A stretch of 64,000 nt of DNA from Prostheceraeus crozeri (Eukaryota > Platyhelminthes > Polycladida > Euryleptidae). A program made the translations under genes and the position numbers. Positions within the stretch are counted from its first letter, which is position 1, and the number at the start of each line of letters is the position of its first letter. The notes below the pieces were generated by a model. It was not told the origin of the DNA. It worked only from the letters and a program-made list of their open reading frames with translations, and did no database searches. Below, piece after piece: positions 1 through 64,000 of the stretch. The stretch spans positions 62,001 through 126,000 of the forward strand of contig CAJQUW010015614.1 of NCBI GenBank assembly GCA_907163375.1, written 5' to 3'.

Positions 1-115
1 TGAGAGCCACATGTCGACCTGTCATGTGGTCCATTGCTTTCACAACCTGACCGAAGGAACCTTTGCCAAGTGTTTCAAGGAGTTCATACCGATAGGCCAT
101 GTGATCATGCATTAC
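1..115 (-). CDS. DYRK-family kinase, exon with glycine-rich loop (partial)
   Basis: Host gene exon, cut by the window edge. The reverse complement follows an ATATTTCAG acceptor (cag at 116-118) and reads in phase 0 through [20 protein letters not shown], then [27 protein letters not shown] is the glycine-rich ATP loop, and the preceding HDH.AYRYE stretch is typical of class 2 DYRK kinases (DYRK2/3/4), which autophosphorylate on the activation-loop tyrosine and then phosphorylate Ser/Thr. The exon joins in phase to the exon at 6177-6340. The rest of the kinase domain lies beyond the left edge. Family assignment is strong; the exact paralogue is not resolved. Confidence 0.93.
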
Positions 116-164
116 CTGAAATATAAAGGCGATCGTCAGAGATAATTAATACAATTCTTTCAAA

Positions 165-194
165 CATAGCAATCTTGATTTCAAGATTGCTATG
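165..194. repeat. Perfect hairpin at duplication edge
   Basis: CATAGCAATCTTGA at 165-178 is followed by TT and its exact reverse complement at 181-194. The last bases overlap the start of the left copy of the 1.4-kb direct repeat. Confidence 0.9.
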
Positions 195-1632
195 TTAAAC
201 TTTGCCATGCCGAGATGGGGATTTTGATTTCCCTTGCTGCATGTGCAATATGTTATAGGCTATTGGTAATAGATAATATAGATAATTGCTAATAATAGAT
301 AATAGATAAACTGCTTTAGATGATATGTAATTTTCTATGCTAAACCATAGAATTTGATGGCAATAAAACGGAAATGTAGCTTCATACCATAACGACACAA
401 AAATCGCACGCATTTTCATTTAGAAATACTTGTCGTCAACCTCTGCATGATTGGGTTAGAATCGGTCAGTTCTTAGCTTTTCATTGGTAATTCATACTCC
501 AACTTATGATGACGATAACCCTATAGGAAAGCCAATCGTTTTCGTAGTGTATGAACACCAACAATAGTGCCTTCGTACATCGATTTCGTAAGTACCTTTG
601 GTATTGCACAGCTTGCAGTGCAATACTTAAGAGGTTCTCTTACTTAACAGTGTAGAGAACGCAATAGAGAAGATAGGGAGAGAGCTAGATTACGTGAGAG
701 GGCGAGAAAAGTAAAATGCGGAGTCAATTTGTTATCGTCACTTCCAGTTGCATGAGACTATGATAGAGAGGAAATAAAATGCTTTATATAGCATTTAATT
801 ATAAAGATAAAGGTGGTTGCAATAGAGAATAAACTGTTCTGGACTTCAAACAATCTATTAATTTTATGACATCATTTCCCCAGATGAGTTTGACAGCATT
901 ATGAAGCGTAACAAGCGATTTGAATATCTGTCGATTGTTTCATGATGTGTACACTGTAACGCCTCTTTCACAAAGCTAGTTTCCGTTTGGAAAATTTGTC
1001 TGTCACATTGATTGCAGAAGTAGAAAACATGAAGTGTTATATAATGGGAATGCATGATGCATGTGATTCTCAAATCTCAAATCGCTTCTATGGAAAGCTG
1101 ATGGTTTAGCGTCACCACTACCCATCTTGGGGGCTTGAACGATGTTGACATAGTCAGACTTTTGTCTAAAGGGGTTTTGATGTTTTAGATCGGATGCCCT
1201 TCCTGTCAATCTCAGGCTATGATCAGCAATGATATCATTTATTGTCATTTTATTTCTTATAATGGAAATATGCCATTTTTTAATGAAATATACGTAGGCT
1301 TACACCGTAGATCCAGTCATACGAAGTTTTCGATTTACACTGCTACCATGCTACTTTTAGCAATGAAATTAAAATTAGATTGCATGCAACATGGATCTAT
1401 TCCAAGTGATGGAAGACCGAAGAAAGCAGTTTACTCATGCAAAGCTTCTTGTGTATCAAAAGTTAGGTAGGGCATACGGCCTATACATTAAACACTCGAA
1501 TACGTCTACAATATGCAGTTTGTTAGGCCAACAGTATCTAAAGAACGAAGAAAGGCTAAAGACATTTAGATTACAGTCAAGACTTCAAAAACATCAAGTC
1601 AGTTATTAATGAGTTGTTTGACAATTTGTGAC
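193..1632. repeat. 1.4-kb direct repeat, copy 1
   Basis: Nearly identical to 2922-4321. Both start GTTAAACTT.GCCATGCCGAG and end GACAATTTGTGACAAT. Copy 1 has about 43 bases (569-611) that copy 2 lacks. The short ORFs in each copy (for example about 69, 81 and 83 codons) are duplicated with the DNA and show no coding signature. No TG..CA boundary with flanking duplication and no primer-binding site was found, so an LTR pair is not supported. A fragment related to 355-520 recurs at 58130-58320, so part of this sequence is a dispersed repeat. Confidence 0.85.
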
Positions 1633-2921
1633 AATACTGTATGTCAAAATTTATACATGCAATTTTTCTTTAACAATTGATGAGCAACTTTTGCCCATGA
1701 AGTCACGTTGCGGCCTAGATCACGTAATATGCCTAACAAGCCCGGATAAGTATGGAATTAAATTTGGCTGCTTGTAGACGTGGACACAGAAGTAATGTGA
1801 TAAATATCATTCCGTACCTTGGAGCACCACAGATCGTCAAAGAGAGGGAACAGACACATCCATTGGCAGAATCAGTTGTTTTAAAACTTATCCAGCCTAT
1901 TCGAGGGAGGTCGTGCTACAAACGTTTGCCTGCGATAACCTACATTTTTTACCTAGTCTGGTCGTAATGGCAGGAAGCTGGCTGTCCCAGCACAATACAT
2001 CTATAGTTTGGTACCATATGCGGTAAAAAATCGACGCGAGCTTTCTGAGGTCATGACGAGTGCCGAAGAAGGAAGACACTCATAAAAGTTCCTTTTTTTG
2101 GAATGAAAAAGCAAAAGCATTGTTTGTGAATTATCAAACCAAGCAGATACAAGTCCCGTCTGTCTGTTATCAACGCTACATTCAGTGCCAGAGGTGAGAA
2201 GAAATTGGCCGTAAAAAACCCCCACATGATTTTGTTTTAATAACAAAAACAAAGTTGGCGTTGACTCTGTTGACCAGATGATTAGACTTTATAGCACCCA
2301 CAGCGCATCGAGGAGATGGCCGATGGGAGTGTGGGCCAATATGCTCGCCATCAGTGTTTATTAACGCTCGAGTTTTATTCTCTCCTACATTTTTCGCCGC
2401 AAAATATCTCGTCGGTTCTTTTCTTTTGGAGCTCATAAGATCAATTGCGCTCACCGCATATTTGCTCAAAGAAATATTGTTCTTCAAAATTTTTTTCTGT
2501 GTGTATGGCCTAACCTCGAGTCACTTCAAAGAGGCGTATAATGCCATGGCTCATTGTGTAGCAATGCTACAATGTATACTTGCATTTCATGTGAAAAACC
2601 CACATGTGGCACCTGTGCGGTGCCAAACACAGAGGTAACTTTTGTGTCATGTGCTAATTGTAATTGCAATTCCTGTTAATGTCTAAATTGAAGGATTATG
2701 GAATGTGTGTTTTTCCTTGTTCATAACTTTGCCCGGCAAAATAGTGTGATAGCAGTTCAAAAACATGACACATCACTGATTTGTCATGTAATTATTCAAT
2801 AATCATTGTAATTTTGTACTTCTACGGAATTAGGATTTACTAGCTGATATTGATGACAAAAGGTGTCTATAGGACACCTCCGTAATTCAGGGGGGGGGGG
2901 TAAAAATGTTCAGTAAAGCTA

Positions 2922-4321
2922 GTGTTAAACTTAGCCATGCCGAGATGGGGATTTTGATTTCCCTTGCTGCATGTGCAATATGTTATAGGCTATTGGTAAT
3001 AGATAATATAGATAATTGCTAATAATAGATAATAGATAAATTGCTTTAGATGATGTTATTTTCTATGCTAAACCATAGAATTTGATGGCAATAAAACGGA
3101 AATGTAGCTTCATACCATAACGACACAAAAATCGCACGCATTTTCATTTAGAAATACTTGTCGTCAACCTCTGCATGATTGGGTTAGAATCGGTCAGTTC
3201 TTAGCCTTTCATTGGTCATTCATACTCCAACTTATGATGACGATAACCCTATAGGAAAGCCAATCGTTTTCGTAGTGTATGAACACCAACAATAGCTTGC
3301 AGTGCAATACTTAAGAGGTTCTCTTACTTAACAGTGTAGAGAACGCAATAGAGAAGATAGGGAGAGAGCTAGATTACGTGAGAGGGCGAGAAAAGTAAAA
3401 GGCGGAGTCACATTTGTTATCGTCACTTCCAGTTGCATGTGACTATGATAGAGAGGAAATAAAATGCTTTATATAGCATTTAATTATAAAGATAAAGGTG
3501 GTTGCAATAGAGAATAAACTGTTCTGGACTTCAAACAATCTATTAATTTTATGACATCATTTCCCCAGATGAATTTGACAGCATTATGAAGCGTAACAAG
3601 CGATTTGAATATCTGTCGATTGTTTCATGATGTGTACACTGTAACGCCTCTTTCACAAAGCTAGTTTCCGTTTGAAAGATTTGTCTGTCACATTGATTGC
3701 AGAGGTGGAAAACATGAAGTGTTATATAATGGGAATGCATGATGCATGTGATTCTCAAATCTCAAATCGCTTCTATGGAAAGCTGATGGTTTAGCGTCTC
3801 CACTACCCATCTTGGGGGCTTGAACGATGCTGACATAGTCAGACTTTTGTCTAAAGGGGTTTTGATGTTTTAGATCGGATGCCCTTCCTGTCAATCTCAG
3901 GCTATGATCAGCAATGATATCATTTATTGTCATTTTATTTTTTATAATGGAAATATGCCATTTTTTAATGAAATATACGTAGGCTTACACCGTAGATCCA
4001 GTCATACGAAGTTTTCGATTTACACTGCTACCATGCTACTTTTAGCAATGAAATTAAAATTAGATTGCATGCAACATGGATCTATTCCAAGTGATGGAAG
4101 ACCGAAGAAAGCAGTTTACTCATGCAAAGCTTCTTGTGTATCAAAAGTTAGGTAGGGCATACGGCCTATACATTAAAGACTCGAATACGTCTACAATATG
4201 CAGTTTGTTAGGCCAACAGTATCTAAAGAACGAAGAAAGGCTAAAGACATTTAGATTACAGTCAAGACTTCAAAAACATCAAGTCAGTGTTATTAATGAG
4301 TTGTTTGACAATTTGTGACAA
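2922..4321. repeat. 1.4-kb direct repeat, copy 2
   Basis: Second copy of the block at 193-1632, same orientation, about 2.73 kb downstream. It differs by scattered substitutions and a ~43-bp gap relative to copy 1. It runs into a T-rich stretch at 4321. Confidence 0.85.
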
Positions 4322-4557
4322 TTTTTTTTTGACTAACAGACAATAGCCTGTTGCTCTTCGCTACATGAATCAACCAGTGGGGAAGGACATGAGTAGAACA
4401 AACGAAAGAGACTAAATTTGCTTCAATACAAAAAGAGGAGATTCTATGATTAGATAATATAATTGAAACAAAAATTTTTGATGATATCATTTTTCAAAAT
4501 TTAAATGATGTCATTTTTCCTCAGAATAAAATTATATCATTTGATCAAGCCGATCTT

Positions 4558-4650
4558 TGACCTCAAGTGATACTTTCGGGGCTCGACCATTGGACCAAAA
4601 GACCACTAGGCCAAGTACTCAACCACTGTGCCACGGAGACACGGTGCCTT
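4558..4650 (-). repeat. tRNA-derived SINE, copy 1
   Basis: The minus strand reads GTCTCCGTGGCACAGTGGTT, a tRNA-like 5' part with A-box-like TGGCACAGTGG, and later a B-box-like GGTCGAGCCCC. The same sequence is found again at 47395-47482. The extended spacing between boxes and the dispersed copies argue for a Pol III-derived SINE, not a functional tRNA gene. Confidence 0.7.
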
Positions 4651-6176
4651 TGAAGGCGAAAAATTATGACCAAAATTCTCCAGAAAAACCAATTTGACTT
4701 TCTGATTTGTCTATGTGCATGAAGTTGCAAACAGCAAATTTTGAAACAATCTATCGAGCAATTCACGAGAAAATTCAAATTTCAAAGTAATATAACAAAT
4801 TGCAATATTGCAATTTTAGGAATAATATTCACGAAATTTCAATTAAAACTAAATAATGCATTGACTCGTCGAGATCTATAATGTCTTGTGTTGGAATATC
4901 CCTTTATAATAGCTGAAGTGATACTATTGTGAATTTGAATGGCATGTGTGCGATACAAATTTTCTTGATCAAAATCGACCATGGAATGGAAATGTGTTTA
5001 CAATTTACTTGACCTACATGCGTGTACTATGCTTTATAGCTCTCTGTTTTATCATCATGAACGACATAATAATTTATTGCTTCCTAATTTATCATGCAGA
5101 ATTTAGTTAGATTTAATCGAAACATTTTTCATCGTTTTGATCGTGTTACTGTTCTAGTATAATTTATCAAATTATCTGTGATAGCGCGTTGTATTGAAAA
5201 TGCTCGTGAGAATGTTCACCGCATGATTCATCAACAGTTGCGCAGATACATGTAACTTGGTCCTTCAATTGTTGCGGCATAGATTTCACGTCATTGATTC
5301 ATTGATCACTAATTCAGTTGGCGAAATCAGAATCTGTCTTGACCCTCAAAGGTGGGGAGATTTGACATTTGTCTCACTTTTGCTGTGGTCCCCGTAAAAC
5401 TAAACCCACAAATACACGCTTTTTTGACCTTTACTACTTGCGCATTTGCAAACTTTTCACCAAAAACCTTCGCGTCTGGCTCTCTGGAAGATCAAATATG
5501 CGACCTATTTTGAAAAGACTTTTATAGAGTTCTGAATTTTGCCACTTTGGAGCGAACACTTTCAACGTGACGCACTGATTTCAACATTAGCACATTATTT
5601 CGCAAATATAACTCTGTAATTCATGCCATGGTCGTCCATTATGCGATAGATATCGGATACAGTATTTGAAATTCAGATGTCATGTTAAGCTATGTACTTA
5701 TGTATAGTAATGGCACCTCAAAGTAGTATTGTTTATGCATTTTCCAAGTCATCTGAAATCTTTGAGTCGCTCTTCGTGTTTATAATCACATTTGAATCCA
5801 CTAAATAATCGGCTTGATTGCCGAAAAAGTGATGTCTCTGTAAGATATCTTCACCGCAACATCACAGTTTTCGGCTTCTCTCAAATTAATTTCGTAAGCA
5901 GGCCTACACCAATTAAGTTTGTAAATTCTCGATTTTCTGCATAAAGCTACTTTACATTTCACAGTGCTATAATCTCTATGATTATTGCTTCCATAATAAA
6001 GTTTATGCTTTTCAACGAGTGCAATCAACAGTCTTTATTGCACTCCTTCATTGGGGTACATTAGCACATAGAAAGTTTTTCATCCTCTAAAACGGTGAAT
6101 TCAAATAACTAGTAATTTGCGAGCATCAACTGTGAAGAAATGATTCTTGCATTCATTTAACATTCTCATTCCTTAC

Positions 6177-6340
6177 CTTTATGTATGAACCATTGTCATC
6201 ATCATAACCACAATTCAAGGCACTTCCATGCACTCCTTCAATCTTCTTGGCATCTGCACCGAAATACCAAATTTGAGGATAGTCCAGGATTTCTTCTTGT
6301 TCGTAGGCGGTTAGCTTATTCCGATGAAAATGTAAAACCT
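6177..6340 (-). CDS. DYRK-family kinase, DH-box exon
   Basis: A 164-nt exon with acceptor TTTATTTCAG (cag at 6341-6343) and donor GTAAGG (6171-6176). It completes a split codon with two bases, then encodes 54 residues: LTAYEQEEILDYPQIWYFGA, then a segment ending NCGYDDDNGSYIK. The LT.YE..EI..YP.I pattern and the GYDDD.GSYI segment are the DYRK homology region just before the kinase domain. It ends in phase 0, matching the exon at 115-1, and its 5' split codon matches the single G left by the exon at 35359-35629. Confidence 0.93.
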
Positions 6341-6716
6341 CTGAAATAAAATATTGTCATAAGAATAAGTTTGCTCCAATGAAATCACAGATAAAGATCG
6401 CAACAGCCAATCAAAACGAAGCGTTGCAGCTTTGTCTAACTTACTACATTTACCTTCCACATGGTTCTCACCAATATCTGCTACGTCTTCTGTGTTATGT
6501 CCTTTACAAGTGGCTGGATTTCTCAGTCATCAGGTCAAGAATACTTGTGACTATCTGCAGATGCAAATTGATGCAGATTTCTACAAGTCTGCAAATTTTA
6601 CCATCAATGAACAGTTACCTTTAGCAAATACTGTCTTGGGAAAATGCACAGCCGTTCAAGTCGCTAGTTTGAGACGTGTTTACGCACCCGCGTCTTGTAG
6701 ATAACTTACTTAGGTA

Positions 6717-7149
6717 CACTGTAAACCGTTGACTGACAATTGGCAGACATTTAGCCTACAAAATCTATTTTGTCGGTCATTGTTAGTTCTTGTAGGATGA
6801 TTGCCACTGAAAACCTACAATATCTGACAAAAAGCGACAAAATGAATAGCAATGAATTATAGGTTAAATCTTAACAAAAATGTAGGTAATTAATTAAATT
6901 ATGTCAAAATAAATCATGGTTTTGCCACACAATAACACAGATTGCTCAAAAGTCAAGCAATCGCTAATCGAAAAAATCAATCAATATTCAACAGTTTTTG
7001 TTTAGTTAATTTGCATACAAAGCATCTGTTTCGACATCGGTGGAAAACCTACAAAATTCGTCGGATATCGCAGGATATTGGAGGTGACAATCGTCGGTTG
7101 ATTTTGTCAGTAATTTTTTTGGATAAATGTCGGTCTACGGTTTACAGTG
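6717..7149. mobile_element. CACTGTAAAC MITE with TA target duplication
   Basis: This 433-bp element starts CACTGTAAACCG and ends CGGTTTACAGTG, with TA on both sides (6715-6716, 7150-7151). Degenerate inverted arms continue inward. It has no transposase ORF. TA duplication and the terminal sequence place it with the other CACT.TAAAC elements of this window, probably Tc1/mariner-like or related DNA-transposon derivatives. Confidence 0.8.
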
Positions 7150-8130
7150 TACCCGTAGGGTGTGAATTGATACAGATGTGTGTAAGTCAAGACACAAATA
7201 TTCATTTTTTCCATAAGCGAGGTATTTATGCAAACACTTGCTTAATTTTGCCCATCCTCGCTGATCCACACAATTTATCACATTTGAAATTTTCTCTTTG
7301 AATAGAAGATCTGTTAATATTTCAATAATTGTTGGTAAATCATAATATTGCCTGCGTATTGCTGAGATTCTGAGTGCAGTTGGCTTTGCACAATAGTCGT
7401 GGGAATGTGCACGCATGTATTGGCCGCAGACTCGGTTATGCGGACACGTAACAAGTTGAAGATTTTCAGATTAAATCCTTTTCGCTTACCTATCACTCAG
7501 ATTATTAAAAAAACGCCCACTTGATGCCAAAGACAGTGTACGTCCATGAAGGCTAATCCAAGGGTTAAAGCGGTCATCGACGATACGTCATCAAGAAAAT
7601 CCAAGGAAAAGCCTCTTACAACGGTCGCACAAGGTTAAAAGAGTTTAAAATGGCGAACAGTGTCGAATTGGATATTAGATACAGACCTACTTAGTATTTT
7701 GCAAATTTAACAAGATTTGACGCTAATTTGACGGTTTTCACAATTACTTGTTACGTGGTTGCAGTTGCCTGGTTCCCATTGGAATCCAATCGCTGCTAGA
7801 TGATATCGTTCAGGTCTTAACTCGGGAAATGGTAGACATGACACGCGAAAACCTCGCACGATTCCCGACATTCATTTAGTGTCATTAAAACATCACGAAA
7901 TGAAAGCTGAAAAGCAGGCGGACATGCATATGTGTGATCTAAAATGTCCCGGACTAGCCTAGTTGCAGCTATCCACTGATAACGAATACTGTTCCAGCTA
8001 CAGAATTAGATTGTAAGTATAGACGCAATAGGTAACAGAGACAATTCGATTGTACTATTATAACTCTAAATGTATCCGAAGAGTTGACCGAATTAATGGT
8101 TCAACTATTTCTCTGCAGTCAAAGAAAGCT
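7150..8130. other. Intronic DNA, nothing recognised
   Basis: AT-rich sequence without a convincing ORF, RNA gene or repeat match inside this window. Confidence 0.6.
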
Positions 8131-8640
8131 ACAGAGCTGACTCTAAACCCACCTTTAAGCGTGTCACTTTTGTAGAAGTGCAAACTGATTCAAACAGATG
8201 GCACATGCAGGAACTTACTAAGTGGGCAAAAAGAAATTCTTAATACCTTGCAGAGGTAGGAAAAATAGTCATACGCCTCTTGCGGATTGCTGTGAATTCC
8301 TTCAAAATGTTCCGATAACTATGATTCATTCAGATTCAAAGAATTCAGATCATTGCGCAAAAGTTTTCTCGATAATGTTTGGCCCTCCGATCATTATTAA
8401 AAAAAGTTAGCAGGCGCACGAAAAACGTTCGCAAACTTCTGTGTAGAACTTGACATCGACTGTGTCTCTCTGCTGACAGTCATTGAAACTTCGCACAATT
8501 TGGTGTGTTTTGAGCTATGGTGTTATGTCACCAGATTGTGCCATTTCATTAACGTTACATGTTCCAATGTTTCCTTTATAGTCTACCAGAAGAAGAGACG
8601 ACCTGTCTAATTCTGTGGTTCCAGCTGTTTATTTAGGTCT
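8130..8640 (+). repeat. Dispersed ~480-bp repeat (family C), copy 1
   Basis: Shares long matches with 42640-43150, 46840-47370 and 55395-55785 (opposite strand) and with 57775-58545 (same strand, split). Hallmarks are AGTGGGCAAAA near the left side, ACTTGACATCGACTGTGTCT in the middle and ACATGTTCCAATGTTTCC on the right. A 62-76 codon frame remains open in three copies, but this is more simply inherited repeat sequence than a gene. Confidence 0.75.
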
Positions 8641-8957
8641 CTAAGGCACAAGAAATATGGCTGTAGAAACATGTTTAGTTCACTTTATATTTTTACTGAT
8701 TTTCTATACTTATTACTCGAATTACAGTATTTTCCAAGTTTATCTAATTGCCTAACTGTCTAACAGTATTCAGTTTATCCAACTTTCTAAGTCAAATTGA
8801 CTTTCCTGATTCAAAAGAGGGAGACAGTCTGTAGAGCGGGATTACTCAAATGTTGGTAGGCCACAAGAGATACCGGATGATAAAATTATGGAATGTGTTG
8901 AATCGATTTTGACACAGGAGTATAACCGTACGTGAATTAACAGAGCTATTGCTTTGC

Positions 8958-9212
8958 TTATGGCATGGTTGCGGGTATCGAAAATTGTCCTCCCATTTTG
9001 TGCACAAATCCTCCCACGATTTTTTCATCTCCAAGTTCTATGTCATATTTTCCGCATCCTAAACAGTCCATTTTCACCGAAAATGATCCAAACATCGCTT
9101 TTTCACAATCATTGCATTCGTAGCAACTAACGCTCGAGACAGATTTGCAGAAATAACACGAGATGATAATGACTGTAATCCATAAGTAAAAAACACAGGA
9201 TGCAAATGCCAT
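8958..9212 (-). CDS. Candidate secreted Cys-rich peptide (Ly6-like start), uncertain
   Basis: From the ATG at 9212 the minus strand encodes a hydrophobic leader of about 29 residues, then SCYECNDCEKAMFG and further cysteines (MDCLGCGKYD). A signal peptide followed directly by CY.C is the usual start of Ly6/uPAR three-finger proteins, but too few cysteines follow for a complete domain and no clear splice donor was found. It could be a first exon, a remnant, or a chance ORF in the DYRK intron. Confidence 0.3.
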   Translation of the reverse strand: MAFASCVFYLWITVIIISCYFCKSVSSVSCYECNDCEKAMFGSFSVKMDCLGCGKYDIELGDEKIVGGFVHKMGGQFSIPATMP

Positions 9213-9418
9213 TTTGTGCTGTGATGGCGAACCTGTCCGCGACCTTGTTTTATCAATTAATTCTGAATCAATGCCATTGTAATTAGCTGATATGAATGTT
9301 GTACGCAAATAGCAGCCTTACCAACTTAACATAAATGAGCCGAAGTTTCTCTCGCCCGAAACGAAAGAAAACAGAGTACAAGCGGGACAGGCGAATTTGG
9401 ATCTGCACGAAAGTTGTG

Positions 9419-9517
9419 CACTCTAAACCAGCACCTCCTAAATCACACACTGAAGCGAGACACTATTCGTAACTAATAAAAAAATCCTAAAGCAAAGCGT
9501 TTTAGGAGGCTAGCGCA
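9419..9517. mobile_element. MITE, left part split by Polinton
   Basis: Starts CACTCTAAACCAGCACC after TG at 9417-9418 and matches the left half of the uninterrupted element at 38553-38773 up to CTAGCGCA, where the Polinton begins. Together with 33797-33916 it reconstitutes a ~219-bp non-autonomous element. Confidence 0.88.
9512..9517. repeat. Target site duplication, left (AGCGCA)
   Basis: AGCGCA at 9512-9517 equals 33791-33796. The related empty MITE at 38.6 kb has GCTAGCGCACTAG with a single AGCGCA, so the duplication came from the insertion. Confidence 0.97.
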
Positions 9518-10295
9518 AGTAGTAAGCAAAACTCCACTTCTGGACCGCGCAAGATGGCGGCCATCGCTGCGTCCCCCCCCCCTCTGGCACGGCAGAGTGT
9601 CGTGGTCGGCCGCCGTGGTGCTTCGTGTCTGAGTCCCCCCCCCCCTCTGGAACGACAGAGGTTGTGGTCTGTCGTGGTGTGCCGGCCGGGTGGGTCCACG
9701 TTCACAACATGTTCGCTGACGTCGTCCCCCCCCCCTCTGCAACGACAGAGTGTGAGACTCGGGTGAGTTGGTCCGACCGCCTGGTTGACGTGGGCGACCG
9801 TCTAGGTTGACGTGGGCGACCGCCAGGATTAGTCTTGAGGCTATAGTGTGTGATGTTTTTGGTGCAATCTGCTGAATGTTGGGTTGTAAAATGGGTTGTT
9901 TCGAGTGGAAGGAGTGGTCGGATGAGAAAACGGAGGTCAGATTCGGATTCAGCGTGAAATTCTGCATCGGTAGGGTGAGTTTCAAGGCAATCGGTGAGAA
10001 AAAATTTTCAACATTTTTCGAAAAACGACAGAGTTAGAATTTGGGACGTTTTGGTGTGTAGCGCCCAAACGAAGCATCGGATGAGAAAACGGAGGCCAGA
10101 TTCGGAATCTACGTGAAATTTTGGGTTAGGAAGGATGTTTCCAGCGAAATCGGAGAGAAAAAATTTTCGGCTGACGTCCCCCCCCCTGGACAGCTTGCTT
10201 CCAGTGGACGGATTTTGTCGTGCAATAGCTCGTTTGAAAGCTAAGAGTGAGACAAATTCAGTGAAAGAATCGGCTTGTTCCTATCTGTCTTCGTT
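9518..10295 (+). repeat. Polinton left terminal inverted repeat
   Basis: Near-perfect inverse of 33016-33790. The outer 250 bases hold three modules of a 9-12 base C-tract followed by CTCTG-N6-CAGAG, where the two pentamers are complementary (near 9575-9597, 9636-9660 and 9725-9750). Further in are two copies of a ~90-base unit with CCGTTTTCTCATCCGA read on the minus strand, and a fourth C-tract at about 10178. ORFs reported across this region are GC-rich shadows. Confidence 0.95.
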
Positions 10296-10300
10296 CAAAA

Positions 10301-11920
10301 GTTAGAGCGGTTACAAGATTTTAGGTCGGAGCTCGCTCACCTGAAAAAATCCTAAGTGTCAGAGTGGCTTTGTATGGGTAAAATTTTGAAAATTTTCCAA
10401 AGTGTGGAATTTCGACCTAGGACCGCCACCAAAACATTTTTCATCAAATTTCACTGACCCCCCCCCCCGACAGCAATCTTCTAACTTTGGTTCTAGTGGA
10501 CGGATTTTGTCTTACAGCTACTCGTTTGAAAGAGGAGAAAAAACTGCTCGACAACATTTTTTGTTGCGAGTCAATCGGACCAGCCGTTCACAAGTTAGAG
10601 CGGTTACAAGATTTTAGGTCGGAGCTCGCTCACCTGAAAAAATCCTAAGTGTCAGAGTGGCTTTGTATGGGTAAAATTTTGAAAATTTTCCAAAGTGTTG
10701 AATTTCGACCTAGGACCGCCACCAAAACATTTTTCATCAAATTTCACTGACCCCCCCCCGACAGCAATCTTCTAACTTTGGTTCTAGTGGACGGATTTTG
10801 TCTTACAGCTACTCGTTTGAAAGAGGAGAAAAAACTGCTCGACAACATTTTTTGTTGCGAGTCAATCGGACCAGCCGTTCACAAGTTAGAGCGGTTACAA
10901 GATTTTAGGTCGGAGCTCGCTCACCTGAAAAAATCCTAAGTGTCAGAGTGGCTTTGTATGGGTAAAATTTTGAAAATTTTCCAAAGTGTGGAATTTCGAC
11001 CTAGGACCGCCACCAAAACATTTTTCATCAAATTTCACTGACCCCCCCCCCCGACAGCAATCTTCTAACTTTGGTTCTAGTGGACGGATTTTGTCTTAAA
11101 GCTACTCGTTTGAAAGAGGAGAAAAAACTGCTCGACAACATTTTTTGTTGCGAGTCAATCGGACCAGCCGTTCACAAGTTAGAGCGGTTACAAGATTTTA
11201 GGTCGGAGCTCGCTCACCTGAAAAAATCCTAAGTGTCAGAGTGGCTTTGTATGGGTAAAATTTTGAAAATTTTCCAAAGTGTGGAATTTCGACCTGGGAC
11301 CGTCACCAAAACATTTTTCATCAAATTTCACTGACCTCCCCCCCCCCGGACAGCTAGCTTCTATCTTGGCTTCTAGTGGACGGATTTTGTCGTGCAATAG
11401 CTCGTTTGAAAGCTAAGAGTGAGACAAATTCAGTGAAAGAATCGGCTTGTTCCTATCTGTCTTCGTTCAAAAGTTAGAGCGGTTACAAGATTTTAGGTCG
11501 GAGCTCGCTCACCTGAAAAAATCCTGTGTCAGAGTGACTTTGTATGGGTAAAATTTTGAAAATTTTCCAAAGTGTGGAATTTCGACCTGGGACCGTCACC
11601 AAAACATTTTTCATCAAATTTCACTGACCTCCCCCCCCCGGACAGCTAGCTTCTATCTTGGCTTCTAGTGGACGGATTTTGTCGTGCAATAGCTCGTTTG
11701 AAAGCTAAGAGTGAGACAAATTCAGTGAAAGAATCGGCTTGTTCCTATCTGTCTTCGTTCAAAAGTTAGAGCGGTTACAAGATTTTAGGTCGGAGCTCGC
11801 TCACCTGAAAAAATCCTAAGTGTCAGAGTGACTTTGTATGGGTAAAATTTTGAAAATTTTCCAAAGTGTGGAATTTCGACCTGGGACCGTCACCAAAACA
11901 TTTTTCATCAAATTTCTCTG
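10301..11920 (+). repeat. Subterminal ~292-bp tandem array (5.5 units)
   Basis: Units begin GTTAGAGCGGTTACAAG at about 10301, 10594, 10885, 11178, 11473 and 11765, giving periods of 291-295 bp. Each carries GAAAATTTTCCAAAGTGT, then a C-tract of 9-12 bases and GACAGC. Units come in two versions, one with a GAGGAGAAAAAACTGCTCG segment and one with the TIR-like GTGAGACAAATTCAGTG segment. The second version matches the inner TIR, so the array grew out of TIR sequence. No coding potential is evident; the 71-codon frame at 10402-10617 is a repeat artefact. Confidence 0.92.
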
Positions 11921-11925
11921 AACGA

Positions 11926-12056
11926 GGGGGGGGAGGTCAGTGAAATTTGATAAAAAATGTTTTGGTTAAGGTCCCAGGTTGAAATTCGGAAGTTTTAAAT
12001 TTTTCAAAATTTTCACCACACTGGAGCTCTCACACTTAGGAATTTTTTCACTTGTG
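11926..12056 (-). repeat. Inverted, diverged array fragment
   Basis: Starts with a G run, then GGTCAGTGAAATTTGAT and the reverse complement of the array unit with ~15-20% differences. Opposed to the last direct unit (11765-11920) it forms a foldback centred near 11921. Confidence 0.85.
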
Positions 12057-12222
12057 GCATGTTACATGGACATGTGCTGGCGGACCAACTTCCCGTGGTC
12101 ATATGAGAATGGTTCAGGTGTCATATTGTAAAGAATGATGAGACAAATCGTTTGCAACAAACCGCATGTCGCTACGATGAATACTTTCGGAGATAGAGCC
12201 ATTTTAAGTTTTCTTCCGAGCA

Positions 12223-12229
12223 TATATAA
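12223..12229 (+). promoter_or_regulatory. TATA box, coiled-coil gene
   Basis: TATATAA in CATATATAAACCCCC, about 50 bases before a splice donor. A probable 5'-UTR intron runs from GTAAGC at 12272 to ATCTTACAG at 12800, bringing the promoter next to the ATG at 12819. Confidence 0.75.
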
Positions 12230-12271
12230 ACCCCCGACAACGTAAGTCTGATCACTTCATCGAAAGACGAG

Positions 12272-12800
12272 GTAAGCGACGGTCGTCGCTCTGAGCTCCC
12301 GATATCGGGTGCAAAGGACTCTATCTTTTGAAGTAGGCAAGCTATCTTGCTACTTCAAAGTTTGTATGATAGAGTTTGATAGTGTCTTTACTACTGATAA
12401 AATTTTTTAAAAGTAGTATGAGTAGTAAAATGCGGAATTTTTTAAAAATTCTTAATTTTCACTTTTTTCAAAGTTTTAACATATAGACTAAGGTTTTCAA
12501 GTATCCTGAGTTCAAATATGCTATCAGATTTGAAATTTAACTAAGTCTAAGGCAGCTTTGAGGGGTTAGATCCAGCTACTGATCACTACCTTTGACTCGG
12601 CGTTCCTGTTACCACTTCGGGGCAGTGACAATGATGTCTTCAGCTGTAAAGAGCGGGTATCGGGGAAGATCTCTCACTTCCCTAGTGATCGGTACAAGGC
12701 CTTCGGGCTGTCGACGGGATCGAGTGCCACTCACTACACTCTTTAGGAATATGACTGTACTACATGATTCCAAACTTATACAAATTTCATTATCTTACAG
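12272..12800 (+). other. Probable 5'-UTR intron
   Basis: Donor GAG|GTAAGC and acceptor TTATCTTACAG|TTC enclose 529 bases without a credible ORF. Splicing leaves a leader of roughly 60 bases between the TATA-directed start and the ATG. Confidence 0.6.
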
Positions 12801-12818
12801 TTCACAATAAAATCTAAC

Positions 12819-13997
12819 ATGGCCAATGACAAAAATCGCAAATATCACATCAAAATGTGCTCTTGTGGGCGAGTTAATCGCAGTGCGGACGCCAAAGCTC
12901 ATGTGAAGAAGGCGGGCACCGGCCACATGATTGTCTTGAATAGGGTTGCTTGCGTAAAGTGTAGAGTGCTGAAGGGTGATGAGGATGAGGTGCGTTTTTA
13001 CAGAGTGCATGCTGACTGTAGTGGTGGTTTAGTGACTGATTTGAGATTTACGCAGTTGATTGTGGAAGAGAGGGAGCGAATGTTGGCGAATGTTGCGAAT
13101 GTTGTTGAGAATGTTGTTGAGAATGTTGTTGAGAATGATGAGTTGGCGAGAGCGGTTGCGTCGTTGGAGGGTGAGATTGAGCAGCGGAAGAGAGTGCTTG
13201 AGAGTGATGATGAGGATGATGTGGATTTAGATAGGGAGCGTGTGAGGAAGCGTGTGAGGAAGTTGAGCTCTTCGTCATCGGAGGTGTCCAACATCGTCAT
13301 CACCGACCCCCCGAAGAGCTCATCTTCCCCAAAAGTGAAGAGTGGTGGGATTCGTGTGCAGTCGGCGAGGTGGTTGAAGGATGAAGAGAAGAGGCATGTT
13401 TCGCAGCAGATGGCGCATGAGTTGTTAGTGAATAAGTTTGAGAGTTTGAAGAAAGTGAAGGATGAAGTTGTGAAGGAGTTGGATGAGTTGAAAAAGAAGG
13501 ATTTGAAGTCGAAGGAGGTGGCGGATGAAAACATTAGAATGAGGCGTTGTGTGACTGATTTGAAGAATAAGACGCGAGAGTTGGAAGAGAAGAATGATGC
13601 GTGTGAGAAGAGGGCGAGTGCTGCGGAGAGAAGAATGAGAGATGCAGAGGCGAAGTTTGAGGAGATGATGAAGGAGATGAGTGTGTTGAGAGCGAGGAAT
13701 GTTGAGTTGGAGAGGACTGTGGCTCGGCGGGGTGATGAGAGGCAGGCGTGTGAGAAGTTGGAGCGCATGAGGGATGAGTGGGAACGTGTGAATGAGGATC
13801 GTTTGTTTGAATTTCACATCCCTATTCGGGACAATCATTTGGCCGGCGAAGTACTCGTAAACCAGAATTTAGACGAATCCATCCTATGCTACAACGGTCA
13901 TCCCACGAAAAAATGCCTCCACGCCAGCTTACGAATGCGCGGTCACTTGCATAAATTTTCGATTCGGAAACGCGCGAGACTACCTAAGGATGACTAA
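12819..13997 (+). CDS. Polinton coiled-coil protein with N-terminal Cys cluster, function unknown
   Basis: A 392-aa protein I do not recognise as a known family. The first ~75 residues contain CSC, CVKC and HADC, a possible metal site. Residues ~80-345 are highly charged and heptad-like (many E, K, R, L), predicting a long coiled coil with an acidic stretch SDDEDDVDLDRE. The last ~55 residues are not coiled and end in basic RKRARLPK. The ATG follows the acceptor at 12800 by 18 bases. The coil-coding part is strikingly G-rich and C-poor on the coding strand (codons GAG, GTG, TTG), unlike the C-terminal part from 13803, so the gene may be composite. A short intron-like segment (14002-14061) follows the stop. 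Confidence 0.8.
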   Translation: MANDKNRKYHIKMCSCGRVNRSADAKAHVKKAGTGHMIVLNRVACVKCRVLKGDEDEVRFYRVHADCSGGLVTDLRFTQLIVEERERMLANVANVVENVVENVVENDELARAVASLEGEIEQRKRVLESDDEDDVDLDRERVRKRVRKLSSSSSEVSNIVITDPPKSSSSPKVKSGGIRVQSARWLKDEEKRHVSQQMAHELLVNKFESLKKVKDEVVKELDELKKKDLKSKEVADENIRMRRCVTDLKNKTRELEEKNDACEKRASAAERRMRDAEAKFEEMMKEMSVLRARNVELERTVARRGDERQACEKLERMRDEWERVNEDRLFEFHIPIRDNHLAGEVLVNQNLDESILCYNGHPTKKCLHASLRMRGHLHKFSIRKRARLPKDD

Positions 13998-14001
13998 CTT
14001 G

Positions 14002-14061
14002 GTAAGTGAAAAGCAAATAAGATAGTATATCCTATTCTAATACATATCATTTTCATTGCAG
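14002..14061 (+). other. Possible 60-nt intron after the stop codon
   Basis: TTG|GTAAGT at 14001-14007 and TTTCATTGCAG ending at 14061 make a good short intron, similar in size to those of the polymerase gene (65 and 59 nt). If used, it lies in the 3' UTR of the coiled-coil gene. Confidence 0.5.
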
Positions 14062-14094
14062 ATCTTTGCCCGCCTTCACCACCCCATCAATTTA

Positions 14095-14234
14095 CTCCCG
14101 AGAACGAACCATCGGCTCTCTTAAGGGCCACCTAGGGGCAAGACATGATAGAACCTCCACGCGGTTTGCCCTGGGCAGTCTTCGGACTGGCGAATACTAT
14201 CATTAAGTTGAATCTGCTATCAGTCAACTTGAAC
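14095..14234 (+). repeat. 140-bp module, copy 1
   Basis: First of three nearly identical 140-bp blocks (others at 14569-14708 and 15088-15227), starting CTCCCGAGAACGAACCATCG and ending CAGTCAACTTGAAC. It ends 20 bases before the TATA box of the 88-aa ORF. This copy has GCCACCTAGG where the others have GCCACCATGG. Confidence 0.95.
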
Positions 14235-14254
14235 GTTGCGTCGCGTTAGAGGGG

Positions 14255-14261
14255 TATATAA
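14255..14261 (+). promoter_or_regulatory. TATA box for 88-aa ORF
   Basis: TATATAA in GGGGTATATAAACC, 33 bases before the ATG at 14294 and just after a 140-bp module. Confidence 0.8.
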
Positions 14262-14293
14262 ACCACTGCCTCTCATTTCATTTCATTTCAATC

Positions 14294-14560
14294 ATGCAGA
14301 CGCCGAACAGTCAAGTCAGCTCTCCTCGCGGACCGCAGTTAAGGCCGCGAAATTTATTTGAGGAGTTCGTCAGGCTAGAGGAGCAAGACAGAGTCCACAA
14401 CAATCTTGCTCGGATTGGCAATCCGATGACAGCAACTGCTGTCAATCCAACGGAATGGCGCTACATTCCACTCTATACTCACATGCCAGTTAGTGTGGAA
14501 GTCGACAGTGCTACCAAAGAGAGAGTCTTTGACTCTCTCAGCAGAATTGGTAGGCTGTAG
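14294..14560 (+). CDS. Small Polinton protein, 88 aa, unknown
   Basis: The first ATG downstream of a strong TATA box opens an 88-codon frame. The protein has no recognised domain; it is rich in R/E/N, with LFEEFVRLEEQD and two copies of a short element (NLARIG near residue 37 and SLSRIG near residue 82). It is bracketed by 140-bp modules and followed within 10 bases by the second. Promoter context supports expression; coding is inferred. Confidence 0.6.
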   Translation: MQTPNSQVSSPRGPQLRPRNLFEEFVRLEEQDRVHNNLARIGNPMTATAVNPTEWRYIPLYTHMPVSVEVDSATKERVFDSLSRIGRL

Positions 14561-14568
14561 GATGACGA

Positions 14569-14708
14569 CTCCCGAGAACGAACCATCGGCTCTCTTAAGG
14601 GCCACCATGGGGCAAGACATGATAGAACCTCCTCGCGGTTTGCCCTGGGCAGTCTTCGGACTGGCGAATACTATCATTAAGTTGAATCTGCTATCAGTCA
14701 ACTTGAAC
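14569..14708 (+). repeat. 140-bp module, copy 2
   Basis: Nearly identical to the modules at 14095 and 15088. It contains GCCACCATGG, a strong Kozak context, opening a short frame that starts MGQDMIEPPRG and runs past the module to 14744. The TATA box of the 83-aa ORF lies 68 bases downstream. Confidence 0.95.
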
Positions 14709-14776
14709 ATTATGCAGTCGATTGCTATCCCTGAAGCATTCTGATTCGCTGTTGAGCAATTCATTGTTGAAAACCC

Positions 14777-14783
14777 TATATAA
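14777..14783 (+). promoter_or_regulatory. TATA box for 83-aa ORF
   Basis: TATATAA in CCCTATATAAGCC, 42 bases before the ATG at 14825. Confidence 0.78.
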
Positions 14784-14824
14784 GCCAGAAGATTGTAGCG
14801 CTTCTCATTCAATTTGAAGTCACG

Positions 14825-15076
14825 ATGGAAGCGACATCTGCCGACAATATTCCCGTCTTCACTGATGAAGACAACGGCATTCCCGAGTTCGTCATCCTCG
14901 ACGAGTGGGATGAGGATGAGAAGAAGGGGAAGATCAAGAGGATCGTTTGGACGGATGAGGTGTGGACTCCAAATACCACCCGCATCCGAAAGGTGCCAGA
15001 TGCACCACCACGGCTTAGGCGGTATAGGGTATACGAGAACCTAACCGTCATACCTATTGACTATTCAAGCCAATAG
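14825..15076 (+). CDS. Small acidic Polinton protein, 83 aa, unknown
   Basis: The first ATG after a TATA box opens an 83-codon frame. The N-terminal half is acidic (DEDNGIPEFVILDEWDEDEK) and the C-terminal half is basic and Pro/Arg-rich (RIRKVPDAPPRLRRYRVYEN). No family is recognised. A third 140-bp module begins 11 bases after the stop. Judged real mainly from promoter position and biased composition. Confidence 0.6.
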   Translation: MEATSADNIPVFTDEDNGIPEFVILDEWDEDEKKGKIKRIVWTDEVWTPNTTRIRKVPDAPPRLRRYRVYENLTVIPIDYSSQ

Positions 15077-15087
15077 TCATCTTGTTA

Positions 15088-15227
15088 CTCCCGAGAACGA
15101 ACCATCGGCTCTCTTAAGGGCCACCATGGGGCAAGACATGATAGAACCTCCTCGCGGTTTGCCCTGGGCAGTCTTCGGACTGGCGAATACTATCATTAAG
15201 TTGAATCTGCTATCAGTCAACTTGAAC
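15088..15227 (+). repeat. 140-bp module, copy 3
   Basis: Third copy, again with GCCACCATGG. Its short frame runs to 15278 with a tail different from that in copy 2. No TATA box follows within 150 bases. Confidence 0.95.
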
Positions 15228-15572
15228 GTTGCAAATGCAGTTCGGTGTAATACTTCCTTTCGACGGGCGTTCCTGTAAAGGGCGGCGGTGAAACCCGTAG
15301 CTATGCATACCGCAAGGGACATTCGGCAATGGTCAATCTTGTTAAACCTCTCTGCGTCATGTTTGCAAGTGATTGCCTCTGTCTCAACGTAGTATGCATT
15401 CGCGCCAGGGCGACATTTAGCCAACTGTCGAAGGTTGCCTAAAACTTTCCATTGCATACGTTATGAGAACCATGAGTTCTACCTGTCTCTATCAATGAGA
15501 CGAATTGATGAATGGAATGAAATGGGAGGACACTCACGCGCCACACGCAACATAACACACTTCTCTCTTCCG
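15228..15572. other. Polinton intergenic, nothing recognised
   Basis: No supported ORF. It separates the 140-bp modules from the 185-bp repeats. Confidence 0.6.
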
Positions 15573-15757
15573 TAGTCTAACAAGCTCTTTACACATGGAT
15601 CGCAGTCGATTGCTATCCCTGTATCAGAAGTGTAAGCTATCTTAATTTATTTGACACTATTTTATCTACCATCATCGTCCATATGAAATGTTTTTAGATT
15701 TACAAGTTAGACTAAGCGTGCTACTATTTCCAAATGAAAAAGTATACATGGTTAAAT
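15573..15757 (+). repeat. 185-bp direct repeat, copy 1
   Basis: Essentially identical to 15778-15962 (period 205 bp). Both begin TAGTCTAACAAGCTC and contain GCAGTCGATTGCTATCCCTG, a 20-mer that also occurs next to 140-bp module 2 at about 14714. Confidence 0.95.
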
Positions 15758-15777
15758 CATCCACTTAAGCCCATCCA

Positions 15778-15962
15778 TAGTCTAACAAGCTCTTTACACA
15801 TGGATCGCAGTCGATTGCTATCCCTGTATCAGAAGTGTAAGCTATCTTAATTTATTTGACACTATTTTATCTACCATCATCGTCCATATGAAATGTTTTT
15901 AGATTTACAAGTTAGACTAAGCGTGCTACTATTTCCAAATGAAAAAGTATACATGGTTAAAT
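15778..15962 (+). repeat. 185-bp direct repeat, copy 2
   Basis: Second copy of 15573-15757. It ends just before the 3' end of the minus-strand ORF at 16028. Confidence 0.95.
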
Positions 15963-16027
15963 TATTCACTAAAACCCCATTCAAGTAAGTCAGTATGAAA
16001 GCAAAGATAATACGAAATAAACATTTA

Positions 16028-16465
16028 TTATGGCATGTATTTCAAAAGGTCTTCATCGTCAATATCGTCCCAGAGTCTGGCTTCACATAGATTACAAAAA
16101 CAGTTGAGCTGCTTTAAACGTTCTTCTGCAGCGTCCCTCACTTTCTCAATGTACGCCCACTCCGCCACGGTTCGCGGTTGGGAGTTAGGGGTGTACCACT
16201 CCCATATTTGATGCAAGTGCGACTTGCTGGTCATCTCCATCACCCCTTCGGCATCATATTGTAAATATTTCCACCGTATGCCTGTTAGGTCGGGCAACTC
16301 CTCTTCATCCTCCTCCGATAATGATAACTTTCGTATATTGTCGAGATTGTATGTCTTCTCCACCTTCGCCTTTCTTGGTGCATTTGGTGTAACGAGCACC
16401 TTTGCTGATGTATATGGAGAGGAGAACTCCAATGCGGTATTTGGTGTTGTTGGAGGACTTGTCAT
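16028..16465 (-). CDS. Polinton hypothetical protein, 145 aa
   Basis: Unrecognised protein transcribed away from the polymerase gene. It has a Pro/Thr/Ser-rich N-terminus with PNAPRKAKVEKTY, an acidic patch LSEEDEEELPDL, Trp-rich central sequence (IWEWYTPN, EWAYIEKV) and a C-terminal CFCNLCEARLW with a possible metal-binding C-x-C-x2-C. The ATG at 16465 shares a 256-bp divergent intergenic region with the polymerase. Length, composition and position support a real early gene; function unknown. Confidence 0.65.
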   Translation of the reverse strand: MTSPPTTPNTALEFSSPYTSAKVLVTPNAPRKAKVEKTYNLDNIRKLSLSEEDEEELPDLTGIRWKYLQYDAEGVMEMTSKSHLHQIWEWYTPNSQPRTVAEWAYIEKVRDAAEERLKQLNCFCNLCEARLWDDIDDEDLLKYMP

Positions 16466-16538
16466 GTTGTCTTTGAAATGCTGACTTTGAATAATGATAA
16501 CTTTAACATTTTTCTAATTCTTAAGTATACACAAGCAG

Positions 16539-16644
16539 CCAATCAGAATGAACATCCAATGAATGAAGAGGATGAAAGTATATAAGCAAAGTGACATTCA
16601 GGTCATTTCATTTAATCTGTGAATCATACAAGTGACGAACGCAC
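16539..16644 (+). promoter_or_regulatory. Polymerase promoter: paired CCAAT, TATA, shared leader motif
   Basis: CCAAT at 16539 and 16556, TATATAAG at 16579 and a 24-base leader motif at 16621-16644 with core AGTGACGAACGCAC followed by a TCTCTCT run. The same parts at the same distances (17, 18 and 42 bases) occur on the minus strand at 32871-32766 before the 235-aa gene. The region also serves the divergent 145-aa ORF. Confidence 0.8.
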
Positions 16645-16721
16645 GATCTCTCTCTTTGACTATTATTTGAGTGAAGTCTCTATCTTGTAGAAGTATCAAC
16701 CTTAAACTTGATTTCGTTGAA

Positions 16722-19700
16722 ATGGTAAGTTGAAAATTTCCTCTCATCTCCCTCAAACGTGTGACTAATAGCATCTTCCTCAATTTCAGGCATCAACTTC
16801 ATCACCAACGCCCTCTCTTCTCGAGGAAAGTTTAGAGTTATTGAGTCAAGGTAGGTTGTAACACTACACTGAGGCTTGAACAGAGATGAAAGAATGATTT
16901 CTCTTTCAGGTGATGTGAGTTCCAGCTCAGGACTCTCGCGGCAAGGCAACGAGTGGGAATGTGCCGACTGCGGACATATGTTTACAAGGAAGCACAGTCT
17001 CCTTCGACACATCAAACAACGTGTGTGTCAACGCAAAGCGGTGTCAATCTCCGGAGGTGAAGTTGATTCTGACGATGACATCTCCTTTCCTTGCGATTTG
17101 TGCCCTCTTTCTTTTGATAGTCACTTTCAGCGATCTTCGCACAGACTTCAACACACGCATGCAAATGATCACTACACCAACGGTACCTCTACCATCTCCC
17201 TCATTAATGTTTCACATAATAATTTAGTACGCGACTACTGCATGGAGTCCAATACTCAAATTGTAGATTTTCCTGAGTGGCTCCTTCAAAATTCTAACAT
17301 TATCGAAGCGCTCTTCAATAATTTAGACAATTTTAGAATGAAGGCGCTCATCTACCTTAAACTAAAATATATTAAAATAGATTTTCAAACGGGTCAAGTG
17401 ACGGAGAGAATACAGTTTCATATTCCTTCCTCTTCCGCAACCGAAGTTGTAGACTGCGAGTCTTGGCTAAATTTTCACATTCAATGTTTAAAATCAAATG
17501 TAGATAAATTCAATCAACGCGACAGCGCTCTCATTTTTGATGGTGTGGACTCAGCCATATTCAAAATTTCCCTATTAGAAAGTCATGCAGCTCGAGGCAC
17601 ATTTAAACTTCCAAAAACGTTGTATAATAAGAAAGCTGTCATCAATGTTGATTGTAAATCACAGTGTTTCAAATATGCAGTCCTATCCATCCTTCACTAT
17701 AATGATATCAACGCGCATCGAGATCGCACCTATAGCTATAGACAGTGGGAGGATGAACTAGACTTTGAAGGTTGTGATAGTAACAACATGAAAATCAAAG
17801 ATGTAGAAACGTTCGAAAAACATAATAAGATTAAAATTGTCGTTCACGTGTGGGAGAAGGGGTTGAAGGGTGCCCGCTATAATTCACGTTCAACTTGTTA
17901 TGAACGTGTAGTCAACCTCTTATTAGTAAAACAAGATGATAGCGAGGAATGGCACTACTGTGGTATTCCCAAAATCTCTCGCTTGTACACTCACTTGGGG
18001 CACTCTAAAAGAGGTGAACATTTTGTATGCGACCGCTGCATCCGCTCATTTTGGAGTAAAGATAAATTTGAAACTCACTATGAATGGTGCAAGCGAGGTA
18101 AATTACAAATGGAACGCATGCCCAAAGATAAAATATTTTCACATAGGGATAATGGTGACGAATTAAGTCCCCTGCGTGTCATTTACGCAGACATAGAATG
18201 CTACATTGATGATATCATCCACAAGCCAGCAGCCATATCCTGCTATGAAGTATGGCATGACCACTTTAGGAATAGACAAAACAAAATGCATACTTGGCAA
18301 GGTGAAGATTGCATTTCAAAATTTCTAGAATTTCTCGATAAAGCTGCAAAATTTCAACAATCATATGATTCCCAATTGCAGCGTAAGTCACTACATATGT
18401 CAGATGAAGACAAACAAAAATTTGAAAGTTGCACATCCTGTCCTAAATGTCATAAAACGTTTGATGACGATAAAATTAAGAAAGTGCGTGATCATGATCA
18501 CATCACTGGTAAATTTAGAAACGCACTCTGCTCCAAATGTAACTTTTCACTTAGGTTGAGACGTCGTGTACTACCCGTCATTTTTCATAACTTTAAGGGC
18601 TATGACAGTCATATGCTCATAAAAGGAGGGTTGAGCCAGATGAAATCGTGGCAGTTTAATGTAATAGCACAAACGAGAGAAAAATTCATGGCAATGACAG
18701 CAAAAGTACCAGTAGATAAAACTAAAGAAAATAAGACAGTCTTCTTCGAAATAAAATTTTTAGATTCATTTCAATTCATGTCAGCGTCACTAGCTTCTCT
18801 CGTTCGTAATCTCAAGTTTCTTCCCCATAGTCAAACTTTGAAGAAACACTATCCAAACTTAACGGATGAAATAATCACTCGCAAAGGAGTCTTTCCTTAT
18901 GCGTATTTTAGCTCAATGTCTAAACTAAATGAAACAACCCTTCCTTCCATTGACAAATTCAAAAACGATTTGACGGGTGAAGATTGTCCAGTAGAGGACT
19001 ATGAACATGCTCAAGAGGCATGGTTAAAATTTAATTGTAAAACGTTTGGCGATTATATGATCGCTTACTTAGAATTAGATGTCATTTTGCTGGCTGATGT
19101 CTTTCAGGAGTTTCGACGAGTGGCATTAGAAGAAGACAAATTAGATCCTATCCACTTTGTCAGTCTACCAGCCATGTCCTTTAAATCAGCCTTTAAAATG
19201 ACTGGTGAGACCATTCATCTCTTACAAGACCCGGAGATGTATAATATATTTGAGCGCGGAATACGCGGTGGTCTCACATTTGTAAATAAACATCATATAA
19301 AATCTGAAACAGTAGGTGATGATCATATCCACCTAAAGTACTATGACCAAAATAATTTATATGGCAGTTCACTGTCTAAACCACTACCTCATTCCGAGTT
19401 TAGTTGGTTAAATCAAAATGAGCTTGAGTATTACTCCAACCCTTCAAACATACTGAATATTCCAGATGAAGGTGATTGGGGATATTATTTTGAAGTGGAT
19501 TTGATTTATCCAAATAGTATTAAAAATAAAACTGCTGATTTCCCACTCGCACCTGAATCTGGCGAAGTGACTGAAGATATGTTTTCACCATTCATGTCAC
19601 AATTTCATAATAACTTAACAGAGTGTGGACAGCCAAGGTACAAACCATGCCGCAAACTTTTACTCACCCAATATGATAAGAAAAATTATCTCGTACACTT

Positions 19701-20694
19701 CTGCATATTAAAATTCTATTTAGAAATGGGCATGCTTCTAAAGTCAGTTCACCGCATTATCAAATTTAGACAGAAAGCCTTCCTCAAACCCTACATAGAT
19801 AGTAACAGTCAAAAACGTGCACTCGCCCAAAATAATTTTGAAAAGGATTTTTATAAATATAAGAATAATAGTCTATTCGGAAAGACCATGGAGGATGTTA
19901 GAAAACGTATGAATTACAAACTAGTCGTTGATGAACAAAAATATCACAAATTGACCTCATCACCTCTTTTCATTGATAGAGACATCATCGATGAGGATCT
20001 TGTAGGTGTTAAAATGATTAAATCAGAAGTTGAGTTGTGCAAACCCATCTATATTGGGCAAGCCGTTTTAGATTATTCCAAGCTTGAAATGTATCAACTC
20101 TTCTACAAAATATTAAAACCATGCCCTCTCGTAAAAGAGGTTCGCTTGCTGGGTGGTGATACAGATAGTTTCTTTTTAGGAATTACCACTCAAAAAGATT
20201 TAAATTTTAATGAAGTAGGTAAGTCATTAGAAATATATTTCGATACATCTAACTACAATCCCACTCATCCACTCTATTCCATACAGAATAAAGCCAAACT
20301 TGGTTGTTTTAAGGATGAAACAGCAGGAAAGGAAATAGATGAAATGATTCTCCTCCGTCCTAAAATGTATTCCATGAAACTAAAAGAATGTGCAGATAGT
20401 ATTAAGCGTGCTAAAGGTATATCAAAATCCATTGTTCATAAAATGAAACATCGGTCCTATAAGAAGGCCTATAAAAATAAAACTATAACGTTTGTCAATA
20501 TGACAATCTTAAAATCTCAAGTTCATACTGTGAAAACGTACACGTTCAAGAAACGAGCACTTTCAGCATGGGAGGATAAGAGGTGTTGGATAGGACATAA
20601 CACATCTCTTCCACATGGACATCCTGACACAAACATACCTCCACCCAAAAGAATAAAACTCACGCTACCACATTCAGGAGATGTATTGACATAA
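16722..20694 (+). CDS. polB: Protein-primed DNA polymerase B (Polinton PolB), spliced
   Basis: Replicates the element from its ends by protein priming. Best read as exons 16722-16724, 16790-16850 and 16910-20694 (1282 aa): the ATG abuts GTAAGT, and two introns of 65 and 59 nt end in ATTTCAG and CTTTCAG. Splicing keeps the frame and removes the in-intron ATG at 16876. Two C2H2-like fingers lie at residues ~39-62 and ~88-112. An exonuclease domain follows with YADIECYID (D449/E451), an inserted CPKCHKTF...DHDHITGKFRN zinc region, FKGYDSHM (ExoII) and YLELDVILLAD (ExoIII). The polymerase motifs are DQNNLYG (from 834), KNNSLFG (1006-1012) and GGDTDSFF (DTDS 1105-1108). All catalytic residues are present and the frame is intact. 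Residues N-terminal to the exonuclease resemble the separate protein at 30709-31119. Confidence 0.96.
16725..16789 (+). other. PolB intron 1 (directly after ATG)
   Basis: GTAAGT at 16725-16730 to CAATTTCAG at 16789, 65 nt. The first coding exon contributes only the ATG. Confidence 0.82.
16851..16909 (+). other. PolB intron 2
   Basis: AAG|GTAGGT to TCTCTTTCAG at 16909, 59 nt. Removal joins a split Gly codon in frame. Confidence 0.82.
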
Positions 20695-20844
20695 TCAACT
20701 TTAACTCAGTATTTTGATGTTGCTTTTTGTAGATATACATGGTTGTTTTATGTATCGCATGAGATCGTTTCTTCCTTGTGAATATATGCCTACAGTCAGC
20801 CCATTCCCCCTATATCTGTGAAAAGACTTTTTCATATACATATT

Positions 20845-20858
20845 TTTATTTCAATAAA
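20845..20858. terminator. Convergent poly(A) signals
   Basis: AATAAA on the plus strand (20853-20858, for PolB) and on the minus strand (TTTATT at 20845-20850, for the gene ending at 20874) sit back to back. Confidence 0.75.
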
Positions 20859-20873
20859 CATATCACAATGACT

Positions 20874-22426
20874 TCACTTTGTTTTCCGAAACACTAAAGT
20901 TACGAGGGATTTAGTATCTTTCACATGGATACACTCTTGTAAACCATTGGTAATTTTGATAGCAATAGAGGGTATAGTTTGTTTGACGACGGGATGATAG
21001 AAAATAGATTCAAACATCTTCTCGACTATTCCATATGAAGCGTCTTTATCATGAATGAAATCACGTAAAATGTATTCTTTTTTCTCGCCAACAGAAATAG
21101 GTAAAATCAAATCACTTTGAATGTAAAGGTGTTGTTCATGTTTATCAAGTGTCATTGGTGTTTCTATACCAATCGTATGCGCAGCAGCAAACACAGTTTG
21201 TAGCATTGAAAAGCCAAAGAGTTTTTTTTCAAATTTTTACTCAATTGACATTGAATGTCATCACCCAGTTTCAGAACAACGCGTTGTTTTTCAATTGAAA
21301 ACGAAATGTGGTGTGTCTTTACATCATATTTACTTTTCATCACATGCTTCAACTTCTGTTGTATATAAGGATTTACTACATGAATGAAGCTTTCAACTGT
21401 ATGATATAGACGCGGCATTATATTGATAGCAACTTTAGATTCTTCATAAGACTGGTAAATTTTCTTGATGCGATCGCCATAGATGTCCACCCACCATTCA
21501 TCATTAACTGAATCAGCTTTAGTGTGATATTCATGAGAACCATACACCACACCGCTTCCAATAATAGGCGTATAATGTCTTACAAAATGACGCAAGGTTG
21601 GAGAGAAATAAACTGTAAGTTTGTCATTATATTTCTGAATAACCAACTTATTTTTGTCCGCCATAATTTTCTCTCCATACTTCTTACCCACAGTCTCATT
21701 CCATCGTTTTACTAACTCAATAAGTGATAAAGGTTGAACACCACGCTTTTTCAAAATGATGCGTTCTTCGCATTCTACAACATCTTCATCAAATATTTTA
21801 AATCTATAATGAAATTTGTTGATTCGAGTTGAATAAACTTTTTTAACATTTGCAGTAGCAATTGACGTTAGATGTAGTCCATGACCAAAACCAAGATGTG
21901 GATAGAATTCACTATCCAACCTCAGCGTAAGACCTTTAGTAAAAGAATGAAAGCGGAGGAACTGTCTCCCACTCCAATGATAGATAGTAAACTCATAAGC
22001 TTTCTGATTTTTATTCTTCATGATGGAAGTATTACCACTGTTGAATGCCTTAATAATTTTCTCATTCCCAAATGGCTCATAAGAATCTGATTTTATCTGA
22101 ATCCATTCATAGTTCCACTTTCCATCTGATGTTAAATTGTATGGGAACTGAAATGCATTATTCATCGTTATTCCATCATGGGTGCGAGGAGTCAATATCA
22201 TTTCTTCCAAATCATTCACATTCTGAATATTGCTATCATAGCAAATACTAGAAACGCCAACTTCCCATTCACCTTCTAAATGCAGTGGCCGATTTAATTC
22301 TACTCGATAGTCTGATGGTTTATTTTTGGGAAATTTATTCATAGAAGCATTACTGGGCAAGTAGATTAGAAACGAGTCCTTATTTTCACTTTCCATATTA
22401 TTCACATTGGAAAAATATATTAGCAT
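20874..22426 (-). CDS. Conserved Polinton virion-type protein, paralogue 1 (frame broken)
   Basis: The start at 22426 may instead be the ATG at 22396 (MESENKDSFLIYLPSNASMN). The N-terminal pattern, LPSNAS....F..N..S......L..P..L.G.WEVGV, is shared with the next gene at 23834 and, from memory, with a conserved Polinton protein thought to be a minor capsid, vertex or fibre component. The frame breaks in a T8 run (21222-21229; A8 on the coding strand): the upstream frame ends at 21164, while the remaining ~115 codons, ending FRKTK, continue in another frame to 20874. One base is missing from the homopolymer, by assembly error or mutation. Total about 515 codons. The role is inferred. Confidence 0.8.
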
Positions 22427-22435
22427 ACTTTTGCA

Positions 22436-23834
22436 TTAACTCTTCATTCGGAAATGGAGTGTAATACTTGTCACAGCATCTTTATGAAAAGGAATCAACG
22501 CACCAGCATCATCATAAATGGCAATATCAATTTGTGGGATGTAGTTTGATTTCAGCTTTGTATAATGCACTTTCTTGAAAGTATGCTCAGATAAAATACT
22601 GCAGCTTTTTGGCTGGTATGGTATCATTGCTAGCAATGGAGCTTCAACATCTCCCACACGTACATCTTCACCAATATTGGAATATATCTGAAAATAGTTA
22701 ATACGACGCGATAGCGACATGTCTGCGCTAGCTTTGGTTACAGTACCACTTTTAAAGATATTTTGATCAAAACCCAAAATGTCCATTAGAGTTTTATCCA
22801 TAATTAGTTCAATACCTTTTCCATTTATAGTGAGAGACAAAGTACCTTCTTTTTCAGAAAATGAAATATGTTGCTCATTAATCACTTCATTTAAATAATC
22901 TACAACCAATTTAACCGAAGTAATAATGCGAGGCATCAACACTCTTGTTTCATGTAAGAAACCACCAAAAGGCTCTACACACTTTCTGTATAAAGATACG
23001 GCCCATTCTGTATCAAATTGATTTGACCTTTCACATGGTAAATGTTGCATATCAGATTTTCCATGAACAGCTGCAGAACGATGTCGTAAGAACTGATGAA
23101 AATCTTTTGAACAAACTAATACTAGATCATCATCATTTAATTTGCTTATTGCAATATGATTAGATGATTTAATATAAGTCAATGTTGCCACTTGTTTGTC
23201 ATCAACTCGAAGGAGATAATTAAATTTCTTCAATAATGTTTCAGGAGTCATGTTTGTCTTTCTTGGCTTAATCACAATCTTCTTCACCAACGTCTTCTCA
23301 TTTCTTGGAATAAGATCTACATAATAAGCTTCCTCTCGATATATTAACTGTTTATGACCACTTATGTGGTAATTAACGTTAAAATTATCATAGCTTGTTA
23401 AGGCGCTAGCGAGGTAGCCTAAATCATTTCTTAAACTTGGACTTAAACCAACAATCCAATCTTTCTCAACTACATGATGTACATAATTATAATCATCATT
23501 GTGCGGAGTAAATTGGACAATATGTTTACACGCTTTATTCAAGAAATCATATATAAACTTTTTACATGATAAGAGATCTTTCTTTGGCCACTGTGGAATG
23601 TATACTCGGCACCCCTTTTCACATTGATAAGCAGCTGTACGCCTCATATTAATAGTCATCACCTCATGATCAAAAAGTATAGACACAGTTGCTATAAACA
23701 AGTTGAGTGACACCCACTTCCCAATTCCCATTTAGCTGTTGTGCATGATCGATGGGAGTAGAAAAGAGTGCGGCTCGATTGCTAGTAAATCTCTTTGTAG
23801 CCGCATTGCTAAGCAAAATATGATAAAACGACAT
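22436..23834 (-). CDS. Conserved Polinton virion-type protein, paralogue 2 (frame broken)
   Basis: Starts MSFYHILLSNAATKRFTSNR and includes LNGNWEVGVTQLVY, aligning with paralogue 1 (22426-20874). The first ~54 codons are in one frame; an A5 run at 23672-23676 (T5 on the coding strand) carries one base too many, and the rest continues in another frame to 22436, ending ITLHFRMKS. Paralogue 1 ends in a comparable LVTLVFRKTK. Tandem duplication of this gene is clear from the shared ends and size (~465 codons). It lies 9 bases upstream of paralogue 1, so the two were probably co-transcribed. Confidence 0.8.
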
Positions 23835-23869
23835 TTTTATATTGCTAATCTGCAACTTTGCATAACATC

Positions 23870-24226
23870 ATGAAGACTTGGATTTTGGACTCTCTACAAT
23901 ATATCAGAGTTGATCGTGATGGAAACGTACATTTCAAAAATTCTCATGGTCATACATCAAGAGGAATTACATTAACATGGCGACAATTTGTCAACCTCAA
24001 TGATATCATGAGGGATTTGGAATATTTTTAAACATTAAGATTCATCTCCTTGGGTGATCAAGTTTGGCTTCAACATTACAGAAATGAAATTCAAATCTAC
24101 CATTCTCATTCCGCAAACTGTTTCTCATTTCGCAAATACAATTGGGAGAAGTATAGAAGATACATACATCGCTCCATCATGACATTTATTCGTCGTGAGT
24201 TCATCGCCCTACTATGCAAATCTTAA
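23870..24226 (+). pseudogene. Degenerate upstream copy of the 24249 gene
   Basis: The ATG at 23870 opens MKTWILDSLQYIRVDRDGNV, similar along its length to the protein starting at 24249 (MSWKLDSLQRIETDHDRNVY). A TAA at 24029-24031 interrupts after 53 codons where the other copy has TAT (Tyr). The same frame then stays open to a stop at 24224-24226 with matching residues (WEKYRRYIHRSI versus WEKYKRKVHRSI). It is a tandem duplicate with a single nonsense change. Confidence 0.8.
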
Positions 24227-24248
24227 TCAGATATGATTACCACGCACC

Positions 24249-24899
24249 ATGAGTTGGAAATTAGATTCCCTACAACGTATTGAAACGGATCATGATCGAA
24301 ACGTCTATTTCAAAGATTCAACTGGAAATGTGAGAAGAGAGTTTGTTTTATCTTATCGTCATTTTCAATCTCTACATCATATCATGAAGGACTTGAAATA
24401 CTTCTATATGAAAAGACATTCACGTATTGGAAATCGCATCTGGCTGCGCGTCAACAATCGGCGAATTCAACTCTATCATTCCCAACTTCATACTAACTTC
24501 ACATTTCATCAAGGTAGTTGGGAAAAGTATAAAAGGAAGGTACATCGCTCAATTTACTCATTCTTTCATCATGAAGCGCCATCGCTACACCATCGTCAAC
24601 ATTCTCCGTCGCTTCAGACTCTACACCAAAATCGATCTCACAACATTACGCCAACAGCTTCCAAACAGCAAGTATTACCCGGGCCGTCCTCAAATGTTAG
24701 TGGTGAAGATGAACAATTCACGGAATCTTCAACTCTTCCCAAATGGGACTGTACAGATTCTCGGCGCCCTTTCTCATTCATCGGCGCAGTCAATGCGCTT
24801 AGAGTTACAGAGACTACTACGTCGGATATGGAAGAGGGAGAGGTGTGTGATGTCGAATCTGACTGTGGACAATATGGTGATCTCTACTCAATTGAGTGA
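24249..24899 (+). CDS. Polinton duplicated small protein, possibly PC4-like
   Basis: The intact member of a tandem pair (see 23870-24226). The conserved part is the first ~112 residues: LDSLQ.I..D.D.NV.FK...G...R...L..R.F..L..IM.DL, then IWL......I.LYHS.....F.F....WEKY...VHRSI. These two halves look alike, and each has the strand-rich "V.F/I.L ... W/F" rhythm of PC4-type transcription cofactors, but that comparison is by eye only. After residue ~112 the frame overlaps the TBP-like gene in another frame and is Ser/Thr/Pro-rich, possibly a chance extension. Position beside a TBP-like gene makes a transcription role attractive but unproven. Confidence 0.6.
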   Translation: MSWKLDSLQRIETDHDRNVYFKDSTGNVRREFVLSYRHFQSLHHIMKDLKYFYMKRHSRIGNRIWLRVNNRRIQLYHSQLHTNFTFHQGSWEKYKRKVHRSIYSFFHHEAPSLHHRQHSPSLQTLHQNRSHNITPTASKQQVLPGPSSNVSGEDEQFTESSTLPKWDCTDSRRPFSFIGAVNALRVTETTTSDMEEGEVCDVESDCGQYGDLYSIE

Positions 24900-25116
24900 C
24901 AGTCTATCATTTTTGAAGATTCGTACCAGCAGTTACAGTTTGTGTTATGAACCCGAACTTTTTCCTGCAGCTCTCATTAGTTGTTGGTTGCCTGTGCATG
25001 TGGCAATCTTTCATAATAGTAAAGTGATCATTACTGGACTAAAATCTCATGAACAAGCAAATATGATCCTAGACTATCTCATTGAGTATGTACGTACCCA
25101 GCGGATTGTAAAATAA
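24571..25116 (+). CDS. TBP-like (TATA-binding-protein fold) Polinton protein
   Basis: From the ATG at 24571 (MKRHRYTIVNILRRF) the frame encodes 181 aa covering both direct repeats of the TBP core. Repeat 1 has KIDLTTLR...N..YYPGR, LVVKM, then LFPNGTVQILGALS followed by an Arg/Leu helix. Repeat 2 has DNMV.ST, YEPELFPAALISCWLP, VAIFHNSKVIITGLKS and a final helix. YEPELFP and the [I/L]F...K.[V/I].TG.K pattern are hallmark TBP positions. The DNA-intercalating phenylalanines are only partly kept. The open frame extends upstream to 24427, overlapping the previous gene; the chosen start avoids that. The likely role is selecting the element's own TATA promoters. Confidence 0.85.
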   Translation: MKRHRYTIVNILRRFRLYTKIDLTTLRQQLPNSKYYPGRPQMLVVKMNNSRNLQLFPNGTVQILGALSHSSAQSMRLELQRLLRRIWKRERCVMSNLTVDNMVISTQLSDSLSFLKIRTSSYSLCYEPELFPAALISCWLPVHVAIFHNSKVIITGLKSHEQANMILDYLIEYVRTQRIVK

Positions 25117-25147
25117 AAAACAATTTTTCCAACATGATGTTTTTATT
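25112..25147. terminator. Convergent poly(A) signals, TBP-like and protease genes
   Basis: AATAAA on the plus strand at 25112-25117 overlaps the TBP-like stop codon, and TTTATT at 25142-25147 gives AATAAA on the minus strand, overlapping the protease stop. The two transcript ends overlap by about 30 bases. Confidence 0.7.
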
Positions 25148-25604
25148 TCAAATCATGATAGAACTTACAAATCATTTTTTCATTAGAGGATGGATTACAT
25201 GAAAAGTTTTGAATAACAGATGCAAATCGAGATACATGTAAACGTTTTAAGATGAAGTACAGTACAAAAGCACCACACGTTGATGAAAGTGGATGTTGTA
25301 GTATGCGTTCATTTCGCTGATATTGACGCGTATGTTTTCTCAACCACTGCTGTGTTGGTATATTTGGAGGTTGAGCAAGAGAGTCAAATAGTTCACCACG
25401 TCGGTCTTCTCCAATAAAGATCGCTTTCCAATGCTCACCGCCTAAATTCTGTGAATGAGTGTTTAGCACAATAAAGATGGGATAGTGATTTACTGCAGGT
25501 GGTAAGGTATCGAGTGAATAGACATTATCGAAAGCTTTCAACGTCGCTTCGTCTGCATTACGCTGCACTTTAGTCTTAATATCGTCAGCAGTCAACCAAC
25601 TCAT
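25143..25604 (-). CDS. Adenain-like cysteine protease (capsid maturation)
   Basis: A 153-aa C5-type protease that would process virion proteins. Catalytic pattern: His58 in GGEHW, Asp74 in LFDSL, Gln103 in ILQHPLSSTCG and Cys110 in STCGAF, the adenovirus-protease order with Q a few residues before C. The length suits Polinton proteases. The ATG overlaps the capsid stop as TAATG (25602-25606), suggesting translation coupled to the capsid gene. Frame intact. Confidence 0.92.
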   Translation of the reverse strand: MSWLTADDIKTKVQRNADEATLKAFDNVYSLDTLPPAVNHYPIFIVLNTHSQNLGGEHWKAIFIGEDRRGELFDSLAQPPNIPTQQWLRKHTRQYQRNERILQHPLSSTCGAFVLYFILKRLHVSRFASVIQNFSCNPSSNEKMICKFYHDLK

Positions 25605-26870
25605 TAACGATTATACTGAAGAATCACGTCACGATACTTTGTAATTTCAATATTTGAATCGAAGACTGCATAAATTAATACATTGATCGTCTCAGGTAGT
25701 GTTCTTTTGAACGTCAAATCCAAACGAATATTATGAGGCACGTTCGCTTGACGATAGGGTGCACTAATATCGCTGTCAGCAGTCAAATCAAATGCATAAA
25801 TAGTATATCCACTCTTAAACTCTTTCATAGTCAGTCCGTTGGTATCATCCGTATTGTAAAAGCCAAAGACATCCATAAAATCAACATAACTGCGCATAAA
25901 TTGATCCGAAGCAAAATCTGGTTTGTAGGGTGGACCAGGATGACTCACACCATTAACACGTAAAGCAATTTCACTTAACTGATTGTGTTTAAAATTGAAA
26001 GGATTCTTCTTTATATTACCATTAAATGCATCATTTTCAACCATTGCCACCATGAGGAGCTTCGGTGCTTCCGATGGAAAGAGGCCATCTTTCATGAAAC
26101 TCTTTTGATCTTTCGGAATTGTAAAGGTGAGAAGCTTTGTATGCTGAACGGGGTAAATGGCATTTTGGCGGTTAAGACCTTCAGCATGCCCTCTAATGAC
26201 ACTTGGATTCGGTACTACTCGACGAATGTAAAGTGCAATATCTTCCACATGAATTCTAAAATTGTCAACTTTAGCAAATGCATTCAGCGCAAATTCAGGC
26301 TTATTCAATGTCAGCTTGAGTCGCATGCTGGTATTACAGAGTAAAAACTTTGACTGTCTAAAGAAGTCTAAATTCAGCGGACCATATAGCTGACATACTC
26401 TACTATCTTTAATCATAGCAGATCGCTTTACAAAGCCACTGTTTGTTTCAACATCAAATTTTCCTGCTTCATCTCTGTACCATCCCATGGCTTCCATATG
26501 ACTTTTTTGTGCTGCTGGATGAAACTGTGATACATGATTGAAATATGATTTATAGGGATAATCGCTTTGACCACCTTCCACCTGCTGCTCTCCAATCGTT
26601 AGAGAAACATCGCGAAGTAATGTAGTCAATGGTAAATTGTTCAGTCCAACTTTATGTGCATCGTCAATCTGCTTGCTGAATTCTAAACCTCAAATCAAGC
26701 ATCGCATAACTCAAATCTATGTAGTCATCACTACCACCAGGAATAACAAATTCAATGGGGCCAGCATTCTCAGCTGTTCGAGGATGATAATCTACAATAC
26801 TTGAACTAAGAATATCTGTCTGTATGGCTTGTTGATCGAACAAACAAAAACCGGAAGTTTTACACTCCAT
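25604..26870 (-). CDS. Major capsid protein, double jelly-roll type (frame broken)
   Basis: Forms the icosahedral shell. The N-terminal 68 codons (26870-26664; FCLFDQQAIQTDIL, EFVIPGGSDDYIDLSYAML) are in one frame and the remaining ~345 in another. One extra base near 26661-26667 separates them. The long part has the conserved Polinton capsid stretches VEDIALYIRRVVPNPS, YPVQHTKLLTFTIP, VENDAFNGNIKKNPFNFKH, GYTIYAFDLTAD and LPETINVLIYAVFDSNIEI, which match invertebrate proteins labelled F54H12.2-like. Total about 420 codons. It is preceded 2 bases upstream by the core-like gene and followed by the protease with a TAATG overlap. Confidence 0.92.
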
Positions 26871-26872
26871 GA

Positions 26873-27334
26873 TTAGAAGTTATAGCAGCGTCGTCGTTTA
26901 GCGCCTGATGAATGATTAGAGCCTCTGCGACGTTTGCGTGAATGCCTTTTGACTGAAGATCGCACCTTACCAGCTCCGCGATGTTTCCTCCTTCCTTTTC
27001 TCATTCGTTTAGGTGATTTCTTTCCTTGAGTAACACCAGCAATGGTCTGCTTCAATGTTTTTAAACCGCGTTCCTTCCCACGATTCAACAAACTGCTCTT
27101 AAAACTTCTACCTCTGGAAAGATCACTAGCAACATCACCAGCAAAGCCAACGGCATTACTTAAAACATTTCGTTTTAAAGATCTACCGACATTGGATATG
27201 AGAGGTGCTACAACAGATTTCAGTGCACCAAGTATGCTACCTCCACGTTGGCGGCGAGCACCGATGTAAATTTGTCCTCCACCACTTACGTAGAGGGTCG
27301 TGAATAAAATGAGGCAGTTGGATTCATAGCTCAA
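26873..27334 (-). CDS. Basic core-like virion protein
   Basis: A 153-aa protein: residues ~20-50 contain GGGQIYIGARRQRGGSILGA followed by a hydrophobic helix (LKSVVAPLI), and the C-terminal half is extremely Arg/Lys-rich (MRKGRRKHRGAG, KRHSRKRRRG). This resembles adenovirus-type core or maturation peptides (pX/pVI-like) found in adintoviruses. A GRR/RGG-rich segment could be a protease site, which would fit the nearby adenain gene. The first ~17 residues look unlike the rest and the true start may be internal or spliced (GTAAGT at the start of the conserved part). It ends 2 bases before the capsid ATG. Confidence 0.75.
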   Translation of the reverse strand: MSYESNCLILFTTLYVSGGGQIYIGARRQRGGSILGALKSVVAPLISNVGRSLKRNVLSNAVGFAGDVASDLSRGRSFKSSLLNRGKERGLKTLKQTIAGVTQGKKSPKRMRKGRRKHRGAGKVRSSVKRHSRKRRRGSNHSSGAKRRRCYNF

Positions 27335-27368
27335 ACCCTAAACATTGTTAGTTACAACTTTGCATGAA

Positions 27369-28635
27369 TCACTGTCGATCACTTAGATGAAAGATGTCGG
27401 CACGACGCATCCAAGAGTTCATACTTGAAGGATAACCAGTCCATTTAACAAGACACCATTCTTCACCTTGCCGTTTTTTACATCGAATGATTGACTCTAC
27501 CAAATATGTTTCACTTTCAGTGACTACCTCAATCTCATCGCGGTAAAAGCTACCCTCAATTTCTTCATTATCGTAATCTTTCAACTTGTAGGTGGTCGGA
27601 GAGTCTTTTTGATTAATCCTTGATACTGTAAATACCTCCTCTGTCCAATTCGGGAGGTACCCTTTAGCAAAAACACTTTTCACTTTTGAGATACGAACTT
27701 TATCGCCAATTTTCACATCACTTTTCACATGAGTGCGTTTACGTTGGAATGATTCGCGCACTTTATCTACATTGTCAGCATTTACATCTACTGGTCTGAG
27801 TCCAATAGAACGATGGATAGAGTGATTGTAGGCATGGAGTGTATCTTGTAGAACCTTTGTCCAATTTTGTGTCAAGTTGGCAGTAAAATGTCGCCACAAA
27901 CGATTTTTTAATATGCGATTAAAACGTTCAACGAGTGCAGCTTTATAAGCGCTCTTTACACTAAACAACTCAATGTCATGCCTCTCAAATAATCTTGTCA
28001 CATGCTGATTTTCAAACTCTTTTCCTTGATCACTCTGAATTCTTTTTGGAATGCGACCTTCTCGAAAAATTGTTTGGAATGCTTTTGCTACTCCTTTCCC
28101 TTCTTTAGTTTTTAAAGGTTGAGCCCACGCATAACGCGAGAAAATATCAATGACGGTTAAAATAAAATTATTGCCCGAGTTATGTTTTGAAATGGAGGCA
28201 ACATCGCACAAATCTGCTTGCCACTGTTCATCGATGTCATGAACAATATAATGGCGGGTGCGGTACTTCTTTTTCGCTTGTTTGTGGAGTGTATAGGTAG
28301 CCTGACCCTTTAACCATCGTTTCACTTGTGATTGTGGAAGACCACTCGCTTTTGATAATTTCTTGATAGATGCAAATCCTGCCGGATGTTTTTACATCAT
28401 AATAGATTGACTTCAAACGTTCAGTCGATGACGGCTGACTCTTTTTCCTCCTTCTCATCTTTTTTTTTCTTGCCTTTCTACATTTACAACAACTGCAGCA
28501 TTTAGCTTTAGCGGTTTTGCGATCGTGTTCACATTGCTTAGGGGTTTCATTATGAGAGCTGGCGCAGCAAGTGCAAGTGACAACGACATTCACCTCTGGC
28601 GGCTCATTACATGGCAAGCAACACATCTGCTTCAT
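27369..28635 (-). CDS. Retroviral-type integrase with chromodomain (N-terminal frame break)
   Basis: Inserts the element and generates the 6-bp duplication. The 318-aa downstream frame (from 28325) has Asp38 (WQADLCDV), Asp99 (QSDQGKEF) and Glu133 (ALVERFNR), 33 residues between the last two. A chromodomain follows at ~268-312 (VESIIRCKKR, WCLVKWTGYPSSMNSW). Upstream, a frame starting at 28635 supplies a Cys-rich stretch (CTCCASSHN, CCSCCKCRK) and Lys/Arg-rich sequence up to LKSIYYDVK. The two frames meet at a T5 run (28389-28393) with one base too many. All three catalytic residues are intact. Confidence 0.93.
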
Positions 28636-28636
28636 A

Positions 28637-29329
28637 TTAATAGTCTGAGAACATGTATTTCCTAGGAGGAGCTGTTTTACGTTTTCCTTTTACCAGTTTT
28701 AGTGGCGATACAGATCTACGTCGAGTTCTTCCCCTTGTTTGCTTAGTGAGTGTGGGAGGGGATGTAGCAGGTGACGTCTTAAACCAATTTGTTGGCATTT
28801 TCATCGCCTGAAGCATTGGAGTAGTAGCCACTGTTGAATCAAGTTCTTTCAATGTCTCATTATTTAAAGCAAATTTTGGCACATTATGCTTTTTCAATAG
28901 TTTAAGAAAGTATGACCAACCAGGTGGAACATAGCCCTGACGGCGCTTTCTACGTGTCGCATACTGAATCAAGTCTTCATAACGTGAAGCATCAATCACT
29001 TTATTTTCATCTGTAATGATTTCTCCTCTATCATTTACATTGAGATGGGGTTCAATACTGTTGAAAAGAGATATGGCATGTGCGCGAGATGCTAAAGGTG
29101 TAGCAGTCGATACAGAGTCACGCATCTTATTCTTCAAGTTTTTCAATTGCTCAACAGTTTCCGATTGTAATAATACAGCACGATGTGGATCTTTGATGTG
29201 AACATTTTGCTGATAATCTATTTCTTTCCTATACATTTGATTTACAAGAGGTTGCTTTACTTGCTGCATGGCAGTCAATTGTACATATTCATCCTGAGGA
29301 ATAACAATCATGCGAGAATAAGAACTCAT
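28637..29329 (-). CDS. Conserved Polinton virion-type protein, 230 aa
   Basis: Begins SSYSRMIVIPQDEYVQL, a start I associate with a conserved but uncharacterised Polinton protein found beside the ATPase. The central part has predicted helices and a basic stretch ATRRKRRQGYVPPGWSYFLK; the C-terminus is Arg/Lys/Ser/Pro-rich (RGRTRRRSVSPLKL). This suits a nucleic-acid-contacting virion protein. The ATG overlaps the ATPase stop as ATGA (29326-29329). Frame intact. Confidence 0.75.
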   Translation of the reverse strand: MSSYSRMIVIPQDEYVQLTAMQQVKQPLVNQMYRKEIDYQQNVHIKDPHRAVLLQSETVEQLKNLKNKMRDSVSTATPLASRAHAISLFNSIEPHLNVNDRGEIITDENKVIDASRYEDLIQYATRRKRRQGYVPPGWSYFLKLLKKHNVPKFALNNETLKELDSTVATTPMLQAMKMPTNWFKTSPATSPPTLTKQTRGRTRRRSVSPLKLVKGKRKTAPPRKYMFSDY

Positions 29330-29991
29330 AGTTTGTAGATAATCATGGGAGTTTTCAAAATATCACTTCGAAATCTAAATTCTTCCGGACACTCTTGCGT
29401 AAAGTCAATGAATAAGTAACCGTATGGTTTTTCAGTAGCTGCTTGAAAAATTTCAATTAAAGCTTTTGATCCTCTGGGTGCAACTTGTCGCGCTAAAATT
29501 TCAAATTGACTTTTATCTCGCGGATTCTTGAAAATAGCATAATAGTGTGTATTCAGGTTTCGTGTACGAGCTTCTTTTCCATCAGGAAACAAATTTTGTG
29601 TAATATAGATGATAAAACACCTTTTATGGTGTGCTGCGCGAGTGAACATATCTGTAACATCTTTTGAATTCTTACTTTCTTTTAATAAATCATCCAATAC
29701 AACAACATCATTAGACTGAAGTTTATCCACTGGAATAATTCCTTCATGTCGAATAAAGTTGCGACTTTGCAATTCCTGAAACAGCGACGGTTGATAAATA
29801 CCATAACACCAAATCACTCGATTGATAGGTTCCTTAAACAACTCCCTTCTTTTATCCAATAAATTCAGCGTGAAAACAGTTTTACCTGCATGAGATGGAC
29901 CTGATACAGTCAGAACTTTATCACATTGAAGTCTGAAATCCATTTTATTACTTTGAGACTCAACATTTGCATAATTAACGCTTAGAGCCAA
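29326..29991 (-). CDS. Genome-packaging ATPase (A32/FtsK-HerA type)
   Basis: Pumps the genome into capsids. The 221-aa protein has Walker A GPSHAGKT (31-38), Walker B DVVVLDD (95-101) and an arginine-containing ITQNLFPDGKEARTRNL segment typical of A32-like ATPases of Polintons, virophages and adintoviruses. Frame intact. It overlaps the upstream basic protein gene by 17 nt and the downstream gene by ATGA. Confidence 0.94.
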   Translation of the reverse strand: MALSVNYANVESQSNKMDFRLQCDKVLTVSGPSHAGKTVFTLNLLDKRRELFKEPINRVIWCYGIYQPSLFQELQSRNFIRHEGIIPVDKLQSNDVVVLDDLLKESKNSKDVTDMFTRAAHHKRCFIIYITQNLFPDGKEARTRNLNTHYYAIFKNPRDKSQFEILARQVAPRGSKALIEIFQAATEKPYGYLFIDFTQECPEEFRFRSDILKTPMIIYKL

Positions 29992-30331
29992 AGATATTTC
30001 CCAATAGGTTGCCCACGGCAGGAGCTATCATTGGAAGTATTGCTGAAAGGAAACCGCCCTTTTGTGTTAGAGTTTTCCTCTTTCTTTGAAGGGCGACTTT
30101 AGGATTGGAGATGAAACGCAATTTCGTAGCATATCGCTTAAGTAACTTTCGTTGTTTTGGCGCTAATTTCTTCGTCCTCAACTTCCTCACATGAGAAATA
30201 ATTTCACAAATGAATTTATCGTTAGCATGTCGTATAGCATTGTATCGCTGATTTGCTTTCATTCGTCGGAGAGCTTGAATGGCTGAAGAAAACTTTTGAC
30301 TTTTACGTTTCGTCATTTTACGTTTCGCCAT
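29975..30331 (-). CDS. Small basic protein with C-terminal hydrophobic segment
   Basis: A 118-aa protein: the first ~90 residues are Lys/Arg-rich and helical (KRKMTKRKSQKF, LRRMKANQRYN), and the end is KGGFLSAILPMIAPAVGNLL followed by GNIFG. That Gly/Ala-rich hydrophobic tail resembles the GGSILGAL...VAPLI segment of the 26873 gene, so both may be membrane-active or core peptides. It overlaps the ATPase start by 17 nt. A similar small gene upstream of the ATPase is common in Polintons (from memory). Confidence 0.7.
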   Translation of the reverse strand: MAKRKMTKRKSQKFSSAIQALRRMKANQRYNAIRHANDKFICEIISHVRKLRTKKLAPKQRKLLKRYATKLRFISNPKVALQRKRKTLTQKGGFLSAILPMIAPAVGNLLGNIFGSKR

Positions 30332-30382
30332 TTTCCGTGTTAGTCTTTGCTAAAACCTATCTTTACCACATTTGCATAGGTA

Positions 30383-30712
30383 CTAACTATTGCGACATAA
30401 GTGACACTCGAAATGAGCAATGTCACAGTGGTTACATTGGCAAAGTTGAATGCAATTACGTATGAAACAGCGTTGACAAAAAGCATGCTTACATCTCTTG
30501 AAGATGCGCTTTTCATTTCCATCCTTTCGCTTACATACATCGCAACACATAGTTTCACCGTTACTGATGTCTATAGCAAGTCTTTTTGAAGATATGAATT
30601 TGCTAGCCTTTTCTAAATAATAGACGCATGTACAGAAGGAATATACTTCGAGAGTGAGCAGACATAGCTCGAAAACCAGTTGTGCTACAATCAAGTACCA
30701 CTGCATTTTCAA
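30383..30712 (-). CDS. Membrane-anchored RING-finger protein
   Basis: A 109-aa protein with a hydrophobic N-terminal segment (residues ~4-31) and a C-terminal RING-HC: C57-x2-C60-x13-C74-x-H76-x2-C79-x2-C82-x20-C103-x2-C106, all eight ligands present. A membrane-tethered E3 ubiquitin ligase is the natural inference, perhaps acting on host proteins. The start overlaps the stop of the upstream gene as ATGA (30709-30712). The ORF at 31790 has a related RING with the same x13 spacing. Confidence 0.75.
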   Translation of the reverse strand: MKMQWYLIVAQLVFELCLLTLEVYSFCTCVYYLEKASKFISSKRLAIDISNGETMCCDVCKRKDGNEKRIFKRCKHAFCQRCFIRNCIQLCQCNHCDIAHFECHLCRNS

Positions 30713-31119
30713 TTTTTCTTTATGGAAAGTTGAATGTGAATATCTGAAATCGCTTCAATCACTAGACTGCTACCATGATGGTTAAATGCGTTAAGACGTT
30801 CAGCAATTTTTATCATATGTCTTTTAAAAAATTCTTGGGGGTGATCTACCACTTCCATTGAATAAGAAGCAAAATGGAAAGAGCGACTTTCCACCTCTTC
30901 CTTTCCAAAATGACTAAACTTAATTTTCGCAACTAATCGCGCCATGATAATGCTATCAGAGAATGTATTCATTAACTCTAGAAATAGAGTGCTAGCATCA
31001 TCGACCACTGCTTCGATGTCGGTCTCATCTTTATGAAATTTTATCACATAATCTTGAACAGCTCCTTTTAAACTTTGCCTATGAAAACGTAATGTTCCGC
31101 AGTCGTTTGAGAAAGACAT
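30709..31119 (-). CDS. Free-standing relative of the PolB N-terminal domain
   Basis: A 136-aa protein that aligns by eye to the region of this element's own polymerase before its exonuclease domain (encoded at about 17330-17560). KIKFSHFGKEEVESRSFHFA corresponds to KYIKIDFQTGQVTERIQFHI, then MEVVDHPQEFFKRHM to TEVVDCESWLNFHI, and RLNAFNHHGSSLVIEAISDI to VDKFNQRDSALIFDGVDSAI. It lacks any polymerase or exonuclease motif. It could be a polymerase cofactor, a regulator or a DNA-end-binding factor. It overlaps the RING gene by ATGA. Confidence 0.7.
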   Translation of the reverse strand: MSFSNDCGTLRFHRQSLKGAVQDYVIKFHKDETDIEAVVDDASTLFLELMNTFSDSIIMARLVAKIKFSHFGKEEVESRSFHFASYSMEVVDHPQEFFKRHMIKIAERLNAFNHHGSSLVIEAISDIHIQLSIKKN

Positions 31120-31206
31120 GATCGCCCTTTATCTAACCCATCCATTGCATGAAAACAACAACTCTTCTCATAGTAACATTTATTGAATAATGGTAACAAG
31201 CATGCA

Positions 31207-31737
31207 TTATAAATCAATGGTTTGAAAGAGATAAAATAGATACAGCTGGTAACTATCATACAGCGAGCAATGATAACCATACAGGACTTTGGCAGTGTTG
31301 AGGTAAGGAGGAAAGAAGCATTGGTTATGAACGTAGCTACTACAACGAACAGACAAAATAGGAACACACAAATCCTTAAAACGTTTTGTGACTTCATGAT
31401 AATGTTGATTCACTCTACTATCCCAAGGTGGGAGCAAAATATCATCAATGATTAGATTGGGAAATACTTTCCTCTCCTTACCAGGATTATTACAAAAGAT
31501 GCGTATAACATTGAAAGCAGCTAACCATCGTTTAAAGTCAATAAGAAGAGCACTCTCACAAGAAAAGCCATAGTCTTGCAAATATTTCAGATTAAGTCCA
31601 TGAATGTGTTTTCTCGCCCATTGATCAACATTGGGATCGCAGTTGGCATGTTGATGATAGACACTAACAATCTGATATGTCCAATTGTTCATAGCAATAG
31701 CACTGAGCTCCTGTACAGGTTCACCCTCACAATCCAT
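31207..31737 (-). CDS. DEDDh-type exonuclease-like protein
   Basis: A 176-aa protein starting MDCEGEPVQELSAIAM, matching the ExoI D-x-E of DEDDh 3'-5' exonucleases (DEG...E...A). Near the C-terminus, YHCSLYDSYQL gives H-x4-D, the ExoIII pattern of the same family, and the middle has candidate aspartates (LIIDDILLPPWDSR). The frame is blocked by TAG a few codons upstream of the ATG, though TTTTAG just before it could be an acceptor. Possible roles are proofreading-like trimming or degradation of host or competing nucleic acid. Assignment rests on motif order and spacing only. Confidence 0.6.
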   Translation of the reverse strand: MDCEGEPVQELSAIAMNNWTYQIVSVYHQHANCDPNVDQWARKHIHGLNLKYLQDYGFSCESALLIDFKRWLAAFNVIRIFCNNPGKERKVFPNLIIDDILLPPWDSRVNQHYHEVTKRFKDLCVPILSVRCSSYVHNQCFFPPYLNTAKVLYGYHCSLYDSYQLYLFYLFQTIDL

Positions 31738-31789
31738 AAAAATGATGATAGAAGCCTAAAACGGAAATTTACACATCTAAGGAAACGTT

Positions 31790-32038
31790 CTATAACATAT
31801 TACAAAATGAAGAATTACATCGATGCTTTTCACGACAAAATACACAAATGATATGATGGCAACGAAGAAGTAAAATGTATCTAATAAGACCACGTCTACG
31901 ACACTCAAAGCACATAAGCGAATTGTCATAGGGTAGAGTTAGGAAAGGACTAGCAATTCTCCTTCTTTGATTTGCGTTTTGATGTAGCATTCTTCTCCGA
32001 CTTGCGCTTCGTACCACTGCTGTTAAGGATTTGATCAA
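31790..32038 (-). CDS. Small RING-like ORF
   Basis: An 82-codon frame whose last 41 codons (from an internal ATG at 31915) carry C43-x2-C46-x13-C60-x-H62-x2-C65-x2-C68, the first six ligands of a RING with the same x13 spacing as the gene at 30383. The final pair (C74, C79) is unusually close, so the domain may be truncated. The first 41 codons overlap the end of the 235-aa gene in another frame, so the internal start is plausible. Confidence 0.5.
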   Translation of the reverse strand: MIKSLTAVVRSASRRRMLHQNANQRRRIASPFLTLPYDNSLMCFECRRRGLIRYILLLRCHHIICVFCREKHRCNSSFCNML

Positions 32039-32725
32039 TTATGTCGTCCACGTTGGGTGGTTTCGGAATATATAGGATGGATTCCATATGCATGGAGAGA
32101 GAGGCTATTTTATTATCCTTGTGTCGACCATAATATAGCCCATTCACTTTGAAAAGGATATCCCAAGTACCTTCTCCGAGCTCATCACATCTGATGGGTA
32201 TTGAATGATCTCCCTCCTTCTTATAGTAAGTACACCAATGTGATACCGGTAGGCAAATGTGATTACCATCCCAAATCTTTCTATAGGGAGTATCCTTGTC
32301 ATCTCTCGCCTTCCACTCTTGAGCAAGAGGAGTAGGAATGTCCATATTTAATGTCACGTACTCCTCAATAATATTAAGTTGGTGGCGAATGTACGGACTC
32401 ACGGGGATCAGTATGTAGTCCCCATACTGATTGTGCATTATCTTGACATCCGTGGAAGGGAGCATTCCCGTTTGGAGTACTACGCTATGATCATCATAAC
32501 GCAAGGCTTGTTTAAATTTACGCTGTAGCGGTGTAGGATTATGTACCTTGGATGTTTCTTCCACTGGCCTCAGTTGTAGATGATCTGACCGTAGCGAACC
32601 TTGTAACGTTTGACCGCCATTTTGTCCTACTAGTGCAGCAGATGGAGTAGATGCCTGAAAATGAAAAAAGATTGTATTAAGTTTACGTTCAAGGGAGGAG
32701 AGGGAGGGAAGTAGCGACTTACCAT
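31950..32725 (-). CDS. Spliced early-type Polinton protein, 235 aa, unknown
   Basis: Exons 32725-32723 (ATG only) and 32654-31950. The ATG is followed at once by GTAAGT (32722 downward), the intron is 68 nt and ends TTTTCATTTTCAG, and exon 2 begins GCATCTACTCC, as exon 2 of PolB begins GCATCAACTTC. The product starts MASTPSAALVGQNGG and is in frame with the long ORF, which otherwise lacks an ATG (its first plausible start is GTG at 32564). No domain is recognised: it has several Trp and His (VSHWCTYYKKEGDHSIPIRC) and a Lys/Ser-rich tail (KRKSEKNATSKRKSKK), a likely nuclear signal. The promoter copies that of PolB. Confidence 0.78.
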
Positions 32726-32765
32726 TTTAGTTGGATAATAGAACAGGGAACTAGAGAGAGAAAAT

Positions 32766-32871
32766 GTGCGTCCGTCACTCGTGTGATTCAACGATGGAAT
32801 GATTCTCACTGTGGAAGGCTCGCTATTTATAAAGAAATGCTTGATTCTCATTGGATGATGATCCTCATTGG
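32766..32871 (-). promoter_or_regulatory. Right-end early promoter (twin of PolB promoter)
   Basis: On the minus strand: CCAAT boxes at 32867-32871 and 32850-32854, TATAAATA at 32831-32824, and the leader motif at 32789-32766 with core AGTGACGGACGCAC followed by a pyrimidine run. All spacings equal those at 16539-16644. The gene starts at 32725. Confidence 0.8.
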
Positions 32872-32884
32872 ACAATAACATCAA

Positions 32885-33015
32885 GTTGATTCCAAATCTG
32901 GCATCCGTTTACCAATCCGATAGTTCGTTTTGAAGCTACAGCCCAAAACGTCCCAAATTCTAACTCTGTCGTTTTTCACCAATGTCCCAAAATCTTAAAT
33001 GGCGTCTCACATGTA
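32885..33015. repeat. Diverged TIR-type unit inside the right TIR
   Basis: Contains AAATCTGGCATCCGTTTACC and AACTCTGTCGTTTTTC, a mutated extra copy of the ~90-base unit found twice in each TIR. Confidence 0.7.
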
Positions 33016-33790
33016 AACGAAGGCAGATACGAACAAGCCGATTCTTTCACTGAATTTGTCTCACTCTTAGCTTTCAAACGAGCTATCGCACGACAAAATC
33101 CGTCCACTGGAAGCAAGCTGTCCAGGGGGGGGGACGTCAGCCGAAAATTTTTTCTCTCCGATTTCGCTGGAAACATCCTTCCTAACCCAAAATTTCACGT
33201 AGATTCCGAATCTGGCCTCCGTTTTCTCATCCGATGCTTCGTTTGGGCGCTACACACCAAAACGTCCCAAATTCTAACTCTGTCGTTTTTCGAAAAATGT
33301 TGAAAATTTTTTCTCACCGATTGCCTTGAAACTCACCCTACCGATGCAGAATTTCACGCTGAATCCGAATCTGACCTCCGTTTTCTCATCCGACCACTCC
33401 TTCCACTCGAAACAACCCATTTTACAACCCAACATTCAGCAGATTGCACCAAAAACATCACACACTATAGCCTCAAGACTAATCCTGGCGGTCGCCCACG
33501 TCAACCTAGACGGTCGCCCACGTCAACCAGGCGGTCGGACCAACTCACCCGAGTCTCACACTCTGTCGTTGCAGAGGGGGGGGGACGACGTCAGCGAACA
33601 TGTTGTGAACGTGGACCCACCCGGCCGGCACACCACGACAGACCACAACCTCTGTCGTTCCAGAGGGGGGGGGACTCAGACACGAAGCACCACGGCGGCC
33701 GACCACGACACTCTGCCGTGCCAGAGGGGGGGGGGACGCAGCGATGGCCGCCATCTTGCGCGGTCCAGAAGTGGAGTTTTGCTTACTACT
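33016..33790 (-). repeat. Polinton right terminal inverted repeat
   Basis: Inverse of 9518-10295, differing mainly in homopolymer lengths of the G/C tracts. The inner limit is where the match is lost near 33016. A third, diverged copy of the inner ~90-base unit continues into 32885-32980. Confidence 0.95.
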
Positions 33791-33796
33791 AGCGCA
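33791..33796. repeat. Target site duplication, right (AGCGCA)
   Basis: Exact match to 9512-9517, directly after the terminal GCTTACTACT of the element. Confidence 0.97.
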
Positions 33797-33916
33797 CTAG
33801 TGTTATTGTTCTCTTTAGTATGTCAGCATTCTATTTCACGCAACCTCCTAAAATTCTAGTGTGTCGCGCTTTAGGATGCAGATTTCTTCGATTTTAGGAG
33901 GTGACAGTTTACAGTG
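33797..33916. mobile_element. MITE, right part split by Polinton
   Basis: Continues the MITE from CTAGTGTTATTG to GACAGTTTACAGTG, followed by TG at 33917-33918. It matches the right half of the relative at 38553-38773. Confidence 0.88.
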
Positions 33917-35358
33917 TGGGGGCAGTTCTTGTCCAATATTCTAACAGAAGATGAAACCCCTTTATCTTTGTACCTGCCATACAGTGAGCGAGAATCTGCA
34001 GAGTGGCGGAAACCGGACGAGTCCGCAACATTGAAGATGCGACCTGTAACGTCGCCGTGTTTTGGAATGTCTCAGGGATTCAGCTAGTTGACTTTACTGA
34101 CAGAACTATTTTTAATGAAGTGAGTACTACTCGCGCATGTTGTCTGATGTCAGGAAGAAGATTAGAAAAACAAGAAACATTCTTTTATTTCTGCTACACG
34201 ATTATGCTCCAACACATACCAATCAGGAAACGATCAATGCAATAACAAAGAACGGATTCCATCTTTTAAACCATCCTTCTTACTCAACTGACTAACCTGA
34301 CACTTGCGTGGCAATCATCTTGAAACATCAAATGAATTAAAGACTTCTGTCAATCAGTTTTTCCATTCCCTATCATCTGATTTTTTTCACGAGGCCTTTC
34401 TGGAATTGAAACGTCGCTCGGAGAAAGTGGCAGATGTAAAGGGGCCATACATAAAAATGAAAATAAATTGAATTTTTGGAATAATAGGAATAATTCTCTT
34501 TTGATACTTTCTCCTGAAGAATAAAGCAAAATTTTTACTAATAATATGTTCATGATTTTCTAGTGATAAACTTAGAAAAATATTGAAATTCGAGCAATAA
34601 GTTTAATAATTAGTACAAATTAGTAATCAGAAAAAAATATCAAATGAACTAAGCATGTTTCTACAACCATTTTTCTTGTGCCTTAGAGACCTAAATAAAC
34701 AGCTGGAACAGTATTCGTTATCAGTGGATAGCTGCAACTAGGCTAGTCCGGGACATTCTAGATCACACCACGTAATGTATGCTTACTAAGTATTTCTTAA
34801 AGTAAGTAATTTTATGTCTTAAGTTCTTCTTAAGAAGTCGAGACAATCCCGAATCTCATCGAAATTCGTGGATCTATTTCGAGTAGCTAATAGCAACACC
34901 TTGATTCAAGGTATCACCATTGGATGCTCGAAATAGATCTGCTATTTCTCAACATAATTCAGGTGATTTCTATTTATTAACAGGAACTGAAAACACAAAA
35001 ATATCTTCATTAAGAGATGCCAAGCACAAAATCATGATTGCATTTTAATTTTCTCTTCGCGATCTTGTTGATGACAGCAACATATCTTATGGAATCGTTT
35101 CGTGCGGAATTTCACGTAGTGTGACTTACCATAGAATTAATATTCATAGAAATCAAACAGGCAGTCAGAAGATTATTTACATCTCGTAGAAATTTCAATA
35201 TTTACAAGTTGCCGTACCACGTTTTAAACCTGTTTATGACCTTAAAGGATTGCTGAAAAGAAGCAAAAGTTCCATGTTTTCGTTCAATTAAATGATACCA
35301 ACAGTCCTAGCCATCGTCTTTCGGGAGCCTAGTCGTCAATGAGATCAGCATGACTCAC
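33917..35358. other. Intronic DNA, nothing recognised
   Basis: Between the split MITE and the DYRK exon. No supported gene; short frames such as 34003-34245 lack any coding signal. Confidence 0.6.
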
Positions 35359-35629
35359 CTTGGGGAGTGAGCGGGACCCGGGCGGAAGTTCCATTGACAT
35401 GGATATCATCTTGATCGCCGGATGGTCGAGATGGCTGCCGTAGGATACTGTCGTTGGATTTTATTTGAGGAAAGGTTTGCTGAGCAAGATTCGAAGTTGA
35501 TTCTGTAAGCGCGGAACTTTGGATTGTGTTGGCGTTACTGTGACGACTAGAGGACTTTCCAACCGCGTTTGACTGAAACCGTTCGGTTGAGGAGTTGATG
35601 GAAGGGAGGGTCATGGTATTTACAAGAAG
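35359..35629 (-). CDS. DYRK-family kinase, upstream Ser/Asn-rich exon
   Basis: Acceptor TCTCTTTTCAG (cag at 35630-35632) and donor AG|GTGAGT (gt at 35357-35358) define this exon. From the ATG at 35614 it encodes 85 residues plus one base. The sequence is low-complexity and Ser/Asn/Gln-rich, as in DYRK N-terminal tails, and ends ARVPLTPQ; the G plus AG from the next exon makes Glu, giving the PLTPxE motif that precedes the DH box in DYRK2/4. The frame is also open upstream of the ATG for the 15 remaining exon bases, so this may be an internal exon. The intron to the next exon (6341-35358) contains the entire Polinton. Confidence 0.85.
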
Positions 35630-35795
35630 CTGAAAAGAGAAATTGATATGATGTGGATTAGACTGAAATTCAGACAAGATATTGTCTGTTGCAATTGTCT
35701 GGTCATTATGGCTGGTTACAGTTTAGTGATATACGTAGTATGCATCGTGCATTTTAATTTCATGCATAGAGTAAGTATATTAGGCAGAGTAGCAA

Positions 35796-36643
35796 CCATA
35801 GAGTAGGGATATATAGGTAGAGTGTCGACTCAAAAAGGTATCTGTATACAGTGTTAAGTTTTACATCAAAAAATCCGGTTTTTGCGGAGATCACGTTCCC
35901 GTGGTCCAAAAAATTATTTGAGCACTTTTGAAAAAGGTCAAAATTTGCCAATTAATATACTACCGAGATGACTGTTCGATACAAGTAGTATGAAACAAGT
36001 TGGATATCAAAAGGAATGAATATTTGCTGAAAAGCATCCTAACTAAGCGAAAATGAAGCTGATTATCAAGGGAATTTCATGATCCGCATTATAATGGAAG
36101 TCCATGAAAAAGTCGCGATATTATTCGTGCTTTCTTGGCTGAAATTTCAAGTTTTTAATTCAATTTTCACCGGCATGATTTTATGATTCACTAAATTCAT
36201 GTTTCATTTCTTGAATCTGAATGGTGATGTGGACCCATTTATATCTTTCAAAGTTAATTGAAATAATTGTCTTCGATTATGTGATTTTGCTCTACCAGTG
36301 GCAGGTTGCTTATAAATGATCACGCTTAAGAAGATTCTCTTGAGGTTGAGGATGAAAGCAATAGCAGGTCATCGAGCTGCCAATTTTACAAACATTACCT
36401 CTCCAAGTCTGTCGAGACACGGACGAGCTGTAAAATAATGTCATTTCCTTCTGCTTTATGCTATCATGATCAGTCAATTGCGTTGTAATTTCTTCAAAAT
36501 TGCATAAATATGCATATCTGACATTTGGAAACAATTCCGACTGCATCTCCCTTGAGTTCATTTAATAAATTCGAAACTGTATACACATTGGGGATTTAAT
36601 AAATGCGGAGTTACCACTCTACCTAAATGTAACTACTCTATGG
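35796..36643 (+). mobile_element. CCATAGAGTA MITE (family B), copy 1
   Basis: An 848-bp element starting CCATAGAGTAGGGATATATA and ending CTACTCTATGG, with GTAGAGTG/CACTCTAC extending the inverted ends. Related copies lie at about 40300-41151, 50201-50940, 52673-53055 and 62221-62742 (reversed). No transposase. Confidence 0.75.
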
Positions 36644-36890
36644 TGGCAACCCCGCATTTATTAAATCCCCAATGTTAAACAGTTTCAATTTTATTAAATG
36701 AACTCGAGGTGAACACAGTTAGGTATTGGAGATAACAAATGGAGATATGCAATTTTTTGAAGTTTTGAAGAAATGATACGGAATTGATTGATCATGATAG
36801 TAATGCAGAAGGAATGATAGTATTTTACAGATCCTCCGTGTCATGACAGCCCTGGAGAGGCTTAAAAACAGTACCTGGAGCCAGGCAGAC
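36644..36890 (-). repeat. Inverted partial family B copy (foldback arm)
   Basis: Begins with the reverse complement of the right end of the 35796-36643 element: GGGGATTTAATAAATGCGG occurs in both orientations around 36590-36672. The similarity continues outward for ~240 bases, so the two form a large hairpin. Confidence 0.75.
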
Positions 36891-37319
36891 ATTTTTGGAA
36901 TTCACGAAGGTGGTAACAATATATTTGACCATTCTAATTACCACTTGCACGCCAGAAAGAGCCTTCTCTTTGTTGAGGCATATTAAAACATTCACGAGAT
37001 CAAGTATAACTCAAAAGAGGTTGAATAATTGTCTTCTTTGAAATATTACCATGACATCACAGATAACATCTCAACAGAAAAAATTGCGAAGTAATTCTTT
37101 TCTGGCAAAAGCGAAGCGACCAGAGTTGCGTACTTTGGTAAACGTTGATGGAAGTAAACATTCGTATTTTTGAACTCGATATGACTTTTTTCATAATACC
37201 ATTACCGCATGTGAATATTTTCATAAATCAAAATGACTTACCAGGGCTATTAATGATATACCATTACTATTACATGAAAAGTGGTTTTATGAGGTTAAGC
37301 TTGAGTTGCTGTCTGTTCG

Positions 37320-37900
37320 ACGTGCTCGTGTCATTGCAAGCTCAGCCTATAATATTGTTAACGACACTTGTCCCCGTGTTTTTCTCTTGTAAGCAAACCC
37401 TTGCAACGTCCGCTCAATTACAAACCTCAGGCATACCCACTATGAACTGCCTAAAAATATGCAACCCACTAATCTGCCATCCGAGCGCTTTCGGCGGGCA
37501 CCTTTATCCCTCACAAGTGGCATTGTAAACATTCTTCCCCTCTCATCTTTACAATCATGTTCCCTGTCTGCTTTTCAAACCCACCTTAAATTCCTTGCGT
37601 CACATGTTCTGTGTAATTTTCCAAACCAATCTTAACCCTATATGTGTATCTGATGTCCTTGCTCAATAGTGTAATGTGTGAACTGTATATTCTTTGTAGT
37701 AATAAGTACTTTGTATCATTACTATTTTTAATATTGTACACACGTACATTCACGCTATATTGGTGCATCCAGGCGGCCTTTGTGGTTCGCACATTGTAGT
37801 TGTACATCTTTCCAACGGCATATGCATGTATGTGCCATGGCTAATAAAATGTTAATAATGATGATGATGAAAATGATGAAAATGATAACAATAACAATGA
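37320..37900 (+). mobile_element. Non-LTR retrotransposon 3' end
   Basis: One frame reads like the extreme C-terminus of a LINE reverse transcriptase protein (LTSGIVNILPLSSLQS, FQTHLKFLASHVLC), followed by a 3' UTR and a short ATG-type microsatellite tail (37855-37895), typical of CR1/L2-like 3' ends. 5'-truncated and decayed. Confidence 0.5.
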
Positions 37901-38552
37901 TTCATTGAAAATTCTATAAACATTTAATTTACTTGGATTATCATTCCAAATAATTGGTTTATTTATTCTTAGTATTGAGTTTATCAATTAATTGTGAATA
38001 AATGCTATTCTAATGTTGTACGTAAATAGCAATAGCCTTACAAACTTAACATGAATAATAACTGGAATGCGTAAAACATTACTTTACTTCCTTAAGTGAA
38101 AAATTTATTTCCACCACCAAAATCATACTTCATGTATTGACATGAATATTGATTTTGAATACTGTTTAGGTATTTAGCCTATTGTCACAATATATTTGAA
38201 AAAGAGATGGAGAAAGGAGAGAAAGTGTAGGATGAGCGACTAGAAATGGGATGAAACTGACTTGGATACAGCCCACCACTATTTTTTGTTCCGCTACCAC
38301 TGGAAATCAGCCAAAATATTCCAAACATTCAAGTTTCAAAATATAGATCTCACGCCAAAAGTATAATGCCAAACTTATTTTCCTCCAGTTGCATAATACG
38401 TACAAAGTTAGCTTTTAGAAATCTGATGGCCATAGCATGATTGATTTAAAAGATATTCAACAAATTCGCCAGTGGGGAGGAAAAACCCCCAGAAAGTCAA
38501 GGGTTAATTTTGTAAAATAAAATGAATCCAAAAAAGCTGCCAAGACAGCCTA

Positions 38553-38773
38553 CACTCTAAACCAGCACCTCCTAAATCACACACTAAAGCAAGACACTAT
38601 TCGTAACTAATAAAAAATCCTAAAGTAGAGCGTTTTAGGAGGCTAGCGCACTAGAGTTATTGTTCTCTTTAGTATGTCAACACTCTATTTCACGCAACCT
38701 CCTAAAATTGTAGTGTGTGGCGCTTTAGGATGCAGATTTCCCCGATTTTAGGAGGTGCTGGTTTACAGCCTAT
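38553..38773. mobile_element. Uninterrupted MITE (empty-site relative)
   Basis: 221 bp from CACTCTAAACCAGCACCTCC to GGTGCTGGTTTACAGCC, with TA at 38551-38552 and 38774-38775. Its middle GCTAGCGCACTAG is the unoccupied equivalent of the Polinton insertion site at 9511-9517/33791-33796. Confidence 0.9.
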
Positions 38774-38775
38774 TT

Positions 38776-40299
38776 AACTAGCAGACAGCGTGATAAATGT
38801 AGTTTCAGACGACAAAGCCCAAAATCGTCTCACGAACCGCCCGTGGCTGAATGAATAGACCTAGAAAACTTTCCACAATCAATCAAAGATGACGATGTAG
38901 CGGAAATGTGACAAGTTAGCTGACATCATCAAGTTGTTTTAATCGGCTTTTCTGTTGACGTTGTTGTGATCGTAATAAACAGTCTATAGTTTTTGGATCA
39001 TCTTCGTGTGATAATATAATGTCCTTTGCATCAGGATGAAACCTGTCAAGAGGCACTACAACGTGTCTTAGTGCTAGATAAGGAATATCATGACGTCAAG
39101 ACTGTGAAATAATGACTCAGGAGGAATTTCATTTTTTACAAAGTGATTCGATCGCAGATAGACAGCTTTTCACAAGGGTTTTGAAATTTATAAAATTTAT
39201 ACAATTTATATTTAATCCTAGAAAATATTGAAACTTGTGACAAAAGGCGAGGACCCTCTTCCAGATTTTGAGGAGTTCACTAACTATCGTAGGACTATCT
39301 TAATAGCGAAACATCTCATCAGAAGTGCTCATAGAGAAACTTTAAAAACATTTCTTTTCCTATCATTTCATCCTCTAAATCTGCGAAGGTAATCTGCCAT
39401 GATATGAAAAATGTCGCAAGGCACGATAACTTTTCATAGACAAAATCGTATCATCACAATAGGACGGCAGCTACTGATACTTTCTTCCTAAATTCGCGCA
39501 CAAAGGGCTTAATAGCATGGATTTGTAGATCTTGAAACGCTGAATACCAAAATCATATTCTTGAGTGTCACATCCAGTCGCTTTCGGTTATAGATAGTGT
39601 TAAAGGATTCCCATTAGAATCGAATGGTAAAATTCAAGAAATATCTATGGATTGTGAAACACTTGGCAATTTTCGTACATTTTCTTTTGCAGAAGAGAAA
39701 CTGTTTATCAGAATGTCATGAAATTTGAAACATTGTTGTGTTCAGAACATCAACTTCGATGCAAAAGTTGAGGTGAGTCACATGATTCAGTATTTGATGT
39801 CTGAGAGCCTCTACAAAATGAGTAAAATCACCAAAATTAAGTCAAAACATGAAATTTACTCTAATCTGCTAGTGATCAAACAATTTATTACAGAATGAAT
39901 GTGCATGCAGACGTTTAAATCAGCATGTGTCATACATCTGCTTAGCGGTTAACATTAGACACTGAAATTATCGCTACGCCACGGACACACGCTGCTTAAA
40001 GAGTGGCGAATTCCATAAGCCTTTGAGTACAAAGCATTTCTTGATTTTGTCGTTAGGGTGCAAAGTGGGATACCGGTAGCATGTCAGTGCATGTACCAGT
40101 ACTTTGCAAACATCGGCAATCTCTCCTTTCTTTTCAAAAATAATCACTTCCTTAAAATAATTTAAAATAAATTACGTAGAGACATAAATCTATAGCTATT
40201 ACATGCTTCAGTAATTTGTTGCTTTTGAACGTCTAGCAAAATCGTCCTATTTCCGCACCATAGACGTCTTTTCATAGATATCTTTTTGCCGCACCCAGT
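38776..40299. other. Host DNA, nothing recognised
   Basis: AT-rich, no ORF above ~60 codons, no repeat match noticed within the window. Confidence 0.6.
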
Positions 40300-41151
40300 A
40301 TATAATAGGTTGAGTATTGACCCAAAAAAATGTCAGCATAGATTGAAAATGTTTATATCAAAAGATTCAGAATTTTTTAGGGATTGTGTTTAACTTATTT
40401 TAACTTATTTTAACTTTCAACTTCTTTTTGCCTTTTTTTACAATTTAATAAAGGCTTAATTTCTGCAAATTATTCCTGCGTTTACATACTACTGATTTGA
40501 AATGTCTATACAAGTAGTATGAAACTTACTAGACATCAAAGGAAATAACTAACAGGTGTCTTAATTAAGCGGAAATTTGGTTGATTATCAAGGGAATTTC
40601 ATGAAACACATTGTAATGCAATTTTTCATGTAAAAGTTGAAACCTTATTGTGCTTCTTGGCTGAATTTTTAAGTTTTTAATTCACTTTTCATCGGCGTGA
40701 TTTAATGATTTTTTGTTGAATAAATAATTTTGTTTGTTTAATGTGAATACTATTGTGAACCCATGTACATATATTTATATCAATCATTAGGCTATCTTTG
40801 TTTGCTCTTTCAGTGGCAGCCTTTATGATATGATCACGCTTAAGAAAATATGCTTACTAATAACAAGACGTAAGCACTCAAACAGTAGAAACCTATCGAA
40901 TTGCTAATTCAGCAATTATTACAACTGTATGTATGACACGGAGGCATGAAACACTATTACATGTGTTTCTTCTGTTATGCTATCATGATCAGTCAATTCC
41001 GTGATAATTTCTTGAAAACTGCAAACATTTGCATATCTGACACGTCGCATTGGGTCTCAACTAGAGTCCATTTACTGAAATCGAAACTACATACTCATTG
41101 TGGATTGAATTAATGCTGAGTTGCTACTCTTCCTAACATACTTACTCTATG
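40300..41151 (+). mobile_element. CCATAGAGTA MITE (family B), diverged copy
   Basis: Shares internal stretches with 35796-36643 and 50201-50940, for example GCTATCATGATCAGTCAATT and GAATTTCATGA, and ends ACTTACTCTATG. The left end is degraded. Confidence 0.6.
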
Positions 41152-41282
41152 TTCCACACTAAAACGAATAGCTGAAATGATCATCAACTAACACCGGGGT
41201 TTGATACCAGTCCTACTGCATGGTAGAAAATGGTTCCCTTTATAGCCTGAGTAAAACCTTCATCTATAAACTTGAACCAAAG

Positions 41283-41632
41283 TCATCAGGTTCTTTAAAA
41301 ATCATTAAAATTTTGCATGCACTTGCTTGATGTACCGACAAAATGGATTTCGATAACAGAAGTCAGACTTTATTATATTTTGAGGGTATAAAATCACATA
41401 GCTTGTTCATGATAGCCTTATATGACCTTCCAGACAATGCCTCTTATTACAAAAATTTTATACCAAAATCATCAGGTTTTTTAAAGATCATTAAAATGTT
41501 GCATGCACTTGCTTGATGTACCGACAAAATGGATTTCTATAACAGAAGTCAGACTTTATTATATTCTGAAGGCATAAAATTACATAGCTTGTTCATGATA
41601 ACCTTATATGACCTTCCAGACAATGCCTCTTG
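41283..41632 (+). repeat. 186-bp tandem duplication
   Basis: TCATCAGGTT...CAATGCCTCTT occurs at 41283-41452 and again at 41469-41632 with a few differences. Confidence 0.9.
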
Positions 41633-42639
41633 TTCGTCACATAATGCTGTCAGTGCAATTAGTCTAACTTATTACAGACTGCATGAAGTTGAAGAAACTA
41701 GATAATTATCCGGGCAGTAAAGTCAGGAATTTGTTTGATGTTATTGTTACAGTAATCATGTACAGTTACTTCACGCTCTGGTGACAATCTAGCCGTCAAC
41801 GATGTTATTGCAAAGTCAGCATTGGAATAAAAGAAGATACAATAACAGTTTTCATCGAATAATTCATGAGGTGAAACTAGAGGGCAGAGCCAAGTTGCCA
41901 CCTGTCACGCCCTTTTGTCTGACCTTAGACAGCACCGTTTTTTCTTTTTTGTAATCAGATTTTAACCGAAGGATCAAACGGAAAGTATGTCGAGGGGTAG
42001 GCATCCTCTGGAGGGTAAGGATGTTGAAGATGATAGCATGTGTAGAAATCCGAGGCCCTATGATAATTAAAGGTTGCATCACGAGTGTCGATCGAGGGCG
42101 AAGTCCGAGATGGTTACACTTTGTTTCTTTGCAATAGTGATGCAAGCGATTTATCGCAACAGTCAGCCGATTTCTATGAAATTGCCGACGCTATGCAAGG
42201 AATCTACACTTAATTTAAATAGTCCGCAATCAATGGCATAGAAATCGTCTTTCAAACATAGATATCTAAAACCAACGATTTAGGCTGACGAACTGTCTGT
42301 CGATGTGGCCTGTATAGGGATTGTTCAGAGAGCGCCGTCAGATAAACGCTATCACAGCGTTCCCAAGCGAAGGTGCTTCAGACAATGGCACTGTGATAAT
42401 AAACTTCAGATATTGCTAGCGAAAATAGTCATTGTTTTGATAGCAATATTGTTTCAATTTCTTAATCTTAACAATAGCAACTGTCAGCTGATCATGACGT
42501 CACAATACGAAAATAGCATAGAAAGCTGAAATTCGTAACATAAGATCAAGCGGAGAGGATGTCGCGGGGTAGAAACATGGATAATAAAAGACTATAATGG
42601 ACTAGAACATTGAAATCAATGGAACGTCGTGGCCATGTG

Positions 42640-43150
42640 TTGTCATAACAACGGTGCCTGAAAGATGGCGGCTTCAAGTGGTTGACAATCGGAACATGTA
42701 ACGTTAATGAAATTACACAATCTGTTCACATAATATCATAGCGATCGAACAATGTACATTAAACACGCCAAACTATGCGAAGTTTTAGTCACTCTCATCA
42801 ACCGGATCACACAGCAAAGAGACACAGTCGATGTCAAGTTCTACAAAGAAGTTGTAAACGTTTTTTCGTGCGCCTGCTAAATTTTTGAATAATGATCGGA
42901 GGGCCCAACATCATCGAAAAAACTTTTGCACAATGATCTGAATTCTTCGAATTTGAAGGAATCGTGGCGATCGGAGCATTTTGAAGGAATTCACAGCAAT
43001 CCGCAAGCGATGCACGACTATTTTTCCTATCTCCGCAAGGTATTAAAAAATTCTCTTTGCCCACTTAGCAAGTTCCTGCTTGTGCCATAGTTTTTAATCA
43101 GTTTGCACTTCTAGCAAAGTGATATGCTTAAACAATCTATTTCTATGGTG
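42640..43150 (-). repeat. Dispersed repeat family C, copy 2
   Basis: Minus-strand copy of 8130-8640. The 76-codon minus frame at 43064-42834 is the repeat-borne ORF. Confidence 0.75.
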
Positions 43151-46100
43151 CATACCCATTTCAGTCCTTTATTGACACAGATGTCAGCTTTGTATGGCTT
43201 CATTCGACATTGAAAGGATGTTGTTGATCAGGGAAAGTTCTTGCCTACGTGGACAGACTGCGGATGTTTGATGTGAGTCACCTACTCGGAGGAATATTGT
43301 CGCTTTGCGCTAAAGCATATATCGTTGTCATGCTGGCGGATAGCAAAGCTATATTTCAAATTAATAAATAATTTTGACATATTTTTAGAGTATTGCGAAA
43401 TTTAGCAAAGACGATGATTGTAAATCTCCATGATGATTCCTATTCATGATGCTCGAATGTTTGAATATACTAAATAGTCATTGAGTACAAAAATGAATGT
43501 ATTGGATTATTTCCTTTTCATGGAATACTCCTGAAAATTGCTTGCACGAACTCTCGAAGATCTTCTTTTAAAATAAGCATTATCAGTGCATCTATGAAAT
43601 GATATTCTGTGATACCTTCAAATGTGATTTTAAAGAAGAAAAGCGATTTCAAAATAAATCAAGATTATTTGAAAATTCATTAAAATTACTACTTGAAAAT
43701 TTGAAGTGGCACGCACATGTACAGAGCATCTGCAGTAAGGCAAGTAAAAAAATTTCTTGCTAGGAAATCTGCGTTCCTTTGTTCTTCACAAAGACATAAT
43801 TAATGTGTATGACATTTCTGTAAGAAGAATACTGTGCGGACTTCGAACTGATGGGCACACGCCGCGTGATTCTTGCTCTGAGATTTTTTGGGAAGATAAC
43901 GTATACTGATAATGTACGTCATCAACTTTTCCCTCAAAGTCTAATCAATCGTTCCCACCATTTTGTCATGCCCATTGTTCACACCAAACGCTGATTTAAT
44001 TCTTTCTTGCATTTCTGTACTTTGAATTAATGAATTCTTTGTCATATTGCAAAACCTAATTTCTTGTGCGGATTGATTTTCAGTCATATGAAAATAAAAC
44101 GCATTATTATTATTTAAATACGTCATTACAACTATGATATTCAATAAGCATACACAGAAAGATAAAGATAAGCAGTGAACTTTGTGGTGGATGGGTGGAG
44201 TTTGTGATGTCATGGCAAAATTGAAGATGTGCTATCGTGAAATTTGATATTGCTAGGTATGTCGTTTTTTGGACATACCGGGTAACTATATCTTTAGACA
44301 TGAGCTCCTCCTACCTCTATAAATCAATGAAAGATAATCAGATGAGGTGCGAATTTCAAGACTGTATAAGAGAAAGACTTTGTCTGCATTAGATTTAACT
44401 GTATCCATGTAGAAGTAACATGATTTAAAGACTCGTATTCATAACACACATAACTCATACATTGAGGAACTGCAGGATACTGCAATGCATCAGTGCTTCA
44501 AAGTTCAAAGCATGAAGTTCACAATCTAATCTATAAACGCTAATCAATGAACGAAGGTGCAGCTTAAGATACTTACGATTAAATGAACTGCTTATTTTAA
44601 CAGCAGGGTAAAATTATTTTTTTCACCAATGTGATAGAGTCCACTGAATCGAGACGTAGCACACGCGGAATTGTACGCGGGTTTAATTGCGTGCAACAGC
44701 GTGTGTCTACGTAGTGTCTGGTCACATAGTGAACACGGCCGCACAAACTGGCTGTTAGAGTCTGAGAAACTGACACCTCCCTATGATCCGCAAGATAGTT
44801 GGCAGAGATTTATTTCAATGTTTAGCAGGCCTTGCTGTTTAAAATGACTACCGACAGTAAACTTGTAGTCAGAAGAATATCAAAATTTCGCATGTTGATC
44901 ATTGGATGGAAATTGAAAGTAAAGTAAACGACAACACTGAACAAGAAACAGCAGCAATCACTGGTGACGAATGACAATAAATATGAGCTTGAGAACCATC
45001 AGATGGCCATTACTACTATTCCAATTTGCTCATATTGGATATTGTAATACATATGAAATTGCATGATTGTATGACCTTTATTCTGCTGATATTATGCAGC
45101 AAACGGCCTGTTGAAACCCTGATTTTCAAAGTCAATCACTGCGACAACAGTGAGTTAGAATTAGGGCAGCCCACATATAACTTGAAGAATGCAAATTTAT
45201 GACTTAATTAACCTGAAATTTATTACCTTATAATACGTAGTTAAAATACATGCAACATAGTTCCATCCAGAGACTTTATACATGTATCTCAGTTTCCAAC
45301 TCACTGCTCATCATTTTTTAGAATGTGATTTCCGCAGTGTTAGAAGGGATGCGGATCTCCAACGATGTCAGGGCCACCGCCATCTCCAGATTTAATGCTG
45401 TCACTCAAAAATGCAACATTTTCTCAGCAATTCTTCAACTTAGAGAGCGATATTTCTACAGAAGTAGATGCTGATTTGAAGATTGTTAAAAAGCAAAGAT
45501 AATATTCAAGAGATTGTTTTTTCAATGACATTCCAGGTTTCAACTGACAGGCGTCAATCTGGAGCTCAATTTACAAAGCATCTGAAGCAGGCTCAATGCT
45601 GCAAAAAACTGAACACTGTTCTCAACCATACTTTAATGTTAAGCTTCAATCGTTGATAATTCCTCTTACTGGGCGCTGTCATTTACCACAGCCTCGGCAT
45701 TAAGGACGATAATCATTTTTGAAGTAATATACTATTACTGCTAAGCGTGTCAAATGTTCAACTCTTTTATACTCCGCAGTTTTCAGCCCATTAACCCTTC
45801 GAATAACAATCATCTGTGCTAAAATAGATTTCATAATATTTTGCTCTTGATAGCAGAGGCTTTAACACTGCCGAAGTGAAGTTTAATTGAAAGCTAGAGT
45901 CAGCCGATCAACGAATTGACAATTTCTGATTTTCATATCACAGCTGTGTAGAAGATGTGTGCAACACAGTTTACAAGAAACACAGGTAAAGAAATTTATA
46001 AGCATTTTGAACATACGAGATAGCAGAATACCACCACAGGAAAAGGCCAAATCGCCCTCACAGTGTGCAAATTGGATTAACTTACGATCTTAACCTCTTT

Positions 46101-46839
46101 TCAGATGGTAATGTTCGATTTCATAATCCCATGAAAATGGTGTTTATCCAGAAGAAACTCTAAGAGTTGATCATTAACCGATGGCTGACACTGGCTTCGC
46201 ACATGACGAAAACAACACAATTATCTCTTGGTGAAATCATTTCTTTCTACAGGTCGTGCCTCATTACTTGTAGTTTAAAGAAACAAAAGAGATTATAATG
46301 ATAATTTACAGTTAACAATTGTCTTTTGAATGTGAATCTTCTCGCTTGGTTGACTGTCGTCAATTTGTTTAAGATTGATAATTCACGTACCGACGTACGT
46401 GCTCTTTTGCCACCTTATGCGGTCATACAAATGACAACATTTATCCTGTGATTATATCACATCGTTCATTTCAATCTTAGGAAAATCCTGTTAAGTTTAA
46501 ATTACATTTTTGTTGATCTACGAGTGAATCTAAGCAAGATTCCATACATTTATCTCGTTGAATGGAAAAAATGATGGTTCAACGTCGCTAATCCCTCATC
46601 CAGGGATCTTGGACGGTGCTAACATAGTCAGACTTCAATCTGGAGCATTGGGATCTTTTAATCCGAATCACAGAGTTAGGCCGCAGCACTGAAAGCAAAT
46701 ACGAGCGCCTCGAGCAAACGTATGTCCGCAAGGTATTAATCGCTACCGTTCGCTTTGCTCGCAGTGTGGCAGTCTACAACTGCTGTAATGATGACTTTAT
46801 ATTTGCTGCAAAACGCTTGGAAAAGCCCGCAGTGTGGCT
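43151..46839. other. Host DNA, nothing recognised
   Basis: AT-rich stretch without credible genes. Short frames near 43941-44301 show no domain or splice context. Confidence 0.6.
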
Positions 46840-47370
46840 GAGGCCTTAGACAGGTCGTCTCTTCTTCTGTTTGACTAGAAGGGAAGCATTGGAACATGCA
46901 ACGTAATTGAAATGGCACATTCTCCTGACTGAATACCATTGCAATCGGACAATAAGCAGCCAGATCAACATTAAACACTCGAAATTGTGGTGTTTCAGTG
47001 ACTGTCATCGACCGGACCACACAGCAAAGAGACAGTCGATGTCAAGTTCTACAGAGAAGTTTGTGGACGCTTTTTGGTGCGCCTGCTAACTTTTTTAATA
47101 ATGATCGGACGGCCAAACATTATTGAGAAAACTTTTGCGCAATGATCTGAATTCTTTGAATCTGAATCAAATCTGAATCACCTTCGATCATGGTGATCGG
47201 GACATTTTGAAGGAATCCAGAACAATCCGCAAGGGACGCATGAATATTTTTCCTATCTCTGCAAGATATTAAAAATTTCTTTTTGCCCACTTATTAAGTT
47301 CCTGCATGTACCATCGTTTTGAATCAGTTTGCACTGCTAGCAAAGTTATGCGCTTAAACAATCTAGTTCT
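46840..47370 (-). repeat. Dispersed repeat family C, copy 3
   Basis: Minus-strand copy of the 8130-8640 repeat with several indels. It is followed at once by a SINE copy. Confidence 0.72.
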
Positions 47371-47394
47371 GTAGTCCGAATGCCCTTTCTGACG

Positions 47395-47482
47395 ACTTCC
47401 AATGACACTTTCGGAGCTCGACCTCTGGACCAGATGATCGCTAGGCTAAGCATTTAATCACTGTGCCACGGAGACCAGCAGT
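47395..47482 (-). repeat. tRNA-derived SINE, copy 2
   Basis: The minus strand reads GGTCTCCGTGGCACAGTGAT and later GGTCGAGCTCCGAAAGTGTC, matching the element at 4558-4650. Confidence 0.7.
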
Positions 47483-47544
47483 TATTTCTTTGATCGAGAT
47501 AATTCAATACACAGAAATTCAACGAAAAAGGAATAGAGCGGAAG

Positions 47545-48548
47545 AGCACATTGAAAGTTGTTGTACGTAAACGTATTCTTCCTTTCATCGAAAGTGGTGT
47601 TAATTGTAATCAGTTTGCATACTTACCCCGTCCTGGAGCCGGGAGTACTAGTGCTTTAGTTCTAACACAACATAAAATTTTGTTGTTCTTAGACTCGGCA
47701 TCAGGATGTGTTCGTTTGCTGATAGTAGACTTAGCAAAAGCTTTCGACAAAATTCCTCATAATGTGATTTTGAATGCATGCAAGGGTCTGAGTTTACCTG
47801 ATGTAACGTTAAAATGGATTCCCAGTTTTTTATCCGAAAAAGGCAGCGTACTTTTATTAATAATGTTTTTTCTTCTTGGTCACCCATTGCAAGTGGCATT
47901 ACGCAAGGTAGTATCTTAGGGCCTATCTTATTTGCAATTGCTGTTAACGATTTTTGTCCTGTATCTCCTAACTCGTCTGTGATTCGTTATGCAGATGATT
48001 TACTATTGCTGCATTTTGTGCGTAATGCCCAAGAGGATAATTTGCAAGCCGAATGGCTAAACTTTACCTGTTAATGATTCCAAATGCTGTATTATGAACA
48101 TTATCACGAAGAGACATTTAACCCCAAACCCTGTTTCTCTTTCTGTTGATTCATCATAACCAGAAGTAGAGTATCTAACGTTTCTCCGTGTCATTATGTC
48201 TCGCGATTTAAAATGGAATCGCCATGTTGATTATATTACAAAGAAGGCACTAAAAAGATTTTTCATTCTGTACAATCTTTGGCGTGCGGACTGTCCGCCT
48301 ATGTTATTGCGAAGGTGTTAAATTTCATTTATTCGGTCTATTTTGACGTACTCGTACGCATGTTTCTGCAATATTCCGCAGTATTTGTTAAAGAAGCTCA
48401 TCGCAATAGAAAAAGAGCTTACGGAATTATTGGTTTGCCGTATGTTGAGGAACTTTCTCTTTCTGTTGTTTGTGATAAAACGTGTGAAAGTCTTTTTTCT
48501 AAAATTGTAAAATATCAAGAGCATCCTTTGCGTGAACTATTTTCATAA
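47545..48548 (+). pseudogene. LINE reverse transcriptase remnant
   Basis: Frames carry ordered non-LTR RT motifs: RKRILPFIES, NQFAYLPRPGAGSTSALVL, LLIVDLAKAFDKIPHNVIL, ITQGSILGPILF, VIRYADDLLLL and a C-terminal part (FVKEAHRNRKRAYGIIGLPY). At least two frame changes (near 47830 and 48070) break it. It is of the CR1/Jockey-like superfamily type. It ends where sequence of a CACTGTAAAC MITE begins, so it probably inserted into that MITE. Confidence 0.8.
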
Positions 48549-48553
48549 CGAAG

Positions 48554-48744
48554 TTCATAGTTCCAAGTTCGTGCCCAATAATTTTTCCTTCGATTTCATT
48601 GGATAAACAAATATTTGGTTTGGTGCCTATTAGTGCCTAGTGGCGCCTACTGGTACCTCGAGGCACTAGAAAGGCACTAACTAGCCGCTAACTGGCACAA
48701 AATTTCGGTTTCGTGCCTAATTTTGTGCCCTAGAGTTTACAGTG
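48554..48744 (-). mobile_element. CACTGTAAAC MITE with GTGCCTA-rich body, partial
   Basis: Ends GAGTTTACAGTG followed by TA. The body repeats GTGCCTA/TAGGCAC words and is the reverse complement of part of 52249-52555. It is truncated on the left by the LINE fragment. Confidence 0.72.
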
Positions 48745-49061
48745 TAGTCATAGCAACGGTTAACAGTGAAAAATAGTGCTGACTGTATCGGAAATGGATT
48801 TCCCTAGTGTGACTGCGGTCTGTGGAAGATGGACGATGGGAGATGAAAATCGTCTCATCACACCTAAGGGGAGACGCCTTGTGAAGAATGTACAAAATGG
48901 CGGCTGACATGAAAGATGGAAGATGCCTCTTCTTGTGTGACAGCAGATTAAGCAAAACATCAGAAGAGTGGTGATGCATCGCCCCCAGCGGGAATGACCC
49001 TTTCACTGACGATCTCGCTCCCTCTTCTAAAATAGTCAGTATGAAATAGTGCGCATTAACT

Positions 49062-49365
49062 TCAGCATTCGCAGTTACCTGCATTATGTCGTTCGTAGCT
49101 ACGATTCATATTAGATTTGAACGACGACTTCGGATGATTCGAGCATCTTTTTAGGTAGAGGTTCGCATGGGTCGGCTTACGATAAACCGAAAATACCAAT
49201 CCATCGTTGCAGTCGATGAGGATGTCTAAAAATGATACTCTACCATCCTGTTCTTTCTCCAAAGAAAATTTGATACCAGGCCTCAAATTGTTGACCAACT
49301 CAAAAAACCTTGAAAAGTCACCGTTATATGAAGGCCAAAATAGTAGAACATCGTCAACATAGCTT
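49062..49365 (-). pseudogene. Penelope-like reverse transcriptase fragment
   Basis: The minus strand encodes YVDDVLLF near 49350, then ELVNNLRPGIKFSLEKEQDG and VSFLDILID..DG...SVYRKPTHANLYL. FLD...YRKPT...YL after YVDD is characteristic of Penelope-like elements. Only the palm/thumb portion is left. A pyrimidine-rich block interrupts it upstream. Confidence 0.72.
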
Positions 49366-49556
49366 CCTGTTCCTCCTCTTCCTTCACTTCCCTCACCCCT
49401 TCCTCCCTCTCTCCCCTCCTGCCCCTCACTCTGTCCCCCTCCCCCTTCCCCACTCTCCTCCTTCTATTCGCCCCTCTCCACTCCTCTTCCTCTGCTTCTT
49501 CCTCCTTCACCTCCCATTCCTCCTCCCTCCCTCTCTCCCTCCTCCTCCTCTTCCAT
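49366..49556. repeat. CT-rich low-complexity block
   Basis: About 190 bases of nearly pure pyrimidine (CCTC/TTCC words) on the plus strand, expanded inside the Penelope remnant. Confidence 0.9.
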
Positions 49557-50200
49557 TTTGTACGTCTGCAAATTTCTAAAAGAGCTGTATTTTTAATCAT
49601 TCCTAAAAAACACTGGAGTTACGTTGACTTGTATACGTTTATTTTGACAAGTCGGACACGCTTTTAGCTAAGTGTAAGAAGTGCGAACCATCACTTTTAT
49701 TGCATCCTCACATTTGACGCATTAATCGAGTAAATTGTCTATTGAAAACTTACGTCATTTGTTGGAGGAAAGCCCGATTTCCCCTTCGTCAGCTTGTGAT
49801 GCCCCATTGTAAACGATTGTGTGTTTCCATTTGTTGCGAAACCTTTTTGATCGTTCGTTCGAAGGGAATGATGCCTTGGAAGAGAACTGTGTTGAGGAGT
49901 CTACAAAATAAAATAATAATTGTGTCAAATATTAAAGTTATTATTCCAAATTATAGCCAGAGTCGAAGCCGAGTGTGGGTGGAGTAGCTTTGTAACTACA
50001 TAGCCCCTCAAAAGTTTAGCAATCGTAGCACTATTCTACGTTTCCGTTTCATTTTGATAAATTTGGATGAATCAATGAACAGTTAATGATGATGCAACAC
50101 GCGCTTCCTGTTTTTGTTGTCAAAAATATTAAATTGCTAAACTTTTGAGCGGCTATGTATTATCGAGCGCGCTATACTCATCTGCTATCGATTATCTGGA

Positions 50201-50940
50201 CCATAGAGTAAGTATATAATGTCGACTCAAATGATGTCACCATGCATTGAACATTTTTATATCAATAGATTCGGTTTTTGTGGAGATTCCTGCGGTCTAA
50301 AAAATTATTTGATCACTTTCTAAAAAGCTAAATTTTTACAAAATATTCCTGTGTTTATATACCAGCGATCTGAAACCTCAATGTAAGTAGCATGAAGGTC
50401 ATTAGATATCAAAAAGATTCAATTCTTCACGGAAAAACTTTAATTGTGTTTCTTGGCTGAAATGTCAAGTCTGATCGCATCGACTTCAATTTTTATCGCA
50501 ATGATTTTATGATTCACTAAATTTGTGTTTCATTTCTTCAATCTGAATAGTAATATAGACCCATTTACATACTTTTAAGTTGATTATGATCTAAGTCTTT
50601 GATTTTGATACTTTGCTCATTCAGTGGCTGGTTGTTTTTGATATGATCACGCCCAAGAAAATACTCTTCTTAATAAAGCTGAGTATTAAAGCAATAGTCA
50701 CCCATCGGATTGCTAATTTGGCAAATATTACCTCTCTAGGGCTGTCATGACAGGATTTGTAGAATACTATTATTCCTTCTGTATTGCTATCATGATCAGT
50801 CAATTCCGTAATGATTTCTCCAAATCTGCATCAATTTGCATATCTCACATTTGGTACTGAATCTCAACACGAGTTCATTTAATAAAATCGAAACTGCATA
50901 CACAATGAGAATTTAATTAATAATGAGCTACTACTCTATG
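50201..50940 (+). mobile_element. CCATAGAGTA MITE (family B), copy 3
   Basis: 740 bp starting CCATAGAGTAAGTATATAAT and ending CTACTACTCTATG. Internal sequence matches 35796-36643. Confidence 0.75.
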
Positions 50941-51055
50941 CTCCATGCACAAGATGAAAGGAAGCCTGACAGTCCGGCAACCAGAACGAGGCCGAAAGTG
51001 AGACTTTCACCGAATGATGTACTGTACATCCTCTGCGTACTACGCATCGGTGCGT

Positions 51056-51238
51056 CTTCCAAGTTCTAGTGAGTTCCTCTTCTTGTCAGACAGGATCAAA
51101 GAAAGACACATGTAAATCCAATCGGATGCAGATTGCAGTTTTCATTTTTCAACAAAAACTGCAATCTGCGTCCATTGGATTTACATGCGTTTTTCTTTGA
51201 TCCTGTCTGAAGAAGAAGAACTCACTAGAACTCGGCAG
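51056..51238. repeat. Foldback element, ~80-bp arms
   Basis: AGTTCTAGTGAGTT ... CTGCGTCCATTGGATTTACA forms an inverted pair around a short AT loop near 51150. Arms match with few mismatches. Confidence 0.85.
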
Positions 51239-52248
51239 ACGTGCAGATTCGTGATAGTCAAACCCTATGACTGTTTATGGTTTTCATCATTCTGTGAAAG
51301 CCTCGTTCCCTACAGAAACTCGCTGTGGCAGCTGATTTCTATGCTGTATAAGTTTTAAAAATTGTATGGAATAGCCCATTCCAACCGGCAAGAAATACTG
51401 AGTATTCTGAAGTTGATCGGTTTAAAAGTATGCTCATGAATCTCGCACTTTGTCCTCATTGCACCCTCTGATATAAATGAAGTTATTATCGCAGTCATCT
51501 CAGCTACTGATGAGCTGCAACATGCAAATCTGCCGTATGAACGATGTGCACTTAGTACAAATAGCTCCGAATAATTGGATTATAATGTTAATAGCATTCT
51601 TCTTGTTAATATTGTCAAAAGTTCTCTTCTTATATTTGATTTATTTCAATAATATGACTTCGTGACATAAAAATGAGACCTTAAATGAAATACTGATTGA
51701 AATTTACTTTACAAATGAGTCAGGGTCAAACCTTTGAGTGCAACTCAGTCTTGAATAGAATTATTTTTGACTTCAATTGAAATCATGACCTATCAGAACA
51801 ATATTAAGTAAAGAGAATGATTTTGTTTCAAATAGCACGTAAAAATTCAATTCATTATAATTAATCTCTGAAAGGACAATAAACACGATGAACTCAAACT
51901 ATTCATTAAAGTACGCGGAGAGTCGGCTTTGAGGTCAAGAAATTCTCCACCAACTGATCATGAAGTTGTGATGATGCACCAGAATTTGAGAAATAACGGT
52001 TACGTTACTTCTTCAAATGTTAATGAACTGTCATTAGATGACCTCTATAGCTAAAAGTTGCTATGAACTAAATAGATATGAAATATAAGATCAAAAAATG
52101 GTCTATTAATTATTAATGCAACTGCATTATTAGAATTTTCCGTATTAACATCCACGATAATTCATGTTTGATGGCCTAAATGGGGCGTACTCAACGCACT
52201 ACTGTATTTCCGAGCCACAAACACGCATTCCACAGCGAATTTCATGTG
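51239..52248. other. Host DNA, nothing recognised
   Basis: No supported gene or RNA. Confidence 0.6.
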
Positions 52249-52555
52249 CACAGTAAACTATGGGCACTAACTTAGCCACGAAGCCGAAATTTCGCGCCAG
52301 TAAACGCCTAGTTAGTGCCTTTCTACTGCCTCGAGGTGCCAGTAGGCGCCACTAGGCACTAATAGGCACCAAACCAAATATTTGTTTATCCAATGAAATC
52401 GAAGGAAAAATCAATGGGAACGAACTCGGCACTATGAACTTCGTGCATACTCGTGCCTTGTGTTGGTTAGAATTGATGCCTAAATTTCGTGCCTACTCGT
52501 GCCTTGTGTTGGTTAGAATTGATGCCTAAATTTCGTGCCCTAGAGTTTACAGTGC
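52249..52555 (+). mobile_element. CACAGTAAAC/CACTGTAAAC MITE with GTGCCTA-rich body
   Basis: Ends CACAGTAAACTATGGGCAC and GTGCCCTAGAGTTTACAGTG. The middle is rich in AGTGCC/GGCACT words. A 46-bp segment (TGCCTACTCGTGCCTTGTGT onward) is tandemly doubled at about 52445-52540. Confidence 0.75.
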
Positions 52556-52672
52556 GAATTCAACGGTTAAATGCAAACTAGTGGTCGACATTGCCCACAG
52601 GAACTATTTCAATGATGACAACAATTTCCTCAAAAAAAAGAACTCAATGCCATTTAGAGCAAGTACATGTTC

Positions 52673-53055
52673 ACAGAGTAGAGTATCGACTTAAAAAATG
52701 TCGACATAGCCGTGACAATTTTTATATCAAAATATTCAGTTTTTTACGGAGATTACAATCCTGTGGTCCAGAAAATATTTGAACACGTTTTAAGGCGCAA
52801 AATCTTTTGAAAATATTCCTCTGTTTACACACTAGCGTGAACTGCATTACAATGCATGTCTTAATGGAAAAATTGAGATCTTGTTTTGCTTCTTGGCACA
52901 AGTTTTCAATTCAATATTCATCGGCGTGATTTGTATGATTCCCTAACTTTATGTTTCATTTCTAAATGTGAATAGCAATAGCTGGACCCATTTACATCTT
53001 TTATAGTTACACTGTCTTTGATTATGATATTTTTCTGTTATTTATGATTATAACC
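52673..53055 (+). mobile_element. CCATAGAGTA MITE (family B), truncated
   Basis: Starts CACAGAGTAGAGTATCGAC and follows the family B left half. The right half is absent and a CACTGTAAAC element begins at 53082. Confidence 0.65.
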
Positions 53056-53081
53056 TAATTGACGTATACTCAACGCAGCTA

Positions 53082-53784
53082 CACTGTAAACTGTGAGATA
53101 CCAAAGCTACTCACGAAACCGATGTACAAAACGAGAATAACAAAATGTGCGAAAGCACCATCGTTCGTGTTTATACATTACGAAAACGATTGGCTTCCGA
53201 AAGTCAAAAGTCAAAAGTTGTTTATTTCCAAAAAGCATTGGAAAACAATATTACGATGTTAAGGTCGGGTTGAATACATTCCAATACAGCGTGCGGTCAG
53301 TGCTGTAGACAAAATTAAGCAGATCAGGAAGGGAGGAATCAATAATTGAGTATTTATTTATATTTCAGATTCTTTGTGGTGAATTCTTTCTTTTATGACC
53401 ATGCGTAACTCGTTGGCTTTTTTAATAAATCTTGCGATGTATTTTAAATGCCTTGGAGTCAAGGTATTTATTAATTTATGAAATTCAACTATCGTGTTGC
53501 AGTAACATAACAATGGTGCAATTTGTTGCCGCATATTTTGATACAATGGACATTCTATCATAAAGTGATATAGAGTCTCCACTTTTGATTCATTGCAAAT
53601 TTCAGAAAGACGTTCTTCATATCGCAATCTGTTTCTATACATTGTAACTGCCTGTTACAAAATCTAATTTATGATTTTTTGTCCTAAACGAACAGGAAAG
53701 CTTTCGCACATTTTGTTATTCTCTTTTTGTGCATCGGTTTCGTATTCAAAATTCGCCAGCTTTCGTCCTCTACAGTTTACAGTG
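53082..53784. mobile_element. CACTGTAAAC MITE with nested LINE fragment
   Basis: TA-flanked (53080-53081, 53785-53786) with ~90-bp inverted ends sharing GAATAACAAAATGTGCGAAAG. Between the arms (about 53205-53645) the minus strand encodes a LINE-type C-terminal zinc knuckle, CNESKVETLYHFMIECPLYQ, so a 3' LINE fragment is nested inside. Confidence 0.78.
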
Positions 53785-54603
53785 TAGTGTATCCAAGAAT
53801 CACAGACAAGCATTCTACAACGAATTTCATCTATTCAACGTTTAAATATAAACTAATGATCGACATTGCCCACAGGACTTGCCGAAACCTGTGTTAAGGA
53901 TTAATGTCTGATAAAGTTAGAATAGAAGGCACAGCAGAGTACCGGTATTTTAATGACCAATGTCTGGTACCTGGAATTCTATGCCTTTATCAGCAAGAAT
54001 GACACTGAAGGTCCATGTCCTGAGCTGTCGCCACTCAAAACATGCAGCGTCAAATCAGATGTCTGGATTGAAGTTTGTCACAATTATCTCACGATGAACG
54101 CAGATAACAATTCAGATCCAAAATTGATAACTGAATCAGACAGAAATTATCCAGCTGCACAATGTTTGATAATGGAGAGAAAAAATCCAGCATTGAGCAA
54201 ATTTTGATCAAATTAGATAGCTAAAGTAAAGATGAAGTACTTTTGATGCTGTTTGACCGCCATAGTAGCATTTGTTTAATGGAGATCAACTTAAGAGCAA
54301 ATATGAATCTATCAGAGTACCCCTTAACACCTAAATTAGCCAGATTTGCTAAATATTGTAATATAAGAAAGTTTATAGTTCCGCTCATGTGGCATCATGG
54401 CTCTGAAATCGCCAATATGAGTAGGAAAAATTCAGGAGCAAGATCCTCAAAACATAAAAACTGAAAATAAATGAACCTTACTCGGAAGCTCATTAGGCAC
54501 GGAGCTATTCTTCCATATGCCCGGGTTGTTATTTTTCCCATTCCTGTTCTTTCTGTGCTGAGTATTTTTTACAAGAAAGCAGAGTTTATATATTTTAAAA
54601 GTC

Positions 54604-54676
54604 TTCGGCCCGACCAAGGCCTGAACCAAGTTCTCCCGGACGCAGAGCGTGCACTCTACCACAAGGCCACAACGCC
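54604..54676 (-). repeat. tRNA-like sequence (tRNA-derived SINE or pseudo-tRNA)
   Basis: The minus strand has TGGCCTTGTGGTAGAGTGC (A-box region) and GGTTCAGGCCT (B box) about 40 bases apart. The arms do not close into a convincing full cloverleaf with a standard anticodon stem, so I do not call it a working tRNA gene. Confidence 0.55.
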
Positions 54677-54956
54677 GCTGACAGAGTTTTTTGATTCCAC
54701 TATTGCAATTCAAGTTTAGTCGCTTATTTATCATTCGAAAAAGTTTTAATAAAATGATAAAAGGGCATTTATGAAGGAAACGTCAGTAGCTGTCGGACTA
54801 CATTATTTTTCAGCTTACCCGAATGCTCTCTATCTCTCTGTTGTGTTTTTTTACTATTTTTGTAGCTAACTTCAGGATTAACTTTATGTTGCTATAGCTA
54901 TGATGGAGAGAATGGAGGTCTATGACATAAAATGATCAACTAGAACACGTCTTTAA

Positions 54957-55099
54957 ATTACTGTGAAAAAATTGTAGCATTTTTTTAAATTTCACAATGA
55001 AAAATTATCCAATTACTTGAAATCATGTACGCTCGATTAATCATACCTAATACAAAGGTATTAAAAAATTAAAAAATACTACAATTTTTTCACAGTAAT
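54957..55099. repeat. Foldback MITE, ~31-bp arms
   Basis: ATTACTGTGAAAAAATTGTA at the left and its inverse TACAATTTTTTCACAGTAAT at the right enclose ~80 AT-rich bases. Confidence 0.85.
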
Positions 55100-55394
55100 G
55101 GTTATCCCGAGAACTTCGTTCTCAGATTGGTTACATGTCCTTGAATGTTTTCTCTTTAGACATTGCAATCCAAAAACGTTTCTGCTTGGATATCAGCAGT
55201 TGAGACAGATCTTCTAATCTTTGAAATGCTTATCTCACCATTATGTTTCAGGGAACAAGGTCAAAAGACCTCTATGTTTAAAACTCATTCATTTTTGGAT
55301 CTAGTTGTTGAATTGTAAAGGTAGAGTCTCTGCAATTACATAGAAATCGGTTCAATGTGCTGTATCACACTTGCAAAGAAGTCGCCACAGAATA

Positions 55395-55785
55395 AAAGAG
55401 ATCGTCGTCTCCTCTGTTTGACTAGAAGGGAAACATTGGAACATGTAATGTAAATGAAATGGCACAATCTTCTGACATAATACCATAGCAATCGAACAAT
55501 GAGCAGCCAGTTCAACATTAAACACGCCAAATTGTGTGAAGTTTCAGTGACTGTTATCAACCGGATCACACAGCAAAGAGACAGACGATGTCAAGTTCTC
55601 TAGAGAAGTTTTTGAACGTTTTTTCATGCGCCTGCTAACTTTTTTGTTAACAAAGTTGATGTCAAGTTATTGATATGTGCTGTGAATTTGTTTGCTGCCC
55701 ACTTAGTAAGTACCTGCATATGCCATCGTTTTGAATCAGCTTGCACTTCTAGCAAAGTGATGCGATTAAACATTCTAATTCTGTG
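55395..55785 (-). repeat. Dispersed repeat family C, copy 4
   Basis: Minus-strand copy with an internal deletion: GGAACATGTAATG, AGACGATGTCAAGTTCT and GCCCACTTAGTAAG are recognisable. Confidence 0.7.
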
Positions 55786-57774
55786 GAAGTCTCACAACTG
55801 TGGGTGCAAGTGAATTTGGACACGCTGGGTTCACTTTGTGCAGCAAATACAACTCAAAATAGCCCACAGAAAATTGACTATTTAATTCAACATACGGAAA
55901 GTAACTGCGCGTCTTAGTGTATTTGAACCACTGACCTTTGGCATCTTGGCCATTACTAGAAAAGTTTCGATGAGAAACCTAGCATTTGAGAAAAATCCCG
56001 AAAAAATTCGCATGTGAAACGAAATTTCCTTACTAAACAAAAGATGTCCAAATTTCAGTGAATGAGATGTTGACATCTGTTCCTTTCAATGTGTTCCATG
56101 ATGATAAGAGACGTGGATGGAAATGCTGTTTGATTAATCAGTTTCCTGTAGAATTCCACCTTATTAGATATTTATCAAGTGTCAGTGTACCTCCTGTCTG
56201 ACGTAACACTGCCAATTACTTCACGACATCTTTCTGTACAACAGGTATTTCTAAAACTCAAATTCCAATCATCTTTTCCATCGGCTTGATCAGCAGTCAA
56301 GAAATTCTAGATAATAAAAAATGTTTAGAATCCCCGGTTTGATTACGTGTCTTTGTCCGTGGAGTCATAGAGACCGGAATCAAGAGATACCGGGTAGATG
56401 AGGAGAATGTCTACATAATATGAACTGCTACCAATACAGTTTTTAAAACAAGAGAGAGAGATGAGTAAAAAAACTCATATTTCAAGAAGACTCCGTTTTA
56501 GAGGCCCTTTTCAATCCTCCACGAGCAAGCTTCATAAGTCCTAGGAAGTCAACCATCTCTTCTAAGAAGTTACTTTGTTCAAGAAAGCCACTATCTCTGC
56601 TAAATAATTACTCTAACTTAGAGAACTACGATCTCTTTGATGGCATTATCAAATCCTGTTTACTAGATAGCTGTTCATTGTCTTCCGAATTTATTGTCAG
56701 TTGCTCTTCAACACTCGAATTCTATTTTACTGCACAAGTTATCTTTGTATAGTACTAAATTAGCTCATGCGAGGTAATACATCATTAATGAGCACTGACG
56801 ATGTTTTAGATGTTGAAAAATAAAATGTTGATACAATTGTACTTATATCTTTGTATATCTGATTGGAGCATGTTCGACGAACAGGCCGTTTCAGTAATTA
56901 ATTTTTCAAATACTTATCATATATTCAAAATATTTTCGCAAAATTCATCATATAGACAATTGAATCATCTTGTTCAGTTTTACAAAGAAAATTCTATTTA
57001 AGGAACCTGTATAACACAAGATTTTTAAATTCAGAAAAATAGCATTTTTTAGTACTATACTTTAACCAGTGAGCAAAGTCTGTGCTGGAAATACGTTGGA
57101 AAAGTTTGAACTGCATATTCTGAGAATTCTTTCTTCATAGTGGGCCTCCCTTTCATGTTCTTATGCGACGCTATTTCCATTACTTCAAATGCGAGAGAGA
57201 GACGATTGTAAGTCCACAACAGCCGATTCGATAACCGCACCGTTGATCAAGTCATAGGCGAAACGTCCAGTGTATTTCATTGATCCTAAACCAGTCGATA
57301 TATTAGATTTCTTTTTCTTTTGTTGTTGAACATGACAACTACATGGAAAAGCAGAATCCTGAGCACAAGTCTGAAAGTGAAGCTATCAAAGGCCTGCATT
57401 AAGAGTATATCCCTGCATGAATAATGAGCTGGAATTTGAGAAAGACGAAGAAGAAAGTAATTGCAAATTCTTAATGCAAAGAAGCTCACGAGAAGCTGGA
57501 GGAGGCGGAAAGGAGGAAGATGAGGTCCTGTATTGACAGATGTAGAGGGAGAACGCTGTTAAGCAAAATGGTTCGTATGGAAGGTACGAAAGGGTTCGCA
57601 AAGGTCCGAAGAGTACTATAGGGAACGTGTGGCGTATGGTCCATATTTTGCAAGGGTCCGCATTTCTCAGGGATCCATTTTGGAGGCCCAAAGATAAGGT
57701 CCGTAAGTAACTTATAGATATAATGATTTAACGATTTACGGGCCGGTTCACTGATCCTACCATTTAATCAGATC
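55786..57774. other. Host DNA, nothing recognised
   Basis: No supported gene; frames of 60-100 codons (for example 57386-57691) have no domain or splice support. Confidence 0.55.
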
Positions 57775-58545
57775 GTTTAAGCGCATCACTTTGCTAGAAG
57801 TGCAAACTGATTCAAAGCAATGGCATAGACAGAAGCTCACTAAGTGGGCAAAAGGAAATTCTTAATGCCTTGTAGAAATAGGAAAAATAGTCGTGCGTCG
57901 CTTGCGGATTGCTCTGAATGCCTTCAAAATGCACCGATCGCCACGATTCTTTCAGATTCGAAGAATTCAGATCATTGCGCAAAAGTTTTTTCAATAATGT
58001 TAGGCCCTCCGATCATTATCAAAAAGTTAGCAGCCGCACGAAAAACGTTCACAAACTTCTCTATAGAACTTGACATCGACTGTGTCTCTTTGCTGTGTGA
58101 TCCGGTTGATAACAGTCACTGAAACCATAGAAATTGACAACAATATAACTTCTAGAATGGAAATTAAACTTCATGCAATGCACAATAACGGCACATAAAT
58201 CGCACGCATTTTCACTTGGATGCACCTGCCAACGTCTGTATCATTGGGTTAGAATCAGTCACATGAATAAATCGAAGCTTTTAATTGGTTCTTCATGCCC
58301 CAACTTAGTTCCCTCGGATGTGCCGCGACCTTGAGTCAACTTCCATTCTAGTCAGCTTCAGATAAACAATCTATTTCTATGACTGAAACTATGCACAATT
58401 TGGCGTGTTTAATGTTGAACTGGCTGCTTATTGTTCGATTGCTATGATATAATGTTCGCAGATTGTGCCATTTCATATGCATTACATGTTCCAATGTTTC
58501 CCTTCTAGTCAAACAGAAGAAGAGATGACCTGTCTAATGTGGGTC
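57775..58545 (+). repeat. Dispersed repeat family C, copy 5, split by another repeat
   Basis: The left part (to ~58130) and right part (from ~58380) match 8130-8640. The intervening ~250 bases (AAATCGCACGCATTTTCA, CATTGGGTTAGAATC) match the block at about 355-520 and 3100-3220, so one repeat inserted into the other. Confidence 0.75.
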
Positions 58546-59209
58546 CTACTATTTGCTAATTAGCTTCAGATAATACCGTACCAAACCCATTCTTCACTTT
58601 CCACTACTTTACCAGAACGAAACTTTATCTCACAATTCCTCGACTGATTTGTCAATTTATACAAAATACTTTGTAAAATGTTTGAAACTAATATTACCAA
58701 TGAAGACAATTACTTTTCATTTTTTCTAAAGATTTTTCCAATTCATATAATCATTGGATAAGTATGTATTTTATCCTTGACAAAATAGGCCTTATATGAT
58801 TGTGTCTGTCAATTCTATTTTCAAAGGAGATACTTCTGGATTTGTGAAAAATGCTCACAACGCTAATTACAAGATCATCGAACCCTTTTTCTCTTTTGTA
58901 CCTCAAATTCGTACCCATTCAGAATACGGACTCCATTCAGACCTTTATTTGTATCTTTTAAAAACCATCAAAAAATATTTTGATAATTCTATTATTATTA
59001 TATTTTAATTAAAATCAATTAATTTTTGATAAATTTAAAAAATCAGATTTTATGCAGTAGTGCATCTTTCTCGCAATATGTCTTTGCATTATACCACACA
59101 ATTAGTAATTTTCTTGTAATATTTGAACATATCATTTACAAAGAGCATGCAATTCAGAAAATGTGTCTGAATCTTGTTATTCGAACCTTTCATACCCTTA
59201 ATACGGAGC

Positions 59210-59430
59210 ATTTTCCTTAGCAGTGAGGAGTGTTCTGGAGGACGCAGAGAATGATGAGAAGACGAGAAAAGATCGATGATTTTGTCAAATGCTTGTATTC
59301 GTCCACTGAACTGAACTGTTATACGATGTGGATATTTCTTATGCGAATGAAATGTTTCTAATAGCAAATTATAAAATGCCGCCCTGTTTTCCGGAAAGCT
59401 GTTGGTCATCTCAAACCTGGAATTCACCAT
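59210..59430 (-). other. Unassigned ORF, possible host exon
   Basis: From the ATG at 59430 the minus strand is open for ~113 codons, with mixed, non-repetitive residues (FEMTNSFPENRAAFYNLLLE, HRITVQFSGRIQAFDKIIDL). A GTATGA donor-like site follows ATTAAGG near 59198. It could be a 5' exon of a host gene; no family is recognised. Confidence 0.25.
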
Positions 59431-59999
59431 AACCCGCCTCCTCCTATTCTTCTAATCTGTTTGACTGTCAGAATAGCAGGCGAGAATGACTGGAACATCT
59501 GTTTGCCGACTATGACTAGACAAGAGTCAGTGGAATATCCAAACAAAAGTTTCAAATTGGTACATCTAATCACCGCCAAAACTCAAACAATCCATCAGTT
59601 GTAACAGCGCTTTCTGACTGGCGAATCGAGAATTCCATCAATAGTTTGACAACAATCATCGCAGACGTTGACTTTATTACTTTTGTGCAAGTAATTGTTT
59701 GTTTAACGACGCATTAACGACTGGAATACACTCGAGAGAGTTTTTAATTGCAAAAGTATTGATTTGCAACTCTCCAGGCTTCGTGATGGAAGGCAATGAT
59801 GTAGAAACAGGATGATGATTGACTTTAATCTTGAAAATTCGGATGTTCAAGATTCATTTGAAGATCAACGTTGAAGAATAATACAGAAAGATGAATTCAG
59901 CGAATGAGACTAGAACGTTGAAGGAATAAAAATGGAAGAAAAGATAAATTAATGGCCCATGTTATAGAAGTCTGAGAGCATCTAAAATTAGAAGGATTG

Positions 60000-60085
60000 G
60001 AGTCAGGGATGTGGAGTCAGAGTCGGAGTCCCGAAGTCCTATCATTTTTGGTGGAGTCGGAGTCCTATTAAATGATAGGACTTCG
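60000..60085. repeat. GGAGTCGGAGTC repeat with hairpin
   Basis: GGAGTC words surround an inverted pair, CCGAAGTCCTATCATTT and AAATGATAGGACTTCGG. Confidence 0.75.
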
Positions 60086-60239
60086 GCCTATAACTAGACC
60101 CGAAATAATTTATTCTCGTGCATAGCTGTCATTGTCTTGATGTCAACTTTCTCTGTCAAACAAAAGTACAGAGACAGCAGTGCATACAAAGCTTGTCATA
60201 GTTGAGGGAATGAACCGTGAACTAATCTATCTCTAATCT

Positions 60240-62215
60240 ATATATCTATAAGACACATTCAACAGCTCAACACACTTTGAGCATTTCCACTCCAAATGCC
60301 GAGAAACACACTCGAAAAGTAGAGATGACAAGGCCTTTCCTACTACTCGATCTCACCTACGGCGCCAATTAGAGCTCTGAGACGGAGTAGTAGTACACGA
60401 AATTGAGAGTGTCAGAAACCTAGTTTGACCTAATCACAGACCACAAGCCTAGTGTACAGATTACACACAGCCCATCTCAAACCAAAAACATTAACGCACC
60501 GACTCTAGCCGGCTACTAACACTAACCCACGTCTCTTACACACACCACATATATCACCCCGCGCCACACGAATTCATCATTTATAAGGTGAGAGCGAGCA
60601 GCGAGAGAGTTTTGGACACCCGCCCACTAGCGACAAGGATAGGTTTTTCACACCTAAACCAAAAACATACTCCTATAATCGAACACCAGGTTGAACTACG
60701 CCTCCGAATTGAAACAGTGTGATGAATCACACCACTCATAAACCTCACTTTACTATAATGCGTGAGAGTGCTCGTATAGCTGCGGAGGATATGCATGGCG
60801 CGAAGGCGTTGAGCAGAGTACCACAGACACCCTTTTCTCTACAATTAAAACTCGTTATGACCCGCCTCACCAGACTTACTAGACATCAACTCTTAGAGTG
60901 AGATTACTGATTCCGTCAATACACACACAACACAACCACACCCTCATTCTCAATTCTATGTAATGGATGGTGAAGTTTTAGATGTGGGTTGGTGGGGGGA
61001 ATAAAGTCAAAACACCTACACATAAGACCTATAATCGACGACACACACGAGTAATGCGAGAGTAGTCCGAGGTGGTAGGGGAATAAAGGTGGGAGTACCG
61101 AGATGTGCGAGAGATAATAAAAGTAGCGCTAATACAGATCGAAGTTATTTTTGTGTGTTAGAAAATCTATATCTCTCTGGGGTGTGATATGGTGCGACAT
61201 GTGTTTAACACACACACACAGGAATAGGATAAGGGGAGTGTTTGTAATGTTTTTTGACTGGTCAGATAGAGAGAGAGGTACTCCACGAGGAGATGTTGAG
61301 GGGGGGGCGCATTCTCCATAGGATAAGAAGAGTGAGTGTGAAGAGAGCGTGTGTTGGTATTTGTAAGATATTAAATAAATTACTACTCACTAGCTGCGAA
61401 GAGAGAGTTACATTATTAATGTTTTTTGTTTGTTATTGTTTGTTGGTTATAATTAGAGAGTAGGTCAGTCTTCATCTCATAGAAGAGCCTGTGTGTGAGT
61501 GCGGGAAAACAAAGACAAAAAGGGATTGAATGGGGGGGAAGTTGCGAAATTAAAGGCACCTAAGAGTTGAGTGAGAGCATAAAAAGCATAAATCGCGAGA
61601 CACGACATAACATATGAGTGCACACACAGGTGGGTTAGGGAGAATTATCATATATGAGAGAGAGAGTGAGAGAGTTTATACTCATGGGGGTGGGGGGGGG
61701 TGATTTGAATTGGGTGTGTAAAAAAAACTCGATTCAATTATATCATCTATATCAATAGTATATGTGTGATGAGTGTGAGAGAGATAGGTGTTTGATGGGA
61801 TCCAGTAGTGATTCTAAGGAATCATCTCTATCTTGTGATGTGAAAAGAGTGCGAGTAAAAAAAAAGCCTAATTAAGGGTTCACCCCTGATTTGGTATTAG
61901 GTGGTGTGGGTTGGCGAGAGTGGTGTTCTATATTAATTAGATATCATTAAGTTGTTGTGTGGATATGGAAGATTGTATGAGGTTTGGAGAGGAGTTGTTT
62001 GGATGTGAAGTTGGTAGGGATGAGATTATATTGTGGGTGGGAGTTGTGAATGATGTATTAAGAATAGATGATTTTGAGATGTTGATTTGTATTGGGTTAT
62101 GGGTAGATAGGGGGTAAATAGAAGGTAGAGTAGGGTTGGATGTAAGGGGAGTAGGGTAGGGTGAATGAAAGGAATAAAGAATAGTAAAGGTTAAGTATAA
62201 GAGTAATGTTGAAGT
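60240..62215. repeat. Anomalous low-complexity insertion with strand asymmetry
   Basis: About 2 kb of degenerate AC-rich (left, to ~61000) then GT/GA-rich (right) sequence, with runs such as ACACACACACA and GAGAGAGAG, unlike the flanks. It abuts a truncated family B element at ~62220. Frames inside (for example 62275-61937) are composition artefacts. Confidence 0.75.
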
Positions 62216-62220
62216 GAATT

Positions 62221-62742
62221 GATAGAATCCACTTGTGCAACGGGAACACCACATAATCAAAGACAATGATTTCAATTAACTTTGAAAGATGTAAATGGTC
62301 CCACATCACTATTCACATTCAAGAAATAAAACATGAATTTAGTGAATCATGAAATCATGCCAGTGAAAATTGAATTGAAAACTTGAAATTTCAGCCAAGA
62401 AAGCACGAATAATATCGCGACTTTTTCATGAAGATTTTCATTATAATACAATTCACGAAATTCCCTTGATAATCAGCTTGATTTCCGCTTAGTTATGATG
62501 CTTGTTAGCAAATATTAATTCCTTTGGATATCCAACTTACTTCATACTACTTATATAGGAAAGTCATCTCAGTAGTATTTAAACTGACAAAATTTTGAAT
62601 TTTTTAAAATACTGCTCAAATAATTTTTTGGACCACGGGAACGTAATCTCCGCAAAAAAACTGAATCTTTTGACGCAAATATTTTTACTGTATACAGATA
62701 ATTTTTTGAGTCGACACTCTATCTATATATCCTTACTCTATG
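62221..62742 (-). mobile_element. CCATAGAGTA MITE (family B), reversed and truncated
   Basis: Ends CCTTACTCTATG at 62742. Shares GTCGACACTCTA and GGACCACGGGAACGT (reverse complement) with the left part of 35796-36643. Its other half is cut at the low-complexity block. Confidence 0.7.
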
Positions 62743-63171
62743 ATGAAACTGTTCCCTCTCAGGATCGACTTGCAATGTGGTACACAATGCTTATTGGTAC
62801 GGAGTAGCCTGAGTGACTCAAGAAAATGCAGAGGCTGTTCCTTGACTTGACGCAATGAGTCGAAAAGATTTAAGCCAATCATCAAACGCCTATAATGAAG
62901 AGGGATGAATTTGTTGCAAGGACACCTTGAAGATTGCGCACGATCTTGTAATATTTCAATCAATTTGCTGTTTGTGATGTTTAGTCCATCGAACATGGGG
63001 CCGAATACTCCAAAATACTGCGAATGCAGTTATTGTAGATGACGACCAAATCCTTCATTGACCTTCATTGATCCTTCATGTTTCACCTGAGAGCAAAAAG
63101 TCGACCGGAAGCTTTTTTGGAAACATTTCTGACTTGTGAAAGACAGATCTAACATTTTTGAGAAGCAATTT

Positions 63172-63848
63172 TTGAAAGAAATAAGAACGAAAATTTGCCC
63201 AACGTTTCGCTCATAGTCTATTGAGCATTCTCAAGGGTACAGACATAAATTAACGACTGAGTTATATGCATGAGCTGATTGCAAAATTTGAAAATCATAG
63301 AGTGAAACTATGCTAAATGGAATAGAGTAAATCTCACATTTGCATAGCTATCTTACGGTATATGTAAAAAACAAGAAATCTAGTAAAGTGTACTAAATAG
63401 ACTTATGAAAAGAAAAACCAGACCAATTATCAAACAACCGCGGTTTCACAGAGTCATTCTGTCTATTCAGATTAGGATGAAGTTTCTGAATGAATAGCAT
63501 TTCATAGATTCTTTGATCGTCTTCCTTGCATTTGTTCAATATCTTAAAACCTTCACAGAAATTGCTTGTTGCAGTTGGACTGTAGGCGATGCATACTTAC
63601 TACAAAGTGCCGATGTTCTTCTACTGGATGTTTTTTACTAAATGTCTTGTTTTTACATGTACATATAAGTTAGCTATGCAAGTGTAAGAATAGTCATTTT
63701 AGCCTAGTTTCCATTCCATGACTTTTTGATTTTGTAATCAATTCACGTATATCATCCAGTTGTTAATTTTTGTCTGTACCCTTGAGAATGGTCAGTAGAC
63801 TATGAGCTAAACGTTGAGAACATTTTCGTTCTTATTTATTTCATAAAC
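63172..63848. mobile_element. Non-autonomous element with ~85-bp inverted ends
   Basis: GAAATAAGAACGAAAAT..CTCAACG-type left end and CTCATAGTCTATTGAGCATT are mirrored at 63754-63848. CTCAAGGGTACAGACA is present in both orientations. No ORF inside. Confidence 0.75.
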
Positions 63849-64000
63849 AGGTAGATTACATGCATTTATTTCTATGTATCCTCATTTATCTAATGAATTA
63901 TTGGCTCAGCCGCAAATTAGAAAATTCTCTGCTTTTCAAACTATTCAAATTGATTAATACAGCAACCAATATTTAATGTAACTCAAACATACGTACATAA

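Follow-up and report, generated by a model that had tools for sequence, protein, structure and literature searches.

A gene for a two-lobed relative of the TATA-binding protein (TBP) lies inside a Polinton-type element of Prostheceraeus crozeri, and our sequence comparisons suggest that the element has a partly private system for starting transcription. We put the probability at roughly 60% that the protein, judged by its sequence and modelled structure, is a functional, element-specific TBP, which would start transcription on element promoters together with host TFIIB and RNA polymerase II (Pol II) while being free of the host's N-lobe regulators. The window is the whole stretch of DNA that was analysed (64,000 nt; contig CAJQUW010015614.1, positions 62,001 to 126,000), and window coordinates are used throughout. 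A sequence-only reading of the window had recognised both TBP repeats in a 181-aa frame and had assigned the gene to a Polinton. Every motif it quoted is present and PF00352, the PDB and AlphaFold agree with it on the fold, while the assignment to a Polinton is supported by the protein family, profile searches, structure prediction, the ends of the element and a second element family in the same genome.

Identity and predicted fold of the element TBP

24571–25116, plus strand: TBP gene encoding 181 aa with both lobes (Pfam, PDB profile, AlphaFold and alignment)

Two stretches of the 181-aa frame matched the Pfam family PF00352 (E=7.6e-21; 74.2 bits, the cut-off being 22.9). TBPs in the PDB were matched by the single sequence from E=2.8e-14 using phmmer, and from E=9.8e-25 by a profile built on 61 family sequences. 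NCBIfam TBP models gave up to 70 bits, far under their cut-offs (181 and more), which places the element TBP among TBP relatives that these models do not cover. The AlphaFold model, for which the alignment of 61 family sequences was the input, had a mean pLDDT of 95.2 and a pTM of 0.85, and it predicts the strand-helix-strands-helix order of TBP in each lobe, repeated twice; the first helix of lobe 2 is shorter than four residues in the AlphaFold element list. Comparison of the product with PF00352 and by AlphaFold was the check that the sequence-only reading had proposed, and both point to the frame encoding a two-lobed TBP relative.

The element in the window

The ends of the element and its target site duplication (TSD) were read from the sequence, along with the terminal inverted repeats (TIRs) and the following genes.

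9518–33790: Polinton-type element, 24,273 bp, 5'-AGTAGTAAGC...GCTTACTACT-3' (inverted repeats, ends and TSD read)
9512–9517: left copy of the TSD, AGCGCA (read from sequence)
33791–33796: right copy of the TSD, AGCGCA (read from sequence)
9518–10325: left TIR, inner edge approximate (inverted-repeat pairs I1, I2 and I5)
32986–33790: right TIR, inner edge approximate (inverted-repeat pairs I1, I2 and I5)
16876–20694, plus strand: large PolB-type protein with an N-terminal zinc finger (below cut-off) and an endonuclease VII-like segment (Endonuclease_7, above cut-off)
21164–22396, minus strand: virion-type protein 1 (LPSNAS motif)
22436–23834, minus strand: virion-type protein 2, frame broken in the window copy (presumed likeness)
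25143–25604, minus strand: adenovirus/Ulp1-type (C48/C5-type) cysteine protease, weak (Peptidase_C48 E=0.0012, 19.2 bits, cut-off 20.7)
25604–26870, minus strand: capsid-type gene, 5' part in a different frame in the window copy (presumed likeness)
27369–28325, minus strand: integrase with chromodomain (PF00665 E=8.5e-11; PF00385 E=1.5e-06)
29326–29943, minus strand: packaging-type ATPase (A32-type), weak (Pox_A32 E=0.022, below cut-off)

The TIRs, the 6-bp TSD and the integrase are shared with Polintons/Mavericks, and weak or presumed likeness would extend this to PolB, the protease, the ATPase and the virion-type genes. From its motifs we take the 16876–20694 protein to be a DNA polymerase B of the protein-primed type, and no PolB family match was found for it in Pfam or the PDB. 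The LPSNAS motif of virion-type protein 1 is presumably typical of Polintons, the 22436–23834 product is one that we take to be virion-type, and we presume a likeness of the 25604–26870 product to the Polinton F54H12.2 group; the capsid-type ORF at 25604–26629 had no Pfam match. Among 20 other copies examined, the frame of virion-type protein 2 runs without a stop until the 3.5-kb stretch ends in all 20, and the protease frame is unbroken in 18. No TFIIB or viral RNA polymerase was recognised in the 18 of 29 ORFs scanned against Pfam.

A second copy of the window-type element is flanked by the TSD AATGCG. In a third copy (G000:C788:1353622-1377647, approximate) the termini are intact and the TSD is inexact (TTCATC vs TCTATC); this copy is perhaps a recombinant.

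Relatives, copy number and origin

One database search gave 60 relatives of the element TBP at E ≤ 1e-3 among 99 candidate proteins. A profile search over 1952 candidates gave 383 proteins at E ≤ 1e-6; the best 120 of these all had E ≤ 8.6e-59, and the remaining 263 may include cellular TBPs. The sequence set used below consists of 134 database relatives and the window protein (135 in total). The database relatives were read as proteins, and the longest contigs among the matches listed are under 25 kb. No TBP relatives were found in the viral contig and genome contig collections, the phage collection had no tblastn match to the TBP or to part of PolB, and a TBP match was absent from the stretches read of L001–L008 (which bear other ATPases) and L009–L011.

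In the 2.05-Gb genome (14,165 contigs), at least 150 places hold a TBP identical over 181 aa, and all 150 scored matches are stop-free; this number is a lower bound, the first pass having given 11,886 candidates. Twenty of these loci (G000, L012–L031) are 99.1–99.6% identical to the window over 3.5 kb, suggesting a very recent burst of the element. These same-family places differ hardly at all and were picked in order of score, for which reason their intact frames say little about selection. When a distant relative (P0024) was used as the query, at least another 150 places were found, with all 150 scored matches 50–53% identical to P0024. TBPs of this second family are 43–45% identical to those of the window family, and 146 of its 150 scored places are stop-free, though ranking by score favours intact frames here too.

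A tree was built from 50 family members and five reference TBPs, which include TBPL1 and do not include the host's own TBP, and the family stands alone on its side of a 100/100 branch. The phylogeny, of the kind proposed in the sequence-only reading, separates the family from the reference TBPs. TBPL1/TLF, also a divergent TBP paralogue, groups with the reference TBPs on a long branch, and its place is unsure. TBP genes are duplicated in animals, and the element TBP could be a recently captured host paralogue travelling as a functionless passenger. We find this hardly credible given the family's own side of the 100/100 branch (in a tree without the host's TBP), its 134 database relatives and its presence in two element families of one genome. 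A captured host gene would be expected to nest within animal TBPs, which the tree does not show.

Conserved C-lobe and rebuilt N-lobe

The 135 sequences were aligned with yeast and Methanocaldococcus TBP, and residues are given in yeast numbering with the single-residue roles known from TBP structures. The element TBP has the same predicted two-lobed saddle and order of strands and helices as cellular TBP (PF00352; yeast, archaeal). On the DNA face of the C-lobe it also has N159 (135/135), V161 (135/135), F190 (134/135), F207 (135/135) and T215 (134/135) in common with cellular TBP, the exception being L205, which is A in 114/135. The TFIIB contacts are kept, with E186 in 132/135 (D in 3), E188 in 135/135 and L189 in 124/135. 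The DNA face of the N-lobe departs from cellular TBP: F99 is replaced by P in 129/135, L114 by Q in 131, V122 by Q in all 135 and T124 by L in 118, while F116 is kept in every sequence. Three of the canonical four intercalating phenylalanines are thus retained, a set of four being a trait of canonical TBP and not of the PF00352 family as such. Basic residues on the N-lobe surface are likewise altered or reversed relative to cellular TBP, K138 being E in 105 (D in 9), K133 being E in 84 and K127 occurring in none, and E93 is K in 111/135. The window protein carries E in place of K138 and yet its N-lobe helix is basic (net +5), unlike most of the others displayed. In all 135 sequences the C-lobe is nearer to yeast TBP than the N-lobe is, with mean identities of about 29% and 15%, respectively.

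The N-lobe surface serves TFIIA, TAF1, Mot1 and Brf1 according to excerpts of PMC7221094, which uses its own numbering. Because the surface for TFIIA, TAF1, Mot1/BTAF1, NC2 and Brf1 is altered in the element TBP, charge reversals included, escape from host control would be expected. The element TBP would bind and bend element promoter DNA through a canonical C-lobe and a rebuilt N-lobe, and the altered DNA face of the latter would be expected to move the preferred site away from TATAWAW. Host TFIIB could then dock on the kept C-lobe glutamates, and host Pol II would be recruited. As described in excerpts of PMC7221094, the TFIIB glutamates of giant-virus TBPs are often altered and a viral TFIIB often accompanies these TBPs, and no poxvirus TFIIB was found; because these glutamates are often lost there and both are kept here, host TFIIB is indicated. 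We infer the expression of the element TBP, its DNA and TFIIB binding, its timing and its target promoters from sequence.

A kept TFIIB surface on the C-lobe and a changed regulator surface would also suit a protein that shuts off the host, by titrating host TFIIB or by sitting on host promoters, and so weakens host transcription or the antiviral response. This seems very unlikely, as the N-lobe DNA face is unlike that of a host-type TBP and such a gene at 300 or more chromosomal places would presumably be costly unless silent. With its TFIIB contacts kept and its N-lobe rebuilt, the family can be regarded as a natural experiment on the roles of TBP surfaces.

A second element family with the TBP gene

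The gene content of the second family was read on both sides in two copies (L056–L060 and L062). PolB is 58% identical to that of the window over 1248 aa in one copy, and 63% over 946 aa plus 42% over 302 aa in the other. Both copies hold relatives of o31119, o31737 and o32564, and one holds a relative of o12819. No capsid-type, virion-type, protease, ATPase or integrase relatives were found inside the second-family elements when 1312 six-frame segments at least 30 aa long, from nine stretches, were compared using blastp and phmmer. For these absences tblastn is insufficient, the o31119 relative in L062 having been found by blastp/phmmer only. The sole bounded second-family element (G000:C952:521291-538154; L058–L060) is 16,864 bp long with inverted repeats of about 1 kb, has the TSD TTTGTG on both sides and ends in the same terminal AGTAGTAAGC as the window element. 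Together with the window family, these copies show that two or more Polinton-type families in this genome carry the TBP gene, and from the two copies read, the second family might be a satellite, a non-autonomous candidate using the integrase and capsid of the window family.

A PolB (30% identical to that of the window) and an ATPase match (27%) lie in L061 (G000:C952:546700-553000), at least 8.5 kb outside the bounded element. By sequence they appear to be a third, more distant Polinton-like piece separate from the second-family element.

The genes retained in the second family, the TBP with PolB-type and accessory genes where capsid, protease, ATPase and integrase go undetected, would fit a replication or mobilisation accessory that bends the element ends and aids the start of PolB or mobilisation, and has no role in transcription. 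We consider this unlikely. The TFIIB glutamates (132 plus 3 D at one position, 135 of 135 at the other) are hard to explain without TFIIB, and PolB is broken, into three and two frames, in the two second-family copies examined while the TBP is unbroken in both. The latter contrast, set beside the stop-free TBP frames of the two families (150/150 and 146/150), also favours a functional element-specific TBP.

Small upstream genes and the promoter of the TBP gene

Two small genes precede the TBP gene on the same strand, and the core promoter of the TBP gene lies within the end of the second.

23870–24226, plus strand: tandem paralogue of the 24249 small gene, internal stop in the window copy (sequence comparison)
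24249–24570, plus strand: small gene adjoining TBP, first ~107 aa of a 216-aa frame that enters TBP (two database relatives; second family)
24528–24535, plus strand: TATAAAAG, TATA box at -43 relative to the TBP ATG (sequence; conserved in both families)
24558–24563, plus strand: TCATTC, initiator-like, its A 32 nt past the TATA T, at -11 relative to ATG (sequence; both families)

The first ~107 aa of the 24249 frame have two database relatives, the 118-aa paralogue at 23870 is unbroken in 20/20 other copies examined, and the last part of a 24249-gene homologue is recognisable directly before TBP in the second element family too. The 24249 gene and TBP are therefore overlapping neighbours. The sequence-only reading had suggested looking for the same pair of neighbours in other Polintons, and the second family of this genome provides it. 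It had also considered that the overlapping 24249 frame might be the conserved one and the TBP frame not. The first ~107 aa are indeed a separate conserved gene, but this frame is not conserved in place of the TBP frame, which is kept in both element families. The small protein has a weak and non-significant likeness to PC4 (hhalign P=0.09 against PC4) that found no support in Pfam or the PDB, and its structure model is poor (pLDDT 46.6; strands then helix), leaving PC4-like identity as a lead only.

TATAAAAG at -43 and TCATTY at -11 are found in 20/20 other same-family copies examined and in 8/10 second-family loci, the other two loci being unread by the pattern. The core promoter sequence is thus conserved in two families whose TBPs are only 43–45% identical. 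The upstream frame was long enough for comparison in 22 database relatives; of these, 15 carry I-K/N at 14 codons ahead of M and 16 carry H at four codons ahead of it, a spacing that is compatible with TATAAA and CAY at a fixed distance. In P0018 and P0006 the I-K/N is at 13 codons, probably by chance in P0006, whose M is not the aligned start, and P0074 has T instead of I, which goes against the TATA reading. Since the TATA stretch also encodes WEKYK (YK) of the upstream gene, coding could explain part of its conservation. The element TBP gene would be transcribed by host Pol II from this canonical TATA and initiator promoter of its own, and such a promoter makes it probably an early gene.

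A candidate motif before other genes

ATGCAAA occurs nine times in the window element, and 5/5 minus-strand and 1/4 plus-strand sites are 29–46 nt before an ATG, the minus-strand ones preceding virion-type, packaging or other genes.

30371–30377, minus strand: ATGCAAA, 46 nt before ATG at 30331 (motif scan)
29966–29972, minus strand: ATGCAAA, 29 nt before the ATPase ATG at 29943 (motif scan)
27359–27365, minus strand: ATGCAAA, 38 nt before ATG at 27327 (motif scan)
23857–23863, minus strand: ATGCAAA, 29 nt before ATG at 23834 (motif scan)
22430–22436, minus strand: ATGCAAA, 40 nt before ATG at 22396 (motif scan)
24214–24220, plus strand: ATGCAAA, 35 nt before ATG at 24249, the small upstream gene (motif scan)

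It is possible that the element TBP acts in a late phase and that ATGCAAA (TATGCAAAT), before virion and packaging genes, serves it as a variant TATA box, with the N-lobe glutamines accepting G:C pairs. This would be a counterpart of the herpesvirus TATT system, in which BcRF1 binds TATT late promoters (excerpts of PMC4893493), and the element TBP would prefer TATGCAAA over TATAAA. The five minus-strand sites speak for this reading, and so do two of our gene lists. With curated gene starts, 0/1000 random sets were as good as ATGCAAA, although three of these starts were chosen with the motif already known. For a gene list made by rule, 1–16/500 random sets equalled the best k-mer using the window starts, and 0–1/500 did so when one start was taken from other copies. 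No significance was reached with all 27 ORFs called mechanically, some of them spurious: ATGCAA(A) came top at 60 and 80 nt, yet 94–278/400 random sets were equal, and at 150 nt it came top only as a 6-mer, with 191/400 equal. In one copy of the capsid-less, TBP-bearing second family, the inspected gene starts also have no such motif ahead of them, and the few sites found in this family are elsewhere or within genes. A TBP that occurs there with no detectable capsid genes and no ATGCAAA upstream leaves a role limited to late virion genes unsupported in that family. In addition, ATGCAAAT is the octamer of POU proteins, and a host factor may read it. We see late-phase reading of the motif as a minority possibility, and treat a link between the TBP and ATGCAAA as a testable lead and nothing more.

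A rather doubtful extension would be a two-stage programme, in which host TBP reads the TATA and initiator of the TBP gene and the element TBP, its N-lobe lined with glutamines, then turns to another box, TATGCAAAT in the capsid-bearing family, working with host TFIIB and Pol II while escaping host control; the capsid-less second family would be a satellite of the capsid-bearing one. The uses offered in the sequence-only reading, transcription separate from that of the host or a late class of genes, can both be considered possibilities for a functional element-specific TBP.

Comparison with known systems

Giant viruses with a TBP often also carry a viral RNA polymerase. The TBP-like proteins of giant viruses and poxviruses resemble the element TBP in being virus-encoded and in having lost the N-lobe regulator signature (excerpts of PMC7221094), whereas the element TBP keeps the TFIIB contacts that giant-virus TBPs often lack and sits in a Polinton. 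The herpesvirus proteins BcRF1, ORF24 and UL87 are also virus-encoded TBP relatives using host Pol II (PMC4893493, PMC4922670), with a six-protein viral complex on TATT boxes as the feature of these late factors (excerpts of PMC4893493). Viral TBPs are therefore already known from giant viruses, poxviruses and herpesviruses (excerpts of PMC7221094 and PMC4893493). In the literature searched, which mostly excluded subscription journals, we came across no Polinton-encoded TBP, and the words TATA and TBP were absent from the Polinton, Maverick, adintovirus and related papers searched by word. Of the papers where such terms meet, PMC10675990 describes TATA-binding proteins in elements without Polinton genes, the co-mention in PMC11464507 concerns a giant virus and that in PMC7786948 concerns host TBP; a mirusvirus paper is also among the co-mentions (PMC10132985).

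A small DNA element with its own TBP and apparently host TFIIB and Pol II would be intermediate between nuclear viruses relying entirely on host machinery and giant viruses supplying all of their own. The element TBP could also provide a handle on Polinton transcription, through a core-promoter code that would differ from that of the host and that can be predicted and tested. We know of no account of how Polintons are transcribed.

Other TATA boxes and repeats in the element

The five TATA boxes noted in the sequence-only reading do exist, as TATATAA at 12223, 14255, 14777 and 16579 on the plus strand and TATAAATA at 32831 on the minus strand. All are canonical boxes, for which host TBP is a more likely reader than the element TBP; the element TBP gene itself has a canonical TATA box.

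Several smaller features were seen in the same regions. Just inside the left element end, 10356–11933 holds six direct copies with a spacing of about 293 bp. A 155-bp repeat is present three times in 14085–15232, and the TATATAA at 14255 and 14777 are within 70 bp after two of its copies. At 32660–32840, TATAAATA precedes what looks like a short first exon with its intron (ATG, then GTAAGT ... TTTCAG), ahead of the 31950–32564 gene.
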